Assembly: GCA_900469345.1 (NCBI GenBank)
Contig: UBWZ01000008.1
Span: forward strand, 372,001 to 436,000
Direction of reading: 5' to 3'
DNA: 64,000 nt
From: Hyphomicrobiales bacterium
GTDB taxonomy: Bacteria; Pseudomonadota; Alphaproteobacteria; Rhizobiales; Rhizobiaceae
Position 1 is the first letter of the stretch; the number at the start of each line of letters is the position of its first letter. Below the pieces are notes generated by a model. It was not told where the DNA came from. It did not search any database and saw nothing but the letters and a program-made list of their open reading frames with translations. The translations under genes were made by a program, and so were the position numbers. Positions 1-64,000 of the stretch are shown here, piece by piece.

Positions 1-285
1 TTGCGCATCCGCAGTCTCTATGTCTTGCATGGAGCCTCGATTACGATTTCGGACATGTCATGAAAGGGGCGGGCGCAGCCTGTCCTCGATCGCGGCGATT
101 GGCGAATCCGTTTGACAGGCCGGGGCACCTGCGTTGAAATTGCAGGTTGTGGGGATCTGGATCCGCGGCGAGGCGGGCAAGACAGGCCGCAGGCTGAGGA
201 TGAACTTCCTTTGACGTCGAGGTTGAATGGTAGTCCAAAAATTTTCACTTGTAAATTGCATTCCTCGCTCAGGTTGTGAGCGGCG

Positions 286-1077
286 ATGAAGCTCGACGCC
301 CGGCTAGCCCAGATCATCCCCGCTCGGCTGCGCAAGTTCGAGCCGCGCTGGCAGGCGCTCGACGAGGCGCGGCGGCAGGACTGCACCAAGATCGTCATCC
401 TGGTGGAGCTTGTCGGAGGGCGCGGAAAGGCAGCGGCCGTCCTCGACGTCTCCGACAACACCATCGACAACCACCGCAAGGGCACAGGCGATGTCAGCCA
501 CGCCGCCCTGAAGGAACTGACGGAAGGGGCGGGCCTGCCGCAGGCCGCCCTGTATTTCCGCTGGAGCGTGGACGATGGCGAACTGGTGTTTCGCGATGCG
601 CAGGACAAGGCCATTCTCGATCCGTGGCAGACGGGCCGGCCGGGCGCAGAGCCGCGTTACGACGTGCCTCCGCTTGCCTATAATCCCGGTCAGGATCATC
701 TCATGCAACCGGGAGGCATGGCCGAAGGCGACGACGTGCAGCATCTGACGGTGCCGCGCGACTACCTCGGACGGCTGCAGGCTGACCCCCGCAGCCTTCT
801 GGCCATGGTCGTCAGGGATGACGGAATGGTGCCGGAGATCGAGGAGGGGGCTCTTCTGCTCGTCGATGTCAGCGACAGGCTGCTGACCGATGGCTGCCTT
901 TACGTCCTCGATACGGGCGCCGGCGCCATCGTCCGGCGTGTCCGGCGGCTCGCCAGGGGCGAGATCGAACTGCTCTGCGCAGACAGTAAGCTGCACCCGC
1001 CGCTCAGGCTGACGAAGCCGGACGTCGCCGGCCTCGATCTGATCGGCCGGCTGCGCTCGCACAGCAAAAGCGTCTGA
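286..1077 (+). CDS. S24/LexA-like repressor-type regulator, protease-dead
   Basis: A 263-residue protein with an N-terminal helix-turn-helix-like region (about residues 40-85) and a C-terminal S24 peptidase-like fold (about 150-255). This is the layout of phage CI-type regulators. The nucleophile segment reads RDDGMVPEI, with Gly180 where the catalytic Ser of the usual G-D/N-S-M motif should be. The segment that normally carries the general-base Lys (VKR) reads VRR, with Arg217. Autocleavage is therefore unlikely, and it may act as a DNA-binding or dimerising regulator only. The ATG at 286 has only a weak upstream purine stretch. It stands alone, convergent with the HAD hydrolase. The DNA target is unknown. 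Confidence 0.75.
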   Translation: MKLDARLAQIIPARLRKFEPRWQALDEARRQDCTKIVILVELVGGRGKAAAVLDVSDNTIDNHRKGTGDVSHAALKELTEGAGLPQAALYFRWSVDDGELVFRDAQDKAILDPWQTGRPGAEPRYDVPPLAYNPGQDHLMQPGGMAEGDDVQHLTVPRDYLGRLQADPRSLLAMVVRDDGMVPEIEEGALLLVDVSDRLLTDGCLYVLDTGAGAIVRRVRRLARGEIELLCADSKLHPPLRLTKPDVAGLDLIGRLRSHSKSV

Positions 1078-1086
1078 CCTCTCGGC

Positions 1087-1701
1087 TCAGACCTCGATGC
1101 CGAAACCCGCAAGGTCCCGGCGCAGCGTCGCAGCGTCGATAAACTGCACGGCATGCCAGCCGGCGGCCCTGGCGCCTTTCACGTTGTCGGCACTGTCGTC
1201 GATGAAGATCGTCGCGGCGGGGCGCAGGCCGAAGTCGCGGGCGTGCTTCTCGTAGATCGCCACATCCGGCTTGATCAGGCTGATCTCGCCCGACACGGTA
1301 ACGCCGCGCGATGCGTCGAGGAAGGGGAACCGCTTGCGGGCTTCGACGAAGGTGTCGGCGGCGAAATTGGTGAGCATGGTCACGTCGCGGCCCTGGTCGA
1401 TCAGCCCCTCCAGGATAGCGACGCTGTCCTCGTAGGCGTGCGGCACCATCTCGTGCCAGTGCTTGCGGAAGGCGCGGATCTGCTCCTCCCGGTCGGGATG
1501 CTGCGCGATCAGCAGCGCCTCGGCCTCGGGCCATGCGCGACCGCGGTCCTGCTCGAGGTTCCATTCGTGGGTGCAGACGTTCTCGAAGAACCATTGGCGT
1601 TCGGCTTCGTCCGGAATGATCCGGCTGAAGGGCAGCTGCGGATCGTAGTGGATCAGCACTTTTCCGATGTCGAAGACGATATGGTCGATCTGGCCAGTCA
1701 T
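1087..1701 (-). CDS. HAD-family hydrolase (YihX-like)
   Basis: A 204-residue HAD-superfamily phosphatase. The nucleophile motif FDIGKVL gives Asp11, with Gly at +2 as in YihX-type sugar phosphatases rather than the usual second Asp. Motif II is Thr111 in MLTNF. Motif III Lys is in the IKPDVAIYE segment and motif IV is FIDDSADN. The cap is the small helical type found in subfamily IA/IB. Substrate cannot be read from sequence; a sugar phosphate or nucleotide is plausible. It lies 30 bases downstream of mutY on the same strand and may share its transcript. Confidence 0.85.
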   Translation of the reverse strand: MTGQIDHIVFDIGKVLIHYDPQLPFSRIIPDEAERQWFFENVCTHEWNLEQDRGRAWPEAEALLIAQHPDREEQIRAFRKHWHEMVPHAYEDSVAILEGLIDQGRDVTMLTNFAADTFVEARKRFPFLDASRGVTVSGEISLIKPDVAIYEKHARDFGLRPAATIFIDDSADNVKGARAAGWHAVQFIDAATLRRDLAGFGIEV

Positions 1702-1731
1702 GCAGTTCCCCTGAAAGCGCGGTGGTCGGTG

Positions 1732-2826
1732 TCAGTGCGGATGCTTGGCGAAGGCAAGCGGGAGCGCCTGGGTGATGACCTTTTTCATCACCGTCGGCAA
1801 GGCCTGGGCCTCCAGATTGTCGACCGGTTCCCACCATCCGCTCGCGTCTCTCTTCTCAGTCTGGGCCCGGAACACCGACAGCCGAAGCTCGAAATGGGTA
1901 AACACGTGGACGATCGTGCCGCAGGCTTCCCAGCCGGCCTCGAAGGGCGCGTGGTCCTTCGTGTCGCCGCCGTCGATGCGCGCGGTCCAGGCGGTGGTCG
2001 GCACCTCGGTCATGCCGCCGAGCAGGCCGGTCTCGACGCGGCGGCGCAGCAGCACCTCGCCCTCGGGCGTGACGGCGACGAAGGCAGCCCCCAGCCGCAC
2101 CGGTTTGTCCTTCTTGGCGGCTTTGACCGGAAAGCGCTCGGGATCGTGCTTGGCAAAGGCGACGCAGTTGTCGCGCAGCGGACAGAGCGCGCAGGCCGGC
2201 CGCTTCGGAGTGCAGATGGTCGCGCCCAGATCCATCATCGCCTGCGCGAAATCGCCGGGACGCGCGGCCGGCGTCATCAGGACGACCCGCGACTTCATCA
2301 GCGTCTTGGAACCGGGCAGCGGCGCATCGATGGCGTTGAGCCGGGAGATCACCCGCTCGACATTGCCGTCCATCACGGCGGCTTGCCGGTTGAAGGCGAT
2401 CGCCGCCACGGCCGCCGCCGTATAGTCGCCGATCCCGGGAAGCGCGCGAAGACCGTCCTCGGTACCGGGAAACGTACCGCCATGCAGTGTCGTGACCGCC
2501 TCAGCGCATTTTTTCAGGTTGCGGGCCCGCGCATAGTAGCCGAGCCCGGCCCAGGCGGCCATGACATCCTCGACGGGAGCGGCGGCAAGGTCGGTGACCT
2601 TCGGCCAGAGCGCCAGGAATTTCGCGAAATAGGGTTTGACCGCCTGCACGGTGGTCTGCTGCAGCATCACTTCAGACAGCCAGATGTGATAGGGATCGGG
2701 CCTAGCCCCGGCCTTTGCAGCCGCCGGGCTGATACGCCAGGGCAGCTCGCGGTGGTGGCGGTCATACCAGGCAAGCAGGGTCTCCGCCTGGCTGCGGGGA
2801 AGCGATGGGGACGGCGTCTGCAGCAT
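1732..2826 (-). CDS. mutY: A/G-specific adenine DNA glycosylase MutY
   Basis: MutY removes adenine mispaired with 8-oxoguanine. All hallmarks are present: SEVMLQQTT with catalytic Glu52, the helix-hairpin-helix LPGIGDY (129-135), catalytic Asp153 in VMDGNV, and the [4Fe-4S] ligands Cys205, Cys212, Cys215 and Cys221 (C-X6-C-X2-C-X5-C). A C-terminal NUDIX-like 8-oxoG recognition domain follows from about residue 235. The start is placed at the ATG at 2826 (364 residues), because the 19 extra residues of the longer frame do not look like MutY. It is divergent from the DUF721 gene; this neighbourhood with dsbA-like and smc genes is common in Rhizobiales. Confidence 0.96.
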   Translation of the reverse strand: MLQTPSPSLPRSQAETLLAWYDRHHRELPWRISPAAAKAGARPDPYHIWLSEVMLQQTTVQAVKPYFAKFLALWPKVTDLAAAPVEDVMAAWAGLGYYARARNLKKCAEAVTTLHGGTFPGTEDGLRALPGIGDYTAAAVAAIAFNRQAAVMDGNVERVISRLNAIDAPLPGSKTLMKSRVVLMTPAARPGDFAQAMMDLGATICTPKRPACALCPLRDNCVAFAKHDPERFPVKAAKKDKPVRLGAAFVAVTPEGEVLLRRRVETGLLGGMTEVPTTAWTARIDGGDTKDHAPFEAGWEACGTIVHVFTHFELRLSVFRAQTEKRDASGWWEPVDNLEAQALPTVMKKVITQALPLAFAKHPH

Positions 2827-2900
2827 GATTTCCGTTTGGGACCGAGATCGCCTATATCTGGACGAACAATGCGCCGGGTTCAAGCACGGCAGGCTCAGGC

Positions 2901-3407
2901 ATGGCAGGCGAAATGGCTTATCCGAGAAAAGGCGCGCGTCAGATCGCGGAACTGGCGAACGGCATCATCGATCCGGTTCTCGCCCGACGCGCCGGCATAT
3001 CGACGGCTCTGCTCGGCTCCTGGGACGAGATCGCCGGTGCGGATTTCGCCGACTGCACCCGTCCGGAAAAGATCTCCTGGCCGCGCAACGACCCCTATGG
3101 CGATGGCGGCCATCAGCCGGGCGTGCTCACCATTGCCTGCGAGGGCGCCCGGGCGCTGTTCCTCACCCATGCGCAGGGCGAACTGATTGCCCGCATCAAC
3201 GGTTTCTTTGGCTTCCCCGCCGTGCGGCAGATCCGCATCGTCCAGAAACCGGTGTCGGTCTCGGTGCGGCATCCGCGCAAGCCGTCGCCCCTGAAGGGCG
3301 AGGCGGCGAAGCGTCTGGAGACGATGATGGATGGTATCGAAAGCGAAGCGCTCAAGAAGGCTGTGGCGAGGCTCGGCACTGCCGTTCTCCAGAAGAAGCG
3401 GGGCTGA
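2901..3407 (+). CDS. DUF721 / DciA-like protein
   Basis: A 168-residue protein with the DUF721 fold over about residues 10-115 (pattern LLGSWDEIAG then LTIACEGARALFLTHAQGELIARIN). DUF721 includes DciA, the replicative helicase (DnaB) operator of bacteria that lack DnaC. In alphaproteobacteria this protein is the usual DciA candidate, so a role at replication initiation is likely by family. The basic, low-complexity C-terminus (residues 120-168) would suit DNA contact. Start is the ATG at 2901; an in-frame ATG at 2913 is an alternative. It sits between mutY (divergent) and the DsbA-like gene. Confidence 0.8.
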   Translation: MAGEMAYPRKGARQIAELANGIIDPVLARRAGISTALLGSWDEIAGADFADCTRPEKISWPRNDPYGDGGHQPGVLTIACEGARALFLTHAQGELIARINGFFGFPAVRQIRIVQKPVSVSVRHPRKPSPLKGEAAKRLETMMDGIESEALKKAVARLGTAVLQKKRG

Positions 3408-3556
3408 AGCGCCGCTCAGACAACCGCCGTGGCGCCGGTGCCCTTGGATTTGTCACAATTCTTTGAAGACTTTGTACCGAGCGCGGCTTGTCCGGCACGG
3501 TACGCCGCGATACGGAAATGAATAACTTTGACCGATCTCTCGCACACGGGTGTTTC

Positions 3557-4264
3557 ATGCAGCAGAACGATATGACGATGACCAGGCGCGTACTTTTGGG
3601 CGGCGTTGCCGTGACGGCGCTCTGCCTGGCCGTGCCGCTCGGCATCACCGATGCGATGGCGCAGGAAAAGCCGCCGGAATCCCAGGGTGACGTCGACATG
3701 GCCGAGGCGCTGAAGCCCGGCCCCCTGCCGGAAATGGCACTGGGTGAAGAGAAGGCGCCGGTGACCATCATCGAATACATGTCGATGACCTGCCCGCACT
3801 GCGCCCACTTCCACACCACCACCTTCGATACCATCAAGACCAAGTATGTCGACACCGGCAAGGTGCGCTTCATCCTGCGCGAATTCCCCTTCGATCCGGT
3901 CGCGACCGCCGCCTTCATGCTCGCACGCTGCAGCCCGCAGGACCCCAAGACGATGGCAACGCCCGCGCAGTATTTCGCGATGGTGTCGATGCTGTTCAAG
4001 CAGCAGCGCTCCTGGGCCTCGCCGCAGGACGGAAATGTGCGCGGCGCACTGCTCCAGACGGTCAAACTGGCCGGTTACTCACAGGAGAGTTTCGAAGCCT
4101 GCTTGACGAACCAGAAGCTTCTCGATGAAGTGAATGCCGTGGTAAAGCGGGCAACGAGTGATTTCGGTGTCAATTCCACGCCAACCTTCTTGATTAACGG
4201 CAAGAAATACTCCGGGGACATGTCTGTTGACGCCATGTCGAAGCTTATCGACGGACTGCTCTAA
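3557..4264 (+). CDS. DsbA-family periplasmic thiol oxidoreductase
   Basis: A thioredoxin-fold DsbA/DsbG-like protein with active site CPHC encoded at 3791-3802 and a conserved cis-Pro segment (NSTPTFLING). The N-terminus is a secretory signal with a twin-arginine-like MTRRVLLGG run and an AMAQ cleavage region, so it probably acts on disulfides in the periplasm. Several in-frame starts exist (3488, 3518, 3557, 3572). 3557 gives a normal-length signal peptide; 3518 is the main alternative. It lies 33 bases before smc, an arrangement common in Rhizobiales. Confidence 0.88.
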   Translation: MQQNDMTMTRRVLLGGVAVTALCLAVPLGITDAMAQEKPPESQGDVDMAEALKPGPLPEMALGEEKAPVTIIEYMSMTCPHCAHFHTTTFDTIKTKYVDTGKVRFILREFPFDPVATAAFMLARCSPQDPKTMATPAQYFAMVSMLFKQQRSWASPQDGNVRGALLQTVKLAGYSQESFEACLTNQKLLDEVNAVVKRATSDFGVNSTPTFLINGKKYSGDMSVDAMSKLIDGLL

Positions 4265-4297
4265 GCTTCGCCACCCCTCCCGCAAGGAGAGGGCGGC

Positions 4298-7200
4298 ATG
4301 AAGTTCAACAAGCTGCGTCTTGTTGGCTTCAAGTCTTTCGTCGAGCCGACGGAATTCATCATCGAGCGCGGGCTGACCGGCGTGGTCGGCCCGAACGGCT
4401 GCGGCAAGTCGAACCTTGTCGAAGCCCTCCGCTGGGTGATGGGCGAAAATTCCTACAAGAACATGCGCGCCTCCGGCATGGACGACGTGATCTTTTCCGG
4501 TTCCGGCAACCGGCCGGCGCGCAACACCGCCGAAGTCGGCCTCTACCTCGACAATTCCGACCGCACCGCGCCTGCCGCCTTCAACGATGCCGACGAGATC
4601 CAGGTTTCGCGCCGCATCGAGCGCGAGAACGGCTCCGTCTACCGCATCAATGGCAAGGAAGCCCGCGCCAAGGATGTCCAGCTCCTGTTTGCCGACGCCT
4701 CCACCGGCGCGCGGTCGCCCTCCATGGTCGGGCAGGGCCGCATCGGCGAGCTGATCAATGCCAAGCCCCAGGCGCGCCGCCAGTTGCTGGAAGAGGCGGC
4801 CGGCATTTCCGGACTGCATTCCCGCCGCCACGAGGCCGAACTTCGCCTGCGTGCCGCCGAGACCAATCTCGAGCGGCTCGAGGACGTGGTGGCGCAGCTC
4901 GAAAGCCAGATCGAGAGCCTGAAGCGTCAGGCCCGCCAGGCCAACCGCTTCAAGATTCTGTCGGCTGACATCCGTGCCCGCGAGGCGACGCTTCTCCATA
5001 TCCGCTGGGTCCAGGCGCGGGATGCCGAAGACGAGGCGACCACGGCGCTCAACCAGGCGACGATGGTGGTTGCGGAAAAGGCGCAGGCCCAGATGCAGGC
5101 GGCCGAGGATCAGGCCATTGCCAGCCTGAAGATCCCCGAACTGCGCGAAGACGAGGCGAAGGAGGGGGCAGCCCTGCAGCGCCTGCAGATCGCCCGTGGC
5201 CAGCTGGAAGACGAGATGGGTCGCCTTCTCAAGCGGCGTGACGAACTGACCCGCCGGCTGGCGCAGCTGGGCGAGGACATCCGCCGCGAGGAGCAGCTGG
5301 CGGCGGACAATACGACGTTTCTCGACCGCTTGGCGCAGGAGGAGGCCGAGCTCGACGACATGCTCGCCGATGCGGGCGTCGAGGCCGAAGAGATGCGGCA
5401 GGCCTTCGAGGCCGCTGCCGCCGCTCTCGCCGAAACCGAAAAACGCTTCGCGGCCGTGACCGCCGAACGCGCCGAGGCCGCTGCCGGCCGCACCCAGCTG
5501 GATCGGCTGATCCGCGATCTGGGCGAGCGCCGCCAGCGGCTCGACCGCCAGCTGTCGGACGCGGCTGCCGAGCTTGGCTCGATCGACGAGCGTCTCGGGC
5601 GGATGGATGATCCGGCCGAAAAACGGGAAGCCGTGGACGCGGCCGAGATTGTCGTCGAGGACGCAGCGATCGCTGCCGAGGAACTCGAAGAAACACTGGC
5701 CGCGGCTCGCCAGAGCGAGCTTGCGGCCCGCGGGCCGGTCGAGGAGGCACGCTCGACGCTGAACGCGCTTGAGACCGAAGCGCGCACCATTGCGCGGATG
5801 CTGTCCGCCGGTGCGGCATCCGGATCCTTCCCGCCGGTGGCCGACATGATCCGCGTCGATCGCGGCTATGAAGCAGCCCTTGGCGCGGCCCTTGGCGACG
5901 ATTTGGAGGCGCCGGTCGACCCGGCAGCCGCGGCTCACTGGTCGCTCAACGGAGACGGGACGGGCGATCCGGACCTGCCGGCGGGTGTCGAGCCGCTCGC
6001 CGCCCGCGTCACTGCGCCGCCCGAGCTTCGCCGCCGGCTGGCGCAGATCGGCGTGGTGGAGGCGGCCGAGGCGCAGGCTCTTATGCCGAAGCTTGCGCCC
6101 GGCCAGCGGCTGGTGACCCGTGAAGGTGCCGTCTACCGCTGGGATGGTCTGCTCACCGGCTCCGAGGCGCCCGGCGCAGCCGCCCTGCGGCTTTCCCAGA
6201 AGAACCGCCTGTCGGAGCTGGAAGGCGAGATCGACGACGGCCGCATCGCCGTGTCGGAGGCGGAGGCGACGCTCGGAAAAGCCCAGGGGCAGGTGGCGGA
6301 TCTCGATCGCCGCCTGGTCGAGGCGCGCGAACGCAACCGCTTCGCCTCGCGGCAGCTGACCGAGGCGCGCGATGCGCTTGCCGCGGCCGAACGGGCGGCC
6401 GGCGACCTGATGCGCCGCCGCGACGTGCTGGCGGAGGCGGTGAGCCAGCTGCAGGGGCAGATCGAGGATCTCGGCCTGCAGGAGGAAAATGCCCGCGCCG
6501 AGCTGGAGGACGCCCCCGATCTCTCCGATATCGACAATCGTCTTCGCGAGCAGCAGGCGCTGGTCGCGACGGATCGCGGTCTGCTGGCCGAAGCGCGCGC
6601 CGGCTATGAGGGTCTGAGCCGCGAGGCGGACATCCGCAAGCGTCGACTGTCGGCGATCGCCCAGGAGCGGTCCGCCTGGAATGCCCGCGCCAGGAGCGCT
6701 GCCGACCAGATTGCCAGCCTGCGCGAGCGCGAGGAAGAAGCGCGTGACGAGATCGCCGATCTGGAAATTGCCCCGGACGAGTTCGACGACCGGCGCCGCG
6801 GCCTGATCGATGCGCTGCAGAAGGCCGAGCTGGCACGCCGCGCGGCGGGCGACCGTCTGGCGGAGGCGGAAACGCGGCAGCGAGAGGCCGACCGGATCGC
6901 CACCACGGCACTGGCCGAACTGGCCGATGTCCGCGAGAAGCGCGGACGGGCCGAGGAGCGTCTGGTTTCGGCCGCCGAAAAGAGACATGAAAGCGAACTT
7001 CGCATTCGCGAGGCGCTGCACATTGCCCCGCACGAGGTGGCGCGCATCGCCGGCCTCGTGCCGGGCGCTGCAATGCCGGACATGCGGGAGATCGAGCGCG
7101 AGGTCGACCGGCTGAAGATGGAGCGCGAGCGGCTGGGCGCCGTCAATCTTCGCGCCGAGGAGGAGCAGAAGGAGCTGTCCGACAAGCTTGCGGCCCTGAC

Positions 7201-7759
7201 GCGCGAGCGCGACGACGTGATCGATGCCATCCGCAAGCTGCGCGGCGCGATCCAGGGTCTCAACCGCGAGGGCCGGGAGCGGCTGCTGGCCGCCTTCGAC
7301 GTGGTCAACGCCCAGTTCCGCCGGCTCTTCACCCATCTGTTCGGCGGCGGTACGGCCGAGCTGCAGCTGATCGAGTCCGACGACCCGCTTGAGGCGGGCC
7401 TGGAAATTCTCGCCCGTCCGCCGGGCAAAAAGCCGCAGACGATGACGCTCCTGTCCGGCGGCGAACAGGCGCTGACCGCCATGGCCCTGATCTTCGCCGT
7501 CTTTCTTACCAATCCTGCACCGATCTGCGTGCTCGACGAGGTCGATGCGCCGCTCGACGACCACAATGTCGAGCGCTACTGCAACCTGATGGACGAGATG
7601 GCCGCCTCGACGGAAACCCGCTTCGTCATCATCACCCACAACCCGATCACCATGGCGCGCATGAACCGCCTGTTCGGGGTGACGATGGCCGAGCAGGGTG
7701 TGTCCCAGCTCGTCTCGGTCGATCTGCAGGCTGCAGAACTGCTGCGCGAAGCGAGCTGA
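4298..7759 (+). CDS. smc: Chromosome partition protein SMC
   Basis: A 1153-residue structural-maintenance-of-chromosomes ATPase that compacts and segregates the chromosome with ScpA/ScpB. The N-terminal head has Walker A GPNGCGKSN (residues 31-39). Two long coiled-coil arms rich in Ala, Glu and Arg flank a hinge at about 510-640. The C-terminal head has the ABC signature LSGGEQALTAMAL from residue 1052 and Walker B ending in Asp1080-Glu1081. Length is normal. AAGGAGAG lies before the ATG. The arm region is very GC-rich and produces long spurious reading frames on the opposite strand. Confidence 0.97.
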   Translation: MKFNKLRLVGFKSFVEPTEFIIERGLTGVVGPNGCGKSNLVEALRWVMGENSYKNMRASGMDDVIFSGSGNRPARNTAEVGLYLDNSDRTAPAAFNDADEIQVSRRIERENGSVYRINGKEARAKDVQLLFADASTGARSPSMVGQGRIGELINAKPQARRQLLEEAAGISGLHSRRHEAELRLRAAETNLERLEDVVAQLESQIESLKRQARQANRFKILSADIRAREATLLHIRWVQARDAEDEATTALNQATMVVAEKAQAQMQAAEDQAIASLKIPELREDEAKEGAALQRLQIARGQLEDEMGRLLKRRDELTRRLAQLGEDIRREEQLAADNTTFLDRLAQEEAELDDMLADAGVEAEEMRQAFEAAAAALAETEKRFAAVTAERAEAAAGRTQLDRLIRDLGERRQRLDRQLSDAAAELGSIDERLGRMDDPAEKREAVDAAEIVVEDAAIAAEELEETLAAARQSELAARGPVEEARSTLNALETEARTIARMLSAGAASGSFPPVADMIRVDRGYEAALGAALGDDLEAPVDPAAAAHWSLNGDGTGDPDLPAGVEPLAARVTAPPELRRRLAQIGVVEAAEAQALMPKLAPGQRLVTREGAVYRWDGLLTGSEAPGAAALRLSQKNRLSELEGEIDDGRIAVSEAEATLGKAQGQVADLDRRLVEARERNRFASRQLTEARDALAAAERAAGDLMRRRDVLAEAVSQLQGQIEDLGLQEENARAELEDAPDLSDIDNRLREQQALVATDRGLLAEARAGYEGLSREADIRKRRLSAIAQERSAWNARARSAADQIASLREREEEARDEIADLEIAPDEFDDRRRGLIDALQKAELARRAAGDRLAEAETRQREADRIATTALAELADVREKRGRAEERLVSAAEKRHESELRIREALHIAPHEVARIAGLVPGAAMPDMREIEREVDRLKMERERLGAVNLRAEEEQKELSDKLAALTRERDDVIDAIRKLRGAIQGLNREGRERLLAAFDVVNAQFRRLFTHLFGGGTAELQLIESDDPLEAGLEILARPPGKKPQTMTLLSGGEQALTAMALIFAVFLTNPAPICVLDEVDAPLDDHNVERYCNLMDEMAASTETRFVIITHNPITMARMNRLFGVTMAEQGVSQLVSVDLQAAELLREAS

Positions 7760-8109
7760 TCGCGCACGATTGTTTCATGACAATTACGTCAAACGACGCA
7801 AAACGGCACAAAGCCTCGGCAGAGGGCTGTTCAGATGCTTGATAATATTGCAGTATGGGGTCAATGAAGTGTGGTGCTGAGGTGCCGTAGACGCTTCCGG
7901 TTGTTGAAACCGTTTTGGGACCCCCCGCACAGGTTTCCTGTCCTGTGCGGAAAGCTTTGCGGGGCCGCTCGTGATCCGGCCCCGCAAAGCTTTGTTTACT
8001 CCCACTTCCTCATTTTGCTGCACTGCAACATAATCCTGCCCTGATATGTTTTCACATTGCTCCTGAGGCGTTTACCGCTGATACTGGCTGCATTGGGTGG
8101 AGAGCAGGC
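7760..8109. other. Intergenic region between smc and ppdK
   Basis: 350 bases with no convincing reading frame. The first half is AT-richer (about 7775-7870). The second half carries three hairpins in tandem (annotated separately). The final part holds the ppdK leader, with GGAGAGCAGG just before its ATG. It probably contains the smc terminator, the ppdK promoter and possibly a small RNA. Confidence 0.6.
7898..7993. ncRNA. Three tandem hairpins; candidate small RNA and/or terminator
   Basis: Three consecutive inverted repeats: CGGTT/AACCG (7898-7912), CCGCACAG/CTGTGCGG with a 10-base loop (7925-7950), and an uninterrupted 16-bp stem AAAGCTTTGCGGGGCC/GGCCCCGCAAAGCTTT with an 11-base loop (7951-7993). 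The last stem ends in TTT and starts in AAA, so it could terminate transcription in either direction. The tight array looks like a structured RNA with a terminal terminator stem rather than a lone terminator. No Rfam family was recognised, and no clear promoter is visible upstream. Confidence 0.45.
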
Positions 8110-10782
8110 ATGGGGGAATGGGTCTACCGTTTCGGCGGTGGCAAGGCGGAAGGCGGGGCAGGAGATGTCGAGCGCCTGGGCGGAAAGGGAGCCCATCTTG
8201 CGGAAATGGCGAGCCTCGGCCTGCCGGTGCCGCCGGGGCTGACCATCGTCTGCGACGCCTGCACGCATTATTTCAGCAATGGCCGGAGCTTGCCGGAGGG
8301 CCTCAAGCAGGAGGTGCTGGACGGCGTCTCGGCGATGGAGATTTTGACCGGTCGCGTCTTTGGCGCGAGCAGCCGACCGCTTCTCCTGTCCGTCCGCTCC
8401 GGCGCCCGGGCATCGATGCCGGGCATGATGGATACGGTCCTCAATCTCGGCCTCAACGACGAGACGGTCCAGGCGCTTGCGCAGGACGCCGGGGATCCGC
8501 GCTTTGCCTGGGACAGCTACCGCCGTTTTATCCAGATGTATGGCTGCGTCGTCATGGGTCTCGATCACGAGGTGTTCGAGGAGATCCTCGAGGACGAGAA
8601 GGCCAGGGCCGGCCACGAATACGACACCGAGCTCTCCGCCGCCGAGTGGCAGGAGGTGGTCCAGCTCTACAAGCACGTCATCGAGGAGGAACTGGGCGAA
8701 AGCTTTCCGCAGGATCCTCACCTCCAGCTCTGGAGGGCGATCGGGGCAGTGTTTGCCAGCTGGATGAACCCGCGCGCTGCCACCTTCCGCATGCTTCACC
8801 GGATTCCGGAGGCCTGGGGCACGGCCGTCAACGTCCAGGCCATGGTGTTCGGCAATCTCGGATCGTCCTCGGCCACCGGCGTTGCCTTCACCCGCAATCC
8901 GTCGACCGGCGAGAATGCGCTCTACGGAGAGTTTCTCGTCAATGCTCAAGGGGAGGATGTGGTGGCGGGTATCCGCACGCCGCAGTCGATCACCGAAGAA
9001 GCAAGGCTCGCCTCCGGCTCCGAAAAGCCGTCCATGGAAAAGCTGATGCCGCAGGTCTTCAAGGACTTCCGCGCGATCTGCACCCGGCTGGAGGCCCACT
9101 ACCGCGACATGCAGGATGTCGAGTTCACCATCGAGCAGGGCAAGCTCTGGATGCTGCAGACCCGCTCGGGCAAGCGCACGACGCGGGCCGGCATGAAGAT
9201 CGCCGTCGACATGGTGGAGGAGGGGCTGATCACCCGGCAGGAGGCGATCTGCCGGATCGAGCCGCCCTCGCTCGACCAGCTGCTTCACCCCACCATCGAC
9301 CCGAGGGTCGAGCGGCATGTGCTCGGCTCCGGCCTGCCGGCCTCTCCGGGTGCGGCAACCGGCGCCATCGTTTTCACCGCCGAAGAGGCTGTGCAGGCGA
9401 GCGAGGAGGGCCGCAAGGTGATCCTGGTGCGCATCGAGACCAGTCCCGAGGATATTCACGGCATGCATGCCGCCGAAGCCGTGTTGACCACCCGCGGCGG
9501 CATGACCAGCCACGCCGCCGTTGTCGCCCGCGGCATGGGCATTCCCTGCGTCGTCGGCGCTGGCTCGATGCGTGTCGATCTGCGCAACGAAACCCTCGCG
9601 GCTGCGGGTGGCGTCGTCCTGCGCCGCGGCGACATCGTCACCATTGATGGCTCGACCGGGCATGTCCTGCGCGGCATGGTGCCGATGATCCAGCCGGCCC
9701 TGTCGGGCGATTTCGCCAAGCTGATGGCCTGGGCCGACGAGACCCGGCGCATGGCCGTGCGAACCAATGCCGACACGCCCCAGGACGCCAAGGCTGCCCG
9801 TGCCTTCGGTGCGGAAGGCATTGGCCTTTGCCGCACCGAACACATGTTCTTCGAGGGCGAGCGCATCCATGCGATGCGCGAGATGATCCTTGCCGAAGAC
9901 GAGACCGGCAGGCGCACCGCGCTCGCCAAGCTCTTGCCCTATCAGCGGTCCGATTTTACCGAGCTGTTCTCGATCATGCACGGCCTGCCGGTGACCATCC
10001 GCCTGCTTGATCCGCCGCTGCACGAATTCCTGCCGAAGACCGAGGCCGAGATCGACGACGTGGCACGTGCCATGAACATGCCGCCGGCCTTTCTCGCCCG
10101 CCGCATCGATGCGCTGCACGAGTTCAACCCGATGCTTGGCCTGCGCGGCTGCCGGCTGGCCATTTCCTATCCCGAGATCGCCGAGATGCAGGCGCGCGCC
10201 ATCTTCGAGGCGGCGGTGGCAGCCGCCCGCACGACCGGCGAGCCGGTCGAGCTGGAAATTCTCGTGCCGCTCGTCAGCCTTCGGGCCGAGCTCGATTACG
10301 TCAAGGGCGTGATCGACCGGGTCGCGGCCGAGGTCGGGACCGAAAGCGGCACTCCGATCGCCTACCTTGCCGGCACCATGATCGAACTGCCCCGCGCAGC
10401 CTTGCGCGCCCATGTGATCGCCGAGACCGCGGAATTCTTCTCCTTCGGCACCAACGACCTGACGCAGACGACCTTCGGCATTTCGCGCGACGATGCGGCG
10501 GGCTTCATCCCGACCTACCAGAGGAAGGGCATCATCGAGCATGACCCCTTTATCTCGCTCGATTTCGACGGCGTGGGCGAGCTCATCCAGATCGCCGCCG
10601 AGCGGGGACGCCGCGCCCGTCCCGATCTGAAGCTCGGCATTTGCGGCGAGCATGGCGGCGATCCCGCCTCGATCCGCTTCTGCGAGCAGATCGGCCTGGA
10701 TTACGTCTCCTGTTCGCCCTTCCGCGTGCCGATCGCCCGCCTTGCCGCCGCCCAGGCTGCCATCGAACGGAAAAAATCATGA
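8110..10782 (+). CDS. ppdK: Pyruvate, phosphate dikinase
   Basis: An 890-residue PPDK that interconverts pyruvate + ATP + Pi and PEP + AMP + PPi. The N-terminal ATP-grasp domain spans about 1-340. The swivelling phosphohistidine domain contains TRGGMTSHAAVVARGMG with catalytic His468. The C-terminal TIM barrel carries Cys845 in GICGEHGG. Length fits the family. GGAGAGCAGG precedes the ATG. Its stop overlaps the next start (ATGA), so the GNAT gene is translationally coupled. In rhizobia PPDK serves gluconeogenesis from C4 acids alongside PckA. No PPDK regulatory protein gene is adjacent. Confidence 0.96.
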   Translation: MGEWVYRFGGGKAEGGAGDVERLGGKGAHLAEMASLGLPVPPGLTIVCDACTHYFSNGRSLPEGLKQEVLDGVSAMEILTGRVFGASSRPLLLSVRSGARASMPGMMDTVLNLGLNDETVQALAQDAGDPRFAWDSYRRFIQMYGCVVMGLDHEVFEEILEDEKARAGHEYDTELSAAEWQEVVQLYKHVIEEELGESFPQDPHLQLWRAIGAVFASWMNPRAATFRMLHRIPEAWGTAVNVQAMVFGNLGSSSATGVAFTRNPSTGENALYGEFLVNAQGEDVVAGIRTPQSITEEARLASGSEKPSMEKLMPQVFKDFRAICTRLEAHYRDMQDVEFTIEQGKLWMLQTRSGKRTTRAGMKIAVDMVEEGLITRQEAICRIEPPSLDQLLHPTIDPRVERHVLGSGLPASPGAATGAIVFTAEEAVQASEEGRKVILVRIETSPEDIHGMHAAEAVLTTRGGMTSHAAVVARGMGIPCVVGAGSMRVDLRNETLAAAGGVVLRRGDIVTIDGSTGHVLRGMVPMIQPALSGDFAKLMAWADETRRMAVRTNADTPQDAKAARAFGAEGIGLCRTEHMFFEGERIHAMREMILAEDETGRRTALAKLLPYQRSDFTELFSIMHGLPVTIRLLDPPLHEFLPKTEAEIDDVARAMNMPPAFLARRIDALHEFNPMLGLRGCRLAISYPEIAEMQARAIFEAAVAAARTTGEPVELEILVPLVSLRAELDYVKGVIDRVAAEVGTESGTPIAYLAGTMIELPRAALRAHVIAETAEFFSFGTNDLTQTTFGISRDDAAGFIPTYQRKGIIEHDPFISLDFDGVGELIQIAAERGRRARPDLKLGICGEHGGDPASIRFCEQIGLDYVSCSPFRVPIARLAAAQAAIERKKS

Positions 10783-11210
10783 CCGGCATCACTGTCCTGG
10801 ACGTTCCCGTCTTCAGCACGCTCTGCAACGAAGGCTTTCGCCTGCGCCGCGAGGTCTTCATCATCGAACAGAAGGTCCCGCCGGAGGAAGAGTTCGATGC
10901 CGACGATCTGACCGCGTTCCATGCGGTGGCGATCATCGACGGCGACGTCTGCGGCACGCTGCGGGTCATCGAAGCGGCGGACTATCTGAAGATCGGGCGC
11001 GTCGTCACCGGCATGCCTTGGAGGGGAAAGGGCGTCGCAAGCGCCATGATGCACCACGTTATGCAGGCCCATCACCAAAGGCGCGAAGGCCGCTTCCACC
11101 TGTCGGCCCAGAGCGACAAGGTCGCGCTCTACGCCCGCTTCGGCTTTCAGCCTTACGGCACAGAGTACCTGGACGTCGGCATCCCTCACGTCAACATGAG
11201 AAACTTCTAG
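10779..11210 (+). CDS. GNAT-family N-acetyltransferase
   Basis: A 143-residue acetyltransferase of the ElaA/YjcF-like GNAT type. The acetyl-CoA loop is VVTGMPWRGKGVASAMM and the C-terminal ARFGFQPYGTEYLDVGIPHV is typical. The ATG is embedded in the ppdK stop (ATGA), which fixes the start and shows translational coupling. The substrate is unknown. The link to PPDK is notable, because protein acetylation is a known control of central-carbon enzymes, but that is only an inference here. Confidence 0.85.
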   Translation: MTGITVLDVPVFSTLCNEGFRLRREVFIIEQKVPPEEEFDADDLTAFHAVAIIDGDVCGTLRVIEAADYLKIGRVVTGMPWRGKGVASAMMHHVMQAHHQRREGRFHLSAQSDKVALYARFGFQPYGTEYLDVGIPHVNMRNF

Positions 11211-11232
11211 ACGCCCAGGGCTGGAACGCTCT

Positions 11233-12591
11233 CTACTTCACCGCCGCGGTCTGCTGCGCCGGCGTTACCCGCCAGACGGTGTTGCCGACGTCGTCGGCGA
11301 TCAGAAGAGCACCGCTCTTGTCGATCGCCACGCCCACCGGTCGGCCGCGCGCGGCAAGGTTCTGGTCGAGGAAGCCGGTCACGACATCCTCTGCCTTGCC
11401 TTCCGGTTTGCCGTCCTTGAACGGCACGAACACGACCTTGTAGCCGTTGAACTTGTCGCGGTCCCAGCTGCCGTGTTCACCGACGAATGCGCCGCCCTTG
11501 TACTTCGCAGGCAGGCTGTCGGCGGTGTTGAACGCCATGCCGAGCGGGGCCACGTGCGAGCTCAGCGCGTAATCCGGCATGATTGCCTTGGCGACCAGGT
11601 CTGGACGTTGCGGCTGCACGCGCGGATCGATGTGCTGGCCGTAATAGCTGTAGGGCCAGCCGTAGAACCCGCCATCCTTGACCGACGTCATGTAGTCCGG
11701 CACGAGATCCGGGCCCAGTTCGTCGCGTTCGTTGATGACCGCCCAGAGCGCACCTGTCGTCGGCTCGAAGGTGAGGCCGTTCGGGTTGCGCAGGCCATCG
11801 GCGAAGATCCGCCAGCGGCCGGTTGCCCGGTCCACCTCCCAGATCGCGGCGCGGTTCTTTTCCGCCTGCATGCCGTTTTCGGTGATGTTGCTGTTGGAGC
11901 CGACGCCGACATAGAGCAGCGACCCATCGGGGCTGGCGACAAGGCTCTTCGTCCAGTGATGGTCGATCGGGCCTCCCGGGAGCTCGGTCAATGGCTTGCC
12001 CGGGTCGGTGATCTTCGTGTCCCCTTCCTTGTAGGGATAGTGCATCAGCGAATCCGTGTTGGCGACGTAGAGGTCGCTGCCGACCAGAGCCACGCCGAAC
12101 GGCGAGCTCAGATGTTCGAGGAAGACGCTGCGGGTCTCCGGCTTGCCGTCTCCGTCTGCATCGCGCAGCAGGGTGACGCGGTTGCTTTCGCCGCCCTTTC
12201 CGCCGCTGCCGGTCGCAATCGACATGACGAGCCCCATCACGAGGTCCTTCGGCCGCTTGACCGGCTCGACACCTGGCCCCTGCGATTCGACGACGAGCAC
12301 GTCGCCGTTCGGCAGCACATAGAGGAACCGCGGGTGCTCGAGCCCGGTCGCCAGCGCCTCGATCTTGAGGCCGGGCGCGACGGTCGGCTTTTCGCCTTCC
12401 TTCCAGCCCACCGCCTTGGCGATGTTCATCGGCGGGAAGAGATACTGCTGCGGCTCGGGCAGCACGGGGTTCGGCCCGACCTGGCTCATCGGGTCGAAAT
12501 CATCGGCGCTTGCGGCCGGCAGTGCGCAGGCGGAGGCGAGAAGCAGGCCCGCCAGCCCTGTCAGTCCTGTGCGAAAATATGCGCGTGTCAT
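11233..12591 (-). CDS. PQQ-dependent sugar (sorbosone-type) dehydrogenase, secreted
   Basis: A 452-residue protein with a signal peptide (hydrophobic residues 8-26, ASA cleavage region) and a beta-propeller of the soluble glucose/sorbosone dehydrogenase family (GSDH). Recognisable parts are [21 protein letters not shown], the [20 protein letters not shown] blade, [10 protein letters not shown] and APLGMAF. It probably oxidises an aldose or related sugar in the periplasm; PQQ dependence is inferred from the family. Its ATG overlaps the DUF2231 stop (ATGA), so the two are one operon. It ends 22 bases from the convergent GNAT gene. Confidence 0.85.
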
Positions 12592-13037
12592 TCTGCAACT
12601 CCTACCCGGTGACGGTAAACCATGGCCCAGCCCATCCAGCCGGTGAACAGCAGCAGCACCACGGTCACGGCCGACAGCGTCAGGCCCCAGGGAACGACCG
12701 AAGTCCAGGCATCGTGGGTGTGGACGAACATGTTGATGGTGGCGACGATCAGGACAATCAGATTGCCGATCACATGCGGCCAGGCGGGCGCCTGCTTCCG
12801 GATGTTCCGGTCGCCGATGAAATCGACAAGGCCGGCGATGGCGGCGATGATGCCGAGCACGACCCCGGCGCTGACCAGCCAGGACGAGAAATTCGACCAC
12901 ATCATCTCGGCTGACCGCCAGTATGCGATGTCGGTCAGAAGCGCCCCGACGAAGCAGGCGATGGGAAACGGCACCAGCATGGGATGAATGGGATGCTTGG
13001 CGATACGTGCGGTGGAACGTGGGGAAAAATCGGCCAT
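12588..13037 (-). CDS. DUF2231 membrane protein
   Basis: A 149-residue integral membrane protein with four predicted helices and the DUF2231 opening [22 protein letters not shown]. The start is the ATG at 13037, where the protein becomes DUF2231-like; the longer upstream frame is not. It is the first gene of a two-gene operon with the sugar dehydrogenase. DUF2231 proteins often lie beside GSDH-type dehydrogenases and may be redox or electron-transfer membrane partners, but no function is established. Confidence 0.85.
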
Positions 13038-13242
13038 GGCGATATCCTTGAGGGCGATGCTCCGTAACCCTGCAAAGCCCCATTGGTTCCGGCATTGCGG
13101 CCGGCGCTGTGACCTCGGGCAGTCTCCGGGTTCGCAGTGTCTTGCCGCTTCGGTTTTTCCGATCGGCGCTGCCGAGCATTTCCTTCCTGTAGAAGCTGCT
13201 TTAAGAAGAAGCACACCTTCCCCCTGGAGCCAGTTCGACCTG

Positions 13243-14136
13243 ATGACAGTCCGTTTCGTTCGGCCCGTTTCCCACTCGGCTTATGCCGGCCGCCGGCTGG
13301 CCTTTTCGGGGCTTCTGCTGGCCGTGATCGCGGCGCTCGCGCATCGCTTCGGACCGCTGACCGAGCCGGACTTCCTAGCCCTCCTGTTCCTCGCCGCAGC
13401 CATTGCCGCGGTGTCGCTGCCGCTGTCGGCGGCGGGTCTGTTGCGGCTGTGGCAGGTGGGGGCGAAGGGCGGCCTGGCGGCGGCCAAGGGCATTCTCTAT
13501 GCCGCCGTGCCGCTGGGCATCGTCGGCTACGGCGTGTTCGCCTATCTGACTTTGCCGCGCCTCTACGACGTGTCGACCGATACCGCCGATCCGCCCGTTT
13601 TCCTGGCGCAGGCGCGTGCCAACCAGGAATGGATGCCGCGCCCGGACGGTGTAACCTCGGTGGAACGGCGCACCCAGCTTGCCGCCTATCCGGCGCTGAC
13701 CGGGAGGCGCTACGAAGGCGCCCTCGACCGCGTCTACCTGGGCGTCCAGAAGGCGGTGGCCGGCGCACGCATCACCATTACCCGCAAGGAGGGCATGGAA
13801 CTGGTGGCGCCCGACCTCTCCGCCAGGACGACGCCGCGCGACGACCAGGCGCCGGTGCCCGATGTGGCGCCCATTCCGCTGCCGCGGCCGGAACCGTCCC
13901 TGGCGCCCTCCTACGGGACGCCGGGCGACGTGCTGCTGCAGGGCGAAACCCGCACGCTGATCCTCGGCCTCGATTTCGATCTGGTCATCCGGCTGCGCGA
14001 GGATGCCGAGACGACTTCCGTCGACCTGCGCGTCCAGTCCCGGTACGGGCCGCACGATCTGGGTGTCGGCGCGGCGATCGCGCAGGATTTCCTGGCGCGG
14101 CTTGATGCTGAGTTGCTGGGGCTGGCCGGCGGCTAG
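13243..14136 (+). CDS. DUF1499 membrane-anchored protein
   Basis: A 297-residue protein with three hydrophobic helices in the first 115 residues (about 18-35, 45-65 and 85-105), followed by a soluble DUF1499 domain from about 118. A proline-rich insert (PIPLPRPEP) lies within it. The start is the ATG at 13243; the frame is open further upstream, but that part overlaps the divergent DUF2231 gene and its promoter. Function unknown. It is convergent with the MBL gene. Confidence 0.75.
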   Translation: MTVRFVRPVSHSAYAGRRLAFSGLLLAVIAALAHRFGPLTEPDFLALLFLAAAIAAVSLPLSAAGLLRLWQVGAKGGLAAAKGILYAAVPLGIVGYGVFAYLTLPRLYDVSTDTADPPVFLAQARANQEWMPRPDGVTSVERRTQLAAYPALTGRRYEGALDRVYLGVQKAVAGARITITRKEGMELVAPDLSARTTPRDDQAPVPDVAPIPLPRPEPSLAPSYGTPGDVLLQGETRTLILGLDFDLVIRLREDAETTSVDLRVQSRYGPHDLGVGAAIAQDFLARLDAELLGLAGG

Positions 14137-14169
14137 CCGCCCGTCGCGACGCCTTGGGGGCGGAACCAC

Positions 14170-15084
14170 TTAGGCCGGGCGGTATTCGCCGAGAAGCGAC
14201 GGCGGCCCTTCGGTCGTGACGTGCCCCTTTTCGACCAGATCCTCCAGATGCGCGAGCACGGACAGCGCCGCTGCCCCGTGCAGGCGAACATCGGTCCTGG
14301 CGTAGATCGCCCGCACCATGTCGGGGATCAGCCGGTCGCCGGACCGGATCCGCTCCAGCACCGCCCGCTCGCGCATCCGTCGGTGCGCACGAAGTCCGCG
14401 CAGGAAGGCGGCCGGCTCGCGCACCGGTCCGCCATGGCCGGGAAAGAAGATCCGGTCCTCGCGGGCGAGAAGCTTTTCGATCGATCCCATGAAATCGGCC
14501 ATGGAGCCGTCCGGCGGCGCGACGATCGTCGTTGCCCAGGCCATCACATGATCGGCGGAAAACACGATCCCGGTCTCATCGAGCGCGAAGGCGACGTGGT
14601 TTGCCGTGTGCCCCGGCGTATGGATGGCCGAAATTCGCCAGCCGTCGCCCGCGATGGCAGCGCCGTCGGCGATCGCGATGTCGGGCACGAATTCCGTATC
14701 GGCGCTTTCCGCGAACGGGTTGATCTCGCCCTCATGAAGCGGTCGTGAGGCACGATGCGGGCCTTGCCCGACCGTCAGTGCGCCGGTCTCGGCTTTGAGC
14801 CGCCGGGCAAGCGGCGAATGATCGCGGTGCGTATGGCTGACGAGGATATGGCTGACCTGCCGGCCGCCAAGCGCGGCCATCAGCGCCTCGAAATGCGCCG
14901 CATCGTCCGGGCCCGGATCGATCACCGCAACGCTCGGCCCGGCGCCGACGATATAACTGTTGGTGCCGTGGAAGGTAAACGGCGAGGGGTTGTTGACCGT
15001 CAGCCGCTGCACACCGGTCGCGACCGGGACGGGAATGCCATGCGCGGCCACAAATTCGAGATCGAAGTCGATGTCTTCGTTCAT
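14170..15084 (-). CDS. MBL-fold metallohydrolase (LACTB2-like)
   Basis: A 304-residue metallo-beta-lactamase-fold hydrolase. The metal site HxHxDH is SHTHRDHSPLARRL, with further ligands in IHTPGHTANHVAF, FSADHVMAW and FFPGHGGPV. A C-terminal winged-helix-like part (LSVLAHLEDLVEKGHV) is typical of the LACTB2/RNase BN-like group. It is probably a hydrolase of a thioester or phosphoester; the substrate is not readable. It shares its strand with the small lipoprotein gene upstream, across a gap of 135 bases. Confidence 0.88.
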   Translation of the reverse strand: MNEDIDFDLEFVAAHGIPVPVATGVQRLTVNNPSPFTFHGTNSYIVGAGPSVAVIDPGPDDAAHFEALMAALGGRQVSHILVSHTHRDHSPLARRLKAETGALTVGQGPHRASRPLHEGEINPFAESADTEFVPDIAIADGAAIAGDGWRISAIHTPGHTANHVAFALDETGIVFSADHVMAWATTIVAPPDGSMADFMGSIEKLLAREDRIFFPGHGGPVREPAAFLRGLRAHRRMRERAVLERIRSGDRLIPDMVRAIYARTDVRLHGAAALSVLAHLEDLVEKGHVTTEGPPSLLGEYRPA

Positions 15085-15219
15085 GGCTTCCTGCCCGCCT
15101 GCCGGCTCGTGCCGGCCGGACTTGCCCTGTGCCGGGCCTTGCTGCGTGACGGGCGCCGATTGCGTCGCCGCCCGTCCGTTCGGTGCTGCCGCGGCAGTGA
15201 GCCGCGATCCGGCAGCGGC

Positions 15220-15582
15220 TTACTTGGCCGCTGCGGTCAGCAGTTCCTCGCAGTAGCTCGGGCCGTTGGCGCCGGGGCGGTCGGCAGTGATGGTGATGTC
15301 GCGGATCACGTAGTCCTCGTTGACCGTGATCTTGGCCGAGCAGCTGACGCTGGCCGTCTTGCCGTTGCCAAGCTTCACGCGGGTGTAACCGCCGCGCCAG
15401 TTGTAGATCGTGCTGGAGCCGTCCTGTGCATCGCTGAGCGGCGGGCTGTATTTCGCGAAGAATTCGCCGGCCGAACGGCCGACCCAGCGCTGGGAAATCG
15501 GGCTCTGCGAGACAGTGACCGTGGTGCAGGCCGAAAGGGCGATGGCGAGAATGGCAGTCGTTGCGATGACGCGGCGCTTCAT
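15220..15582 (-). CDS. Small putative lipoprotein
   Basis: A 120-residue protein with a lipoprotein signal: basic MKRR, a hydrophobic stretch and the lipobox LSAC. The mature part starts at about Cys19. Later segments include SQRWVGRSAGEFFAKYSPP and two Cys that could pair. It is conserved-looking but has no function recognised; it probably sits in the outer or inner membrane facing the periplasm. The ATG at 15582 is chosen because the longer frame only adds residues ahead of the signal peptide. Confidence 0.7.
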   Translation of the reverse strand: MKRRVIATTAILAIALSACTTVTVSQSPISQRWVGRSAGEFFAKYSPPLSDAQDGSSTIYNWRGGYTRVKLGNGKTASVSCSAKITVNEDYVIRDITITADRPGANGPSYCEELLTAAAK

Positions 15583-15803
15583 TGTCTTGACGGATCCTTG
15601 TGTCACGGGTGCGTCGCAAGGGACGCTTGGGGGAGGAGAAGGTGATGGCCCCCGATTACCAGATTTCGCAAGTCTTTCGCGAGACGCCACCGGCTCCGGC
15701 GGCCGAATTTTGGCTGGAGCCGCTTTTTTGCCACGCTTGCCGCCGCCCGCGGGTGAGCCGCGCGCCCGCCCGCTTTCGGCGTCGCAAATTTTTCATTAGG
15801 CCG

Positions 15804-15832
15804 CTTGTGGAACGCAAAAGCCTGTTCTATAG
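15804..15832 (+). promoter_or_regulatory. Promoter of tRNA-Pro
   Basis: CTTGTG at 15804-15809 and CTATAG at 15827-15832 are separated by 17 bases and match the alphaproteobacterial sigma-70 pattern CTTGAC-N17-CTATAT. The -10 box ends 15 bases before the tRNA. Confidence 0.6.
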
Positions 15833-15847
15833 AGGCGCCACTGGTCA

Positions 15848-15924
15848 CGGAGTGTAGCGCAGTCTGGTAGCGCACCACGTTCGGGACGTGGGGGTCGAGT
15901 GTTCGAATCACTCCACTCCGACCA
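15848..15924 (+). tRNA. tRNA-Pro (anticodon CGG)
   Basis: A 77-nt cloverleaf. The acceptor stem CGGAGTG pairs with the 3' CACTCCG-type strand, the anticodon stem CCACG/CGTGG encloses loop TTCGGGA (anticodon CGG, reads CCG), and the T loop is TTCGAATC. The terminal A-CCA is genomically encoded. It has its own promoter and a rho-independent terminator. It marks the border between the core-like left part and the sulfur region that begins about 200 bases later. Confidence 0.96.
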
Positions 15925-15929
15925 GTTTG

Positions 15930-15958
15930 AAACCCCGCTTCGGCGGGGTTTTTCGTTT
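15930..15958 (+). terminator. Rho-independent terminator of tRNA-Pro
   Basis: Stem AAACCCCGC/GCGGGGTTT with a TTCG tetraloop, followed by a T-rich tract (TTTTTCGTTT). It starts six bases after the tRNA. Confidence 0.92.
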
Positions 15959-16078
15959 CTCCCGATGAAGAATGAGGCGCCGAGTTGCTGCCCGTCTCGA
16001 CGCGAACGCCGCCCTCTCTCTGACGGACCTCACACTACGCGCAGAAACGCAAATAGGTGTCCGCCGGATACCGGCAGT

Positions 16079-16107
16079 GCCGGGGTCGCAAGTGCGTGGA
16101 CCCCGGC
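16079..16107 (-). terminator. 9-bp inverted repeat after the sulfonate operon
   Basis: GCCGGGGTC/GACCCCGGC with an 11-base spacer lies 12 bases past the end of the substrate-binding protein gene on the minus strand. It is well placed as that operon's terminator but lacks a T run on either strand, so it may only be a stabilising 3' stem. Confidence 0.45.
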
Positions 16108-16118
16108 CTGGCCCGACC

Positions 16119-17150
16119 CTAGTTGGACTGCTTTGCGTCGACTTCCTTGTAGGCTGCGTCCAGGTAGCTGCTGTCGATCCATTTGTCGTAATCGACAGAG
16201 CCCTTAAGCAGTTTGGCATCGGCCATGAACTGCTCCTCGCTTTTCAGCGAAGCAAGCGCTTCCGGGGTGACCTTCGGATCCTGGTAGAAGACGTTATCAC
16301 GATAGGTCTTGCGAACCGACTTTTCGGAGGACTTGGTTTCGTCAACGAAGATCTTGATCGTCTCGTCCGGATGGGCGTCCGCCCAGCGGGCGGTCTCGAT
16401 GTCGACCTTCAGCAGGCGCCTGACGAGGTCGGGATATTTCCGGACGAACTCGCCGTTTGCCGAGACGAGAAACGGAGCCGACCATTCCGGGTGGGAGGAG
16501 GCATCGAGGATGACCCGCGCCTGGCCTGTTTCGACCAGCTTGGCAGCGACATCGCCGCTTTCGACGACAGCATCGACGTCACCGCGCACCAGGGCCGGCC
16601 CCGAGGCGTCGAAGGCAAGGTTGAGGGATTCAACGTCGGCAAGCATCAGTCCGACGGATTTCAGCGCCTTGGCGAAGGTCGAGTGACGAACGGTGCCAGT
16701 CAGATAGGCGACCTTCTTGCCCTTGAGATCGTCGATCGACTTGATCGGGGAGTCGGTCTTGACGATGATGGCGGAGCCGTTTTCCTTCACGTAGCTTGAG
16801 AGACCGATCGCCTTGACGTCCGCGCCGGCTGCGGCCACGCGCAGAGCCGGGTTGTTACCGGTGTAGATGAATTCGACTGCGCCCGTTGCCAGGGCGGTTG
16901 TCGCTTCCGAGCCGCCATTGGTGAAGGCGATGAATTCGACCTTGATGCCGTCTTTTTCGAATTCCTTGGCAAGCGAACCGCTATGACGCTGAAGGATGAA
17001 CTTGAGGTGGCCGGGTGCCGTGCTGCCGATGCGGATGATGTCCGGCTTGTCGGCAGCCAACGCAGGCGCGACGGCTGCCCCGCCGAGTGCAAGGGCGGCG
17101 AAAGCACTCAAAAGCGTTCGGCGCAGGATGGTCGGGTAGGACTGGGTCAT
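16119..17150 (-). CDS. Sulfonate-type ABC transporter substrate-binding protein
   Basis: A 343-residue periplasmic binding protein of the SsuA/TauA (NMT1-like) family. The signal peptide has paired Arg (LRRTLLSAF) and ALAAD cleavage, so Tat export is possible. Diagnostic parts are IRIGSTAPGHLKFILQ, GVAVEF-type loop text ALATGAVEFIYTGNNPAL and DDLKGKKVAYLTGTV. It is the last gene of a six-gene operon running 21512 to 16119, with 28 bases to the permease. An organic sulfonate or sulfate ester is the likely ligand by family and context. Confidence 0.85.
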   Translation of the reverse strand: MTQSYPTILRRTLLSAFAALALGGAAVAPALAADKPDIIRIGSTAPGHLKFILQRHSGSLAKEFEKDGIKVEFIAFTNGGSEATTALATGAVEFIYTGNNPALRVAAAGADVKAIGLSSYVKENGSAIIVKTDSPIKSIDDLKGKKVAYLTGTVRHSTFAKALKSVGLMLADVESLNLAFDASGPALVRGDVDAVVESGDVAAKLVETGQARVILDASSHPEWSAPFLVSANGEFVRKYPDLVRRLLKVDIETARWADAHPDETIKIFVDETKSSEKSVRKTYRDNVFYQDPKVTPEALASLKSEEQFMADAKLLKGSVDYDKWIDSSYLDAAYKEVDAKQSN

Positions 17151-17178
17151 GTCATGTCTCCTTGAGACGACGTTGGTA

Positions 17179-18039
17179 TTAACTGTGGGAGATCTCGGAA
17201 TTGCCCTTCCAGGCGGTGGCCCAGCGCTCGAACCAGACGAGCAGATAGTTCACGAGCAGGCCGATCGCGGTCATGGTGATGATGCCGGCATACATATCCG
17301 CTGTTTCCATCATCAGTTGCGACTGCTGTATGAGAAAGCCGAGGCCGGATTTGGCGGCGAGCATTTCGGCGCCAATGACCGCAAAGATCGAGGACTTGAC
17401 GGCAAGCCGCATGCCCGAAACGATGAATGGGATGCTGGCCGGAAGGATGACCTTGCGGAACATGTCGAGGTCGGACGTGCCCATCGAACGGGCGGCCTTG
17501 AGAAGCAGCGGATCGACGGATTTGACGCCCGATATGGTGTTGATCAGCAGGAAGAAGATCGACGAATAGAAGCAGATGGCAACCTTGGATGCCTCGCCGA
17601 TGCCAAGCAGCAGGACGAAGACCGGCAGCAGCGCGAATTGCGAGGTGTTGCGCAGGGTCTGGACCAGCAAGTCCGAAACCTTCTCAAAAGCGGAATAGCG
17701 ACCCATCAGGAAGCCGAGCGGCACGGCGACGACCACAGCCAGAAGAAAGCCGATCGCTGCTCGTTGAAGACTGATGCCGATATTGGCCGAGAGCGTTCCG
17801 TCGAGAAGCATGGCGAACCAGGCAACGCAGACTTCGCTGAGCGGCGGGAAGAAGATGCGGTTCAGCCAGCCGAGCCGCGGTGCGATCTCCCAGAGGCCAA
17901 AGAACACGACGAGTAGCGGCAGGCCCGCGGTCAAGGCCCCGAATTCGAGGCGCCGCCTGCGTGCAGGCTTTGCCGTTTGTTTCTGCCGGTAGGGAGAAAG
18001 CTCCGCGCCGAGAATGGTTTTGTCGGTGGCATAGGCCAT
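17179..18039 (-). CDS. Sulfonate-type ABC transporter permease
   Basis: A 286-residue BPD-type inner-membrane permease of the SsuC/TauC family, with about six helices and the cytoplasmic EAA loop around KAARSMGTSDLDMFRKVILPASIPFIVSG. It partners the ATPase (15 bases upstream) and the binding protein (downstream). Confidence 0.9.
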   Translation of the reverse strand: MAYATDKTILGAELSPYRQKQTAKPARRRRLEFGALTAGLPLLVVFFGLWEIAPRLGWLNRIFFPPLSEVCVAWFAMLLDGTLSANIGISLQRAAIGFLLAVVVAVPLGFLMGRYSAFEKVSDLLVQTLRNTSQFALLPVFVLLLGIGEASKVAICFYSSIFFLLINTISGVKSVDPLLLKAARSMGTSDLDMFRKVILPASIPFIVSGMRLAVKSSIFAVIGAEMLAAKSGLGFLIQQSQLMMETADMYAGIITMTAIGLLVNYLLVWFERWATAWKGNSEISHS

Positions 18040-18054
18040 GGCGGTTCTCCGATT

Positions 18055-18891
18055 TCAGTGGCTGTAGGCCGGCGCAAGCGCCCAGTCCTTCTGTGCCTTG
18101 TTCACTTCGTCGCGCAGCGCCTCCCATACCCGGCCGCGATGGGCGTTGAATTCGGTGCTGGCGCGGATATCGCCGTCGCGCGGGCGCGGCAGGTCGATGT
18201 CGAGGATTTCCTTGACCGTCCCCGGCCGCGCGGTCATCACCACAATGCGGTCTGCGAGGTAGATCGCCTCGTCGATCGAGTGGGTGACGAAGACGACGGT
18301 CGTTTTGATCTTCTCCCAGATGCGCAGGAGTTCGGCCTGCAGGATTTCGCGCGTTTGCGCGTCAAGGGCTGCGAAGGGCTCGTCCATCAACAGGACCTCG
18401 GGGTCCGTCGCCAGCGCCCTGGCAATTGCAACGCGCTGCTGCATGCCGCCCGAGAGCTGGTTGGGAAACCGGTCCTCGAAGCCCGAAAGGCCGAACAGGG
18501 ACAGGAAATAGCGCGCCTTCTCGCGACGTTCGGCACTGCCGACGCCGCGCACCTCCAGTGCATATTCGACATTGGCGAGTGCGGTGCGCCACGGGAACAG
18601 CGCATACTGCTGGAAGACGTAACCGGTCTTGGCATCCGGCCTGACGATGCGTTTGCCGTCTATGCTGATGGATCCACCAGAAGCCTCGACAAGGCCGCCG
18701 ATGATGTCCAGCAGGACGGACTTGCCGCTGCCGCTCGGCCCGACCAGCGTGATGAACTCACCTTTGCGGATGGCAAGATCGACGCCGTTGAGGACGGTGA
18801 CCCTATCGGAGGGGCGGCCGTCGATCAGTACGGACTGGCCGGGCTTCAACTGGAAGGTTTTCTGGACATCGGTGACGGTGATGCGATCCAT
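18055..18891 (-). CDS. Sulfonate-type ABC transporter ATPase
   Basis: A 278-residue ABC ATPase of the SsuB/TauB/NrtD type. Walker A is GPSGSGKS, the Q-loop is in FQQYALFPWRTA, the signature is LSGGMQQRV, Walker B is VLLMDEPFAALD and the H-loop is FVTHSIDEA. The start is the ATG at 18891, since the longer frame adds a non-homologous Arg-rich leader. It lies 14 bases from the ferredoxin gene, which ties the transporter to the redox pair. Confidence 0.92.
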   Translation of the reverse strand: MDRITVTDVQKTFQLKPGQSVLIDGRPSDRVTVLNGVDLAIRKGEFITLVGPSGSGKSVLLDIIGGLVEASGGSISIDGKRIVRPDAKTGYVFQQYALFPWRTALANVEYALEVRGVGSAERREKARYFLSLFGLSGFEDRFPNQLSGGMQQRVAIARALATDPEVLLMDEPFAALDAQTREILQAELLRIWEKIKTTVVFVTHSIDEAIYLADRIVVMTARPGTVKEILDIDLPRPRDGDIRASTEFNAHRGRVWEALRDEVNKAQKDWALAPAYSH

Positions 18892-18905
18892 GGAATGCTC
18901 CAATC

Positions 18906-19232
18906 TCAAACTTGAGCGACGCGGATGCGGTGGGTGGGGTCGAGTTCGGAGCCGCCGGGCTTGCCGCGTTTCCACCCGAGCGCGCGCGAATAGCTGCCAA
19001 AAAGACCGCGCTCTTCCACGTCGCTTTCGGTGATGGCAAGCGGTCCGTCTGCACGCTCGGCAACATAAAGCGCGTCGGTCGGGCAGTAGATTTCACACAG
19101 AAAACAGGTCTGGCAGTCGTCCTGTCGAGCGATGACGGGAACGCCACCGGTCGCATCGAAGACATTGGCCGGGCACACCTTCACGCAGATATTGCACTCC
19201 ACGCAGCGGCTTTCGGAGACGACCTCTATCAC
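18906..19232 (-). CDS. Two-[4Fe-4S] ferredoxin paired with flavoprotein
   Basis: A 108-residue ferredoxin with two complete C-X2-C-X2-C-X3-C-P motifs, Cys10/13/16/20 and Cys40/43/46/50, so two [4Fe-4S] clusters are expected. A 55-residue tail after the clusters is longer than in simple bacterial ferredoxins and could wrap around a partner, as the AprB tail does on AprA. Its ATG overlaps the flavoprotein stop (ATGA), indicating coupled synthesis of a complex. It probably carries electrons to or from the FAD subunit. Confidence 0.88.
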   Translation of the reverse strand: MIEVVSESRCVECNICVKVCPANVFDATGGVPVIARQDDCQTCFLCEIYCPTDALYVAERADGPLAITESDVEERGLFGSYSRALGWKRGKPGGSELDPTHRIRVAQV

Positions 19233-20866
19233 GATGCGACCTCCCGCTGGCCTTGCTCTGCCGAGGAGGCCACAATGTCATCGACGCCGCGCAGCGTGAT
19301 GGAATGCGCAAGAGCCGGATCGCTCGTTTTGAAATCGCTGCGGCGATGCATGCCGCGGCTTTCCGTACGGGCAAGGGCAGCGACAATCGACCAGCGACCT
19401 GACGCGGCGATCGCCGCTGCTTCTCGCGCTTTCAGCCTGGTAAGGGCGGTGCCCTCGCCGGACAGATGGTTTTTGACGTCGGCCCAGAGGCTGTCGATCT
19501 TGTCGAAGCTTGCCTGGAGGCGGCCGCCCTCGCGAAAGTAATTCTTTTCAAGAGGGATGACTTCGGCGCGCACGCTGTCGATCACATCCCGGGGCGTCAG
19601 CGCGCCCTTCGCCAAAGCTGCGGGGCGCAGACCCGCCTGGCCGAGCGGGCGGGAACTTGTGCAGAAGGCCGTGTCGCCGCGGCGCCTGGCATAGGCGGCG
19701 GCACCCTGGCCGGACCACCAGCCGCTGGCGATTGCCCATGAGGAATTGGGCCCTCCGCCACCGGATGTGCCACCTACCAGCGGTTCGCGGCTCGAAGCGT
19801 CTCCGGCGACATAAAGGGCCGGCACATCGGTGCCGCAATCGGATGTGGCGATGCGGATGCCGCCGGTGCCGCGCACCGTGCCCTCCGCCCGGAAGGTGAC
19901 GCGAAACATCTCTGCAAAGGGATCGACCGGCGCGCGATCATACGGCACGAAACAGTTCGGCTGGCCGCGGCGAAGCCAATCCTGAAGGGCCGGTTCGGCC
20001 TGATCGAGCACCGCGTAGACGGGCGCCTCGATCATTGCCCTGGCGATGTCCTTCTCCCGTTCGCCGATGCCGTTCTGCAGAGGCCTGCCGTCGGCGTCGA
20101 GAATGGGCGTACCGTCTTCCCGGTAGAATGAGGCCCACCGGAAGGGGAGACCCTTGTTGAGCGAGGAGCCGTAAGGTGCAAGCGTGTATTTCCCGGTGAA
20201 TTCCATGCCGGAGAGGCTGGCGCCCGCTTCGGCGGCCATCAGATGGCCGTCGCCGGTCAGGGCGGCAGCCCCCAGGATGCGTTCGTGGAAGGCGCAGCCG
20301 CCTGTCGCCAGCACCACGGCGCCGGCATCGACCCGCCAGTCGCGGTCGCGCTGACGATCAACGCCGGCAGCCCCGGTGACGGCCTCGCCATCGAAGTAGA
20401 ATTCGACGGCAGGGTGATGATCAAGCACGGTAACGCCGGCCTTCAGCACCCGCCGGCGCATGAAGGCCATGTAGTCGGGGCCCCTGAGATTGGCGATGTA
20501 AAGCCGGCCGTCTTCGTCGTCGGGGAAGGGGTAGCCCCATTCCGCAAGCTTCAAAAGGTTCTCATAGGCCTGGTCGACGGTCCGCAGCATCCAGCGCTGG
20601 TCGGCAAGATTGCCGGTGCGCTGCCAGCGGCGCTCGACGATATTGGTGCGATTGTCGCCCGGCGGAACCAGCCAGGTGCCGGTGTTTGAGGGCGCGGTGG
20701 CGCCGCTGGTGCCAAGGTAGCCCTTGTCGGCCAGGATGACGCGAGCGCCATTCTGCGCGGCCGACAGAGCTGCCCAGGCACCGGCCGGCCCGCCCCCGAT
20801 GACGAGCACGTCTGTCTGCAGATGCAACGAACTCTTGTCCGCCAGTTCTTTACGGTTCAGCCCCAT
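19229..20866 (-). CDS. FAD-dependent oxidoreductase, AprA/FrdA-like
   Basis: A 545-residue flavoprotein of the succinate dehydrogenase/fumarate reductase/APS reductase flavoprotein superfamily. The Rossmann FAD motif is VLVIGGGPAGAWAA (about 20-33), followed by GTSGATAPSNTGTW. The second FAD segment is ALYVAGDASSREPLVGGTSGGGGPNSS (about 380-405). A helical C-terminal part follows. It is shorter than AprA (about 640 residues). With the coupled ferredoxin it resembles AprBA, but it lies in a sulfonate-import operon rather than with sulfate-reduction genes. Its reaction is unknown; organosulfur oxidation or reduction is inferred. Confidence 0.82.
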   Translation of the reverse strand: MGLNRKELADKSSLHLQTDVLVIGGGPAGAWAALSAAQNGARVILADKGYLGTSGATAPSNTGTWLVPPGDNRTNIVERRWQRTGNLADQRWMLRTVDQAYENLLKLAEWGYPFPDDEDGRLYIANLRGPDYMAFMRRRVLKAGVTVLDHHPAVEFYFDGEAVTGAAGVDRQRDRDWRVDAGAVVLATGGCAFHERILGAAALTGDGHLMAAEAGASLSGMEFTGKYTLAPYGSSLNKGLPFRWASFYREDGTPILDADGRPLQNGIGEREKDIARAMIEAPVYAVLDQAEPALQDWLRRGQPNCFVPYDRAPVDPFAEMFRVTFRAEGTVRGTGGIRIATSDCGTDVPALYVAGDASSREPLVGGTSGGGGPNSSWAIASGWWSGQGAAAYARRRGDTAFCTSSRPLGQAGLRPAALAKGALTPRDVIDSVRAEVIPLEKNYFREGGRLQASFDKIDSLWADVKNHLSGEGTALTRLKAREAAAIAASGRWSIVAALARTESRGMHRRSDFKTSDPALAHSITLRGVDDIVASSAEQGQREVAS

Positions 20867-20924
20867 CGGAAATTCTCTCGGTCTCGGAAGGAAGGACGCA
20901 GCCTGTCGCCTGCCGCCTGAAACA

Positions 20925-21512
20925 TCATGCGGCGTTCGAGAACCACGAGGGCTCGTTGCCCGTCGTCCACTTGATATTGCAGCCGATCGATGGCGTCTGC
21001 TCGGCCGACGGCGCGGCGCCCGCCAGGACGGCATCGACCGCCGTGCGCAGATCCTTGCCGGTGACCGGCTTGCCGTTTCCGGGACGCGCATCGTCGAACT
21101 GTCCGTGATAGGCCAGCCTTCCGGCGCCATCGAAGAGGAACAGATCCGGTGTGCATGCCGCGCCATAGGCTTTGGCGACTGCCTGCGTTTCATCCTTCAG
21201 GTAGGGGAAGGGGTAGCCAACGGCCTCAACTTCCCGACCGATCGCAGCGAGGCTTTCTTCCGGATGCGCTTCGGAATCATTGCTGTTGATGGCAACGACC
21301 TGCAAGCCACGAGCTTCATATTCCCGGGCCAGAGCAGCGAACTGCTCGCGGATCAGGATGACAAAGGGACAGCGGTTGGAAAGGAATGCCACCAGCAGTG
21401 CCGGCGCTCCCTTGAAATCGGAAAGCTTGCGGGACACACCCTCAGAATCGGGAAGAGCAAAATCGGCAGCCTGCGTGCCCAGTTCGATTGCGTTGGAGGC
21501 GGTCTTTGGCAT
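20925..21512 (-). CDS. AhpC/TSA-family thioredoxin-fold protein
   Basis: A 195-residue peroxiredoxin-like protein of the AhpC/TSA group. The fold pattern is AADFALPDSEGVSRKLSDFKG then LVAFLSNRCPF, where a single Cys replaces the CxxC of thioredoxins. Other Cys lie in GAACTPDLFLFD and near the C-terminus (SIGCNIKW). The pattern fits one-Cys or atypical two-Cys peroxide or persulfide handling. It is the first gene of the operon that continues with the flavoprotein and ferredoxin. The palindrome at 21546-21566 lies 34 bases upstream of its start. Confidence 0.82.
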   Translation of the reverse strand: MPKTASNAIELGTQAADFALPDSEGVSRKLSDFKGAPALLVAFLSNRCPFVILIREQFAALAREYEARGLQVVAINSNDSEAHPEESLAAIGREVEAVGYPFPYLKDETQAVAKAYGAACTPDLFLFDGAGRLAYHGQFDDARPGNGKPVTGKDLRTAVDAVLAGAAPSAEQTPSIGCNIKWTTGNEPSWFSNAA

Positions 21513-21545
21513 TGGAGGAATCCCCTTATTGTGACGGGGGTCATA

Positions 21546-21566
21546 ATTCTATCTATACTATAGATT
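21546..21566. promoter_or_regulatory. Palindromic operator candidate ahead of the flavoprotein/sulfonate operon
   Basis: ATTCTAT-N7-ATAGATT, an inverted repeat with one mismatch. It has the same half-site and the same 7-base spacing as the perfect palindrome at 36969-36991. It lies between the divergently oriented operon start (21512, minus) and the TauC-like remnant (plus), where an operator should be. Confidence 0.6.
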
Positions 21567-21654
21567 TTAAAGACCATACCCGTCTGCCGGTACGGGGTTT
21601 TGGAAAAAAGCATACCGGCAAAGGCCGTGTTGTTGGAAATTTCTCTGAGGCATC

Positions 21655-21789
21655 ATGTCGGCTTCGCAGTTTCTGGCCACCGATGTGGTGTTCGTGGGCA
21701 TCGGCATCATTGCCGCCTGTGCCTTCGCTTTCGGCGCCTCAGTGAGGTTCCTGGAAGCGGTGCTCGTGCCCTGGAAAGGTAAGAGCTGA
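21655..21789 (+). pseudogene. C-terminal remnant of a TauC-type taurine ABC permease
   Basis: A 44-codon frame ending in a normal stop. The encoded segment SQFLATDVVFVGIGIIA followed by VLVPWKGKS aligns with the extreme C-terminus of E. coli TauC as I recall it (EFLATDVVLAGIAVIA ... LTPWHGE). Nothing before residue 1 resembles the rest of TauC, and an in-frame stop lies six bases upstream of the ATG. About 85% of the permease gene is missing. It marks a deletion or rearrangement point in the sulfur region, next to the operator at 21546-21566. Confidence 0.8.
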
Positions 21790-22083
21790 AGAACCGGCCA
21801 GCTTTGCCTTGCTGCTCAGAGGTGGGCACGGCCGGCATCGAGGCGGTTGTGCCAGACGAATGATCGATATGGCTCTTGCCAATCCGATTCAAACCCAATA
21901 GCGCCCAGGCATCGGCGCTTCGCGCGCGACGCCCAGTCTATCTGCGAAGTAGCATTGCACTATTTAGATACCTTGGCCTTCAATCTACGCAGTGCAGACG
22001 TGTTCGATTTTCGCACCCTGGGTGATATGACGAGATCATTCTCAAAGGCGGCCAACCAGAAGGCGGAGCCCGCGGTCGCAGGC

Positions 22084-22965
22084 TCAGCCTTCCAGAAATT
22101 CGACCACGACGCCGCTGGCATCCTCTCGGCCGACGGCAATGCCACCGCGCGGTGTCGCGACGGGAGAAACGCCGTTCTCCGAAAGGACGCGGCGGGTGGT
22201 CTCGAGATCCGTGACCCTGACCTGAAGTGCGAAAAAGCCGTTCGCCGGGGCCGTCCGGACATCGAGGCCTGGATATATGTCTGGAATGGAGCCGGGATCG
22301 TAGACAAAGAGGGGCGCCGAATTGGTCCCGGTCTCGACGCGAAAGCCGCCGTCCGCCTGACTGACCGCGCCGTCCGCATAGAAACGCGCGTAGGTTTTCG
22401 CCTTGGCAAGCGGATCATCGCTGATGCCGATGATGCCGCCCAGACCGATCGAGCCGTTGGCATGCGACTGCAGCTCCGGTCTCCAGACCATGTCCGGCGT
22501 CTCGTGCTGGCAAAGAAAGAAATGACCGAAGGGGACCTCGCTTTCCTCGAACCTCAGTGTGCGGAAGCTGGCGATCCCCGCGGCGCCGCCGGGCAAGGGG
22601 AGGGGCCGGGAAAAGGCACTGACGTCGCCCGTCCTGATCTGAAGCTCGCTCAGAGCTTCCTTTGCGGCACTTGCGTCCCGCGTTCTGTTGGCGATCGCCT
22701 GCAGGCCCTCGCCGACCGTTGCCAGCGTGCGGCGCTGCTGCGCGTTAAGGTCTGTATCGCTAACGACACCGAGAAGTTCGAGATAATCATCCTTGAAGAT
22801 GATGGTGTGGTTCGCCGTGCCTTTCCGCGGGCTGTGCAGCCCGCGCGGAGACAGAGTAAACCCAAGCCGCCGGTAAAGCGCTGCGCTGGCCTCCAGATCG
22901 CGAACCAGCAGGTAAGTGTGGTCTATGCCGAGCACCGGATGAGTCGTGGGTACGGTCCTGGTCAT
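22084..22965 (-). CDS. VOC/glyoxalase-family protein
   Basis: A 293-residue protein of the vicinal oxygen chelate superfamily (glyoxalase_3-like). It opens with GIDHTYLLVRDLEASAALYRRLGF, contains HTIIFKDDYLELLGV, and has a second VOC-like repeat ending in VVVEFLEG. The metal-binding set is probably His, Glu and another His or Glu, as in lactoylglutathione lyase-like proteins. The start is the ATG at 22965, overlapping the preceding stop by one base (TGATG). It is the last gene of the operon running from 30408; the role is unknown. Confidence 0.8.
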   Translation of the reverse strand: MTRTVPTTHPVLGIDHTYLLVRDLEASAALYRRLGFTLSPRGLHSPRKGTANHTIIFKDDYLELLGVVSDTDLNAQQRRTLATVGEGLQAIANRTRDASAAKEALSELQIRTGDVSAFSRPLPLPGGAAGIASFRTLRFEESEVPFGHFFLCQHETPDMVWRPELQSHANGSIGLGGIIGISDDPLAKAKTYARFYADGAVSQADGGFRVETGTNSAPLFVYDPGSIPDIYPGLDVRTAPANGFFALQVRVTDLETTRRVLSENGVSPVATPRGGIAVGREDASGVVVEFLEG

Positions 22966-23567
22966 CAAGGAGCCGGAGTCGGTTCGCCGATCGAAAGCAT
23001 CAGCCGGTTTGCCCAGTTGAAGAACGCCGCGCCATGGATGACGTCGGAAATCTCCTCGTCCGAAAGGCCGGCATTGCGCAGCGCCTTGACATGGTCGGGT
23101 CCGAACGCCGGTGGCGTGGCGCTGAGGGCAACCGAGGCGGCGACGATGGCGTTCCAGCGTTCGCCCAGATCCGCGGAAACGCCTTCATCCAGCAGCTTCT
23201 GGACGTCGTCCTCGCGCTTGGAATACTGCGAGGCAAAGCGCGAATGGACCGAGGCACACAGGATGCAGCCGTTGAGCCGCGAAGCGGCCGTGGCGGCCAG
23301 TTCCCGTTCGGCGCGCGGCAGGCCATCCTTGGTGTTGTAGAAGATGTCATTGTCGGTCTTGGTGCGGGCTTCGAGAATGTCGGGGTCGCGGACAAGCAGT
23401 GCAAAGTAGGACGATTGGGCGCGAGCCTTGTCGACCAGAGCCTCGTAATGCCGTTCGGTGAACTCGGCTTCGGACAAGGGCTTCAGCCAGGCCGTCCAGC
23501 CGATCTTCTCCTGCGTGAATGCAACCGGCGGATTGGTGACCGCGGTCTCGATGATTGTATCGGTCAT
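22965..23567 (-). CDS. Alkylhydroperoxidase-like CMD-domain protein (Avi_7169-type)
   Basis: A 200-residue AhpD-fold protein. The active-site pattern NGCILCASVHSRFAS has CxxC followed by His, as needed for peroxidase/thiol-disulfide chemistry. To my recollection it corresponds to the alkylhydroperoxidase-domain family named after Avi_7169 (TIGR04030). It lies 14 bases after the second CMD gene and is coupled to the VOC gene. It probably removes peroxide made by the luciferase-like monooxygenase or relays thiol electrons. Confidence 0.82.
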   Translation of the reverse strand: MTDTIIETAVTNPPVAFTQEKIGWTAWLKPLSEAEFTERHYEALVDKARAQSSYFALLVRDPDILEARTKTDNDIFYNTKDGLPRAERELAATAASRLNGCILCASVHSRFASQYSKREDDVQKLLDEGVSADLGERWNAIVAASVALSATPPAFGPDHVKALRNAGLSDEEISDVIHGAAFFNWANRLMLSIGEPTPAP

Positions 23568-23581
23568 GTCGGATGTCCTGT

Positions 23582-24178
23582 TTAAGCTGCAGCCAGAACC
23601 TTGAGGCCGGCAACGACGCGGATCTGGAAGGCAAGGAAGGAAACGAGTTGCGACAGGGTCACGACGCCGGTGGTGCTCCAGCCCGACGACAGGAGCTGCT
23701 GCAGCGCGGCGGGGTTGGCGTCCCTTGGATGGAAGACCAGAAGATGCGCGTGACGGAGTGCTGCCGAAAGCCGGTCGCCCAGCACGGCCCGGTCCGCCTC
23801 CGGGATGACAAGGGTCGGTCCCTCTTGGTTTTCCAGGGTCAGCGGACCGTCCGGATATTGGCCGTAGGGGCCTTTCGTAGCGGCAAGCTCTCCAAGCGCC
23901 TCGACCGTCGATCGAAGCGCCGAACCGTTTTCCACCCCATCCAACTTATCCGCATAGAAACCGGCAATAGTCTGGTCATCGTGAACTGCCGCGACAAAGG
24001 CCGCCACGGCAAACCGTTCGGCAAGAGTGACTTGGCTGGTGTCGCCGGGTGCAAACAGCGCGTCCCAGCTTTTCTGCGCATTTTCCCTGGTCACGGGCCG
24101 TCTTGATCGAAGGCCATCGGCGGTCGAGCCCGGTACGGTGCCCAGAAGATGGTCGATAACGTCTTTGGTGTCAGGCAT
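23582..24178 (-). CDS. CMD-domain protein (Avi_7170-type)
   Basis: A 198-residue AhpD-like protein in which the CxxC motif is absent; the corresponding region reads ALRHAHLLVFHPRDANPAAL. It is probably the divergent, non-redox partner of the next CMD protein and fits the Avi_7170 family (TIGR04029) from memory. The start is the ATG at 24178; the longer frame adds an unrelated leader. It lies 25 bases downstream of the monooxygenase gene. Confidence 0.78.
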   Translation of the reverse strand: MPDTKDVIDHLLGTVPGSTADGLRSRRPVTRENAQKSWDALFAPGDTSQVTLAERFAVAAFVAAVHDDQTIAGFYADKLDGVENGSALRSTVEALGELAATKGPYGQYPDGPLTLENQEGPTLVIPEADRAVLGDRLSAALRHAHLLVFHPRDANPAALQQLLSSGWSTTGVVTLSQLVSFLAFQIRVVAGLKVLAAA

Positions 24179-24203
24179 GGGTGTGTCTTTCGCTAAGCAA
24201 TCA

Positions 24204-25241
24204 CTATTGGGCGGCAACGAGGCGAGGCTGGGACGCGCGGTTCCAGCCAAGGGCCGGGGCGACTTCGGCGGCAATCAGCTCGATCGACCGAAGGATATCC
24301 GCATGCGGCGGATCGATTGAATGGACCTGGAACGTTATGTCGGTGACCCGAGCCAGAGCGCTGTCCCTTTTGAGCGAGGCGATGACGTCGTCCGGCGTTC
24401 CGACATGGCTGTCCAGCGCCTTGATGAGATCTTCGAGGCGGTTGCCCTGGATGCGATGTCCGGCGGCTGCGAAGCGGTCGGCCACGCGGCGAAGACCGGT
24501 TTCGGCCAGCGCAAGCGCCCGGGCGCGGTCGTCCGCGACGAACAGGCTCCGCGAACCGAGGATGCGCGGTTGCCTTCCTTCCGGCAGACCCGAGAGATAG
24601 GCGTCGATGATCGGGTTCTGCAGATCGTCGAGCGTTGCATCCGGGCTTTCGGCCGGGCGTGGCTGGGTTCGCGACAACATCAGGCCGTCACCGCTGAGAC
24701 CTGCAAGCCGAGCGCCACCGACCGAGAACGTCGCAAGCCAGATCATGTCGAGCAAATGCGGCGCATTGGGATAGAGACGGTTGCCGCCGGGCAGGGCATG
24801 TCCGGCCCAGGCATCGCGAACGAGGCCCAAGTTGCGGGCATAGATTTCACCGCGGCTGTTGGCATCGATGCCGAAGGCCTCGAAGGATTCCTGGGTGCCG
24901 CCGGTGCCGAAACCGACGTCCAGCCGGCCACCGGACAGAAGGTCGAGCACGGCCGTGTCTTCCGCGACGCGCAAAGGATTTTCCATCGGAAGCGTGATGA
25001 CGCCGGTGCCGAGACGGATCTTCGATGTCCGGGCGGCCACATGCGCCAGGAACACGGTCGGGGAGGGAAGCCCGCCTTCCTCCGCATGAAAGTGGTGCTG
25101 GGCAATCCAGGCGCTGTCGAAGCCATTGTCCTCGGCATGAATGATCTGTTCGGCGGCCAGCCGGTAGCGTTCTCCGGGAGAGACGTCGTCGAGAAGCCGG
25201 GTGAAGAATCCGAGGCGTTTTGGAGGGATGCTGGCGGTCAT
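24204..25241 (-). CDS. Luciferase-like FMN-dependent monooxygenase (KPN_01858-type)
   Basis: A 345-residue LLM-class flavin enzyme. It has the N-terminal strand KRLGFFTRLL, the AWIAQHHFHAEEGGLPSP segment, LGTGVITLPMENPLRVAEDTAVLD and RLDVGFGTGG, typical of the bacterial luciferase barrel. Together with the neighbouring peptide-type transporter and two CMD proteins it matches the KPN_01858 family context (TIGR04027, from memory). It needs reduced FMN from a reductase not found nearby. Its ATG overlaps the ATPase stop (ATGA). Confidence 0.85.
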   Translation of the reverse strand: MTASIPPKRLGFFTRLLDDVSPGERYRLAAEQIIHAEDNGFDSAWIAQHHFHAEEGGLPSPTVFLAHVAARTSKIRLGTGVITLPMENPLRVAEDTAVLDLLSGGRLDVGFGTGGTQESFEAFGIDANSRGEIYARNLGLVRDAWAGHALPGGNRLYPNAPHLLDMIWLATFSVGGARLAGLSGDGLMLSRTQPRPAESPDATLDDLQNPIIDAYLSGLPEGRQPRILGSRSLFVADDRARALALAETGLRRVADRFAAAGHRIQGNRLEDLIKALDSHVGTPDDVIASLKRDSALARVTDITFQVHSIDPPHADILRSIELIAAEVAPALGWNRASQPRLVAAQ

Positions 25242-26893
25242 GACAAGGGTCCTGCTGCTGCTAGTGGCGGCCGATCGAACGCGGCGCGGGGAAACTTCCG
25301 CCCCGGGATGGCCTGAATGAGTTCGCGGGTGTAGGCGGTCGCTGCCGGGGAAAAGATCTCGTCGACCGTGCCGTAATCGACCTGCCGTCCATTGTGGAGA
25401 ACCGACACGGTGTCGGCGATCTGGCGGACGATGGCGAGGTCGTGCGAGACAAACACATAAGTGAGGCCGAGATCGCGCTGCAGTTCGGCCAGAAGCGTCA
25501 GGATCTGGGCCTGGACCGTGACGTCGAGGGCCGATACGGCTTCGTCGAGCACGACGACGTCAGGCTCCAGCACAAGTGCGCGGGCAATGGCGACACGCTG
25601 GCGCTGGCCCCCCGACAGAGCATGCGGCGATCGGGAGAGGAGCGCCGCGGGCAGACCGACGCGATCGATCATGGCACGCACCCGCGCCTGACGCTGATCG
25701 CGCGGAAGAGGGTCGAAGTTGAGAAGCGGTTCTTCCACGATCGCCTGAACGGTTTGTCGCGGATCGAGTGACCCCCACGGGTTTTGGTAGACCAGTTGCA
25801 CCTTGCGTCGAAACTGCCGCAGCTCTTCGGAACGGAGGCTGCGCACATCCAGATCTCCGACACGGATTTCACCGCCGGTCGGCTTCTGGAAACCGGCGAT
25901 CGCCCGGATGGTCGTGGTCTTGCCCGATCCGGATTCGCCGACCACGGCATGGGTCGTGCCGCGCGCCACGGTGAAGGAGACATCGTCGACCGCGCGAAAG
26001 GTCTTGCCCGATTGCAGCGGGAAATCCTGCACCAGGTTGCGAACTGTCACGGCGATCGGACGGCCGGGCTCGATCGGTGGCCTTGGCCGGGCCGTCGCAA
26101 GCGATGGCGCATCGGACAGCAGCTTGCGGGTATAGGCGTTTTGCGGTGCGGCCAGCACATCCTCAGTCCGGCCCTGCTCCTGAATGCGGCCACCCTGCAG
26201 CACGATGATCCGGTCGGAGCGGTCGGCTGCGACGGCAAGATCGTGCGTGACCAGCAAGACCGACGTGCCATATTCGCGGCGCAGATCGTTGATCAGGTCG
26301 AGGATGCGCCGCTGTACCGTCACATCGAGTGCAGAGGTCGGCTCGTCGGCAATGATCAGTGCGGGACGCAAGGCGATCGCGATGGCGATCAGAACGCGCT
26401 GCTTCATGCCGCCCGACAGTTCGTGCGGATATTGGCGTATCCGCAGAGCCGGCTCTGACAGGCCGACACTGGTGAGCAGTTCGATGACCTGGCGATCGGC
26501 CTCGCGACGGTCGAGCCGCCCATGGATCTCGAGGGTCTCCCGCACCTGCGCCCCGATGGTCATGACCGGGTCGAGCGAATTTCCCGGATCTTGCGGCACG
26601 AGGCTCACGACCGCGCCGCGGATGTTGCGAAGGCGCCGCGAGCTCCAGCGGCTGATATCCTCACCGTTGAGGTGGATCGTGCCGGAATCGATCCGGCCGT
26701 TTTCGGCGAGAAGCCCGATGACGGCCTGCGCCGTCGAGGTCTTGCCCGAACCGCTTTCGCCGACCAGGGCCACGACTTCGCCGGGCTCGACCGTGAACGA
26801 GACGCCGTGCACCACGGCTGCACGCTCATCCCCCTGGCGATAGGAGAGTACGAGATCGCGGACGTCGAGGACGGGAGCTTGAACAGGGCTCAT
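25238..26893 (-). CDS. Dipeptide-type ABC transporter, fused DppD-DppF ATPase
   Basis: A 551-residue protein with two ABC ATPase domains in one chain. The first has Walker A GESGSGKTSTAQ and signature LSGGMKQRV; the second has GESGSGKTTTIRA and LSGGQRQRV. Both have Walker B Asp-Glu. Fused DppD/F-like ATPases are common in Rhizobiales (GsiA/YejF type). It powers import through the two permeases upstream in the operon, overlapping both neighbours by ATGA. The start is the ATG at 26893. Confidence 0.93.
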   Translation of the reverse strand: MSPVQAPVLDVRDLVLSYRQGDERAAVVHGVSFTVEPGEVVALVGESGSGKTSTAQAVIGLLAENGRIDSGTIHLNGEDISRWSSRRLRNIRGAVVSLVPQDPGNSLDPVMTIGAQVRETLEIHGRLDRREADRQVIELLTSVGLSEPALRIRQYPHELSGGMKQRVLIAIAIALRPALIIADEPTSALDVTVQRRILDLINDLRREYGTSVLLVTHDLAVAADRSDRIIVLQGGRIQEQGRTEDVLAAPQNAYTRKLLSDAPSLATARPRPPIEPGRPIAVTVRNLVQDFPLQSGKTFRAVDDVSFTVARGTTHAVVGESGSGKTTTIRAIAGFQKPTGGEIRVGDLDVRSLRSEELRQFRRKVQLVYQNPWGSLDPRQTVQAIVEEPLLNFDPLPRDQRQARVRAMIDRVGLPAALLSRSPHALSGGQRQRVAIARALVLEPDVVVLDEAVSALDVTVQAQILTLLAELQRDLGLTYVFVSHDLAIVRQIADTVSVLHNGRQVDYGTVDEIFSPAATAYTRELIQAIPGRKFPRAAFDRPPLAAAGPLS

Positions 26894-27771
26894 GGGGAGC
26901 TCCTTCCGATTGATCTGCTGATGCGGTTGGCCGCAAGCACGACGGTGACGACGACGAGCCCTGGCACGGTCGTCAACCACCAGGCCGTTGCGAGGTAGTT
27001 GCGGCCCTCGGCAATCAGCAGGCCCCATTCCGGCGTCGGCGGCGGTGCTCCGTAGCCGAGAAAGCCGAGCGTCGAGATCTGCAGGATGGCCCAGCCGAAC
27101 TGCACGGCGGTGTAGGCGATGACCGAGGTCAGGGAATTGGGAAGGATATGCCGCCAGAGAACGCGTGCGAACGTTCCGCCGCTGCCGAAGGCGGCTTCCA
27201 CGAATTCTGCGTTGCGGACGCGGACCACTTCGGAGCGCATCAGGCGTGCGAAGCCGGCAATGGCCGTGGCACCGACCGCGATCGCGGCATGGAGCGTGCC
27301 GAAGCCGAGCAGGATGATGATGCTGAGGGAGAGAAGCAAGGTCGGGATGGCGAGGAGAACGTCGACAAGCCGCATCAGCACGGTGTCCACGCGACCCCGC
27401 GCGGAGCCCGCGACCAGGCCGAGCGCGCTGCCGACGATGAGGCCGACACCCACGGCGGCAATCGCGCCGGACAACGAATGAACGGCGCCGTAGACGAGCC
27501 GCGCGAAGAGATCGCGACCGAGCGAGTCGGTTCCGAGGAGATGTGCCGCCGAGGGCGCCTTGAGCTGACCGCCCGGCGTCCCCTGCAAAGGATCATAGGC
27601 GGTGAAAAGCCACGGCATCGCGGCCCAAAGGACCACGGTCGTAAGCACCAGCCAGGCAAGGACGAGACCCAGCGGCAGCTTTCGCAGGGCTGCAAGGACA
27701 CGAAGCCAGCCGGCCGTTTCGCCCTGTTTAGTGGTGTCGGTGACGTGGAGAAAGCTGTCTGTGGTGGTCAT
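26890..27771 (-). CDS. Dipeptide-type ABC transporter permease (DppC-like)
   Basis: A 293-residue inner-membrane permease of the DppC/OppC group. The N-terminal cytoplasmic part precedes helix 1 (about 30-55). The periplasmic segment HLLGTDSLGRDLFARLVYG is diagnostic, and the EAA loop lies near EAAFGSGGTFARVLWRHILPN. The start is the ATG at 27771, overlapping the DppB stop. Confidence 0.92.
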   Translation of the reverse strand: MTTTDSFLHVTDTTKQGETAGWLRVLAALRKLPLGLVLAWLVLTTVVLWAAMPWLFTAYDPLQGTPGGQLKAPSAAHLLGTDSLGRDLFARLVYGAVHSLSGAIAAVGVGLIVGSALGLVAGSARGRVDTVLMRLVDVLLAIPTLLLSLSIIILLGFGTLHAAIAVGATAIAGFARLMRSEVVRVRNAEFVEAAFGSGGTFARVLWRHILPNSLTSVIAYTAVQFGWAILQISTLGFLGYGAPPPTPEWGLLIAEGRNYLATAWWLTTVPGLVVVTVVLAANRISRSIGRSSP

Positions 27772-28712
27772 CGTTCTACACCAGCTCGATTTCTGAGGCG
27801 GGGGTCGAGGATCGGATAGGCCAGATCGACCGCCAGGTTGATGGCCACAAAGGCGGCAGCCGAAATGACGACGATTGCCTGCAGGACAGACAGATCCTGA
27901 TTGCCGACGGCCTTTTCCGTCAGTCCGCCGATGCCGTTCAGCCCGAACACGGTCTCGGTCACGACGGCGCCGGCGACCAGTTCGCCGAACAGGACCCCTG
28001 CGATGGTGAGCGCCGGCAGGATCGCGTTGCGGGCCACGTGCTTCCACAGAAGCCGAGCCTCGCTGGCGCCCTTGGCGCGTGCGACCGCGATGAAGGGACG
28101 CGTGCGGATCTCGTCGATGTTGCGGATGAGGATCTGCGCCAAGGGTGCGGAGATCGGAACAGCCAGCGTCGCGACCGGCAGCACAAGGCTTTCCCAGGGA
28201 CCGGGATTGATCACCGAGACGAGGCGAAGGCGGAAGGAGAAGATCTGGATCAGCATGATCGCGAGCCAGAACACGGGAACGGAGATGAGCAGCGACGGCA
28301 GCGATTGGAGGAGGTTCCGCAGCCAGGCGAAGGGAGCCATGGACGACAGGAAGGCGATCGACACCGCCAGCAGCACCGCCACGGCAAAGCCCAGACCCGC
28401 AAGCCTCAGCGTCGGCGGCATGTTTGTTGCAAGCTGCGCCGAGACGGGCACGCCGGCCTGCAGCGAGTAGCCGAAATCGCCTTTCAGGAAATTGAAGAGC
28501 GTGCGTCCGTACTGGACGAAGATGTTGGAATCGACCGCATAGGCAGCGCGGATCTCGTTGATCTGGTCGGCACTCAACCCGAAATCGGGGCTGAGGAACT
28601 TGATCAGCACCGCGTCGCCCGGCAGCGCCTGCAGCAGAACAAAGGACAGGGTGAAGGCGGCCCAGAGGACGAGAAGCGCCTGGCCGATCCGTCCGAACAC
28701 ATAGAGCGTCAT
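27768..28712 (-). CDS. Dipeptide-type ABC transporter permease (DppB-like)
   Basis: A 314-residue permease of the DppB/OppB group, with the N-terminal signature MTLYVFGRIGQALLVLW and LQALPGDAV, five to six helices, and the EAA-like loop ARAKGASEARLLWKHVARNAILP. The family hallmark near the C-terminus, ETVFGLNGIGGL, is present. It lies 67 bases downstream of the binding-protein gene. Confidence 0.93.
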   Translation of the reverse strand: MTLYVFGRIGQALLVLWAAFTLSFVLLQALPGDAVLIKFLSPDFGLSADQINEIRAAYAVDSNIFVQYGRTLFNFLKGDFGYSLQAGVPVSAQLATNMPPTLRLAGLGFAVAVLLAVSIAFLSSMAPFAWLRNLLQSLPSLLISVPVFWLAIMLIQIFSFRLRLVSVINPGPWESLVLPVATLAVPISAPLAQILIRNIDEIRTRPFIAVARAKGASEARLLWKHVARNAILPALTIAGVLFGELVAGAVVTETVFGLNGIGGLTEKAVGNQDLSVLQAIVVISAAAFVAINLAVDLAYPILDPRLRNRAGVER

Positions 28713-28779
28713 CGCAACTCTCCGAAAAAAGGGTGGACGGTAGCCCTTGGACCACCGTCCCTTCGGCTTGGGAGGCCTG

Positions 28780-30408
28780 TCACTTGTCCAGCCAGACGCT
28801 GTAGAAGGAGGGGCGGCCGACGGATTCGAAGGCGACGCCCTTCACGTAGGGCGCTCCTGCGAAGGCCTGCGGCTCTTCGAAGATCGGCACCGAGTAGGCC
28901 TGGTCGAGGAGATAGGTCTGAGCGTCGGCCACAGCTTTCAGGCGCTTTTCCCGATCAGGCTGCGAGGCGATCTCTTCGAGGATGGAATTCAGCTTGTCGT
29001 CGGCGAAGGTCTTGACCTTGTCGCTAACGCCGCCCTTCTGGACGAGCGCGTTGCGGTTGGTCGGGTAGAACTGGCTCTTGACGACATCCGGATCGGCACG
29101 GCCGACCATGGCTACGGCGACCGGTGTCTTGAGCGGGTCGAGTTCGTCGACGACCTTGCTGCCGGCATCGCCCGCCAGCACGTTCAGCTTCACGCCCAGC
29201 TTTGCCCATTGCTGGCCAATCAGCTGCAGTACGGCGCGACTCTGGGGTTGCGGCAGGGATTCGTAGGACGTCAGGACGAGCTTCTGGCCGTCCTTTTCGC
29301 GAATGCCGTCGGCACCGGGCTTGAACCCGGCTTCATCGAGCAGGGCCTCTGCCTTTTCCGGATCATATTGCAGCTTGTCGACCAGCGGCACATAGCCGAT
29401 CGCCGTCGACGCGATGACCGATGTCGCCTTGGGGTAGTTCTTGGAGAAGAGGGTGGATATGATCTCGTCGCGGTTGACGGCCAGCGAGAGCGCCTTGCGA
29501 ACCTTGAGGTCCGACACCAGCGGGTTGTCCGGGCGGAAGACGATCGAATTGTTCACGCCGCGCGTGCTCGGTGCAAAGATGGTGAAGCCCTGGGCTTCCA
29601 CCTGCGCTTCGTCATAGGCCTGGATCTGGCGGATAAAATCCGCTTGGCCTGCCAGCAGCGCGCCGATGCGGACGCTGTCTTCCGAGGTGATGATGTAGCT
29701 GATCTCGTCGAGATAGGCGCGGCCCTGGTGATCGAGCTTGGCCGGACCCCAGTTGTAGTCGCTGCGCGCCTGGAGGCTGAGCGATTTGCCGATCGTTTCC
29801 GCCTTCACCACGAAGGGGCCCGAACCGATGATCTTGGTCGCGTCCCCGAGTTGCTCGAACGGAAGCGCGAGCGTCGAGAGGGACACGATGCCGGAGCCGA
29901 TCACCGAGGTGCCTTGCAGGAAGCCTGGAGACGGCTTCTTGAAGTAGAACTTGACGGTCAGCGGGTCGACGACTTCGCTGCGATCGTAGTTGTTGACGAC
30001 CTCGGACACGGGCAGTTTCAGTGCCTTGTTGCCGAGGCCGAAGGTGTCGAAATTCTTGGCCACGGCGGCCGCATCCAGCGGCGTGCCATCAGAAAAGGTG
30101 ACGCCGGGGCGCAGCTTGAAGGTGTATTCCGTCGCGTTGTCGTTCACCTGCCAGGACAGGGCGAGCCAGGGTTCGATCTCCAGCGTCTTCGGGTTCTGGT
30201 AGGTCAGCTTGTCGGTGATCTGGTTCAGGATGCCGCCGTTGGGATAAAAGCCACCGGCGGGCGGATAGAGATTGGTATGGGCCTGTTGTTCCAGGTAGGT
30301 GAACTTGCCGCCTTTCACGGGCGTATCTGCGGCAAGGCTCGCAGTGGCAAAGGTGGCTGATGCGAGCAGCCCGAGGCTGAGGGTGAAGAGTTTGGGAAAG
30401 CGCAGCAT
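28780..30408 (-). CDS. Peptide/nickel-type ABC substrate-binding protein (KPN_01854-type)
   Basis: A 542-residue cluster C binding protein (SBP_bac_5) with a signal peptide (SLAAD cleavage). Typical parts are LALSWQVNDNATEYTFKLRPGVTFSDGTPLDA and the C-terminal PIFEEPQAFAGAPYVKGV. It is the first gene of the eight-gene operon that contains a luciferase-like monooxygenase and two CMD proteins, consistent with the KPN_01854 family (TIGR04028, from memory). The ligand is unknown; the sulfur context points to an organosulfur compound rather than a plain peptide. Confidence 0.88.
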   Translation of the reverse strand: MLRFPKLFTLSLGLLASATFATASLAADTPVKGGKFTYLEQQAHTNLYPPAGGFYPNGGILNQITDKLTYQNPKTLEIEPWLALSWQVNDNATEYTFKLRPGVTFSDGTPLDAAAVAKNFDTFGLGNKALKLPVSEVVNNYDRSEVVDPLTVKFYFKKPSPGFLQGTSVIGSGIVSLSTLALPFEQLGDATKIIGSGPFVVKAETIGKSLSLQARSDYNWGPAKLDHQGRAYLDEISYIITSEDSVRIGALLAGQADFIRQIQAYDEAQVEAQGFTIFAPSTRGVNNSIVFRPDNPLVSDLKVRKALSLAVNRDEIISTLFSKNYPKATSVIASTAIGYVPLVDKLQYDPEKAEALLDEAGFKPGADGIREKDGQKLVLTSYESLPQPQSRAVLQLIGQQWAKLGVKLNVLAGDAGSKVVDELDPLKTPVAVAMVGRADPDVVKSQFYPTNRNALVQKGGVSDKVKTFADDKLNSILEEIASQPDREKRLKAVADAQTYLLDQAYSVPIFEEPQAFAGAPYVKGVAFESVGRPSFYSVWLDK

Positions 30409-30450
30409 GGTCGGGTCTCGCGATTGATCGGTGACCGCTACCGTAGCGCC

Positions 30451-30484
30451 TTCTATTGGTATTCTATGGATTTAGTATTCTAAT
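30451..30484. promoter_or_regulatory. AT-rich TTCTAT repeats ahead of the KPN_01854-type operon
   Basis: TTCTAT at 30451 is followed by TATTCTA at 30460-30466 and again at 30476-30482, the two TATTCTA copies having a 16-base period. The half-site resembles that of the palindromes at 21546 and 36969, but the arms here are direct repeats. It lies 43-76 bases upstream of the start at 30408, as expected for an operator or promoter element. Confidence 0.4.
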
Positions 30485-30541
30485 TTTCTGCCTCGCCGGG
30501 AAGTTTCCTTCCCGCAAGTCGAGACGGTGGAACACCCGATT

Positions 30542-31981
30542 TCAAGCGATCGGCTTGTAAGTGTGTGCGATGCTCCCGATGATCTGCCCGGCGATCGCGG
30601 CCGCATACTCGCTGACCTGTGGCAGGCCCATCAGTTCACCGAAAACGCCGCGCGCCAGCGGACCGGCGATCAGCAGATCCAGCTGCGGATCGCCGTTCAC
30701 GTCCAGCGCCTCGCCCATTTCATTGCAGGCCAGTCCGAGCCCGGTCGGGTCCATCGTCAGACGGCCGGTCTCTGCCAACTCCGAGAACCAGGACTGGCTG
30801 GAGAGAATGCCGCCATGGGCGGGGCCGGTAGTGATGACGACGGCGTCGAAATCGAGTGTTTCCGGCGCGCCACCGCGGCGGCGGATGAGAACCTGCATGC
30901 CGTCACCGTGACGCCGTGCGGACAGGATCGAGCCCGCCGCAATCTCCAGGCGGCCTTCTGTTATGGCGTGATCCAGCGCCTGCTCGACCTGTGGCGCGAT
31001 GCGGAAGCGATGGACGTCCCAGAACACCCGCAGATGTCGTACCAACCGCCGCCTTTCCACGACCGTCAGGCCTTGCCAGATCGGACGTGCCTGCGCCCGC
31101 AGCTGGTCGAGCACCGCGTGCCAGGAAAGCCCGTCAGCCGTTGCGGCGCGCAGGGCCAAACGTGTCCGCTTCAGCAGCTCACGCGTGCTTTGCGGCGGCG
31201 GCGAAACGAAATTACCGTAGGGTTCCTGGGGAACAGCCGCATGTCCGCGCGAGCGAAGGCCGCGCCGGGAGATCGATAGGATGCGGCCAACGTGTCCGCG
31301 TTCGCGCAGGGACGCAATGACATCGGCGGCCGTCAGTCCGTTGCCAACGATCAGCACGCGGTCCTGTGGACGGATCGGTTCCAGCGCGTCGGGCTTGGTC
31401 GCATCGGCGATGTAGCGCGGGTGCCCAACGAACGCCTCCGCAAGGCGGGCGGGTGCCCGAGGCGCAGGATGGGTCGTCGCGATCACCAGCAAATCGGACG
31501 AGAAGCGGTTGCCCGCATCGTCTTGCAGCTGCCAGCCCGTTCCCGTTTTGGAGACGTGGGCAACACGCGCCCGGACATGCCGGATCCGTCCATCGTCGAC
31601 AAGCGGTTCGACCTGGGAAGAGACATAGTCGCCGAAGACGCTGCGCCTGGGGAAGCTGTTCCCATCCGCCTGGTGGGCTCGTGGGTCTCCGGCAAGGACA
31701 CCGGTCCCGGCGAGCCATCGGCCAAAATGCTCGGGGTCATCGGGAAGAAGGCTCATGCGCGCGGAGGGCACATTGATGCGGTGGGCCGGATCGCCGGTGT
31801 CATACGCGAGACCTTTGCCCAGGGCGTCGCGGGGTTCGAAGACGAGGATGGCTGCTTGATCCACCGCTGGGCACTGCGCCAGATGATAAGCAACGGCCGC
31901 GCCTGTGAAACCGCCGCCGATGATGGCGACCGTGAACCGGGTCTGGTGATCGCTTCGAGCGGCAGTGTTCATGTCGGCCAC
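30542..31981 (-). CDS. FAD/NAD(P)-binding protein (YdhS-like)
   Basis: A 479-residue flavoprotein with an N-terminal Rossmann FAD motif VAIIGGGFTGAAVAYHLA and a second nucleotide motif VLIVGNGLTAADVIASL, of the FAD-NAD(P)-binding (NAD_binding_9, YdhS-like) family. A GTG start at 31981 is favoured because AAGAAGGA lies eight bases before it; the ATG at 31972 is the alternative. It is a single gene between two organosulfur operons, divergent from the importer at 32.1 kb, and shares their intergenic repeats. The substrate is unknown; it could feed electrons to the monooxygenases, but this is inference. Confidence 0.8.
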   Translation of the reverse strand: MADMNTAARSDHQTRFTVAIIGGGFTGAAVAYHLAQCPAVDQAAILVFEPRDALGKGLAYDTGDPAHRINVPSARMSLLPDDPEHFGRWLAGTGVLAGDPRAHQADGNSFPRRSVFGDYVSSQVEPLVDDGRIRHVRARVAHVSKTGTGWQLQDDAGNRFSSDLLVIATTHPAPRAPARLAEAFVGHPRYIADATKPDALEPIRPQDRVLIVGNGLTAADVIASLRERGHVGRILSISRRGLRSRGHAAVPQEPYGNFVSPPPQSTRELLKRTRLALRAATADGLSWHAVLDQLRAQARPIWQGLTVVERRRLVRHLRVFWDVHRFRIAPQVEQALDHAITEGRLEIAAGSILSARRHGDGMQVLIRRRGGAPETLDFDAVVITTGPAHGGILSSQSWFSELAETGRLTMDPTGLGLACNEMGEALDVNGDPQLDLLIAGPLARGVFGELMGLPQVSEYAAAIAGQIIGSIAHTYKPIA

Positions 31982-32016
31982 AGGTCATGTCCTTCTTCGC
32001 ATTGGGGAAACTGCCG

Positions 32017-32052
32017 AATAGATGCCTTTGAGGCAAAGATAGAAATTCTATC
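32017..32052. promoter_or_regulatory. Inverted ATAGA/TCTAT repeats in a divergent promoter region
   Basis: GATAGAA-A-TTCTATC (32038-32052) is a perfect inverted repeat. AATAGAT (32017-32023) and a small GCCT/AGGC stem lie just upstream. The half-sites match those of the palindromes at 21546 and 36969 but in the opposite arrangement and spacing. It sits between the YdhS-like gene (minus) and the sulfonate importer (plus). Confidence 0.42.
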
Positions 32053-32138
32053 GCAGCACAAGAGAATAAAACGCCTTTCCTTACGACCGGTCAGTCCGCT
32101 CCCTAATCTCGCCACAACGACAACGAACGGAGATGGAC

Positions 32139-33107
32139 ATGAAGGCGCTCATTGCAAAGCTGGCTGCCGTGACAATGTTGATGGGTGTTTTTGCCGGCCA
32201 GGCCATGGCGGCAGAAGTCTCCGAAATCCGCATAGACTGGGCAACCTATAATCCGGTCAGCCTGGTCCTCAAGAAAGAAGGGCTGCTGGAGAAGGAATTT
32301 GCCAAGGACGGCATCTCCGTCCGCTGGGTCCAGTCGGCCGGGTCCAACAAGGCGCTCGAGTTTCTCAACGCCGGCTCGATCGACTTCGGCTCCACCGCGG
32401 GAGCGGCCGCACTGATCGCCAAGGTCAACGGCAACCCGATCAAATCCATCTATGTCTATTCGCGTCCGGAATGGACGGCTCTGGTGACGGGCAAGGACTC
32501 CAAGATTACCTCCGTTTCAGACCTGAAGGGCAAATCGGTTGCGGTCACGCGGGGCACGGACCCGCATGTCTTTCTGGTTCGCGCGCTGGCCGATGCGGGC
32601 TTGAAGGAAGGCGATGTGAAGTTCGTGCTGTTGCAGCATGCGGACGGTCGCACGGCCCTGACCCGCGGTGACGTCGATGCCTGGGCAGGCCTTGATCCGA
32701 TCATGGCGGCAGCGGAAGTGGACGACGGTGCGAAGCTCTTCTATCGCAAGCCGGAAAACAATAGCTGGGGCGTTCTCAACACCACCGAAACCTTCGCCAA
32801 GGAGCATCCGGATCTCGTCCGGCGCGTCCTGTCGGTCTATGAGGCCGCACGCAAACAGGCGATCGCTGATCCGCAGCTGCTCAAGGCAACCCTGATCGAG
32901 GTCACCAAACTGCCTGACGCGGTCATTACCAAACAGCTGGAGCGCACGGATCTCAGCGCATCGCGAATCGGAGATGCCCAGCGCGATACGATCCTGAAGG
33001 CGGGGCTTGCCCTGCAGCAGGCGGGTGTCCTTCCGGCGGATGCCGATGTGGCGAAGGTCACCGATGCCCTGATTGATCCGAGCTTCAGCGACGCGCTCGT
33101 CCAGTAG
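32139..33107 (+). CDS. Aliphatic sulfonate ABC transporter substrate-binding protein (SsuA-like)
   Basis: A 322-residue binding protein with a signal peptide ending AMAAE. SsuA-type features are IRIDWATYNPVSLVLKKEG, AGSNKALEFLNAGSIDFGST and SDLKGKSVAVTRGTDPHVFL. The start is the second ATG at 32139, because GGAG at 32129-32132 is then spaced six bases from it; the ATG at 32133 abuts the GGAG. It is first in an operon with permease, ATPase, a small frame and an SsuD-like monooxygenase. Confidence 0.9.
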   Translation: MKALIAKLAAVTMLMGVFAGQAMAAEVSEIRIDWATYNPVSLVLKKEGLLEKEFAKDGISVRWVQSAGSNKALEFLNAGSIDFGSTAGAAALIAKVNGNPIKSIYVYSRPEWTALVTGKDSKITSVSDLKGKSVAVTRGTDPHVFLVRALADAGLKEGDVKFVLLQHADGRTALTRGDVDAWAGLDPIMAAAEVDDGAKLFYRKPENNSWGVLNTTETFAKEHPDLVRRVLSVYEAARKQAIADPQLLKATLIEVTKLPDAVITKQLERTDLSASRIGDAQRDTILKAGLALQQAGVLPADADVAKVTDALIDPSFSDALVQ

Positions 33108-33117
33108 GAGCTGTAGG

Positions 33118-33960
33118 ATGACCGCTGCCGACCTGTCCTCCGAAAAACAGCGCCTGAGCGGCGGAAAATCCGGCTACCGTCTGCGGTGGTCGGCGTTCAG
33201 CGGTCTGCTGATCGCCCTCGTGCTTCCGGTGTCGGGTTTTGCCGTCTGGCAGCTCTTGGTCTCTTCGGGCTTTGCCTCAGGCCGGCTCGTGCCGCCGCCA
33301 TCGCGCATTCTGTCAGCGCTGTGGCAGTTGCAACAGACGGGTGAGCTTTCTCATCATCTGGTAGCGACCTGCCTTCGCGTCCTGTCCGGTTTTGCAGCCG
33401 GCGCGGTTGCGGGCATCATTCTCGGCGGCGTGACCGGTTATTTCCGGCCGGCACGCCGTCTTCTCGACCCGACGCTGCAGGCGCTGCGTGCCATCCCGTC
33501 GATCGCCTGGGTACCTTTGTTCATTCTCTGGTTCGGCATCTTCGAGACGTCCAAGGTCACGCTGATCGCTGTCGGTGTGTTCTTCCCGGTTTATCTTGGC
33601 GTCTCTGCGAGCCTTGTCTCGGTCGATCGCAAGATCGTCGAAGTAGGGCGGATCTTTCGCCTGTCGGGCTTCGAAATGGTTCGACGGATCCTGTTTCCCG
33701 CCATTCTACCGGCCCTGGTGGTGTCCCTGCGGACAGGCCTCGGTCTTGGCTGGATGTTTGTGGTCGCGGCCGAATTCATGGGCGCATCCGAAGGCCTCGG
33801 CTACCTGCTTGTCGATGGCCAGCAGCTTGGCAAGCCAGACCAGATCGTCGCCGCGATCCTCGTCTTTGCCATTCTCGGCAAGCTGTCGGACGGCCTTCTT
33901 GTTCTTCTCACCGCGCCACTGACGGCCTGGCAGGACAATTACCAGAAGGAGCGAAAGTAA
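33118..33960 (+). CDS. Aliphatic sulfonate ABC transporter permease (SsuC-like)
   Basis: A 280-residue permease with about six helices and the SsuC motif LRAIPSIAWVPLFILWFGIFETSK. The EAA loop lies around EVGRIFRLSGFEMVRRILFPAILP. GGAGCTGTAGG precedes the ATG. Its stop overlaps the ATPase start (TAATG). Confidence 0.92.
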   Translation: MTAADLSSEKQRLSGGKSGYRLRWSAFSGLLIALVLPVSGFAVWQLLVSSGFASGRLVPPPSRILSALWQLQQTGELSHHLVATCLRVLSGFAAGAVAGIILGGVTGYFRPARRLLDPTLQALRAIPSIAWVPLFILWFGIFETSKVTLIAVGVFFPVYLGVSASLVSVDRKIVEVGRIFRLSGFEMVRRILFPAILPALVVSLRTGLGLGWMFVVAAEFMGASEGLGYLLVDGQQLGKPDQIVAAILVFAILGKLSDGLLVLLTAPLTAWQDNYQKERK

Positions 33961-34721
33961 TGCTGTCACTGCTGTCGCTCTCCAAAACCTATCCCAGCGG
34001 CGTAGAGGCTCTGAGCAACTTCGACCTCGAAATCCGACCCGGCGAAATCGTCGCTGTCATCGGCGGTTCGGGCTGCGGCAAGAGCACATTGCTGCGGGTG
34101 ATCAGTGGGCTTGAGCCGGCGACGCTCGGCCAGGTGCGGATCCATGGCGAAGAGGTGACGGCGCCGCATCCGCTGATCAACCTCATCTTTCAGGAGCCGC
34201 GGCTCCTCCCATGGCTGACCGTCGAACAGAACATCTCCTTCGGCATCCGCCATCTCGACGCTAGGGAGCAGGGGAGGCGTGTTCGCGGGGTCCTGCAGCA
34301 GGTCCAGCTCCAGGGTTATGAGACGCGGCTGCCCAAGGAGCTTTCGGGCGGACAGGCGCAAAGGGTTGCGATTGCCCGCGCGCTCGTGACCCAGCCCGAG
34401 GTGCTGTTGCTGGACGAGCCCTTCTCGGCCCTCGACGCCATGACCCGAGGCAGCCTGCAGCGGCATCTTCTGCACATTTGGCGCGAGACGGCCGCCACGA
34501 TCGTGATCGTCACCCATGACATCGAGGAAGCTGCCGCGCTCGCCCATCGGGTCGTGGTGATGCGACCGTCGCCGGGAACGATGCTGGAAGAAATAACCAT
34601 CGACCTGCCGCTTCCGCGCAACGAGCTGGAAGCGGATCTCGATCCTTTCAAGAAGAGGATCCGGACTGCCCTACACCGTTCGCTGGCCTATGCCGACGGA
34701 ACGGACCTGATGCTGGTCTAG
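33960..34721 (+). CDS. Aliphatic sulfonate ABC transporter ATPase (SsuB-like)
   Basis: A 253-residue ABC ATPase: Walker A GGSGCGKSTLLR, Q-loop FQEPRLLPWLTV, signature LSGGQAQRVA, Walker B VLLLDEPFSALD and H-loop VTHDIEEA. The FQEPRLLPW variant is characteristic of SsuB/TauB/NrtD-type importers. The start codon shares its A with the permease stop. Confidence 0.93.
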   Translation: MLSLLSLSKTYPSGVEALSNFDLEIRPGEIVAVIGGSGCGKSTLLRVISGLEPATLGQVRIHGEEVTAPHPLINLIFQEPRLLPWLTVEQNISFGIRHLDAREQGRRVRGVLQQVQLQGYETRLPKELSGGQAQRVAIARALVTQPEVLLLDEPFSALDAMTRGSLQRHLLHIWRETAATIVIVTHDIEEAAALAHRVVVMRPSPGTMLEEITIDLPLPRNELEADLDPFKKRIRTALHRSLAYADGTDLMLV

Positions 34722-34749
34722 GCGCAATCATCCATCGGAGGACACACTC

Positions 34750-34959
34750 ATGATTATCAGCAGCATGTCTCTTTTCGGATTTGATCTCTTCGGCATGATG
34801 CCGGCGTTAGGACAGGTCAGAAATGATGCCGATCAGGCAGCCCTGGTTGGGGAAGACGGGAAGGAGGAGGGCCGCGACGGCGCAAGACGCGAAGTCGATG
34901 CGGTTCGGGACCAACCGTACGAGGAGAGCTTCTACTGGCTGCCGTATCCCATTTATTGA
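34750..34959 (+). CDS. Small hypothetical protein between the importer and its monooxygenase
   Basis: A 69-codon frame with a strong ribosome-binding site, GGAGGA seven bases before the ATG. The hydrophobic start (MIISSMSLFGFDLFGMMPALG) is followed by a charged middle part and an aromatic end (SFYWLPYPIY). No family is recognised. It could be a real small membrane-associated protein of the sulfonate operon or the damaged start of a lost gene. The lack of strong third-position GC bias at its start argues for caution. Confidence 0.4.
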   Translation: MIISSMSLFGFDLFGMMPALGQVRNDADQAALVGEDGKEEGRDGARREVDAVRDQPYEESFYWLPYPIY

Positions 34960-35029
34960 AATGGCGTTTTTCCGCGCCCAGTCAAATTGGTAGGATATCC
35001 TCAAGGTTTGCAGAGCCTTAGACCTGTAG

Positions 35030-35048
35030 GCCTGTGCGCTGCACAGGC
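35030..35048. repeat. Perfect 8-bp hairpin in the leader of the SsuD-like gene
   Basis: GCCTGTGC-GCT-GCACAGGC lies 66 bases before the start at 35114. There is no T run, so termination is unlikely. It could be a processing or RNA-stability stem between the importer genes and the monooxygenase gene. Confidence 0.4.
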
Positions 35049-35113
35049 GCGGCGTTAGCATGTTCTCACTCGGCTGCGGGACCGCGGCGGGACGCATCAT
35101 AAAGGAATATTGC

Positions 35114-36283
35114 ATGGCCACTGGCGACCAGGCACTCGATTTTCTCTGGTTCATCCCTTCCTCCGGAGACGGCGCCTATCTCGGCTCGGACGATCTCAAC
35201 CGGCCATCCGACCCGGGTTATTTTCGGGAGATCGCGCAGGCTGTGGATCGCCTTGGCTATTCGGGCGTGCTGATCCCGACCGGGGCGGCCTGCGAGGAGT
35301 CCTTCATTCTCGCCGCTGACCTTGCAGCGCGAACGGAAAATCTCAAGTTCCTGGTGGCGATCCGGCCGGGTGTCGCGTCTCCGGCCTATTACGCGCGACT
35401 GACCTCGACACTCGATCGTGTCACCAACGGGCGCCTGCTTCTCAATATCGTGGTGGGCGGCAGTGCTCAGGAATTGGCGGGCGACGGCATCTTCCTTCCG
35501 CATGACGAGCGATACCTGCATGCGGGCGAGTTCTTCGAAGTGTTCAACAAACTCATCGAGACCGGCAGCGCCCATCTCGACGGGAAATACATCCAGGCCC
35601 ATCATGCGGAGCTTGGTCTGCCGCCTGTGCAGGACCCGCGACCGCCGATCTACTTCGGCGGCTCCTCGGATGCCGCAATCGATTTTTCGGTCGGCATCGT
35701 CGACAAGTACCTGACCTGGGGCGAGCCTCCGGCACAGGTTGCCGAGAAGATCGAAAAGGTTCGCAAGGCGGCCTCCGCAGAGGGCCGTGAAGTCACCTTC
35801 GGGATCCGGCTGCACTTTATCGTCCGCGAGACGGATGAGGAGGCATGGGAAGATGCCGAACGCCTGATCTCCAAGCTGTCTGACGAGACCATTGCCGCCG
35901 CCCAGGAGGTTTTCGCCAAGAACTCCGACTCTGTGGGGCAGGCCCGGATGGTGGCGCTCCACAACGGTCGCCGCGACAAGCTCGAAGTCTCGCCAAACCT
36001 GTGGGCCGGCGTCGGCTTGGTGCGCTCCGGTGCCGGAACGGCCCTTGTCGGATCGCCGAAGACTGTTGCTGCCCGGCTGCGGGAATATCAGGCGCTCGGG
36101 ATCGATACCGTGATCGCGTCGGGCTATCCGCACCTTGAGGAAGCCTACCGCGTCTCGGAACTGCTGTTCCCGGAACTTGGGCTGGCCGGGCCCCGCAATC
36201 AGATCCGCGCGTCGTTCGGCAAGCGCCAGGTCTTCGGCGGCGGCGGTCACGGTGGCAATGTGAAAGTCGCGTCTGGCTCCTGA
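35114..36283 (+). CDS. SsuD-like FMNH2-dependent alkanesulfonate monooxygenase
   Basis: A 389-residue LLM-class flavin monooxygenase close to SsuD. It has [48 protein letters not shown] (FMN-binding barrel part), [20 protein letters not shown] and [22 protein letters not shown]. The start is the ATG at 35114 behind AAAGGA; the longer frame lacks homology. SsuD cleaves C1-C14 alkanesulfonates to aldehyde and sulfite using FMNH2 from a separate reductase. The importer genes immediately upstream support this role. Confidence 0.9.
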
Positions 36284-36314
36284 CGGGCCTGCGAGCGTAC
36301 CCGGAATGCCTGAG

Positions 36315-36362
36315 GACCGCCAGCCAGGCGGTCTTCGTCACCCGTGGAGGAGGCCGCCTGGC
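36315..36362. terminator. Overlapping hairpins in a convergent region
   Basis: GACCGCC/GGCGGTC with a 5-base loop (36315-36333) is followed by TTCGTC. The arm GCCAGGCGG (36323-36331) can instead pair with CCGCCTGGC (36354-36362). The two stems are mutually exclusive. The position between the plus-strand monooxygenase (ends 36283) and the minus-strand small gene (ends 36380) suits a bidirectional terminator. Confidence 0.5.
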
Positions 36363-36379
36363 TGAGACGCCGGCGAACC

Positions 36380-36544
36380 TTACTGTGCGTTTCGTCCCAT
36401 GACGAACACGAGGCACACCGTGCCGCAGGCAAGGCTTGCAGCGTCCAGCCAATCGGGGACTGCGGTGTTCGTGCTGCAGGACACGAGGCCTAAAGCGAGA
36501 AGGCCAAGGCCCGAGCCGGCAATCGGGCAGAAGGAAAACTTCAT
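36380..36544 (-). CDS. Small hydrophobic protein
   Basis: A 54-residue protein starting MKFSFCPIAGSGLG, with two hydrophobic stretches separated by a short loop (TAVPDWLDAASLACG). It is probably membrane-embedded. Two adjacent ATGs exist; the one at 36544 is used. It lies ten bases after the upstream small gene, so the two may be an operon. No family is recognised. Confidence 0.4.
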   Translation of the reverse strand: MKFSFCPIAGSGLGLLALGLVSCSTNTAVPDWLDAASLACGTVCLVFVMGRNAQ

Positions 36545-36554
36545 CATTCTTTCC

Positions 36555-36743
36555 CTAAGCCGCAACGGCCTGGCCCGACCGAAGGTGATCGCGGATCGCG
36601 CGCTTCAGTTCGCTGATGCTGGGGAAACGTCGCTCATCCAGCCCTATGACGTGGAATTTGACTGCGATGAAGCGCAGTTCGCCCTGATCGGGAACGGCGA
36701 TTCCCACCGGCAGCCCACCGAATTCAATGACTTGCTTCTGCAT
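36555..36743 (-). CDS. Small conserved-looking protein
   Basis: A 62-residue protein opening MQKQVIEFGGLPVGIAVPDQGELRF, with a well-formed GGAG site ahead of the ATG. The composition (beta-rich first half, amphipathic helix ISELKRAIRDHLRSG at the end) looks like a real protein. I recall similar short proteins in rhizobial sulfur loci but cannot name a family. It is transcribed away from the palindrome at 36969-36991, 226 bases upstream. Confidence 0.5.
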   Translation of the reverse strand: MQKQVIEFGGLPVGIAVPDQGELRFIAVKFHVIGLDERRFPSISELKRAIRDHLRSGQAVAA

Positions 36744-36968
36744 GATTGTCGCTCCAACCTCGTGATCGTCTCAAATGGTGTGCACCTGGCATGGAGCCGG
36801 TGCGCAGTTTCGATGCGACGCTGAGACAACAATGGAGCTCGGTTACGGCTGTCGGTCCGCCTGCCTGGACAGGCTTTGCCACGGGTTGGTTGAAGAATGT
36901 CATCGCCGTATCCCTTGTCTGTAACTGCCCTCACTCTAGCGACGTCCAGGTCCTGAAACGAGGCAAAG

Positions 36969-36991
36969 AAATCTATCTTTATTATAGATTT
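36969..36991. promoter_or_regulatory. Perfect palindromic operator candidate ahead of hydrolase/Rrf2 genes
   Basis: AAATCTAT-CTTTATT-ATAGATTT is a perfect inverted repeat with 8-base arms and a 7-base spacer. It sits 77 bases upstream of the hydrolase start at 37068, in the divergent region with the small genes. The core AATCTAT-N7-ATAGATT recurs, with one mismatch, at 21546-21566. The symmetry is typical of a dimeric repressor; the Rrf2 protein encoded 0.8 kb downstream is a candidate. Confidence 0.65.
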
Positions 36992-37067
36992 TAGATGTGT
37001 CGTCTCCGACGGAGCGCTGTGGATTGCCTAGATTCAAGACGACGGAAAGCTCGCCAAGAGGTCTTCG

Positions 37068-37694
37068 ATGGTCACGACGCTTCTCATCCCCGGGTTGAAC
37101 GGTTCGGCAGCGGATCATTGGCAAAGGCACTGGGAACGCAACAAACCGCAGACTCTGGTGGTCGAACAGGAGGACTGGGCATGTCCGGTTCTTGGCGATT
37201 GGCAGGAAAGGCTCGATGAGGCGCTGTCGAACACCGACGGCGCCTTTCTGGTTGCACACAGCCTCGGTTGCCTGTTGGTTGCAAGTTATGCCCGCCGCCG
37301 CCAGGCCGAGCGCATCAAGGGTGCATTGCTGGTGGCGCCGTGTTCGCTGGCGGCGGTCCAGCGCCTCCATCCCTGCACGGTTCGGTTCGGTGAGGAGCCG
37401 CTGGACCGACTGCCGTTTCCGACCCTCGTGATCGGAAGCCTGGACGACCCCTATATGAGCGTCGAGCAATTGGAGCGGCATGTCGCGCGCTGGGGAAGCG
37501 AGCTGACGACGATCGGGTTCGCCGGACACATCAACATTGCGAGCGGCTTCGGGCGGTGGCCGGAAGGATATCGGTTCTTCGCAAAGATGGTAGAAAACGC
37601 CACGTCACGCCCGCCCCCGTCCAGGGCGGCATACGCTCGCAGCCCGCGTCCACCGGCAGGGATTTCCCGTCCTCCCGAAGCTGCGGATCACTAG
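37068..37694 (+). CDS. RBBP9/YdeN-family alpha/beta hydrolase
   Basis: A 208-residue serine hydrolase of the RBBP9/YdeN family. It opens LLIPGLNGSAADHWQRHWE. The nucleophile elbow is AHSLGC (Ser at about residue 65), the acid is the Asp in VIGSLDDPYMS, and the base is His in GFAGHINIASGFG. The substrate is unknown. It lies 109 bases upstream of the Rrf2 gene and directly behind the perfect palindrome, suggesting co-regulation. The C-terminal 30 residues are Arg/Pro-rich and not part of the fold. Confidence 0.85.
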   Translation: MVTTLLIPGLNGSAADHWQRHWERNKPQTLVVEQEDWACPVLGDWQERLDEALSNTDGAFLVAHSLGCLLVASYARRRQAERIKGALLVAPCSLAAVQRLHPCTVRFGEEPLDRLPFPTLVIGSLDDPYMSVEQLERHVARWGSELTTIGFAGHINIASGFGRWPEGYRFFAKMVENATSRPPPSRAAYARSPRPPAGISRPPEAADH

Positions 37695-37803
37695 ATATTC
37701 ATCACGCCGAAACGACTTTGGTTGAAGCCTGGGCTTTGCTCCTGTATCGCTCAAGCCTGTTGAGGCGAGATGGTTTGCCTGCCTGCCACTGTTGGATTTT
37801 TCG

Positions 37804-38256
37804 ATGCTGACAAAGAAGGGGAAGTACGGGCTGAAGGCGCTGGTGCATCTGGCGCAGCTCGAACCCGGGAAGACCGCCTTCGTCAGCGAAATCGCCCTGA
37901 AGAACAACATTTCCAAGAAATTCCTGGACGCCATCCTGCTGGAGCTGCGCAAGGGCGGTATCCTGCGTTCGAAAAAGGGACCGGGCGGTGGCTATGCGCT
38001 ATCCAAGCCTGCATCGGAGATCTACATCGGCCATGCCGTGCGCATTCTTGACGGTCCGCTTGCTCCGATCCGCTGCGCCAGCAAGACCGCGTTCGAGGCT
38101 TGCGACGATTGCGATTTCCCCGAGGACTGTCAGATCCGTCATTCCATGACCGAGGTTCGCGACGCCATCTCGGACGTTCTCGATAAGATGACGCTCGAGG
38201 ACATGGTTGCGCGTCGTGGACCGCAAAGCGCTCGGACCGCCGATGGCCGGGAATAG
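37804..38256 (+). CDS. Rrf2-family transcriptional regulator
   Basis: A 150-residue Rrf2 regulator. The winged helix-turn-helix opens MLTKKGKYGLKALVHLA and continues through KKFLDAILLELRKGGIL and RSKKGPGGGYAL. It has four Cys in the sensor region: Cys91, Cys100, Cys103 and Cys109 (C-X8-C-X2-C-X5-C), against three in IscR and RirA. A labile Fe-S cluster is therefore plausible. The start is the ATG at 37804; a TTG at 37792 is less likely. Its place in the middle of the organosulfur region and near the palindromes suggests control of sulfur genes, which is inference. Confidence 0.88.
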   Translation: MLTKKGKYGLKALVHLAQLEPGKTAFVSEIALKNNISKKFLDAILLELRKGGILRSKKGPGGGYALSKPASEIYIGHAVRILDGPLAPIRCASKTAFEACDDCDFPEDCQIRHSMTEVRDAISDVLDKMTLEDMVARRGPQSARTADGRE

Positions 38257-38269
38257 CCGCCAGCCTCTG

Positions 38270-39487
38270 TCAAAAGATGCCGCTCGGCGCCGGCATGCTG
38301 TCGTTGAGGTGGAAATCGCCGATCGCATGATATTTCCATCGCACCGGATCATGCACCGTATGCGTTCTGGCGTTGCGCCAGTGGCGGTCGAGGTTGAGTT
38401 TCTCGTCGGTCGATGATGTGCCTGCGAGTTCGAACAGCGCGTTCGATGCGTCGATCGCTGCTTCCGTCGTCAACACCTTGGCAGCCGCGACGGCCAGCGA
38501 GGCTTCCCTCGCCACCTGCTGCGAAGGACTGACCTGCGCAATATCGACCTTGCGTCCGGCCCGTTCCAGCATGGCAGCGGCCGCCTCGATCTTGACGGCA
38601 ACGGTGCCGGCACGCGCGATCGTCAGCGGGTCGTCGCTCGCCTTGTCTATCCCCAGCTGCAGGTGTCCGCGCGCGCGCGTGCGGACGAACTGGATCATGT
38701 CCGTGAACGCCGCGCGTGCAATGCCGAGGTCCACGGCGGCGTGCAGCAGCTGCCCGAGCGACCCGAGCGTGGCGGGTTGTTCGAACAGCTGGTCATGGCG
38801 CACGACCGCGTCGGCCGGGACATAGATATTGTCGATCACCACCGTACCGCTCGCCGTCGTGCGCTGCCCGAACCCCGCCCAGTCGTCGACGACAGTCACG
38901 CCATCCGCGTCTCTCGGCACGATCGCCATGACCGTCCGGTCTTCGGCGTCGCGTGCGAAGATGGCGATCCAGTCGCAGAACAGGGCGCCGGTTGTGTAGT
39001 ACTTCCGTCCGGTGATGCGAAAACCGACACCGTCCGCCACCATCCGTGTCGTGATCTGTCCCGCTTGCTGAGGGCCGGGCTCGGCAAGCGCATTGGCGAA
39101 ATGTTCGCCGGCAAGAGCGCGGGCAAAGAAGTAGCGCTTCTGCTCTTCCGTGCCGGCCAGCCGCAGGACTTCCAGGATGTAGAAATGGTTTTGCGGGATC
39201 TGCCCGATCGAGCTGTCGGCCTCCGATAGAAGTGCGACGACCTCGGCCAGAAACGGATTGGAAATGTCGGTGCCGCCGTATTCCGACGGAACGGTGATGC
39301 CCAGCAGACCCGACTGCGCCACCTGTTCCATCTCGTGGTGGGGCAGCACGCGCTCCCGGTCGCGCAGGCTGGCACCGTCTGCAAACAGCGCTGCTAGGCG
39401 TTTCGCGGCGTCGATCGCCTCGTCTTCCGTTGCCAGATAGGCGGCGACCGGCCTGATCCTGCTCGTCAAATGGATAACCCTGCTCAC
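38270..39487 (-). CDS. SfnB-like sulfur acquisition oxidoreductase (acyl-CoA dehydrogenase fold)
   Basis: A 405-residue flavoprotein of the acyl-CoA dehydrogenase/DszC superfamily, resembling the SfnB family. It has GLLGITVPSEYGGTDISNPFLAEVVALLSEADSSIGQI and the C-terminal EKLNLDRHWRNARTHTVHDPVRWKYHAIGDF. SfnB/DszC-like enzymes act on reduced organosulfur compounds with reduced flavin. A GTG start at 39487 is preferred because GGGAGG lies seven bases before it; the ATG at 39511 precedes that site. It is the last gene of an operon starting at 44623, separated by 160 bases, with a tail-to-tail gap of 13 bases to rrf2. Confidence 0.87.
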   Translation of the reverse strand: MSRVIHLTSRIRPVAAYLATEDEAIDAAKRLAALFADGASLRDRERVLPHHEMEQVAQSGLLGITVPSEYGGTDISNPFLAEVVALLSEADSSIGQIPQNHFYILEVLRLAGTEEQKRYFFARALAGEHFANALAEPGPQQAGQITTRMVADGVGFRITGRKYYTTGALFCDWIAIFARDAEDRTVMAIVPRDADGVTVVDDWAGFGQRTTASGTVVIDNIYVPADAVVRHDQLFEQPATLGSLGQLLHAAVDLGIARAAFTDMIQFVRTRARGHLQLGIDKASDDPLTIARAGTVAVKIEAAAAMLERAGRKVDIAQVSPSQQVAREASLAVAAAKVLTTEAAIDASNALFELAGTSSTDEKLNLDRHWRNARTHTVHDPVRWKYHAIGDFHLNDSMPAPSGIF

Positions 39488-39647
39488 AGCATCACCTCCC
39501 AAAGACGTCATTGGGCCACAGCGCGACGCCCGACATAAGGGACAAAGCTGCTAAAGACGGCCGGGCTTCGGCAGATTATTCCAGTCAAACGCGTGACGGG
39601 AGTAAAATGCATTTTGCACTACCGGTGGGGTGCCTCGGCGTCGTCTG

Positions 39648-40715
39648 TCACGCTAGCAGCGGCAGCAACTGGCTGCCCTGCCGCTTTAGTTCCGTCATGT
39701 AGGGGGTGTCGGACAGCACGAAATAGCTGACCCCCAGGGCTTCATACTTGCGCAGGGACCGCGCCACGTCTTCTGCCGAACCCACCAGCCAGGTCGTCGC
39801 TGCTCCACCGCCGCCAAACTTCGCCGGCGCCGTGTAGAGGTTGTCGTCAAGCACATCGCCCTGCCGTGCGAGATCCAGAAGGCGTTGCTGGCCGACGGCC
39901 ACGCCGTGGCGATGGTCCTGCCAGCTCCCCGCCGCACCCTGCGCCATCTTAGCAACCTTCGCTTCCGCATCCGCCCAGGCCTGTTCCGTCGTATCGCGAA
40001 CGAGCGTGGTGATCCTCAGGCCGAATTCGAGCGGCGGCAGATCGCGGTCGAGCGTTCTGCTGAGCGTCTTTAGCCGGTCGATCCGCTGCCGCACTCCGTC
40101 CAGCGGTTCACCCCAGAAAAGCTGCACGTCTGCTTCTGTCGCGGCGACTTTTTCGGCCGCTTCCGATGCGCCGCCGAAATAGAGCTTGGGGTGACGCCGC
40201 TCACCGCGGACGTCGAGCCGTGGCGCAACGGTTGAACCGGCCACCTCGAAATAATCCCCGGAGAACGTCACGTCCTCCTCTGTCCAGAGCCGGCGGACAA
40301 GCCGCATGAATTCCTTCGTCCGCGCATAGCGCTGCGCCTGGTCGCCTTCGCTGTCGCCGTAGGCTGCAAGCGCATCCGGTCCGGACACGACGTTGACGCG
40401 CACGCGGCCGCCACTCATCTGGTCGAGCGTCGCGCAGGAGGACGCAAAGTTCGCCGGCTTCCAATAGCCGGGCCGGACCGCGATCAGCGGCTCGAAGGTT
40501 TCGGTTCGGGCAACCAGCGCTGTTGCGACCGTGAACGTATCGGGCCGGCCCCAGCCCGTGCCGATCAGCGCGCCCTTCCAGCCATGCTCTTCCATCGCTT
40601 TCGCCTGCGCCGTCAGGGTATCCAGACTGTTGTGATCCGGAACGGCCTCGTCGCCGCGATGGCCGGCTTTCACGTCGTTTGGGATGTACCAGAGGAAGTC
40701 GGAAGGGTGTGTCAT
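39648..40715 (-). CDS. SsuD-like LLM-class flavin monooxygenase
   Basis: A 355-residue luciferase-like monooxygenase with SsuD-type features: DFLWYIPNDVKAGHRGD, ARTETFEPLIAVRPGYWKPANFASSCATLDQMSGGRVRVNVVSG, a C-terminal TTWLVGSAEDVARSLRKYEALG and a PKLYFGGASEAAEKVA segment. It is less close to SsuD than the protein at 35.1 kb. The FMNH2 donor is not in the operon. Its ATG overlaps the hydroxyacid dehydrogenase stop (ATGA), coupling the two enzymes. Confidence 0.87.
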   Translation of the reverse strand: MTHPSDFLWYIPNDVKAGHRGDEAVPDHNSLDTLTAQAKAMEEHGWKGALIGTGWGRPDTFTVATALVARTETFEPLIAVRPGYWKPANFASSCATLDQMSGGRVRVNVVSGPDALAAYGDSEGDQAQRYARTKEFMRLVRRLWTEEDVTFSGDYFEVAGSTVAPRLDVRGERRHPKLYFGGASEAAEKVAATEADVQLFWGEPLDGVRQRIDRLKTLSRTLDRDLPPLEFGLRITTLVRDTTEQAWADAEAKVAKMAQGAAGSWQDHRHGVAVGQQRLLDLARQGDVLDDNLYTAPAKFGGGGAATTWLVGSAEDVARSLRKYEALGVSYFVLSDTPYMTELKRQGSQLLPLLA

Positions 40716-41722
40716 TGTCTATCCGTGATCTGATTTCGAAGTCTGCCCTCGTCGAGCAGTATTCTGACGGTTCGCGCCGCATTCGTGCGCATCTCGACCG
40801 CCGCATGGTCGGAATAAAAGGCATTGTGCGGCGTGATGACCAGACGGCCGTTGAGCCAGTCTTCCCGGTTGCGCCAGGCGCTCAGCAGGCTGTGGTCTCG
40901 CGGCGGCTCGGTCACCAGCGTATCGATCGCGGCGGCTGCCAGATGTCCGCTCCTCAACGCCCCCTCCAGCGCATCGAGATCGTCGATCAGCTCGCCGCGT
41001 GCCGTGTTGACGACGATCGCGCCAGGTTTCAGCCGCGCCAGGCCCTCGGCGCCCAAAAGCCCGCGCGTCTCGCCATTGGCCGGGCAATGAAGGGTCACGA
41101 CGTCGGAACGCGCAAAAAGCTCTTCCAGGCGATCGGTGCGCTCATAGCCCACGGCCTTCTCATGCCCGGGCGGCTGGCCCGGATCATAGCCGAGAATGTG
41201 GAAGCCGAACGGCTTTAGCCGATTGACGACCGCCGTGCCGATGCGGCCGACGCCGACGACACCCACCGTCGCTTTGTTGGAGCGCGAAAGCGGTTTGAGG
41301 CTGTGAACCTGCCATCCGGACGTATAGCCGCGAGCACGGGCGTCATGCTCGAACAGCCGCCGATGCAGCGACAGGATCATGGCAAGCGCATGATCGGCGA
41401 CCTCCTCGGTGCCGTAATCGGGATTGTTGGCAAACGGGATGCCGGCCTGCTCGAGGGCTGCGAGATCGATCTTCTCGTAGCCGACGCCGTAACGCACCAC
41501 GCCCTTGCAGCGGGTGAGATGCGTGATGCTTGCCGCCCCGAGACGGGCGCCCCACACCATCAGCGCATCGAGCCTTGCCAGCCGATCCGGTGCAAACGAC
41601 GCTTCGTCCGTGCTGCCGAAAAACTCTATCTCGACGTCATTGCCGAGAACCTCCGCCTCGAGGTCGGGCTGGCCGATCATGTGGTCGGTAATTCCCACCA
41701 CGAAGGTTCGTCTCGTCGTCAT
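40712..41722 (-). CDS. D-2-hydroxyacid dehydrogenase family protein
   Basis: A 336-residue NAD(P)-dependent 2-hydroxyacid dehydrogenase (CtBP/PGDH-like). The nucleotide motif is VGVVGVGRIGTAVVNRL, and the catalytic set is Arg in VNTARGELID, Glu in LVTEPPRD and His in ITPHNAFYS. It is encoded between the sulfonate permease (19 bases away) and an SsuD-like enzyme. A substrate such as a hydroxy- or keto-acid made from a sulfonate is plausible but not shown. Confidence 0.88.
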   Translation of the reverse strand: MTTRRTFVVGITDHMIGQPDLEAEVLGNDVEIEFFGSTDEASFAPDRLARLDALMVWGARLGAASITHLTRCKGVVRYGVGYEKIDLAALEQAGIPFANNPDYGTEEVADHALAMILSLHRRLFEHDARARGYTSGWQVHSLKPLSRSNKATVGVVGVGRIGTAVVNRLKPFGFHILGYDPGQPPGHEKAVGYERTDRLEELFARSDVVTLHCPANGETRGLLGAEGLARLKPGAIVVNTARGELIDDLDALEGALRSGHLAAAAIDTLVTEPPRDHSLLSAWRNREDWLNGRLVITPHNAFYSDHAAVEMRTNAARTVRILLDEGRLRNQITDRQ

Positions 41723-41741
41723 ATTCGGTCTACCTCGCGGC

Positions 41742-42644
41742 TCAGCGCGTCATTCCCCATTTCGCGACGGTGCGTCGTTCCAGCTGGCGGAACACGACGT
41801 TCTCGACCAGAAGGCCGAACAGGATGACCGTGATCAAACCCGCGAAGACGCGATCGGTGTAGAGCTCGTTGCGGTTCTGGAAAATGTACCAGCCGAGACC
41901 GCCTCGGCCGGACGAGGCGCCAAACACCAGCTCGGCGGCAATCAGCGTCCGCCAGGCGAAGGCCCAGCCGATCTTGAGGCCGGCGATGATTGAGGGCAGG
42001 GCGGCCGGAACGAGGATCAGGAACACGTATCTGAGGCCGCGAAGGCCGTAATTGCGACCCGTCATGCGCAGGGTCTCCGGCACGCTCGTAAACCCGGTGT
42101 ACATGTTGAGGGAGAGCGGCCAGAGCACCGAATGGATCAGCACGAACACAAGGCTTCCCTGACCCAGGCCAAACCACAGCAGCGCCAGGGGGAGAAGCGC
42201 TATCGGCGGCAAAGGGTTCAGCATCGACGTCAGTGTCGAGAGGAAGTCGCGTCCGATCTGGGTCGAGACCGCAAGCGTGGTCAGAAGGAATGCCAGCACC
42301 ACGCCGGTGACGTAGCCCTTGAACAGGACGTCGAGCGAATACATCGCCCGAACGGGAAGAACGCCGCTAGCGATATCTTCGACGAAGGCCCGGATCGTCT
42401 GGGTAAACGACGGCAACAGCAGGTCATTCCCCTGGACCGTCGCGACAACCTGCCAGAGCAGCGCCAGGGCGACCAGAATGACCGATTTGCGCAGCCAGGC
42501 ACGCTGCCAGAGCCTCTGGTGGAGGGAGAGCACGGTGTCGACGCTGTCCGCGGCAAGCGGCTCGAGCGGTCGTTCATATTCGGGTCGCACGGGAGGCGAG
42601 GGGCGAGCTGCCGGTGCCACTTGGACGCTTGAGAGATCGGTCAT
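41742..42644 (-). CDS. Sulfonate/taurine-type ABC transporter permease
   Basis: A 300-residue permease with a 55-residue cytoplasmic N-terminal extension (longer than in SsuC), then about six helices and the motif LTSMLNPLPPIALLPLALLWFGLGQGS. The EAA loop is around GLRYVFLILVPAALPSIIAGLK. The start is the ATG at 42644, which overlaps the ATPase stop (ATGA). Confidence 0.9.
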   Translation of the reverse strand: MTDLSSVQVAPAARPSPPVRPEYERPLEPLAADSVDTVLSLHQRLWQRAWLRKSVILVALALLWQVVATVQGNDLLLPSFTQTIRAFVEDIASGVLPVRAMYSLDVLFKGYVTGVVLAFLLTTLAVSTQIGRDFLSTLTSMLNPLPPIALLPLALLWFGLGQGSLVFVLIHSVLWPLSLNMYTGFTSVPETLRMTGRNYGLRGLRYVFLILVPAALPSIIAGLKIGWAFAWRTLIAAELVFGASSGRGGLGWYIFQNRNELYTDRVFAGLITVILFGLLVENVVFRQLERRTVAKWGMTR

Positions 42645-43498
42645 GCGCGGATGTCCCCGGCGGTCTCCGGCTGTTCGAACAGCAGTCCGTGGATGCGGTT
42701 CGTGGCGGCCTGGAATTCGGGGCTTCCGCCACTGTTCAGATCCCATTCGTGGCTGTTGATTTCAGCCCGCATCCGGCCGGGATGCGGGGACAGGAGCGCA
42801 ATCCGGTTTCCGACGACCAGCGCTTCTTCGATGGAATGCGTCACGAAGAGGAGAGTGAACCGCACCTCTTCCCACAGGTGCAGCAATTCCTCCTGCATCT
42901 TGCGCCGCGTAAGGGCGTCAAGGGCCGCAAACGGTTCGTCCATCAGCAGCACCCGGGGCTCCATGGCGAGCGCCCGCGCGATTGCCACGCGCTGTTTCAT
43001 GCCGCCAGACAGCGTGTTCGGATAGGCGTCGGCGAACCGGCTCAGCCCGACCTTCTCGAGATAATAGTCCGCCCGCTCGGCCGCTTGCTTCCGGCTCATC
43101 CGACCGGATACCCGGACAGGAAATGCGACATTCTCCCGAACGGTCTTCCAGGGCGGCAGCTGGTCGAATTCCTGGAAGACGACGACGCGGTCAGGTCCCG
43201 GGCCGTGCACCGGATGTCCGTCGAGCAGGATCTGACCTTCGCGCGGCGCAATAAAGCCGCCGACGGCTTTCAAAAGCGTGGACTTGCCGCAACCCGAAGC
43301 GCCCAGAAGAACGAAGCGGTCGGCTTCCCAGACGTCGAAGCTGACATTCTGCGTCGCGCGCACGACGCGCCCCGGCGCGCGATATTCCAGGGTGACGTTC
43401 TCGACAGAAAGAAGCGGTGCGGAAAGCGCGGCGCCACCCACCGTCTCGTTTTTTTCATCCGCGCCGGCTTGCGGTGCAAAGGCAGATAGGCCGTCCAA
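42641..43498 (-). CDS. Sulfonate/taurine-type ABC transporter ATPase
   Basis: A 285-residue ABC ATPase: Walker A GASGCGKSTLLK, Q-loop FQEFDQLPPWKTV, signature LSGGMKQRV, Walker B VLLMDEPFAALDAL and H-loop VTHSIEEA. The FQEFDQL variant is a TauB/NrtD-type feature. About 30 polar residues precede the domain. It lies 84 bases after the binding-protein gene. Confidence 0.92.
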   Translation of the reverse strand: MDGLSAFAPQAGADEKNETVGGAALSAPLLSVENVTLEYRAPGRVVRATQNVSFDVWEADRFVLLGASGCGKSTLLKAVGGFIAPREGQILLDGHPVHGPGPDRVVVFQEFDQLPPWKTVRENVAFPVRVSGRMSRKQAAERADYYLEKVGLSRFADAYPNTLSGGMKQRVAIARALAMEPRVLLMDEPFAALDALTRRKMQEELLHLWEEVRFTLLFVTHSIEEALVVGNRIALLSPHPGRMRAEINSHEWDLNSGGSPEFQAATNRIHGLLFEQPETAGDIRA

Positions 43499-43582
43499 AT
43501 TCTATTCCACTTGTCTGTCAGCAAAAATGGCGGACCGTTTCCGATCCGTCATCTTCACGAGGGTCTGGGTGTGACGACCGGA

Positions 43583-44623
43583 TCAGCTGCCGTTTTCGCC
43601 ATAGGCCTCGGGAAAGAAGTAATCCTTCCAGGACTTGGCCTCGGTCTTCAGGACACCGAGTTTTTGGAGCTGCGACGCGTAGACGAAGGTGTTCTGCGGC
43701 GTGATCGTGAAGTCGTTCTCGGGATCGTTGATGATATCGAGGATGAGTTTTGACGGCAGCTTCGAGCCCTGCTGCCTGATAAACGCCTCGGCGGCCTCCG
43801 CTTTGTTCGCGCCGATCCACTCGGCCGCTTCCCGCAAGGCTGCGTAGAATGCGGCATAGGTCTTCGGATTCTGGTCGTGATAGGCGGCCGTTGTGTAGAG
43901 CACGTTGAACGTCGCAGATCCGCCGAGGATATCGTACGAGCTGATGACCTTGTGCACGGCGGGATTGCCCTGAAGCGCCTGATAGTAGAAAGGCGCCGAC
44001 GAGAAGTGCGAGTTGATTTCCGTTCCGCCGGCGATCAGCGCCGCTGTCGCGTCCGGATGCGGCAGGCTGACGGAAATATCGTCGAACTTCTTGAAGTCCG
44101 CCGCACCGAAGATCTTGGCTGCTTCGATCTGCAGGGTACGCGACTGAAAGCCGACACCCGCAGCCGGAACGGCGATCCGGTCTTTCGGACCGAAATCCTT
44201 GAGCTGATGGACATTCGGGTTGGTCGTCAGCAAGTAGTTCGGCAGCGATCCCAGCGCTGCCACCAGCTTGACATCCTGGCGGTCCCGGGTCCGGTCCCAC
44301 AGGGTCAGCGCCGGAGGCACGCCCGCCGAGACGATGTCGAGATTGTTGGCAAGCAGTGCTTCGTTCATCGCCGTCGCACCGGAAATGCTCGCCCATTCGA
44401 CATCGACGTCGAAGCCTGCTGCCTTTGCGTGCTTCTCGATGAGCTTCCGGTCCTTGACCACGTCGAGGATCAGATAGGAGATGCCGAATTGCTGTGCGAT
44501 CCGGATCTTGCCCTCGGCAGCGGCCGGGCCAGCTGAAAGCGCCGCGAGGATTCCAACGGCAGCCACGCCTAGTCTGTAACGCCTGAACCTGGCGGAGACG
44601 GTCGAAAGGTAAGCTGCTGCCAT
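43583..44623 (-). CDS. Sulfonate/taurine-type ABC transporter substrate-binding protein
   Basis: A 346-residue NMT1/TauA-like binding protein. The signal peptide has a basic FRRYR and ends ALSAGPAAAEG. Typical text is IRIAQQFGISYLILDVVKDRK and DIVSAGVPPALTLWDRTRD. The start is placed at 44623; an in-frame ATG at 44659 would add 12 residues ahead of the signal and overlaps a 30-codon upstream frame by ATGA. It is first in an operon with ATPase, permease, hydroxyacid dehydrogenase, SsuD-like monooxygenase and SfnB-like enzyme. Confidence 0.87.
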   Translation of the reverse strand: MAAAYLSTVSARFRRYRLGVAAVGILAALSAGPAAAEGKIRIAQQFGISYLILDVVKDRKLIEKHAKAAGFDVDVEWASISGATAMNEALLANNLDIVSAGVPPALTLWDRTRDRQDVKLVAALGSLPNYLLTTNPNVHQLKDFGPKDRIAVPAAGVGFQSRTLQIEAAKIFGAADFKKFDDISVSLPHPDATAALIAGGTEINSHFSSAPFYYQALQGNPAVHKVISSYDILGGSATFNVLYTTAAYHDQNPKTYAAFYAALREAAEWIGANKAEAAEAFIRQQGSKLPSKLILDIINDPENDFTITPQNTFVYASQLQKLGVLKTEAKSWKDYFFPEAYGENGS

Positions 44624-44974
44624 CGAAATACATCCGTTGCATGAGAGAGAATTAGTCATCCGAGCGCCGCTTCCGGAACTCGGCCGGTATGCCGTTCGCG
44701 TCGGCAAACATCATCGAGGGCAAGCCTACGCAGCAGGCTCGTATCCATCAATGTGACGCGCTTCTATTCTGACCGCCGAAATGAGAGCAGATTGGCGCGT
44801 ATTGTGGAGGCGTCGGAATAATTGCCTGCGCGTCGGCGGGGGCCCGTGAAACCATCCGTCCCTGACCGTTGTCAGTTCCGCAGCAGACCAAGGCACCGCT
44901 AACTCGGATCTGCTCCGAACGGTTCGTCCATCAACCGGTTCTTCCGAGTTACGCTTGTGAAATCACGGTCGTCA
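44624..44974. other. Intergenic/promoter region between two organosulfur operons
   Basis: 351 bases. It holds a TTCTAT half-site (44762-44767), a 30-codon upstream frame on the minus strand (annotated separately), and an AT-richer stretch around 44810-44825. The rest shows no gene. It probably carries the promoter for the operon starting at 44623 and the terminator of the monooxygenase gene ending at 44975, though no clear terminator hairpin was found. Confidence 0.55.
44656..44748 (-). CDS. Possible 30-residue upstream (leader) peptide
   Basis: An ATG-started frame of 30 codons opening MDTSLLRRLALDDVCRRERH, with a stop embedded in the in-frame ATG (44659) of the next gene (ATGA). No Shine-Dalgarno site is visible. 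The arrangement would couple a short Arg- and Cys-containing peptide to a sulfonate binding protein, loosely like the Cys/Arg leader peptides ahead of sulfur-transport genes in actinobacteria. It may equally be chance. Confidence 0.22.
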   Translation of the reverse strand: MDTSLLRRLALDDVCRRERHTGRVPEAALG

Positions 44975-46312
44975 TCAAGCAGAGCGCGCGAGCTCCTCGG
45001 AACTTCCGACCGGCTGCAATCCGAAATGCGAGCGTAGCGTGCTGCCCTCGTACTCTTTCCGGAACAGCCCCCGCTTCTGCAGGATGGGAACGACTTCCTC
45101 CGCAAACAGCGAAAGCTGGCTGTTGATGATCGGTGGCATCACGTTGAAGCCGTCGGCGGCGCCGGTGCGGAACCAGTCTTCGATAATGTCGGCGACCTTT
45201 TCGGGCGTGCCGGTCGCGACGAAATGTCCGCGCGCGCCGGCAAGCTTTCGCAGCAACTGCCTGAGCGTCAGGTTCTCCTTCAAGGTCATGTCGATATAGC
45301 CGATGACACGGCTCTTCGAAGCTTCGACGGAGTTAGGATCTGGAAAGTCGCTTTTGGTCAAAGGGCGGTCGAGCGGCACGGCGCTGAAATCATGACCGCC
45401 AAACCGCGCGGCCAGGCGCGTCAGTCCGACATCCGTGCTGGTCAGCGCGTCGAGCTCCTCCCAGACCTGTTCCGCTTCCTTTGTCGTCGAGCCGATCGCG
45501 GCACTGATGCCAGGCAGAATGACGATATCCTCCGGGCTGCGTCCATAGCCCACGGCGCGGTTCTTCACGTCCGTATAGAAGGCCTTGGCCGATTCCTTCG
45601 TCATGTGGGCGGTAAAGATCGCTTCCGCCCATCGCGCCGCAAATCCCCGTCCCGCATCGGATTGGCCCGCCTGGATATAGACCGGACGGGACTGCGGGCT
45701 TTCCGGAACGTTGAGGGGACCCTTGGTGCGGTAGTGTTCGCCTGCATAGTTGACCGGCTTGATCCGATCGATGTCGAGATACCGTCCCCCTGCGCCGTCA
45801 TCGAGAACGGCATCCGCCGGAAAGCTCTTCCACAACGCATCGACGGCTTCGACAAATTCTTCCGCCAGCTTGTAGCGATCCGCGTGGTCGAGATTCTGCT
45901 GCAAGCCATAGTTCGCACCTGCCTCCGGTGCCCAGGAGGTGACGATATTCCATCCGGCGCGTCCATTGGAAAGATGGTCGAGCGTGGCGAACTGGCGGGC
46001 CAAAGTGTAGGGCAGGCTGTAGGTGGTCGAGGCCGTTCCAATCAGACCGATCTTCTTTGTATGGGCCGCGAGCAACGACAGCAGCACGATCGGCTCCAGC
46101 GACCCCGACGATGCCAAGCCGCTGCTATTGCCGGCAGCCAGGGTATCGGCAAGGAAGACGGCATCGAACTTTGCGCTCTCCGCGATCGCGGCGGCTTCGA
46201 CGTAGAGTTCAAGGTCGGTCAGGGCCTTGTGGTTGGCATGCGGATGTCGCCACGCCCCTTCATGATGGCCGCGGGACATGAGGAAGAGATTGAGATGCAG
46301 CTGGCGCGACAT
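44975..46312 (-). CDS. NtaA/SnaA/DszA-family FMN-dependent monooxygenase
   Basis: A 445-residue LLM-class monooxygenase of the NtaA/SnaA/DszA/SoxA group. It opens LHLNLFLMSRGHHEGAWRHP. Middle parts are GLIGTASTTYSLPYTLARQFATLDHLSNGRAGWNIVTSW and RPVYIQAGQSDAGRGFAARWAEAIF; the C-terminus is RKEYEGSTLRSHFGL. Members include DszA (sulfone monooxygenase) and SfnG-like enzymes; the sulfur importer encoded upstream supports an organosulfur substrate. It is last in the operon from 48885, ten bases after the ATPase gene. Confidence 0.9.
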   Translation of the reverse strand: MSRQLHLNLFLMSRGHHEGAWRHPHANHKALTDLELYVEAAAIAESAKFDAVFLADTLAAGNSSGLASSGSLEPIVLLSLLAAHTKKIGLIGTASTTYSLPYTLARQFATLDHLSNGRAGWNIVTSWAPEAGANYGLQQNLDHADRYKLAEEFVEAVDALWKSFPADAVLDDGAGGRYLDIDRIKPVNYAGEHYRTKGPLNVPESPQSRPVYIQAGQSDAGRGFAARWAEAIFTAHMTKESAKAFYTDVKNRAVGYGRSPEDIVILPGISAAIGSTTKEAEQVWEELDALTSTDVGLTRLAARFGGHDFSAVPLDRPLTKSDFPDPNSVEASKSRVIGYIDMTLKENLTLRQLLRKLAGARGHFVATGTPEKVADIIEDWFRTGAADGFNVMPPIINSQLSLFAEEVVPILQKRGLFRKEYEGSTLRSHFGLQPVGSSEELARSA

Positions 46313-46322
46313 GGGGTGCCTT

Positions 46323-47045
46323 TCAAATAGTGTGGGCTTCGACGCCGAGGCTCTTCAGCAGTTTTGACCGAAGCGAAAATAGTTCGGCGTGGTGCTCGTG
46401 GCGCGGGTGGGGAAGCGAGACCGAGTGATCTTCGATGATGCTGCCGTCCTTGAGGACAAGGACGCGGTCGGACAAAAGCAGGGCCTCGTCGACGTCGTGG
46501 GTGACCAGGATGATGGTCGGTCGCTGACGTTCGACAAGGCGCATCAGCAGCGCCTGCATCTTCATCCGCGTCAGCGCGTCGAGCGCGCCGAACGGTTCGT
46601 CCGCCAGCAGGAGGTCTGGCTCGCGCAGCAGGGAACGCGCCAGGGAAGCCCTCTGCTTTTGTCCTCCGGAGAGCGTCGACGGCCAGACATCCGTCTTGTC
46701 GCCGATCCCGACATCCTTGAGCATGTCATGCGCGGCGGCCACACCATCGGCGCGGCGCAGCCCGAGCGTGACGTTGCCGATCACCGTCTTCCAAGGCAGA
46801 AGCCGTGAGTCCTGGAAAAGCACGGAGACGCTTTCCGGCGTACTGTAGTGTCCCTTGGTTTCCGCGTCGTCGTCGAGCCCGGCAAGCGCCCGCAGCAGGG
46901 TCGTCTTGCCGGAACCGGACTCGCCAAGAAGAGCCACGAACTGCCCTGCCGGAATATCGAGCGAGATGCGGTCGAGAACGGTCTTGCCCTTGAAGCTGCG
47001 GGAAAGGTCGCGCAGGACCACGGCATTCTTCACATGCGCGTTCAT
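46323..47045 (-). CDS. Sulfonate-type ABC transporter ATPase (SsuB-like)
   Basis: A 240-residue ABC ATPase: Walker A GESGSGKTTLLRALAG, Q-loop FQDSRLLPWKTV, signature LSGGQKQRASLARSL, Walker B LLLADEPFGALD and H-loop VTHDVDEA. FQDSRLLPW is characteristic of SsuB. The ATG overlaps the permease stop (ATGA). Confidence 0.93.
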   Translation of the reverse strand: MNAHVKNAVVLRDLSRSFKGKTVLDRISLDIPAGQFVALLGESGSGKTTLLRALAGLDDDAETKGHYSTPESVSVLFQDSRLLPWKTVIGNVTLGLRRADGVAAAHDMLKDVGIGDKTDVWPSTLSGGQKQRASLARSLLREPDLLLADEPFGALDALTRMKMQALLMRLVERQRPTIILVTHDVDEALLLSDRVLVLKDGSIIEDHSVSLPHPRHEHHAELFSLRSKLLKSLGVEAHTI

Positions 47046-47893
47046 GAGCCCAGAGCCCGTCGATAGGAGAGCGCGCGGGCCTCGATCAATCTGACGAGGG
47101 CGTCGGAAAGCAGTCCGAGCAGCGCGTAGATCATGATGCCGACGACGATGATGTCGGTCTGGCCCCAGTCGCGCGCCCGGTTCATCAGATAGCCGATGCC
47201 TGTTTGCGTATTGACGAGTTCCAGCACGACGAGTGCCGTCCAGCAGAGGGCAACCGCCAGCCGCAGCGACACGAAGAACCCCGGTAGCGCCCCGGGCAGT
47301 GCGACATGACGGATGAACTCGGCACGGGTCAGGCCGAGCGTGCGGGCAAGCTCCACATGTCCGATGTCGATACCGCGCAACGCGGCGTGGGTGTTGATGT
47401 AGACCGGGATGAGGACAGCCGTGAAGATCAGGAAGACCTTCATGGCCTCGCCGATCCCGAGCCAGATGATCACCAGCGGGATGAGCGCAAGCGTCGGTAT
47501 CGCACGCTTGATCTGCACGAGACCGTCGATCAGGGCTTCGCCGGTTCGCGTCAGCCCCGACAGGAGAGCGAGGACGACACCGACCACGACGCCGAGCATG
47601 AGCCCGGAATAGGCGCGTGCTGCAGAGGCCGCAAGGTGAGGCAGAAGGCTGCCGTCGACGACCATCTCATAGCCTGTCTTCACCGCCGTGGATGGGGCGG
47701 CGAGCGTGCTGGGCGAGAGGATGCCGAGCCGAGACGACGTCTCCCAGACGATCAGTATGATGGCGGGACCGAGAAGCCTCACGCCGGGTGGAAGCTTTGC
47801 GGGCGTCAGGCGTGTCGGCCTGCGGTCGAGCGCACGACCTGGGATCCGATCCGCGCGCGTTCTGACCATTCTGCCTGAAGATATGTCCGTCAT
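47042..47893 (-). CDS. Sulfonate-type ABC transporter permease (SsuC-like)
   Basis: A 283-residue permease with an Arg-rich cytoplasmic N-terminus, about six helices and the conserved IKRAIPTLALIPLVIIWLGIGEAMK. The EAA loop is around ELARTLGLTRAEFIRHVALPGALPGF. The start is the ATG at 47893, just after the binding-protein gene (11 bases); the longer frame overlaps that gene. Confidence 0.92.
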   Translation of the reverse strand: MTDISSGRMVRTRADRIPGRALDRRPTRLTPAKLPPGVRLLGPAIILIVWETSSRLGILSPSTLAAPSTAVKTGYEMVVDGSLLPHLAASAARAYSGLMLGVVVGVVLALLSGLTRTGEALIDGLVQIKRAIPTLALIPLVIIWLGIGEAMKVFLIFTAVLIPVYINTHAALRGIDIGHVELARTLGLTRAEFIRHVALPGALPGFFVSLRLAVALCWTALVVLELVNTQTGIGYLMNRARDWGQTDIIVVGIMIYALLGLLSDALVRLIEARALSYRRALGS

Positions 47894-47904
47894 GCGACCT
47901 CCAA

Positions 47905-48885
47905 TCAGCGAGATTGCTCTACGACCTTGTCGAACGTGTCGACGAACGATCCCTTGGCATCCAGACGCTCCTTGATGGAGCCTGCCTGGTACAGGATGTC
48001 GATCAGCTTCTGGTGATGCGGGATCGCCTCGACCGAGGTCTGGAAGACGAGGGGCGACTGTCCTGCAAGGATGGCGGCGCTGTCTTCCGGAGACACGCGC
48101 TGGAAGGCGGTATAGTAGAACTTCGCCCATTCTTGCGGGTGCGCGTTGCTCCAGTTGCCGGCTTTGACGAAAGCAGCCAGGAACTGCTTGATCGATTCCG
48201 TTTTCTTCGGATCCGCAAGCACCTCGGGGCGTGCATAGAAATAGGATGTGCTTGGCAGCAGCTTGCGCTCCTCCGGATCAAGCACCGGGCTCGCGCCGGC
48301 CTGATTGGTCAGCCGTGTGACGAACGGCTCCTGGAGGACCGCGACATCGACGGCGCCGGACCGCAGGGCATCCGGCAAGTCCGCGACACGAAGATTAACG
48401 AGCGTGACATCCTTCAGCGTCAGCCCGGCCCGGTTCAGAGCCTCGATGAGGAACACCTGGCGGCCGGAGCCCTCGACATAGCTCAGCTTTTTGCCCTTCA
48501 GCTCGGACAACGCGTTGATCTTGAGGCCGGGACGACTGGTCAGCCGATACTGGGCGATCTCGCGTGTAAACGTGGCGACGATTGGCAGCAAGGTGCCGGA
48601 GGCGCGCGCCTGGATCGGCGGCGTGTCGCCGACATAGGCGATGTCAAGCGCGCCTGCCCGGATGGCCTCGAGGATGGCGGGGCCGCCGGCAAAGTTCGGA
48701 AACTCGATGTCGAATGCCAGGGTCTTTCGCTCTCCGCTGGCATCCAGCAGGTTGCGCACGAATTCGGCCTGATCCGCGACGATCAGTTTGGTTGCCGGAT
48801 CAGCAGCGCTCGCGAAGGACGGGAACAAGGACAAACCGGCGATGACGAAGGACGCGGACGCTTGCAGAAATCTTCTACGATACAA
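47905..48885 (-). CDS. Sulfonate-type ABC transporter substrate-binding protein
   Basis: A 326-residue SsuA/TauA-like binding protein. The signal peptide opens MYRRRFLQASASFVIAG (twin-Arg-like RRRFLQA, so Tat export is likely) and ends ASAAD. Later parts are FPNFAGGPAILEAIRAGALDIAYVGDTPPIQA and SELKGKKLSYVEGSGRQVFL. It is first in a four-gene operon with permease, ATPase and a DszA-like monooxygenase. Confidence 0.88.
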   Translation of the reverse strand: MYRRRFLQASASFVIAGLSLFPSFASAADPATKLIVADQAEFVRNLLDASGERKTLAFDIEFPNFAGGPAILEAIRAGALDIAYVGDTPPIQARASGTLLPIVATFTREIAQYRLTSRPGLKINALSELKGKKLSYVEGSGRQVFLIEALNRAGLTLKDVTLVNLRVADLPDALRSGAVDVAVLQEPFVTRLTNQAGASPVLDPEERKLLPSTSYFYARPEVLADPKKTESIKQFLAAFVKAGNWSNAHPQEWAKFYYTAFQRVSPEDSAAILAGQSPLVFQTSVEAIPHHQKLIDILYQAGSIKERLDAKGSFVDTFDKVVEQSR

Positions 48886-49231
48886 GGACAGGCTCCATTC
48901 TGAATCTGCAGACCCAGAGGACTGCAGCGGAGAGGTAACTGCCTTCAGCGTAGAGATAATCGACTAAATCGATAGGGATAGAGGTTCGACAAACATGCCC
49001 GCGGCGCATTTTCGTTCTTCGAGATGCGGGCTATTGAGGCGATCATTCTAACCGCGCGGAGATGTCGTCAGGAACATCTGCCTGGCCCGGATGCCTGCTG
49101 CCCGAAGCAGCAGAAAGGCCTGTAGGGGTTGCCTCCCGAGCCGATTTCGCCCGCCAAAAGCCATCTCAGCGGACCTTTTCGTCTTCCGCATCCTTGCGGC
49201 CGTCGTCCGAGTGCGCATCCGCGCCGTCCGT
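48886..49231. other. Promoter region of the 48.9-kb sulfonate operon
   Basis: 346 bases without a gene. An AT-rich segment at 48950-48985 contains AATCGAC-N7-ATAGGGA (48958-48978), a degraded relative of the AATCTAT-N7-ATAGATT palindrome, and a separate ATCGA/TCGAT pair. The remainder up to 49231 shows no motif. Confidence 0.5.
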
Positions 49232-49978
49232 TCAGGATCCCAGTTCCATCAGTGCGCGCCGAAGCGGCGCATCGGAAATCTGGATCGGTCCGTGAAAGGG
49301 AAGATCCATGTCGAGCACCAGGTAGAACGCCGTCGAGATCAGCCCGGCGGCGATCAGGAACGAGACCGTCACGACCGCGTTCTGGGGCGCCCGGTATCCG
49401 AAGCTGGCAAAGATCAGCGTCAGCCAGGCGGCAAGAATGGCGACGATCGGCATCGGGATCGATCCTTCCGCGCTTCCCACGATGCCCCAGCGCTGCTCGA
49501 CCAGCCGGTGATACTGCTGCTGTATGTCGGTCAGCAGGTCCTGGTGGAAGCCGCCGGAAGGCTGGATCAGCAGCAATGCGTCGCCAAGCGCGTCGAGTGC
49601 CTGCCCGGCCTCGTCCGGCTTGGTCGTATCGGCCCGGGCCGGGTTGGCGACGGCGTGTTCGAGATAGACCTTGAGCTTGTCGCGGGCGTCCTTGGCCGCC
49701 AGGCCGTAGCTCCGCAACGACCGGTCGATGAGAATGATGTTGGTGGCATAGGCGTGCACGCCGGCGTCGATGCTCTCGAACGTGGTCTTCGCCGAATTGA
49801 TCATCAGGCCGAAGACCAGGGAGGACATCACCACGAAGATGTTGGCAACGAGCCGGACGATACTGTTGGTGTCGTCGTCACGGTGGCGAGCGGGCATTCT
49901 TGGCGACACATACATGGCACCGAGCGAGGCAAGCGAAAGGAGCGCGAAAATGGCCGCGGCAATCCAGAACTCGTTCAT
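49232..49978 (-). CDS. DUF4239-like membrane protein
   Basis: A 248-residue protein with two N-terminal helices (about 4-24 and 45-65), a soluble helical middle part, and two C-terminal helices (about 175-195 and 205-225), the layout of bestrophin-like DUF4239 proteins. It includes DDDTNSIVRLVANIFVVMSSLVFGLMINSAKTTFE and PIVAILAAWLTLIFASFGYRAPQN. The start is the ATG at 49978. Function unknown. It ends in PLRRALMELGS, typical for the family. Confidence 0.75.
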   Translation of the reverse strand: MNEFWIAAAIFALLSLASLGAMYVSPRMPARHRDDDTNSIVRLVANIFVVMSSLVFGLMINSAKTTFESIDAGVHAYATNIILIDRSLRSYGLAAKDARDKLKVYLEHAVANPARADTTKPDEAGQALDALGDALLLIQPSGGFHQDLLTDIQQQYHRLVEQRWGIVGSAEGSIPMPIVAILAAWLTLIFASFGYRAPQNAVVTVSFLIAAGLISTAFYLVLDMDLPFHGPIQISDAPLRRALMELGS

Positions 49979-50100
49979 GACGCCTCTCGACACAGGCTTG
50001 ACCAAGCGGTCAGCGACCGCCTTCTTTGAGCTATATCAAGATTTTGCCGCCATAACCACAGTCGAAACAATCGGCCTCTAGGCCGGTTGATGCCTCTTTA

Positions 50101-50130
50101 GATTAGGAAAAACCCCGCACAGGCGGGGTT
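50101..50130 (-). terminator. Rho-independent terminator after the manganese catalase gene
   Basis: AACCCCGC/GCGGGGTT with a four-base loop (50111-50130). On the minus strand the stem is followed by TTTTTCCT, so it reads as the terminator of the catalase gene that ends at 50212. Confidence 0.85.
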
Positions 50131-50211
50131 CTCCGGTATCGTGTATCCGTCGTTGACGTCACCGAGGCGTCGGCCAGATCGAGCCATGGACACGGTGCCG
50201 CCGAGAAAGGG

Positions 50212-51138
50212 CTAGCGGCCCTTCCTGTACATCTTGGCCGCGATCTCGAACATTTCCTCAGGCGCGTAGTCCGGTGTGAAGGCGGACGGTACGCCGACCA
50301 GCTGCTGGATCTTGCCGCCATCGGGCATGCCGTCGACGACTTCGAGTTCGCCCGGCGGGTCTGTCGGAAGCGCAACCTGGTCGTTGCTCCAGATCGAGGC
50401 GATTTCCTTGTAGTCCTTCGGGCTCCATGTGTAGAGCCGGCGATGCGAGCCTTCGTCGAGATACTTCTGGCACTCCGGAATATTGCCGAGCGGAATGTTC
50501 GGCGTCGGCAGGAACTTCTTGACGTCGACGCCGGTGATCTTTTCGAGCGCCAGCGCATAGGCGTGGGCGTGCACCGAACCGCGAACCAGAAGGTAGCCGC
50601 AGACCTCGCGACCCGTCGGATCGGTCACCGTTTCATAGACGCGCAGCTTGTGAAGCCGGGCGCCGCATTCCAGATGGAAGTTGTGCAGCAGGTCGAACAC
50701 CACATTGCCGGTGGTGGTGATGAAATCGTTGTTCCAGGACTGGCCGTTGCTGTTGACGGGCATGGCGCCGCCGCCGGCCGACAGGAAGCTGGCAGCCAGC
50801 CGGATATCCGCCATATCTTCGAAGGGGGCGCCCGAAATGTCGCCGCCGTCGCCCGTATCGCCGTCGGGAATGTCCGGACCGTTGTTGAGCATAGCGACGC
50901 CGTTGCTCACCAGCTCGACATGGCCGAGCTCCTCGGCCGTGATGCTGGCAACCAGGCTGTAGAAGGGACGAAGCTTCGACTTGGAGCGAAAATTGAAGCT
51001 CTGGAACATGTAGTTGCCGAGCGTGGACATTTCGCCGTACTTGCCTCCGAGCAGCTCCTGCAGGGCTGCGGCGGCATTCGGATCGGCGGCCTTCGGCGCA
51101 GGCAGCTCGGCCTGCAATTGATCGATGCGCATAAACAT
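50212..51138 (-). CDS. Manganese (non-haem) catalase
   Basis: A 308-residue di-manganese catalase that dismutates hydrogen peroxide. Metal ligands are recognisable as Glu36 (GKYGEMS), Glu70 and His73 (EELGHVE), Glu156 (HLECGARLHK) and His189 (RGSVHAHAY). Length and domain order are normal. It is a single gene followed by a strong terminator. Peroxide protection beside an organosulfur region rich in flavin monooxygenases makes sense, but the link is only positional. Confidence 0.95.
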   Translation of the reverse strand: MFMRIDQLQAELPAPKAADPNAAAALQELLGGKYGEMSTLGNYMFQSFNFRSKSKLRPFYSLVASITAEELGHVELVSNGVAMLNNGPDIPDGDTGDGGDISGAPFEDMADIRLAASFLSAGGGAMPVNSNGQSWNNDFITTTGNVVFDLLHNFHLECGARLHKLRVYETVTDPTGREVCGYLLVRGSVHAHAYALALEKITGVDVKKFLPTPNIPLGNIPECQKYLDEGSHRRLYTWSPKDYKEIASIWSNDQVALPTDPPGELEVVDGMPDGGKIQQLVGVPSAFTPDYAPEEMFEIAAKMYRKGR

Positions 51139-51299
51139 GGAGAGTACCTTTCATTGGAAGCTCTCCCCGTCGAACAATGCCCACTGAAGGTTGTTCCCTG
51201 CGTCATAAAACAATCAAAAGTCGGGCCATTCGGATTGCAAGTCGGGTTTTTAAGGCGCACGCGCGCGTAAAAGACTTTTCGTCAATCGCACCACGCGGC

Positions 51300-51911
51300 T
51301 CAGGCCGTTTCGTTCCAGCGGCGGATCACGGGCTCGTCACGGTCGTGCTCGTAACCGAGAATGCTGATGCTGGTCGTGTCGAGCACGAAGGCCGAGCCCC
51401 GTTCGGGCTCCAGTCCGAGCCATCGTGCACCAAGCACGCGCAGAAAATGAGAGCTCGAAAAGATCAGCACCGGCGCATCGCGATCACGCAGCTCCGCGAT
51501 GATCCGGTCCGCCCGCGCTTTGACCTCTGCGGCGCTCTCGCCCCCCGGTGCGCCGTCGCGAAACAGCTGCCAGCCGGGCCGGCCGGCAAGGATCTCCTTC
51601 GTGGTGATCCCTTCATAGTCGCCGTAGTCCCATTCATGCAGGTCGGGCTTCAGCACCGCAGCCTCGAAATAGCCGGCAAGCTCGCAGGTTCTGCGGGCCC
51701 GCAGCGAAGGGCTAGACCAGACCTCCGAAAACTCCTCGCCCGCAAGCCGTGGCCGCAGCGCCCGGGCGGCTGCCTCCCCCGCATCCGTCAGGTCGATGTC
51801 GGAGCGCCCCGTGTGGCGGCCGGACAGGGACCATTCGGTCTGGCCGTGCCGCACCAGGAAAATCTGCGGCAGATGGGCCGCTTGTTTGATCGATGTATCT
51901 GGGCTCGTCAT
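51300..51911 (-). CDS. Histidine phosphatase family protein
   Basis: A 203-residue phosphoglycerate-mutase-like phosphatase with the phosphohistidine motif LVRHGQTEWS, later Arg and Glu (DLHEWDYGDYEG) and the second His in SSSHFLRVLGARWL. The DLHEWDYG-type loop resembles SixA/CobC-like broad phosphatases. GGAG lies before the ATG at 51911, favouring it over the upstream in-frame ATG at 51971. The substrate is unknown. Confidence 0.87.
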   Translation of the reverse strand: MTSPDTSIKQAAHLPQIFLVRHGQTEWSLSGRHTGRSDIDLTDAGEAAARALRPRLAGEEFSEVWSSPSLRARRTCELAGYFEAAVLKPDLHEWDYGDYEGITTKEILAGRPGWQLFRDGAPGGESAAEVKARADRIIAELRDRDAPVLIFSSSHFLRVLGARWLGLEPERGSAFVLDTTSISILGYEHDRDEPVIRRWNETA

Positions 51912-52061
51912 CGCTTGTCTCCGCTGCGCGGCTTTTCTATCGGATTGCGGCGGACGCGTCACCAGCGACATGCCGGGGGACAGCCCGGGCCTGGGACAGA
52001 ATGTCCGATGTAAACGGCGGCGGATGCCCTACATGATCCCACGCCGCCACGTGAGACCTTC

Positions 52062-52721
52062 ATGATCCTGTCCGCCCGAAACATCACCAAGTCCTACCCG
52101 ACCGCCGAAGGGTTGCTGCCGATCCTCAAGGGCATCGATCTCGATCTCGATGCGGGCGAGACGGTGGCGTTGACGGGCGAATCCGGCAGCGGCAAGAGTA
52201 CGCTCCTTCACCTGGCCGCCGGTCTCGACCGGCCCGATGCTGGCGAGGTGATCGTCAGCGGGCGCGATATCGGCAAGCTCGACGACCGGGGGAGGGCCGC
52301 CTACAGGCGCAGCGACGTCGGCCTCGTCTTCCAGCAGTTCAATCTCATTCCGTCGTTGAGCGTCGCCGCCAACATCTCATTTCACGCCAGGCTCGCCGGC
52401 CGGTTCGATGCCGCCTGGGAGCGCGAACTGACGGAGCGGCTCGGGCTTTCGCAGCTTCTTGCCCGCTATCCGGAACAGCTTTCGGGCGGCCAGCAGCAGC
52501 GCGTCGCCATCGGTCGCACGCTGGCCGCGCGACCGCCGTTGGTGCTGGCCGACGAACCGACTGGAAATCTCGACGAGGCAACCGGCGATGCGGTGCTCGA
52601 CCTCATGCTGTCGCTGAGCAAGACCGCCGGCTCGGCGCTGCTGCTGGTCACCCATTCGGCCCGCCTGGCCGACAAGCTCGACCGCAAGGTGCTGCTGCGC
52701 GGCGGGATGATCGCCGCATGA
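52062..52721 (+). CDS. LolD/AttE-like ABC transporter ATPase
   Basis: A 219-residue ABC ATPase of the MacB/LolD type. Walker A is GESGSGKSTLLHLAAG, Q-loop FQQFNLIPSL, signature LSGGQQQRVAIGR and Walker B LVLADEPTGNLD; NLDEATG is the MacB/LolD D-loop variant. The ATPase pairs with the FtsX-type permease it overlaps (ATGA). With the AttH-like gene downstream it matches the attEFGH arrangement known from Agrobacterium. Confidence 0.92.
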   Translation: MILSARNITKSYPTAEGLLPILKGIDLDLDAGETVALTGESGSGKSTLLHLAAGLDRPDAGEVIVSGRDIGKLDDRGRAAYRRSDVGLVFQQFNLIPSLSVAANISFHARLAGRFDAAWERELTERLGLSQLLARYPEQLSGGQQQRVAIGRTLAARPPLVLADEPTGNLDEATGDAVLDLMLSLSKTAGSALLLVTHSARLADKLDRKVLLRGGMIAA

Positions 52722-55123
52722 TCTGGACCGCGTTCACGGCGCTTCTATCCCATTGGCGCTACCGGCCGCTGCAACTGGCGACGCTGCTGGTCGGCGTCGC
52801 GCTGGCGACGGCGCTGTGGTCGGGCGTCCAGGCGATCAATTCCGAGGCCCGCGCGAGCTATGACCGCGCCGCTTCGGTGCTCGAACAGAACCGGTTCGAC
52901 CAGCTTCTGTCGCGCGACGGCAAGGGCATCGCCATCGATACCTATGCGGCGCTGCGACGGGCGGGATGGAACGTCTCGCCGGTGATCGAGGGCGACCACC
53001 GGTTCGGTTCGGTGCGGATCAGGCTGATCGGCATCGACCCGCTCTCCATGCCGGCCCAGGCACGCGCCTTTCCGATCTCGGGCGCTTCCGACCTTGCGGG
53101 CTTTGCCGGCGGCACTGTGCTGGTGGTTTCGCCGCGCACCGCGGAACGGCTGGGCAGGCCCGAAGGGCTCAAGGTCAATGTCTCGGCCGATCTTCCCGAC
53201 GATGCTGCCTTTGTCGATATCGGGCTTGCCGACCGGCTGCTCGGCGCCGGCGGGGCGCTGACGCGGCTCGTCGTCGGGCCCGATCAGCGCCAGGGCCTGC
53301 CGCCGATCGCGCAGATCGCGCCCGGCCTGGCGCTGCAGCCGGCCGGCGAAACGCCGGACGTGACGCGCCTCACCGACAGTTTCCACCTCAATCTCACGGC
53401 GTTCGGGTTCCTCGCCTTCGTGGTCGGCCTGTTTATCGTCTATTCGGCCACCGGCCTGTCTTTCGAGCAGCGCCGCGCGACTTTCCGGACGCTGCGGGCG
53501 CTCGGCGTCCCGCTCCGGTCGCTGACCGTCATGCTGGTGGCGGAACTGATGCTGATCGCGCTTGTCGCCGGCGTCATCGGTGTCGTGCTTGGTTATTTCA
53601 TCGCTTCGGCGCTGCTTCCGGGCGTCGCGGCGACGCTGAAGGGGCTTTACGGCGCAAGCGTCCCCGGAGCGCTATCGCTGCGGCCGCAATGGTGGGCGGC
53701 GGGCATCGCCATCGCCGTCCTCGGGACGGCCGTCTCTTCCTCCCAGAGCCTGTGGCGGGTCTGGACCATGCCGCTCCTCTCGGCCGGCCAATCGCGCGCC
53801 TGGGCTCGGGCCTCGGCGAAAGCCCTGCGGTTGCAGGCAGCGGCGGGGCTGGTGCTCTTGGCCGGCGCGCTGGGCGTCGCTCTTTTGGGTCACGGCCTGG
53901 CGGCCGGCTTTGCGGTGCTCGGCGGCCTGCTTCTGGGGGCCGCCCTGCTGTTGCCGATCGTCCTCTCGGGCGCCCTGTGGGGCGCCGAGCGGCTGTCACG
54001 CGGCGCGCTCACCCAGTGGTTTTGGGCCGATACGCGGCTGCAGCTTCCCGGGCTGTCGCTGGCACTGATGGCGCTACTGCTCGCGCTGTCCGCCAATATC
54101 GGCGTCGGCACAATGGTTTCGAGCTTCCGCCAGACCTTTGTCGGCTGGCTCGATCAGCGCCTGGCGGCCGAGCTCTACGTTACCGCGCGCGACGAGGCGG
54201 AGGCGGCGCGGCTGCGCGAATGGCTGGCCGGCCGGGTCGATGCCGTGCTGCCGATCTGGAATGTCGAGCGCGAGGTGCTGGGCCAGCAGATCCAGATCTT
54301 CGGGGTTGCCGACGACCCGACCTACCGCGACCACTGGCCGCTGCTGGAGGGCACCGCGGACGTCTGGGACCGGCTGGCGAGCGGGCAGGGCGCTCTGATC
54401 AACGAGCAGATGTGGCGCAGCCGACATCTGCAGCCCGGGCAGACCATCCGCATGCCGGGAGGATGGGACGTGGTGGTCGCCGGTGTCTACTCCGATTACG
54501 GCAATCCGCGCGGCCAGGTCATGATCGGCCTCGATGCGCTGACACGGCACTATCCGGATGTCACCCGGCTGCGCTACGGGCTGCGCATCGCGCCCGAAAG
54601 AGTGGCCGATTTCAGGCGCCGGCTGGTGCAGGAATTCCAGCTGCCCAACGCCAACATCATCGACCAGGCCGCCCTCAAGACCCAGTCGCGGGCGGTTTTC
54701 GAGCAGACCTTCTCGGTGACCGGCGCGCTCAACATCCTGACGCTCGCCGTCGCCGGCTTTGCCATGTTTTCGAGCCTGCTCACCCTGTCGGGGATCCGTC
54801 TGCCGCAGCTTGCGCCAGTCTGGGCCATGGGGGTGCGCCGCCGCGACCTCGCCTTGCTCGAGGTCGCCCGCACGGTAGCGCTCTGGCTCGCCACCTTCGT
54901 TGCCGCCGTGCCGGTCGGGCTGGCGCTCGCCTGGGTGCTGCTGTCGGTAGTCAATGTCGAAGCCTTCGGGTGGAAGCTTCCGATTGCCTTCTTTCCGCTG
55001 GACTGGCTGCGCCTCGGCGGCGTTGCGCTCGTCGCCGCGCTCATCTCGGTGTTCCTGCCGGTGCGGCGGCTGGCGACGGTTAGTCCCGCAGGCCTTTTGA
55101 GGATCTTTGCCAATGAACGCTAG
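52718..55123 (+). CDS. FtsX/MacB-type ABC transporter permease (AttFG-like)
   Basis: An 801-residue permease with FtsX-like domains. A long periplasmic domain follows helix 1 (about 15-35), and the first three-helix FtsX block lies at about 225-370. A second helical block is near 380-470. A second periplasmic region is followed by the C-terminal FtsX block (about 665-790), ending PVRRLATVSPAGLLRI. The size fits a fusion of two FtsX permeases, as in AttF plus AttG or YbbP. It overlaps the ATPase by four bases and the AttH-like gene by 11. It probably moves a lipid or lipoprotein. Confidence 0.9.
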   Translation: MIWTAFTALLSHWRYRPLQLATLLVGVALATALWSGVQAINSEARASYDRAASVLEQNRFDQLLSRDGKGIAIDTYAALRRAGWNVSPVIEGDHRFGSVRIRLIGIDPLSMPAQARAFPISGASDLAGFAGGTVLVVSPRTAERLGRPEGLKVNVSADLPDDAAFVDIGLADRLLGAGGALTRLVVGPDQRQGLPPIAQIAPGLALQPAGETPDVTRLTDSFHLNLTAFGFLAFVVGLFIVYSATGLSFEQRRATFRTLRALGVPLRSLTVMLVAELMLIALVAGVIGVVLGYFIASALLPGVAATLKGLYGASVPGALSLRPQWWAAGIAIAVLGTAVSSSQSLWRVWTMPLLSAGQSRAWARASAKALRLQAAAGLVLLAGALGVALLGHGLAAGFAVLGGLLLGAALLLPIVLSGALWGAERLSRGALTQWFWADTRLQLPGLSLALMALLLALSANIGVGTMVSSFRQTFVGWLDQRLAAELYVTARDEAEAARLREWLAGRVDAVLPIWNVEREVLGQQIQIFGVADDPTYRDHWPLLEGTADVWDRLASGQGALINEQMWRSRHLQPGQTIRMPGGWDVVVAGVYSDYGNPRGQVMIGLDALTRHYPDVTRLRYGLRIAPERVADFRRRLVQEFQLPNANIIDQAALKTQSRAVFEQTFSVTGALNILTLAVAGFAMFSSLLTLSGIRLPQLAPVWAMGVRRRDLALLEVARTVALWLATFVAAVPVGLALAWVLLSVVNVEAFGWKLPIAFFPLDWLRLGGVALVAALISVFLPVRRLATVSPAGLLRIFANER

Positions 55124-56183
55124 GCTCCGTCTCGCCGCCATCCTCGCCGTTCTGGCCTCGCTGCTCCTGCCCGGCCTCGGCTGGAGCCAGGGGTTTGCCG
55201 GCCTCGGAACCGATGCGCAAGGGTTCGCCGTCCCCGAAAGGGGAAAGCCGCTTGCCTTCCCGCAGGATCACGGGCCGCATTCCGACTACCGGATCGAGTG
55301 GTGGTATGTCACCGCCAACCTCACCGCCGCCGATGGCCGCCGCTTCGGCGTCCAGTGGACGCTGTTCCGCTCCGCCTTGCGGCCGGGCGACGCCGCAGCC
55401 TGGTCGGATCCGCAGATCTGGATCGGCCATGCGGCATTGACGACGGCACAGCGTCACTACGTGGCCGAGCGTCTCGCCCGCGGCGGCGTCGGGCAGGCGG
55501 GGATCGATATGTCCCCGTTTGCCGCCTGGATCGACGACTGGCGCATGCAGGGTACCGAGGCCGCCGGCGACCTTCTGGCGCATGTGAGCCTTGTCGCGAC
55601 CGGCAAGGATTTCGCCTATCGACTGACCCTCGACGCGCAGGGTCCCCTCGTCCTTCAGGGGGAGGCGGGCTATTCCGTGAAATCGGCGGCCGGGCAGGCG
55701 AGCAACTATTATTCCCAGCCCTTCTACGGCGTCCGGGGCGAGGTGGTCGTCGATGGCGTGCCGGTCGCGGTCACCGGTCAGGCCTGGCTCGACCGCGAAT
55801 GGTCGTCGCAGCCACTTGCGGCCGATCAGACCGGATGGGACTGGTTCTCGCTGCACCTGGCATCGGGCGAAAAGGTCATGGCCTTCCGCCTGCGAGACGG
55901 GGGAGCGGGCTTCACTTCGGCAAACTGGATTGCCGCCGATGGAACGCCGCAGCCCCTGACGTCGGGAGAGGTCCTGTTCGAACCCGTCCGCACCGCGACC
56001 GTCGCCGGGCGCCAGATGCCGGTCGCCTGGCACGTGCGCATCCCCGGCAAGGGGCTCGACATCACCACGCAGCCGCTCAACGACCAGTCGTGGATGGCGG
56101 TCTCGACGCCCTATTGGGAAGGGCCGATCTCGTTTTCCGGAAGCACCACCGGTGTCGGCTATCTCGAGATGACCGGGTACTGA
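55113..56183 (+). CDS. AttH/CrtC-domain secreted protein
   Basis: A 356-residue protein with a signal peptide (hydrophobic residues 6-21) and the AttH/CrtC lipocalin-like fold. Hallmarks are PHSDYRIEWWYVTANL, GQAWLDREWSSQPLAADQTGWDWFSLHL and a C-terminal GYLEMTGY. The domain also occurs in carotenoid 1,2-hydratase, but no carotenoid genes are present here. Linkage to an AttEFG-type ABC system suggests handling of a hydrophobic ligand in the periplasm. The start is the ATG at 55113, inside the permease end. Confidence 0.9.
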   Translation: MNARLRLAAILAVLASLLLPGLGWSQGFAGLGTDAQGFAVPERGKPLAFPQDHGPHSDYRIEWWYVTANLTAADGRRFGVQWTLFRSALRPGDAAAWSDPQIWIGHAALTTAQRHYVAERLARGGVGQAGIDMSPFAAWIDDWRMQGTEAAGDLLAHVSLVATGKDFAYRLTLDAQGPLVLQGEAGYSVKSAAGQASNYYSQPFYGVRGEVVVDGVPVAVTGQAWLDREWSSQPLAADQTGWDWFSLHLASGEKVMAFRLRDGGAGFTSANWIAADGTPQPLTSGEVLFEPVRTATVAGRQMPVAWHVRIPGKGLDITTQPLNDQSWMAVSTPYWEGPISFSGSTTGVGYLEMTGY

Positions 56184-56461
56184 TCGCCGCCGGCATTCGC
56201 CTCCGCGTACCAGTTTGCATAGACAGTGTTCTTGGCGAGGTGGCGGTTGAGGTCGGGAGAACCGTCCGTCCACCACACCGCCCCGCGCTCTCCGAGCGCC
56301 ACCTTGGCGGCATCCACCGCCTGCCGCGCGGTCGCGAGCTGTTCGGCGTCGCCGGCCGCCGCCTTGACCGCCCGGCGTGCCGCCATCAGCTCGACAACCA
56401 GTCGCTCCCGTTCGGCGGCCGGCAGATGCGGGTTGGACCGGCGCCAGAGCCTGCCGCGCAC
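56159..56461 (-). CDS. Small conserved hypothetical protein
   Basis: A 100-residue protein rich in Arg and Ala, with RLVVELMAARRAV, AVDAAKVALGERGAVWWTDGSPD and NTVYANWYAE, which read like a conserved rhizobial small-protein family. The GTG at 56461 is the conservative start. The frame is open upstream and still protein-like (LQTPDGRYIVVRG) back to 56503, where a CTG overlaps the preceding stop (CTGA). The true start may be there. It overlaps the AttH-like gene tail-to-tail by 25 bases. Function unknown. Confidence 0.65.
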   Translation of the reverse strand: MRGRLWRRSNPHLPAAERERLVVELMAARRAVKAAAGDAEQLATARQAVDAAKVALGERGAVWWTDGSPDLNRHLAKNTVYANWYAEANAGGDQYPVISR

Positions 56462-56499
56462 GACGATATAGCGGCCGTCCGGGGTCTGGAGCGCGGCGG

Positions 56500-57027
56500 T
56501 CAGTGGCTGTCCTCCGCAGCGACGACCTGCTCGAGGCGGAAGAAGTAGTGCCGCGCATCGCCTTCGACGATCATCATTCCGGCCACGGAGGACGCGTCGA
56601 TCCGCCGGAAATGGTCAACGATCGGCTGCCGGTCATAGACCATCGCCGCGGAGAGCACGCCGTCGAGGCTCCGCGATTCGAGCGAGGCTGTGGTGCCCTT
56701 GGCGCGAAACGACCGCTGCAGATGTGAAAACCAGTTGCGCGCCATGCCGGTCCGGCCGAATGCCCCGAGACGCAGCGAAAGCCTGAGCGGGATGAAGCCG
56801 GGATCGATCGGCACCAGCCGCCCGGTCTGCCATTGGAACAGCAGCGCATCGGCACGAAGATCCGGATGGAACCGCTTTCCGAACCATTGCAGGTTCTCGA
56901 GTACGCCGTCGAACGGATGCCCGGATGCGATCCCCACGCCGCGCCAGAGACCGATCATCTCCGCCGGCTGGACCGCGGCCAGCTTTCCGAACCACGCCCG
57001 TTTCTCGTTCTGCATCCCGTCTTGCAC
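56500..57027 (-). CDS. GXWXG/DUF4334-domain protein
   Basis: A 175-residue protein with a GXWXG domain (EMIGLWRGVGIASGHPFDGVL) followed by a DUF4334 domain (VYDRQPIVDHFRRIDASSVAGMMI). GXWXG-DUF4334 proteins are small, possibly ligand-binding proteins of unknown role. A GTG at 57027 is favoured because AGAGGAGG lies ten bases before it; the ATG at 57015 and GTG at 57051 are alternatives. It lies 72 bases after the metallophosphoesterase gene. Confidence 0.8.
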   Translation of the reverse strand: MQDGMQNEKRAWFGKLAAVQPAEMIGLWRGVGIASGHPFDGVLENLQWFGKRFHPDLRADALLFQWQTGRLVPIDPGFIPLRLSLRLGAFGRTGMARNWFSHLQRSFRAKGTTASLESRSLDGVLSAAMVYDRQPIVDHFRRIDASSVAGMMIVEGDARHYFFRLEQVVAAEDSH

Positions 57028-57099
57028 GGCGGTCGCGCCTCCTCTGGCCACGAAAGGAAAATTCTCCGGGCGGTCCGTAAGTTCCGGAAGCCGGTGGTC

Positions 57100-58218
57100 T
57101 TACGGCTTGCGTCGAAGCGTGAAGACCGTCAGTTCGGAGGGCCTTCCGAGCCGCGTCGCAAAGCCCGGCCACAGCCCTGTGCCGTTGTTGACGTAGAGCA
57201 GCATGCCGGCCACGTCGTAGCGGCCGGACACGAAGCCGGCATTGCCGCGCGCCACGAGCCGGTCGAGGCCGATCACCATCCCGCCATGCGTATGCCCGGA
57301 AAGCTGCAACGCGACGCCGGCCTGCGCCGCCCGCCTTGCCATGCGTGGCTGGTGGTCCAGCAGGATGACGGGCGCGCCTGCAGGTGCGCCGCTGAGCGCC
57401 GCGCCAAGATCCGGTGCGGGATACCGACTGCCGACGGCAGCCAGATCCGTCACGCCGGCAAGCACCAGCTGCTCGCTTCCGCGGCTGATCACCGCGTGGC
57501 GGTTGGTCAGCATCTCGATGCCGAGACCCGCATCATGGGCCATCCAGTCGTCGTAACTGAAGAAATATTCGTGATTTCCAGGCACCGCAAACACCCCGTC
57601 GCGCGCCTTGAGCTGCGCCAGCGGCGCCACGTCGTCGCTTCGGCTTTCGACGCTGCCGTCGATAAAGTCGCCGGTGATGGCAATCAGATCGACGTCGAGC
57701 GCGTTCGCTCTGTCGACCACCGCCTGCGCCCAGGCCCGCGGGAAGAACCGGCTGATGTGGAGATCGGTCAGCTGCAGCAGCCGGTATCCCTCGAAGGCGG
57801 CCGGTAGGCCGGCAATCGCCACCTCGACGTTTTTGAGCGGCGGCACCCGTGCCGCCTGGCTGACGCCCCAGGCGCCAAGGACGATGGCGACGGCGCCCAT
57901 GCCATAGCGAAATCCGACCGGAATATCAGGAAACCTGCCATAGAAGAGAGCAGCCGTCAGCGAGACAGCGTCGAGCGCCAGCTGGAACAGCGCGAGCAGC
58001 GTCATCGTGCCGAACAGCACGTTGAGAATGAGGATTACCGGGCGCGGATATTCCGGCGCAAACACGGAGCCCGACGAAACGCGGTTGATCAGCAACTGCT
58101 GCGACGCGACCAGAAGCACGCCGGCAACGATCACCTTGACCGGCAGAACCCAGGGAAGGGGAACCAGGAACCGCAGCACGACGACGAGCCAGGGAATGAC
58201 GGGAAACAGATGGAACAT
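57100..58218 (-). CDS. Membrane-anchored metallophosphoesterase (YkuE-like)
   Basis: A 372-residue protein with about five N-terminal helices (to about residue 130) and a C-terminal calcineurin-like phosphoesterase domain. Metal motifs are LLQLTDLHISRFF (D-x-H), ITGDFIDG (GD), VPGNHEYF (GNHE) and LSGHTHGGMVIG (GHTH). The YkuE/YaeI group acts on membrane or envelope phosphoesters. The start is the ATG at 58218, where the first helix begins. Confidence 0.9.
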   Translation of the reverse strand: MFHLFPVIPWLVVVLRFLVPLPWVLPVKVIVAGVLLVASQQLLINRVSSGSVFAPEYPRPVILILNVLFGTMTLLALFQLALDAVSLTAALFYGRFPDIPVGFRYGMGAVAIVLGAWGVSQAARVPPLKNVEVAIAGLPAAFEGYRLLQLTDLHISRFFPRAWAQAVVDRANALDVDLIAITGDFIDGSVESRSDDVAPLAQLKARDGVFAVPGNHEYFFSYDDWMAHDAGLGIEMLTNRHAVISRGSEQLVLAGVTDLAAVGSRYPAPDLGAALSGAPAGAPVILLDHQPRMARRAAQAGVALQLSGHTHGGMVIGLDRLVARGNAGFVSGRYDVAGMLLYVNNGTGLWPGFATRLGRPSELTVFTLRRKP

Positions 58219-58409
58219 CGAGGCTTTGCTTTTCCGGCTGGGAGCAAGGACGGCCAGGTGTGCGGCGTCCCCTGAAGATGGCTGCTGAACATGGATATCG
58301 GGCAGCCGTCCGGCAAGCACCAGAATGCAGACTTTCGCAAGCATCGCGTCGTTTTGCCGTGGTTCGGGCCATCCTCCTCATCGGCAAAGACCTAGTCCTT
58401 GAGCGAAAA

Positions 58410-58730
58410 TCAGCCCTCGGCCTTCTCCATCTCAGCGCTGTCGCGGTTCTGCAGCAGGCCGGCCAGCACGGCGCAGTTCGGGTCGCGCGTGTCGATAAGC
58501 TGTACGGGAGACGTCCAGCCGATGGTCATGCCGACCGCGGTGGTGACCGCCCAGACGGGATCGGCGCCGGCACGCTCGAGCAGTTTCGGCCCCTGCGTGG
58601 TGACGCATTGCTGCGCCTGCTGGAGGCTTCGGGCAGGCAGGTTCATCTGCTCCGCGCGCTGCCGGATTTCCGCGTGCAGCGGGTCAACGACGAAGACGGC
58701 AAACAGCCAGGCAACAATTTCGGAAATCAT
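58410..58730 (-). CDS. Hypothetical small exported or membrane-linked protein
   Basis: A 106-residue protein with one N-terminal hydrophobic helix (ISEIVAWLFAVFVVDPL) and a soluble remainder with two Cys (QQCVTTQ, DPNCAVL), consistent with a periplasmic protein anchored by its signal. GGAGCACACTC precedes the ATG at 58730. No family is recognised. It is divergent from the response-regulator gene. Confidence 0.6.
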   Translation of the reverse strand: MISEIVAWLFAVFVVDPLHAEIRQRAEQMNLPARSLQQAQQCVTTQGPKLLERAGADPVWAVTTAVGMTIGWTSPVQLIDTRDPNCAVLAGLLQNRDSAEMEKAEG

Positions 58731-59027
58731 GAGTGTGCTCCAGCACGGTCGGCACGGGTGTCGGATAAGGTCCGACATCGCGAAGCGCCGAAGGTTTCGC
58801 CAGAGGGGCCCGGACCACGGGTCGGCTCACACGTGGGGAGGCGGGCGGCGGCCTTCAAGACGGCAGCCCTCCGAAATCGGGCGCCCCCTTCAAGCGGTCC
58901 CGGACCTTCGGTTGCGGATGGATCGGGAATATTCGCATTTAATTAAACATGTTCACAAATACTCATAAACAGGGGCGATCAAAGTCTGGGCGGATGAGTT
59001 GAACATGTAACCAGAATGGAGGCGGCC

Positions 59028-59426
59028 ATGGATTTGTATTCGCGTACCGTGCTTGTCGTGGAAGACGAGCCTCTGATCCGAATGATGCTGGCAGACGCGC
59101 TGGAAGACGCGGGCTACCGTGTTTTGGAAGCCGGAAGCGTCCTTGAAGCAGTCGGGGTCATCAGTCGGTCGAACATCGACGCCCTGATCACGGACATCGA
59201 CATGCCCGGCGGACTGAGCGGTCTCGATCTGGTTCGCATGATCGGCAGCAAATCCCGCACCATCCCCGTCATCATTGCATCCGGCGGCCAGTCGCTCGGA
59301 AAAGCCGAACTTCCCGGCAAAAGCCTTTTCTTCGCCAAGCCTTACGATGTGAAGAAGATGATCGAGACGCTTGGAACGATGATCGGCGGAGGGTCGGAAG
59401 CGGCGCGATTTCGGATCGCCAGCTGA
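59028..59426 (+). CDS. Stand-alone response-regulator receiver domain
   Basis: A 132-residue CheY-like receiver. It has acidic pocket Glu12-Asp13, phospho-acceptor Asp56 (ITDIDMPG), the conserved Ser/Thr region at Ser85 and Lys104 (FFAKPYD). No output domain is present, so it acts by protein contact. GGAGGCGGCC lies directly before the ATG at 59028, favouring it over the ATG at 59016. No histidine kinase is nearby. The sequence is typical of single-domain regulators abundant in rhizobia. Confidence 0.9.
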   Translation: MDLYSRTVLVVEDEPLIRMMLADALEDAGYRVLEAGSVLEAVGVISRSNIDALITDIDMPGGLSGLDLVRMIGSKSRTIPVIIASGGQSLGKAELPGKSLFFAKPYDVKKMIETLGTMIGGGSEAARFRIAS

Positions 59427-59599
59427 CAGTTGATCAAAGATAGTCCGCGCGAAAAACTTGTTTAGAACACAATAGCGGCGCACGCTTGTTTGAAGCGGCT
59501 GCCGGGATGACAACAAGTTTGGCGATCAGGCAGCGCTAGTCGTATTAGACTTTTGTCCACGGATGTACCGGCGCCGATGCCGATGCGATGTTTTCAGGA

Positions 59600-59630
59600 G
59601 GTCGGGTTTTACCCGGCCTTTTTTATTTTC
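59600..59630 (+). terminator. Strong rho-independent terminator upstream of a small gene
   Basis: GGTCGGGT/ACCCGGCC with a three-base loop, followed by TTTTTTTTATTTT. It lies 23 bases before the ATG at 59653 and on the same strand, 174 bases after the response-regulator stop. It can end that gene's transcript or act as an attenuator for the small gene. Confidence 0.85.
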
Positions 59631-59652
59631 CTGTTACTTGAAAGATATTCTG

Positions 59653-59823
59653 ATGAAAAAGACCGATGCACAGCAGCTTTTGAAGCGTGCCGAACGCCAG
59701 CTTGCCAACACCAGCGGCGGCGGTCATCTCGGTGGCACCAACCATGGTCAGGGCTACGACGCCAAGACGACGTCCGGCGCAAACCGCGGCGCCCCCAAGC
59801 GCAACACCGGCGGCAAGAAGTAG
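59653..59823 (+). CDS. Small basic Gly/Lys-rich protein
   Basis: A 56-residue protein starting MKKTDAQQLLKRAERQLAN and continuing into a Gly-, Asn-, Lys- and Arg-rich, probably unstructured tail (GGGHLGGTNHGQG, KRNTGGKK). The basic composition suggests RNA or DNA binding. The ATG at 59653 follows a poorly formed ribosome site but an obvious terminator stem, so transcription read-through or a hidden promoter must supply it. No family is recognised. Confidence 0.5.
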   Translation: MKKTDAQQLLKRAERQLANTSGGGHLGGTNHGQGYDAKTTSGANRGAPKRNTGGKK

Positions 59824-59866
59824 CGCAGCCAGCGATCGCCCGGCGAGCTTGTCCGCTCCGCCGGGC

Positions 59867-61012
59867 CTAGACCCGAGCCTGTGCCAGCAGGCTTTCGATG
59901 ACGCGGGCGGTGCCGGCGGCGCCATCGAGCGAAAAGTCCGGCATGTCTGCCGGTGCCCGATCCAGCGCGCGTCGAGCGGCCGCCGCGATGGTCGCGCCCG
60001 AAACATCAGTCTCCGCTACCACCTCGGCAAGACCGAGTGCCGCAAGCTTCTCCGCCCGCACCGTCTGTTCGGTTTCGCCGCCCGCCGCAAACGGCACCAG
60101 CACCGGCCGGCAGCGGGCGCGCAACAGGTCGCAGACGGTGTTGTAGCCGGCCTGTGAGATCGACAGCTGGGCACCGGCCAGAAGCGACGGCAGGTCGGGC
60201 CGGAAGCGCACCAGGGTGACCGCCTCCGGCGCGAGCGCGCTCAGCCGCTCGAATTCCGGCGCGGGAAGATTGGGCCCGGTGATGACGCACCAGCTCCGAC
60301 CGTCGGCAAGCATCGCCTGTGCCTCGAGCGCGGCCGCGATCAGCCCGGCCCCGACCGCACCGCCGCCGGCCGAGACGACCACGTCGAACCGGTCTGTCGC
60401 AGGCGTCGGTTCATCCGGGGCCACCAGCCCGGTATAATGGATCTTCGCGGAAAATTCCGTCGCCCGCGGAAACGTCTCTTCCAGCCGCACGAAACGCGCA
60501 TCGCCATGCACCAGAAGCCCGTCGAACGGGCCGTTGACGAGCGCGATCGTTTCCTCGTCGCGGCCGGCCTTGCGGTTCTCCTGCAGGATGTCGCGCACGG
60601 AAGACAACAGCAGCGGCTTGCGTTCCGCCTGCCGCACCGCCTCCAGCAGCGGCATCAGTTCGAAGCGCATCTGACGGCGACCGAACGGAAACGCCTCGAT
60701 GATCACCACATCCGGCGCCGTCTGCCGGAAGGCCTCGAGCAGCATGTCTCTACGGTTCGCCTCGAACGCGGCGTCGACCGGCTGGCCCTCGGCATCGGCC
60801 AGCGCCGAAAAGCCGCTATTGGACGCGAGCACCACGGGCAGTTGCACCTGCCGGATCCCGGCCGGTGGAAATCCCTGCACGGCGCTGCCGCCGGTCACCA
60901 GAGTGACGTCGAAACCGGCTGCCTGCAGCGCCTGGGCAATGCGGCTCGCTCGCACCAGATGGCCGATCCCGAGAAGATGCTGGACGTAGAAGAACACGCG
61001 GCGGCTCGTCAT
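59867..61012 (-). CDS. MurG-like glycosyltransferase (COG4671-type)
   Basis: A 381-residue GT-B-fold glycosyltransferase. The N-terminal motif VQHLLGIGHLVRASRIAQAL is the acceptor-domain signature of the COG4671/MurG-like group. The nucleotide-sugar site appears as VVVSAGGGAVG (about 210-220) and LSISQAGYNTVCDLL then RPVLVPFAAGGETEQ. It is last in a three-gene operon with a GT4 enzyme (ATGA overlap) and a second COG4671-type enzyme. It probably builds a polysaccharide or glycolipid. Confidence 0.88.
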   Translation of the reverse strand: MTSRRVFFYVQHLLGIGHLVRASRIAQALQAAGFDVTLVTGGSAVQGFPPAGIRQVQLPVVLASNSGFSALADAEGQPVDAAFEANRRDMLLEAFRQTAPDVVIIEAFPFGRRQMRFELMPLLEAVRQAERKPLLLSSVRDILQENRKAGRDEETIALVNGPFDGLLVHGDARFVRLEETFPRATEFSAKIHYTGLVAPDEPTPATDRFDVVVSAGGGAVGAGLIAAALEAQAMLADGRSWCVITGPNLPAPEFERLSALAPEAVTLVRFRPDLPSLLAGAQLSISQAGYNTVCDLLRARCRPVLVPFAAGGETEQTVRAEKLAALGLAEVVAETDVSGATIAAAARRALDRAPADMPDFSLDGAAGTARVIESLLAQARV

Positions 61013-62274
61013 CGCGTGGCTCCCTCGGCGGCTGCGTCCTGCTCCCGAAAACTGGCGGAAAACAGCCGGTCGAGATCGCGGATGCTGGTGTGATGATCGA
61101 AATCCCGGCGTACCCGGTCCTCGGCCGCAGACCCCAGCCTGTGGCGAAGGCCCGGATCGCGGATCGCCCGTTCGAGCGCGAGCGCCAGCGCCTCGGCATC
61201 GTCGGGCGCCACCAGCAGCCCGTTTTCGTCGGTGGTGAACAGCTCTCCGATCCCGGAGATATCGGTCGAGACGATCGGCAGCGCCTGGCTCGAGGCTTCG
61301 ACCAAGACGTTCGGCAGCCCGTCGCGGTCGCCGTCGGCGGTGATCCGGCAGGCGAGTGCGAACAGGTCGCTGTCCCGGTAATGCTGCAGGATGTCGCGCT
61401 GGTCGAGCGCGCCCTTCCAGATGATCCGGCCGTCGATGCCAAGCTCCACCGCAAGGGCTTTCAGGCGTGGCAGCTCGTCGCCGCCGCCCACATGCGTGAA
61501 GCGCCAGGAGAGGTCGCGCGGCAGGCGCGCCATCGCCTGCAGGAGAACGTCATAACCCTTCTTCTCCACCGCCCTGCCGACGCTCAGAAGGGCGACCGGG
61601 TCGGCCGGGGCGCTGCCGTCCCGAAGCGGGCGCGGCTGGGAAAAGTGCGGGAAGCGGTCGAGATCGAGACCGTGATAGCTCAGATGCACGTTCGGCCGGT
61701 CCGTCAGCGACTGGAGCTTTTCGTAGCCCGCCTGCGTGCAGGTGACGGCCCATCGCGCCTCGGCCAGCTTGTCGGAGAGGTCCCAGGGCTGCGACGTCCA
61801 GATATCTTTGGCATGCGCCGAAACCGTCCATGGCACGCCGCTGATGAGGCTGGCATAGCGGGCGACCGAGGCCGGGGTATGGATGAAGTGCACGTGCAGC
61901 CAGGAAGCCGCCTTCGGCCACTCCGCCACCAGAACCGCGGCCTGTCCGAACCGACGGAAGCGGTTGCGGCTGAAGTCCCTGGGCAGGTCGCTGAAAAAGG
62001 TCGTCGCCGCGCGCCAGAAGCCAGGCTTGGTGAGCGCGGTCGCAAGACCTCGAAGCACGCGCATCGGCTCCTGGTGCAGGTATTCGGGCAGGTAGTGCAC
62101 CGGCGCCTTGATCTCGTCGTGCACCGGATGCCGCTTCTTGTCGGTCGGGCGGCGCATCGCCACCAGCACCAGCTCGAACCCGGCCCGTTCCAGACCGAGC
62201 AATTCCTGGGCGATGAAGGTTTCCGACAGGCGCGGATAGCCCTTCAGAAGCACGACCATCGTCTTCATCGTCAT
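61009..62274 (-). CDS. GT4-family glycosyltransferase
   Basis: A 421-residue GT-B glycosyltransferase of the GT4 (WaaG/colanic-acid-like) family. It opens VVLLKGYPRLSETFIAQEL. Key parts are LLSVGRAVEKKGYDVLLQA (donor domain), GGGDELPRLKALAVELGID and NVLVEASSQALPIVSTDISGIGELF, which contains the E-x7-E-like region. The donor is probably a nucleotide sugar. It lies between two COG4671-type genes. Confidence 0.9.
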   Translation of the reverse strand: MTMKTMVVLLKGYPRLSETFIAQELLGLERAGFELVLVAMRRPTDKKRHPVHDEIKAPVHYLPEYLHQEPMRVLRGLATALTKPGFWRAATTFFSDLPRDFSRNRFRRFGQAAVLVAEWPKAASWLHVHFIHTPASVARYASLISGVPWTVSAHAKDIWTSQPWDLSDKLAEARWAVTCTQAGYEKLQSLTDRPNVHLSYHGLDLDRFPHFSQPRPLRDGSAPADPVALLSVGRAVEKKGYDVLLQAMARLPRDLSWRFTHVGGGDELPRLKALAVELGIDGRIIWKGALDQRDILQHYRDSDLFALACRITADGDRDGLPNVLVEASSQALPIVSTDISGIGELFTTDENGLLVAPDDAEALALALERAIRDPGLRHRLGSAAEDRVRRDFDHHTSIRDLDRLFSASFREQDAAAEGATR

Positions 62275-62282
62275 CGATCAGG

Positions 62283-63488
62283 TTATCCCTGCGCCAGCGA
62301 CAGATGCACGCCCTTGTGCTTCAGCCAGTCTTCGACGATCTCGGCAATGTTGACGAGGCCTTCGAGGTGCATGCCGGGGGCGCTCACCGAAGGCGGATCG
62401 CGCTTCAGCAGCGCCTTGATCGCGCCGCTGAACTTGGCGCTGTCGCAACTGTCCTCGGCGGCCAGCATGCTGACGAGGCCGAGCTCCTCGGCGCGGGTCG
62501 CGCGGATCAGCTGCTCTTCCCGCGGCTGCGTGCGCGGCACGATCAGAGCCGGCTTGTCGAAGGAGAGGATCTCGCAATAGGTGTTGTAGCCGCCCATCGC
62601 GATCACGGCCTTGGCGCCGGCGATGCGGTCTTCCATCCGGTTGTCGAATTCGATGACCTCCAGATGCGCATGCCCCCGGCAGGCCTCGGTAAAGGCCGCC
62701 CGCTGCTCGGCCGGCATATAGGGGCCAAGCACGATGACCGCCTTGTGGGTGAGGTCCGGATCGGCGTTGTAGGCGGCGATCACGTCGCGCACCAGATCGG
62801 CCCCGTCGCCGCCGCCACCGGTCGTTACCAGGATATAGTCTTCTTCTTCCGGATGGTCCGCCTGCGCCTCGAGCGACGCCTTGCGCTGCAGGAAGCCCAC
62901 GAACTTCATCTTGGAGCGCACCGCCGCCGGCACCTCCATTTCGCTCAAGGGATCGTAGAAATCCGGCGGGCCGTAGACCCAGATGTCGTCGTAGAGCTGG
63001 CCGATCTTGCGCAGCACGTCGTTGCGCAGCCACTCCGCTTCGAGGAGATGCGGTGCATCCATCACGTCGCGCAGACCCAGCACGCAGGTCGTGCCGCGGG
63101 TCTTGAGATAAGCCAGCGTGTCTTCCACCTCGCCGCGCAGCCCCAGCGGCTCCTTGTCGATGATGAAGATGTCCGGCTCGAAACTCTCCGCCGTGTGGCG
63201 AATGATCGACTGGCGCATCTTCATCGTCTCGTGCAGATCCATGTGCTGGTCCATCGACGTGTATTCGCCGTTGCGCAGCTTGATCACGCTGGGGATCTTC
63301 ACGAAATCGACGCGCGTCCGGTAATCGAAGGCGCCGGCGATCGTCGCGCCGGAGATGATCAGCACGTTGACGCCGCGGTAGTTCTCGACAAGCGAGTGGG
63401 CGATGGTGCGACAGCGGCGGAGATGGCCAAGCCCGAATGTGTCGTGGCTGTACATCAGGATGCGAGCGTTCCCGAGATGTCTCGACAT
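62283..63488 (-). CDS. MurG-like glycosyltransferase (COG4671-type), second copy
   Basis: A 401-residue GT-B enzyme with the DTFGLGHLRRCRTIAHSL acceptor motif and ILVTTGGGGDGADLVRDV and IAMGGYNTYCEILSFDKPALIVPR nucleotide-sugar loops. It is a diverged paralogue of the protein encoded at 59867 and longer by 20 residues. It is first in the glycosyltransferase operon, eight bases before the GT4 gene. Confidence 0.9.
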   Translation of the reverse strand: MSRHLGNARILMYSHDTFGLGHLRRCRTIAHSLVENYRGVNVLIISGATIAGAFDYRTRVDFVKIPSVIKLRNGEYTSMDQHMDLHETMKMRQSIIRHTAESFEPDIFIIDKEPLGLRGEVEDTLAYLKTRGTTCVLGLRDVMDAPHLLEAEWLRNDVLRKIGQLYDDIWVYGPPDFYDPLSEMEVPAAVRSKMKFVGFLQRKASLEAQADHPEEEDYILVTTGGGGDGADLVRDVIAAYNADPDLTHKAVIVLGPYMPAEQRAAFTEACRGHAHLEVIEFDNRMEDRIAGAKAVIAMGGYNTYCEILSFDKPALIVPRTQPREEQLIRATRAEELGLVSMLAAEDSCDSAKFSGAIKALLKRDPPSVSAPGMHLEGLVNIAEIVEDWLKHKGVHLSLAQG

Positions 63489-63546
63489 GTCCTACTGTCT
63501 CCTGCCAAGTCGAAACGCCGGACAGCCTTGCCCGCGTGACCCGGTC

Positions 63547-64000
63547 CTATTTGTACGGGTCTGCAGCATCTCTAAGACCATCGCCAAGGAAATTGAAAGC
63601 GAGAATGACGAAAATAACTGGCACGACCGGCAAAAGGAGCCAGGGATAGAGGGCCAGAATGCTCACGCTGCGGGCTTCGGTCAGCAGCACGCCCCAGCTG
63701 GTGATGGGCGGCCGCAGGCCGAGTCCGAGGAAGCTGAGCGTCGTTTCGCCGAGGATCATGCCGGGAATGGTGAGCGTTGCGCTGGCGATCAGGTGCGACA
63801 TGAAGCCCGGCACCAGGTGCCGTCCGATGATGCGCGCGCTGCCGGCCCCCATCAGCTGGGCGGCAAGCACATAGTCTTCCTCGCGCAGCGACAACAGCTT
63901 TGATCGCACCGCGCGCGCCAGGCCCGTCCAGTCGAGAAGGCCGAGAATGAAGGTGATGCCGAGATAGATCAGCAGCGGGCTCCAGTCCGCCGGCATGATC
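63547..64000 (-). CDS. Peptide-type ABC transporter permease (OppC/DppC-like), C-terminal part
   Basis: The C-terminal about 150 residues of a DppC/OppC-type permease; the gene starts beyond the right edge of the window. Diagnostic text is AVRSKLLSLREEDYVLAAQLMGAGSARIIGRHLVPGFMSHLI (EAA loop) and GETTLSFLGLGLRPPITSWGVLL, ending FNFLGDGLRDAADPYK. An oligopeptide or glycoside import system presumably continues to the right. Confidence 0.9.
   Translation of the reverse strand, partial: IMPADWSPLLIYLGITFILGLLDWTGLARAVRSKLLSLREEDYVLAAQLMGAGSARIIGRHLVPGFMSHLIASATLTIPGMILGETTLSFLGLGLRPPITSWGVLLTEARSVSILALYPWLLLPVVPVIFVILAFNFLGDGLRDAADPYK

Follow-up and report, generated by a model that had tools for sequence, protein, structure and literature searches.

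The window analysed here is a 64,000-nucleotide stretch of contig UBWZ01000008.1 from a Hyphomicrobiales bacterium. It contains a six-gene operon that begins with a peroxiredoxin-like (Prx-like) gene, continues with a flavoprotein and a ferredoxin and ends with a three-gene ABC importer (Table 1). The Prx-like gene, the 545-residue flavoprotein, the ferredoxin with eight cluster cysteines and the sulfonate-type importer were all found on one strand, where the preliminary description had located them; the four-base stop/start overlap between flavoprotein and ferredoxin, which it had read as ATGA, is in fact GTGA.

Table 1. Features of the operon and its surroundings (window coordinates).
Feature	Position	Strand	Remarks
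Peroxiredoxin/thioredoxin-fold protein (AhpC-TSA/Redoxin), operon gene 1	20925..21512	-	195 aa
AsfA-like FAD flavoprotein, fumarate reductase/AprA fold	19229..20866	-	545 aa
AsfB-like ferredoxin, two [4Fe-4S] motifs	18906..19232	-	108 aa, GTG start
ABC importer ATPase, SsuB/TauB type	18055..18897	-	
ABC importer permease, SsuC/TauC type	17179..18039	-	
Periplasmic binding protein, SsuA family	16119..17150	-	TIGR01728, above curated cut-off
AT-rich motif with perfect 15-base palindrome	21551..21572	-	38 nt upstream of the Prx-like gene
SsuD alkanesulfonate monooxygenase	35060..36283	+	TIGR03565, above cut-off

The AT-rich motif is common to the upstream regions of ten relatives, the perfect palindrome being that of the window's copy. 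A scan with promoter consensus sequences returned a single promoter-like site, on the opposite strand (shuffled sequences give 1.3). No match to LysR was detected among the six operon proteins, the four genes upstream, or the three downstream frames scanned (two on the minus strand, one on the plus strand), and in this range no asfR-type regulator adjoins the flavoprotein gene.

The importer was classified as SsuABC-type, with an organosulfonate as predicted ligand. Its binding protein scored 268.4 bits with the NCBIfam SsuA_fam model (cut-off 163.5) and is accompanied by SsuB- and SsuC-type partners, although the ATPase and permease models remained below their own equivalog cut-offs. The SsuEADCB alkanesulfonate system uses the same type of importer; unlike that system, the operon lacks SsuD and has no SsuE among its six genes. 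The same organosulfur island also carries SsuD and a second SsuA-C-B set, and several other luciferase-like (LLM) monooxygenases are encoded in the window.

The first gene product matched AhpC-TSA (73 bits) and Redoxin (65 bits), both above their cut-offs, and may act as a peroxidase, with Cys48, in an RCPF motif, as candidate peroxidatic residue. Cys48, Cys120 and Cys178 were found in 11 of 12 aligned sequences. A precedent for a peroxiredoxin beside sulfonate genes is LsfA (PMC4199769), which is of the 1-Cys type, belongs to the sulfate-starvation response of Pseudomonas and is likewise tied to organosulfur uptake genes. The best solved relatives of the Prx-like protein are 3u5r, 2ywi and 2cvb, with 134 of 195 positions identical to the 3u5r chain. 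Compared by description rather than by sequence, LsfA presumably belongs to a different subfamily.

The flavoprotein gene is followed directly by the ferredoxin gene, whose cluster cysteines (10, 13, 16, 20, 40, 43, 46 and 50) are invariant in 21/21 aligned sequences. Of 119 homologous flavoprotein genes, 111 are followed within 250 bases by a ferredoxin gene of the same orientation. The order Prx-flavoprotein-ferredoxin-SsuB-SsuC was kept in all 11 close relatives examined, although two of these loci stop short of SsuA and in one the first gene has diverged or is broken. Because of this pairing and gene order, the flavoprotein-ferredoxin arrangement is more than chance; in rhizobia and related bacteria, an AsfAB-like pair is a fixed part of a six-gene uptake operon. 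No match to the flavoprotein was detected in 50,697 phage records.

In Pseudomonas putida S-313, the use of arylsulfonates depends on AsfA and AsfB, a reductase/ferredoxin pair that has been characterised genetically (PMC4267179). Both names also appear in the genome paper of Cupriavidus metallidurans CH34 (PMC2864759). On replicon 2 of C. metallidurans a single AsfA-type place was found in the record, and the window pair aligned with it at full length, with 46% identity over 532 columns for the flavoprotein and 48% over 104 columns for the ferredoxin. The record itself is unannotated; we infer that this place corresponds to Rmet_4334/5 of PMC2864759. By sequence homology the window pair is a relative of AsfA/AsfB. 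The phrase "uncharacterised flavin/Fe-S enzyme" used in the preliminary description therefore holds for the enzymology and for the substrate of the clade, but not for the genetics of the family (PMC4267179).

As in asfRABC of P. putida S-313, the flavoprotein precedes a two-cluster ferredoxin, with sulfonate-type transport genes nearby and in a sulfur-scavenging context; unlike asfRABC, the operon has a Prx-like first gene, a built-in three-gene importer and no LysR gene among the scanned neighbours. The C. metallidurans place is also without a LysR match among its scanned flanking genes, so a LysR gene is not required for the AsfA/AsfB protein family.

In a quick tree with distant outgroups, whose rows do not include the AsfA sequence of P. 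putida S-313, the window flavoprotein fell into its own alphaproteobacterial clade of 11 rows (SH-aLRT 100), with the order Prx-AsfA-AsfB-SsuB-SsuC-SsuA. It lies outside a 51-row group (SH-aLRT 98) that comprises Cupriavidus, Variovorax and four of five Rhodococcus rows, from genera of arylsulfonate users; the fifth Rhodococcus row (L091) also falls outside. Three Pseudomonas rows (L073, L084, L095) belong to a group of 18 rows, which shares a larger branch of 41 rows (SH-aLRT 92) with the window protein. Because of its position outside their group, the window protein was classified as an AsfA-like relative and not as an ortholog of the Cupriavidus, Variovorax and Rhodococcus forms. We consider it very probable that, at the level of the family, the pair is a relative of AsfAB serving organosulfonate use.

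The AlphaFold2 model of the flavoprotein (pLDDT 92.8) has the fumarate/APS-reductase fold, and Pfam matches to FAD_binding_2 and to the fumarate-reductase C-terminal domain place the protein in the FrdA/AprA superfamily. The fold matches were FrdA (Z 45), aspartate oxidase (43), PAPS reductase (42) and AprA (36). Since these alignments span nearly the whole length of the flavoprotein, the substrate-site domains of all four enzymes are present. The matches across the Rossmann part were of FAD-binding types, and no separate NAD(P)H domain was detected among the Pfam matches. No NCBIfam model fitted the window flavoprotein or four AsfA-like relatives, the matches listed being far below cut-off.

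Resemblance to AprBA and to the PAPS reductase of M. thermolithotrophicus extends to FAD and to a separate ferredoxin-like subunit with two [4Fe-4S] clusters, and the structural matches include PAPS reductase 8a8o and AprA 1jnr/2fja; the possibility of a reduced APS or PAPS reductase of the dissimilatory type was therefore considered. The APS-site residues, which we take to be Asn74, Glu141, Arg265 and His398 of A. fulgidus AprA, were kept in 12/12 AprA sequences in a tblastn-based comparison but are missing from every one of the 82 AsfA-like sequences aligned, the residue equivalences coming from an alignment at about 20% identity and not from superposed coordinates. At the Asn position the AsfA-like sequences have Trp (72/82) and never Asn; at the Glu position they have Pro (78/82) and never Glu; the Arg position and the WYAPW segment are gaps in 82/82, and the His is replaced by Glu or Asp in 82/82. 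Judged by this alignment, the suggestion that the pair is not an APS reductase was borne out. Moreover, the CWEC motif of AprB reads CQTC in the window ferredoxin, the best hit of the AprA model in the genome (E 7e-4) is an SdhA-like protein, and the genes stand in an importer context different from that of AprBA. The AprBA reading thus has practically no probability left.

FrdA and NadB are the best fold matches, and the flavoprotein has a C-terminal RxESRG motif in common with SdhA, so identity as a fumarate reductase, succinate dehydrogenase or L-aspartate oxidase was also weighed. The FAD-linking His, substrate His and catalytic Glu of this group are presumably residues 44, 355 and 245 of E. 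coli FrdA. In contrast, the 82 AsfA-like sequences all have Gly, Glu or Asp, and Lys or Arg, respectively, at these positions, and the substrate Arg of the GANRLG motif is never Arg. The 25 NCBIfam matches listed, out of 54, were all far below cut-off; the genome carries a separate SdhA-like protein, and the partner of the flavoprotein is a small ferredoxin rather than a protein of the FrdB type. Fumarate reductase and aspartate oxidase were rejected on residue exchanges and model scores, and we regard this family of identities as highly improbable.

A different set of residues is kept instead: Arg137, Arg332, Arg360, Trp377 and a basic residue at position 238 were found in 82/82 aligned AsfA-like sequences. 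No single clean stretch could be obtained for five of the 80 named loci (L060, L086, L105, L109, L112), which were dropped before alignment A3 was made. The charged set is as would be expected of a common anion-handling active site rather than of a bare electron carrier.

The neighbours of the pair are sulfonate genes, in agreement with the earlier suggestion of a link to the import of a sulfur compound. An ABC importer component lies within 9.5 kb of the flavoprotein in 58 of 80 named loci. An LLM gene (24204-25241) is located less than 4 kb upstream of the operon and SsuD about 14 kb away, both in other transcription units; these positions speak against the reading favored below. SsuD, in the same organosulfur island although outside the operon, is a possible partner enzyme. 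It was found in 11 of 12 flavoprotein carriers as against 45 of 285 other members of the order, a co-occurrence that fits a partner role equally well.

It is possible, at appreciably less than even odds, that flavoprotein and ferredoxin form an electron chain feeding SsuD or some other oxygenase dependent on FMNH2 or Fe, and that this separate enzyme cleaves the C-S bond, neither of the two proteins binding the sulfonate. This extends the view taken in the literature and agrees with the oxygenases of the window, with the SsuD counts above and with the LLM and TauD/2-oxoglutarate-type oxygenases found within 9.5 kb in 29/80 and 20/80 named loci, respectively. However, the whole substrate-type fold and the invariant charged set are kept, with no NAD(P)H domain seen. 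No LLM, TauD-type or P450 gene was found nearby in 43/80 loci, truncated contigs included, and none of the eight clade relatives (out of ten) represented by loci of 17.8-19.6 kb showed an LLM, TauD/2-oxoglutarate-type or P450 oxygenase at threshold, with neighbour genes identified solely by similarity to one reference set. SsuD was absent at E 1e-60 from 8 of 60 carrier genomes, among them four Bacillota as well as L037, whose gene order is that of the clade; a strict dependence on SsuD is thus not supported.

We favor a sulfur-scavenging operon in which the flavoprotein is the putative catalytic subunit. The SsuABC-type importer would bring in an organosulfonate, and electrons would travel by way of the two [4Fe-4S] clusters of the AsfB-like ferredoxin to the FAD in the AsfA-like protein. 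The latter would itself bind the sulfonate in a remodelled fumarate-reductase-type cleft and take part in freeing the sulfur, most likely as sulfite. The Prx-like protein may guard against peroxide from exposed reduced flavin or act as a thiol partner. The genes and their order, the fold, the loss of AprA/FrdA substrate residues, the residue set specific to the family and the sulfonate context are its observed foundation. Several further points count against it. The products formed from arylsulfonates in P. putida S-313 are phenols, which arise by monooxygenation and would not result from purely reductive cleavage, and the named carriers of the flavoprotein that we recognised are aerobes or facultative aerobes. 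Strain S-313 requires ssu as well as asf for arylsulfonate use (PMC4267179, PMC10441942), and the operon that is likely the ortholog in Sinorhizobium meliloti is reported to be induced by nitrogen stress (see below). For the proposal as a whole, with importer, electron route, sulfonate-binding flavoprotein and peroxiredoxin role, we estimate a probability of about 0.5.

A stronger version, which we think unlikely, makes AsfAB-type pairs self-sufficient sulfonate-cleaving enzymes: the FAD, reduced by low-potential electrons of the two [4Fe-4S] clusters, would form a sulfur adduct at N5, as proposed for APS reductase, and sulfite would be released from an organosulfonate without an oxygenase. 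The active site would be the invariant Arg332 with Glu/Asp328 and Lys/Arg238. Were this so, aerobic bacteria would possess complete systems for reductive desulfonation, in the form of the six-gene operon and of the Bacillota clusters that lack SsuD.

The substrate of the clade could also be a nitrogen compound (betaine-like or an aminosulfonate), so that the operon would serve nitrogen as much as sulfur supply. In S. meliloti, SMc02344-SMc02346, described as a putative glycine betaine/choline transporter, showed some of the strongest induction under nitrogen stress and is under Hfq control (PMC8829014), and SMc02344 is also among the Hfq-controlled proteins (PMC3484140). A six-gene operon ending at smc02344, with its start printed as smc0235 and a lacZ fusion (strain SmFL55) in smc02350, is described in PMC5940162; its gene number matches the six genes here. 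However, the transporter name in these papers looks like annotation rather than the outcome of an assay, the window binding protein scores above the SsuA-family cut-off, and an organosulfur island surrounds the operon. The S. meliloti operon is likely the ortholog of the window operon, judged from gene number and a PDB title rather than from sequence. We consider this nitrogen role rather improbable.

Among the organic sulfur sources of soil, sulfonates are described as the most abundant (PMC4267179), and asfA is in use as a marker gene for sulfonate mobilisation. A search of the open-access literature found no work on the biochemistry of AsfA and AsfB. The comparison made here indicates that AsfA-like proteins have a fumarate/APS-reductase fold with an exchanged but conserved residue set, and that SsuD-free carriers exist; the question of electron chain or catalyst thus becomes testable by a few point mutants and two gene deletions. 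Marker-gene surveys in which each AsfA-like sequence is taken as a sign of arylsulfonate use may mix lineages.

The flavoprotein–ferredoxin pair of the window belongs to an ordinary family. Homologs of the flavoprotein were found by tblastn in 63 of 72,556 plasmid records, from Rhizobium to Nostoc, Pseudonocardia, and Paenibacillus. A single matching place lies on replicon 2 of Cupriavidus metallidurans CH34 (flavoprotein 46% and ferredoxin 48% identical to those of the window), and a section of this strain's genome paper puts asfRAB on replicon 2, with Rmet_4334/5 as reductase-ferredoxin AsfA/AsfB (PMC2864759). Since the record is unannotated and no LysR gene was found among the flanking genes scanned, we infer from the uniqueness of the match rather than from a locus tag that this place is probably the published AsfA/AsfB. 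Transposon mutants of asfA in P. putida S-313 are described, in an excerpt of PMC4267179, as having lost the use of aromatic sulfonates and retained that of aliphatic ones. A quick maximum-likelihood analysis of 103 AsfA-like rows and two outgroups placed the window protein in an 11-row clade (SH-aLRT 100) whose named members are alphaproteobacteria, with two more rows from genomes of the window's order. A separate 51-row group (SH-aLRT 98) holds C. metallidurans, Variovorax, and four of five Rhodococcus rows. Because the three Pseudomonas rows belong to a group of 18 rows, itself part, with the window's clade, of a 41-row set (SH-aLRT 92), the original P. putida AsfA could be nearer to the window protein than Cupriavidus AsfA is. 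The root is unsure, as the outgroup branches exceed 7. Given this placement and the unsure root, we term the protein AsfA-like, not AsfA.

The six operon genes are separated by 61, -1, 11, 18, and 31 bases, measured between alignment ends with stop codons excluded. The preliminary description had set the pair with a peroxiredoxin-like gene in front of a sulfonate transporter, and the gene layout bears this out, except that the four bases shared by the flavoprotein stop and the ferredoxin start are GTGA, not ATGA. All 11 close relatives inspected (the clade's ten other rows and S. meliloti Ak57) show the order peroxiredoxin-flavoprotein-ferredoxin-SsuB-SsuC on one strand, with SsuA next in line in all nine loci extending far enough. 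Locus L007, outside the clade, has flavoprotein-ferredoxin-SsuB and no peroxiredoxin gene within 4.6 kb; the peroxiredoxin of locus L037 is just 36% alike to the window's, and the aligned stretch is without the three cysteines. The first gene product of the Ak57 operon shares 194 of 195 residues with PDB chain 3u5r (an uncharacterized protein according to its deposition), so a solved structure already exists for one protein of this operon type. The Ak57 record (L031) is titled plasmid pSymB yet measures 3.72 Mb, about the size of the S. meliloti chromosome according to a passage of PMC5940162 (3.7 Mb); the label may be wrong. At two distant loci that group together in the tree (L018, L108) the ferredoxin gene lies upstream of the flavoprotein gene, not downstream. 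Eight loci (L022, L054, L067, L072, L074, L077, L078, L099) carry two flavoprotein genes each, and at several of them the two fall in separate parts of the tree; in Paenibacillus cellulositrophicus a binding protein gene is flanked by two flavoprotein-ferredoxin pairs.

Features of the operon and of the surrounding region of the window
Feature	Position	Strand	Remark
tRNA-Pro(CGG) gene	15848-15924		
Terminator-like hairpin	15929-15952		
SsuA-family binding protein gene	16119-17150	minus	
ABC permease gene	17179-18039	minus	
ABC ATPase gene	18055-18897	minus	
Ferredoxin gene	18906-19232	minus	108 residues
FAD protein gene	19229-20866	minus	545 residues
Peroxiredoxin-like protein gene	20925-21512	minus	
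LLM monooxygenase, AhpD-type and CMD proteins, glyoxalase-like protein, peptide/nickel-type importer	22084-30408	same strand	adjacent; TIGR04027/28/29/30
FAD-NAD(P)-binding protein	30542-31981		PF13454
Second SsuA-C-B set	32.1-34.7 kb		
SsuD	35060-36283		above curated cut-off
Serine hydrolase gene	37068-37694		PF06821
Rrf2-family regulator gene	37792-38256		
SfnB	38270-39511		
SsuD-like monooxygenase	39648-40715		
DmoA/NtaA-type monooxygenase	44975-46312		
terC RNA match	58763-58821	minus	RF03067

An AlphaFold2 model of the flavoprotein, based on an alignment of 82 sequences (81 from named genome contigs plus that of the window), had a mean pLDDT of 92.8 and a pTM of 0.93. Because VIA-align matched it to E. 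coli FrdA 1kf6 (Z 44.8, rmsd 3.2, 511 aligned), aspartate oxidase 1knp (43.4, 3.3, 484), M. thermolithotrophicus PAPS reductase (42.2, 3.8, 497), and A. fulgidus APS reductase 2fja (35.6, 3.9, 511), the modeled protein has this fold over its full length. The APS-coordinating residues are described, in part of PMC10322725, as invariable throughout the dissimilatory family. The pair had been likened to a reduced AprBA, and the Asn, Arg, Glu, and His of AprA singled out for comparison; when 82 AsfA-like sequences were aligned with one AprA and one SdhA-like protein, none of the four was kept. Residue numbers and roles for AprA and FrdA are those that we take these proteins to have. Five AprA positions conserved in 12/12 AprA proteins (49.7-100% identical to the reference, itself included) read as follows in the AsfA-like set: Asn of YAIN, Trp in 72/82 and never Asn; Glu of HGESYK, Pro in 78/82 and never Glu; Trp of WYAPW and Arg of VLTRFK, gaps throughout; His of GSHATC, Glu in 79/82 and Asp in three. 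At SdhA/FrdA positions, the FAD-linking His is Gly in all 82, the catalytic Glu is Lys (59) or Arg (23), none has Arg opposite the Arg of GANRLG, and position 256, His in the SdhA used, is Tyr in 79; Arg stands opposite the Arg of SRDVVSR in 10/82, within a poorly aligned stretch. Arg137, Arg332, Arg360, Gly365, and Trp377 are invariant across the set. Where AprB has CWEC, the window ferredoxin has CQTC at the same aligned place, with the Gln in 20/21 aligned rows. A model search of the genome found no AprA, the AprA model merely touching an SdhA-like protein (E 7e-4).

Within 9.5 kb of the flavoprotein gene at 80 named loci (blastp with a reference set, cut-off 1e-9; early-ending contigs counted as misses), ABC components were present at 58, binding proteins at 49, LLM monooxygenases at 29, TauD/2-oxoglutarate types at 20, and SfnB/acyl-CoA-dehydrogenase types at 13. 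The published view, in which the pair forms an electron chain, is a serious rival to direct catalysis. An LLM gene lies less than 4 kb upstream of the operon in the window; none of the oxygenase types sought was detected (blastp, 1e-9) in the eight of the ten clade relatives that are long enough to inform (17.8-19.6 kb). The pair is best read as a flavin/iron-sulfur enzyme acting directly on an imported organosulfonate. A second peroxiredoxin family occurs at 8/80 loci and the window's own at seven, one of them on the opposite strand and only 35% alike; association of two such families with the pair fits a suggestion, cited in a passage of PMC4199769, that sulfonate use brings oxidative stress through its reduced flavins.

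SsuD above cut-off was present in 11 of 12 flavoprotein carriers vs. 45 of 285 non-carriers among 297 genomes of the order (Fisher p 4.6e-8, relatedness not corrected for; two 297-genome draws taken as one set, the handles shown agreeing); one carrier, G236, has a flavoprotein fragment at a contig end. A second set comprised 62 handles, 12 from the order and 50 from among the 80 named loci; of these, 60 genomes were examined, and 34 had SsuD above cut-off and 52 a match at 1e-60. The link is thus strong but not absolute, with no match at 1e-60 in eight of the 60 carrier genomes, the loci-derived ones being of unstated completeness; these eight include G077, a 100% complete genome, the Brucella pituitosa genome of L037, and four Bacillota.

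The operon is part of an organosulfur gene island of about 32 kb. Members of its LLM-importer cluster score above the cut-offs of TIGR04027-TIGR04030 (hypothetical equivalogs), and the genome carries another SsuD above cut-off outside the island. The tRNA-Pro(CGG) gene, together with the hairpin, lies directly downstream of the operon's last gene at one island border; the FAD-NAD(P)-binding protein, encoded between two importer clusters, had no NCBIfam match at 1e-20. The terC RNA match scored 56.4 bits vs. a gathering score of 39.9. Upstream of the operon, within 150 bases of the first gene, the window and ten relatives have a 22-base AT-rich motif in common (25.4 bits, 40 restarts, vs. 15.0-16.1 in 12 mononucleotide-shuffled sets, 10 restarts each). 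With a matrix derived from these ten relatives, whose sites were picked in a run including the window, the operon's own site scored highest in the window (23.2), followed by a site pair at 36964-36996 (18.1, 19.7) before the serine-hydrolase gene, behind which the Rrf2-type regulator gene lies. The third-ranked site, at 30478 (16.3) before the TIGR04028 binding protein, is not beyond chance, since the peak scores of six Markov controls ranged from 9.4 to 16.3. Possibly the Rrf2 protein regulates the sulfur island and also its own gene; that there is a common sulfur regulon, perhaps controlled by this protein, is a guess.

We believe the smc02344 operon of S. meliloti to be the ortholog of the window operon, on the grounds of its gene number, its importer genes standing last, and what we take to be the title of 3u5r. 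According to part of PMC5940162, smc02344 is the last gene of a six-gene operon whose start appears in print as smc0235 and which has a reporter fusion in smc02350. Passages of PMC8829014 and PMC3596328 have SMc02344-SMc02346 induced by nitrogen stress and name them a putative glycine betaine/choline transporter, and one of PMC3484140 puts SMc02344 under Hfq control. The data on this operon count against a plain sulfur reading. If it is orthologous, either nitrogen status would matter too, or the transporter would be misnamed.
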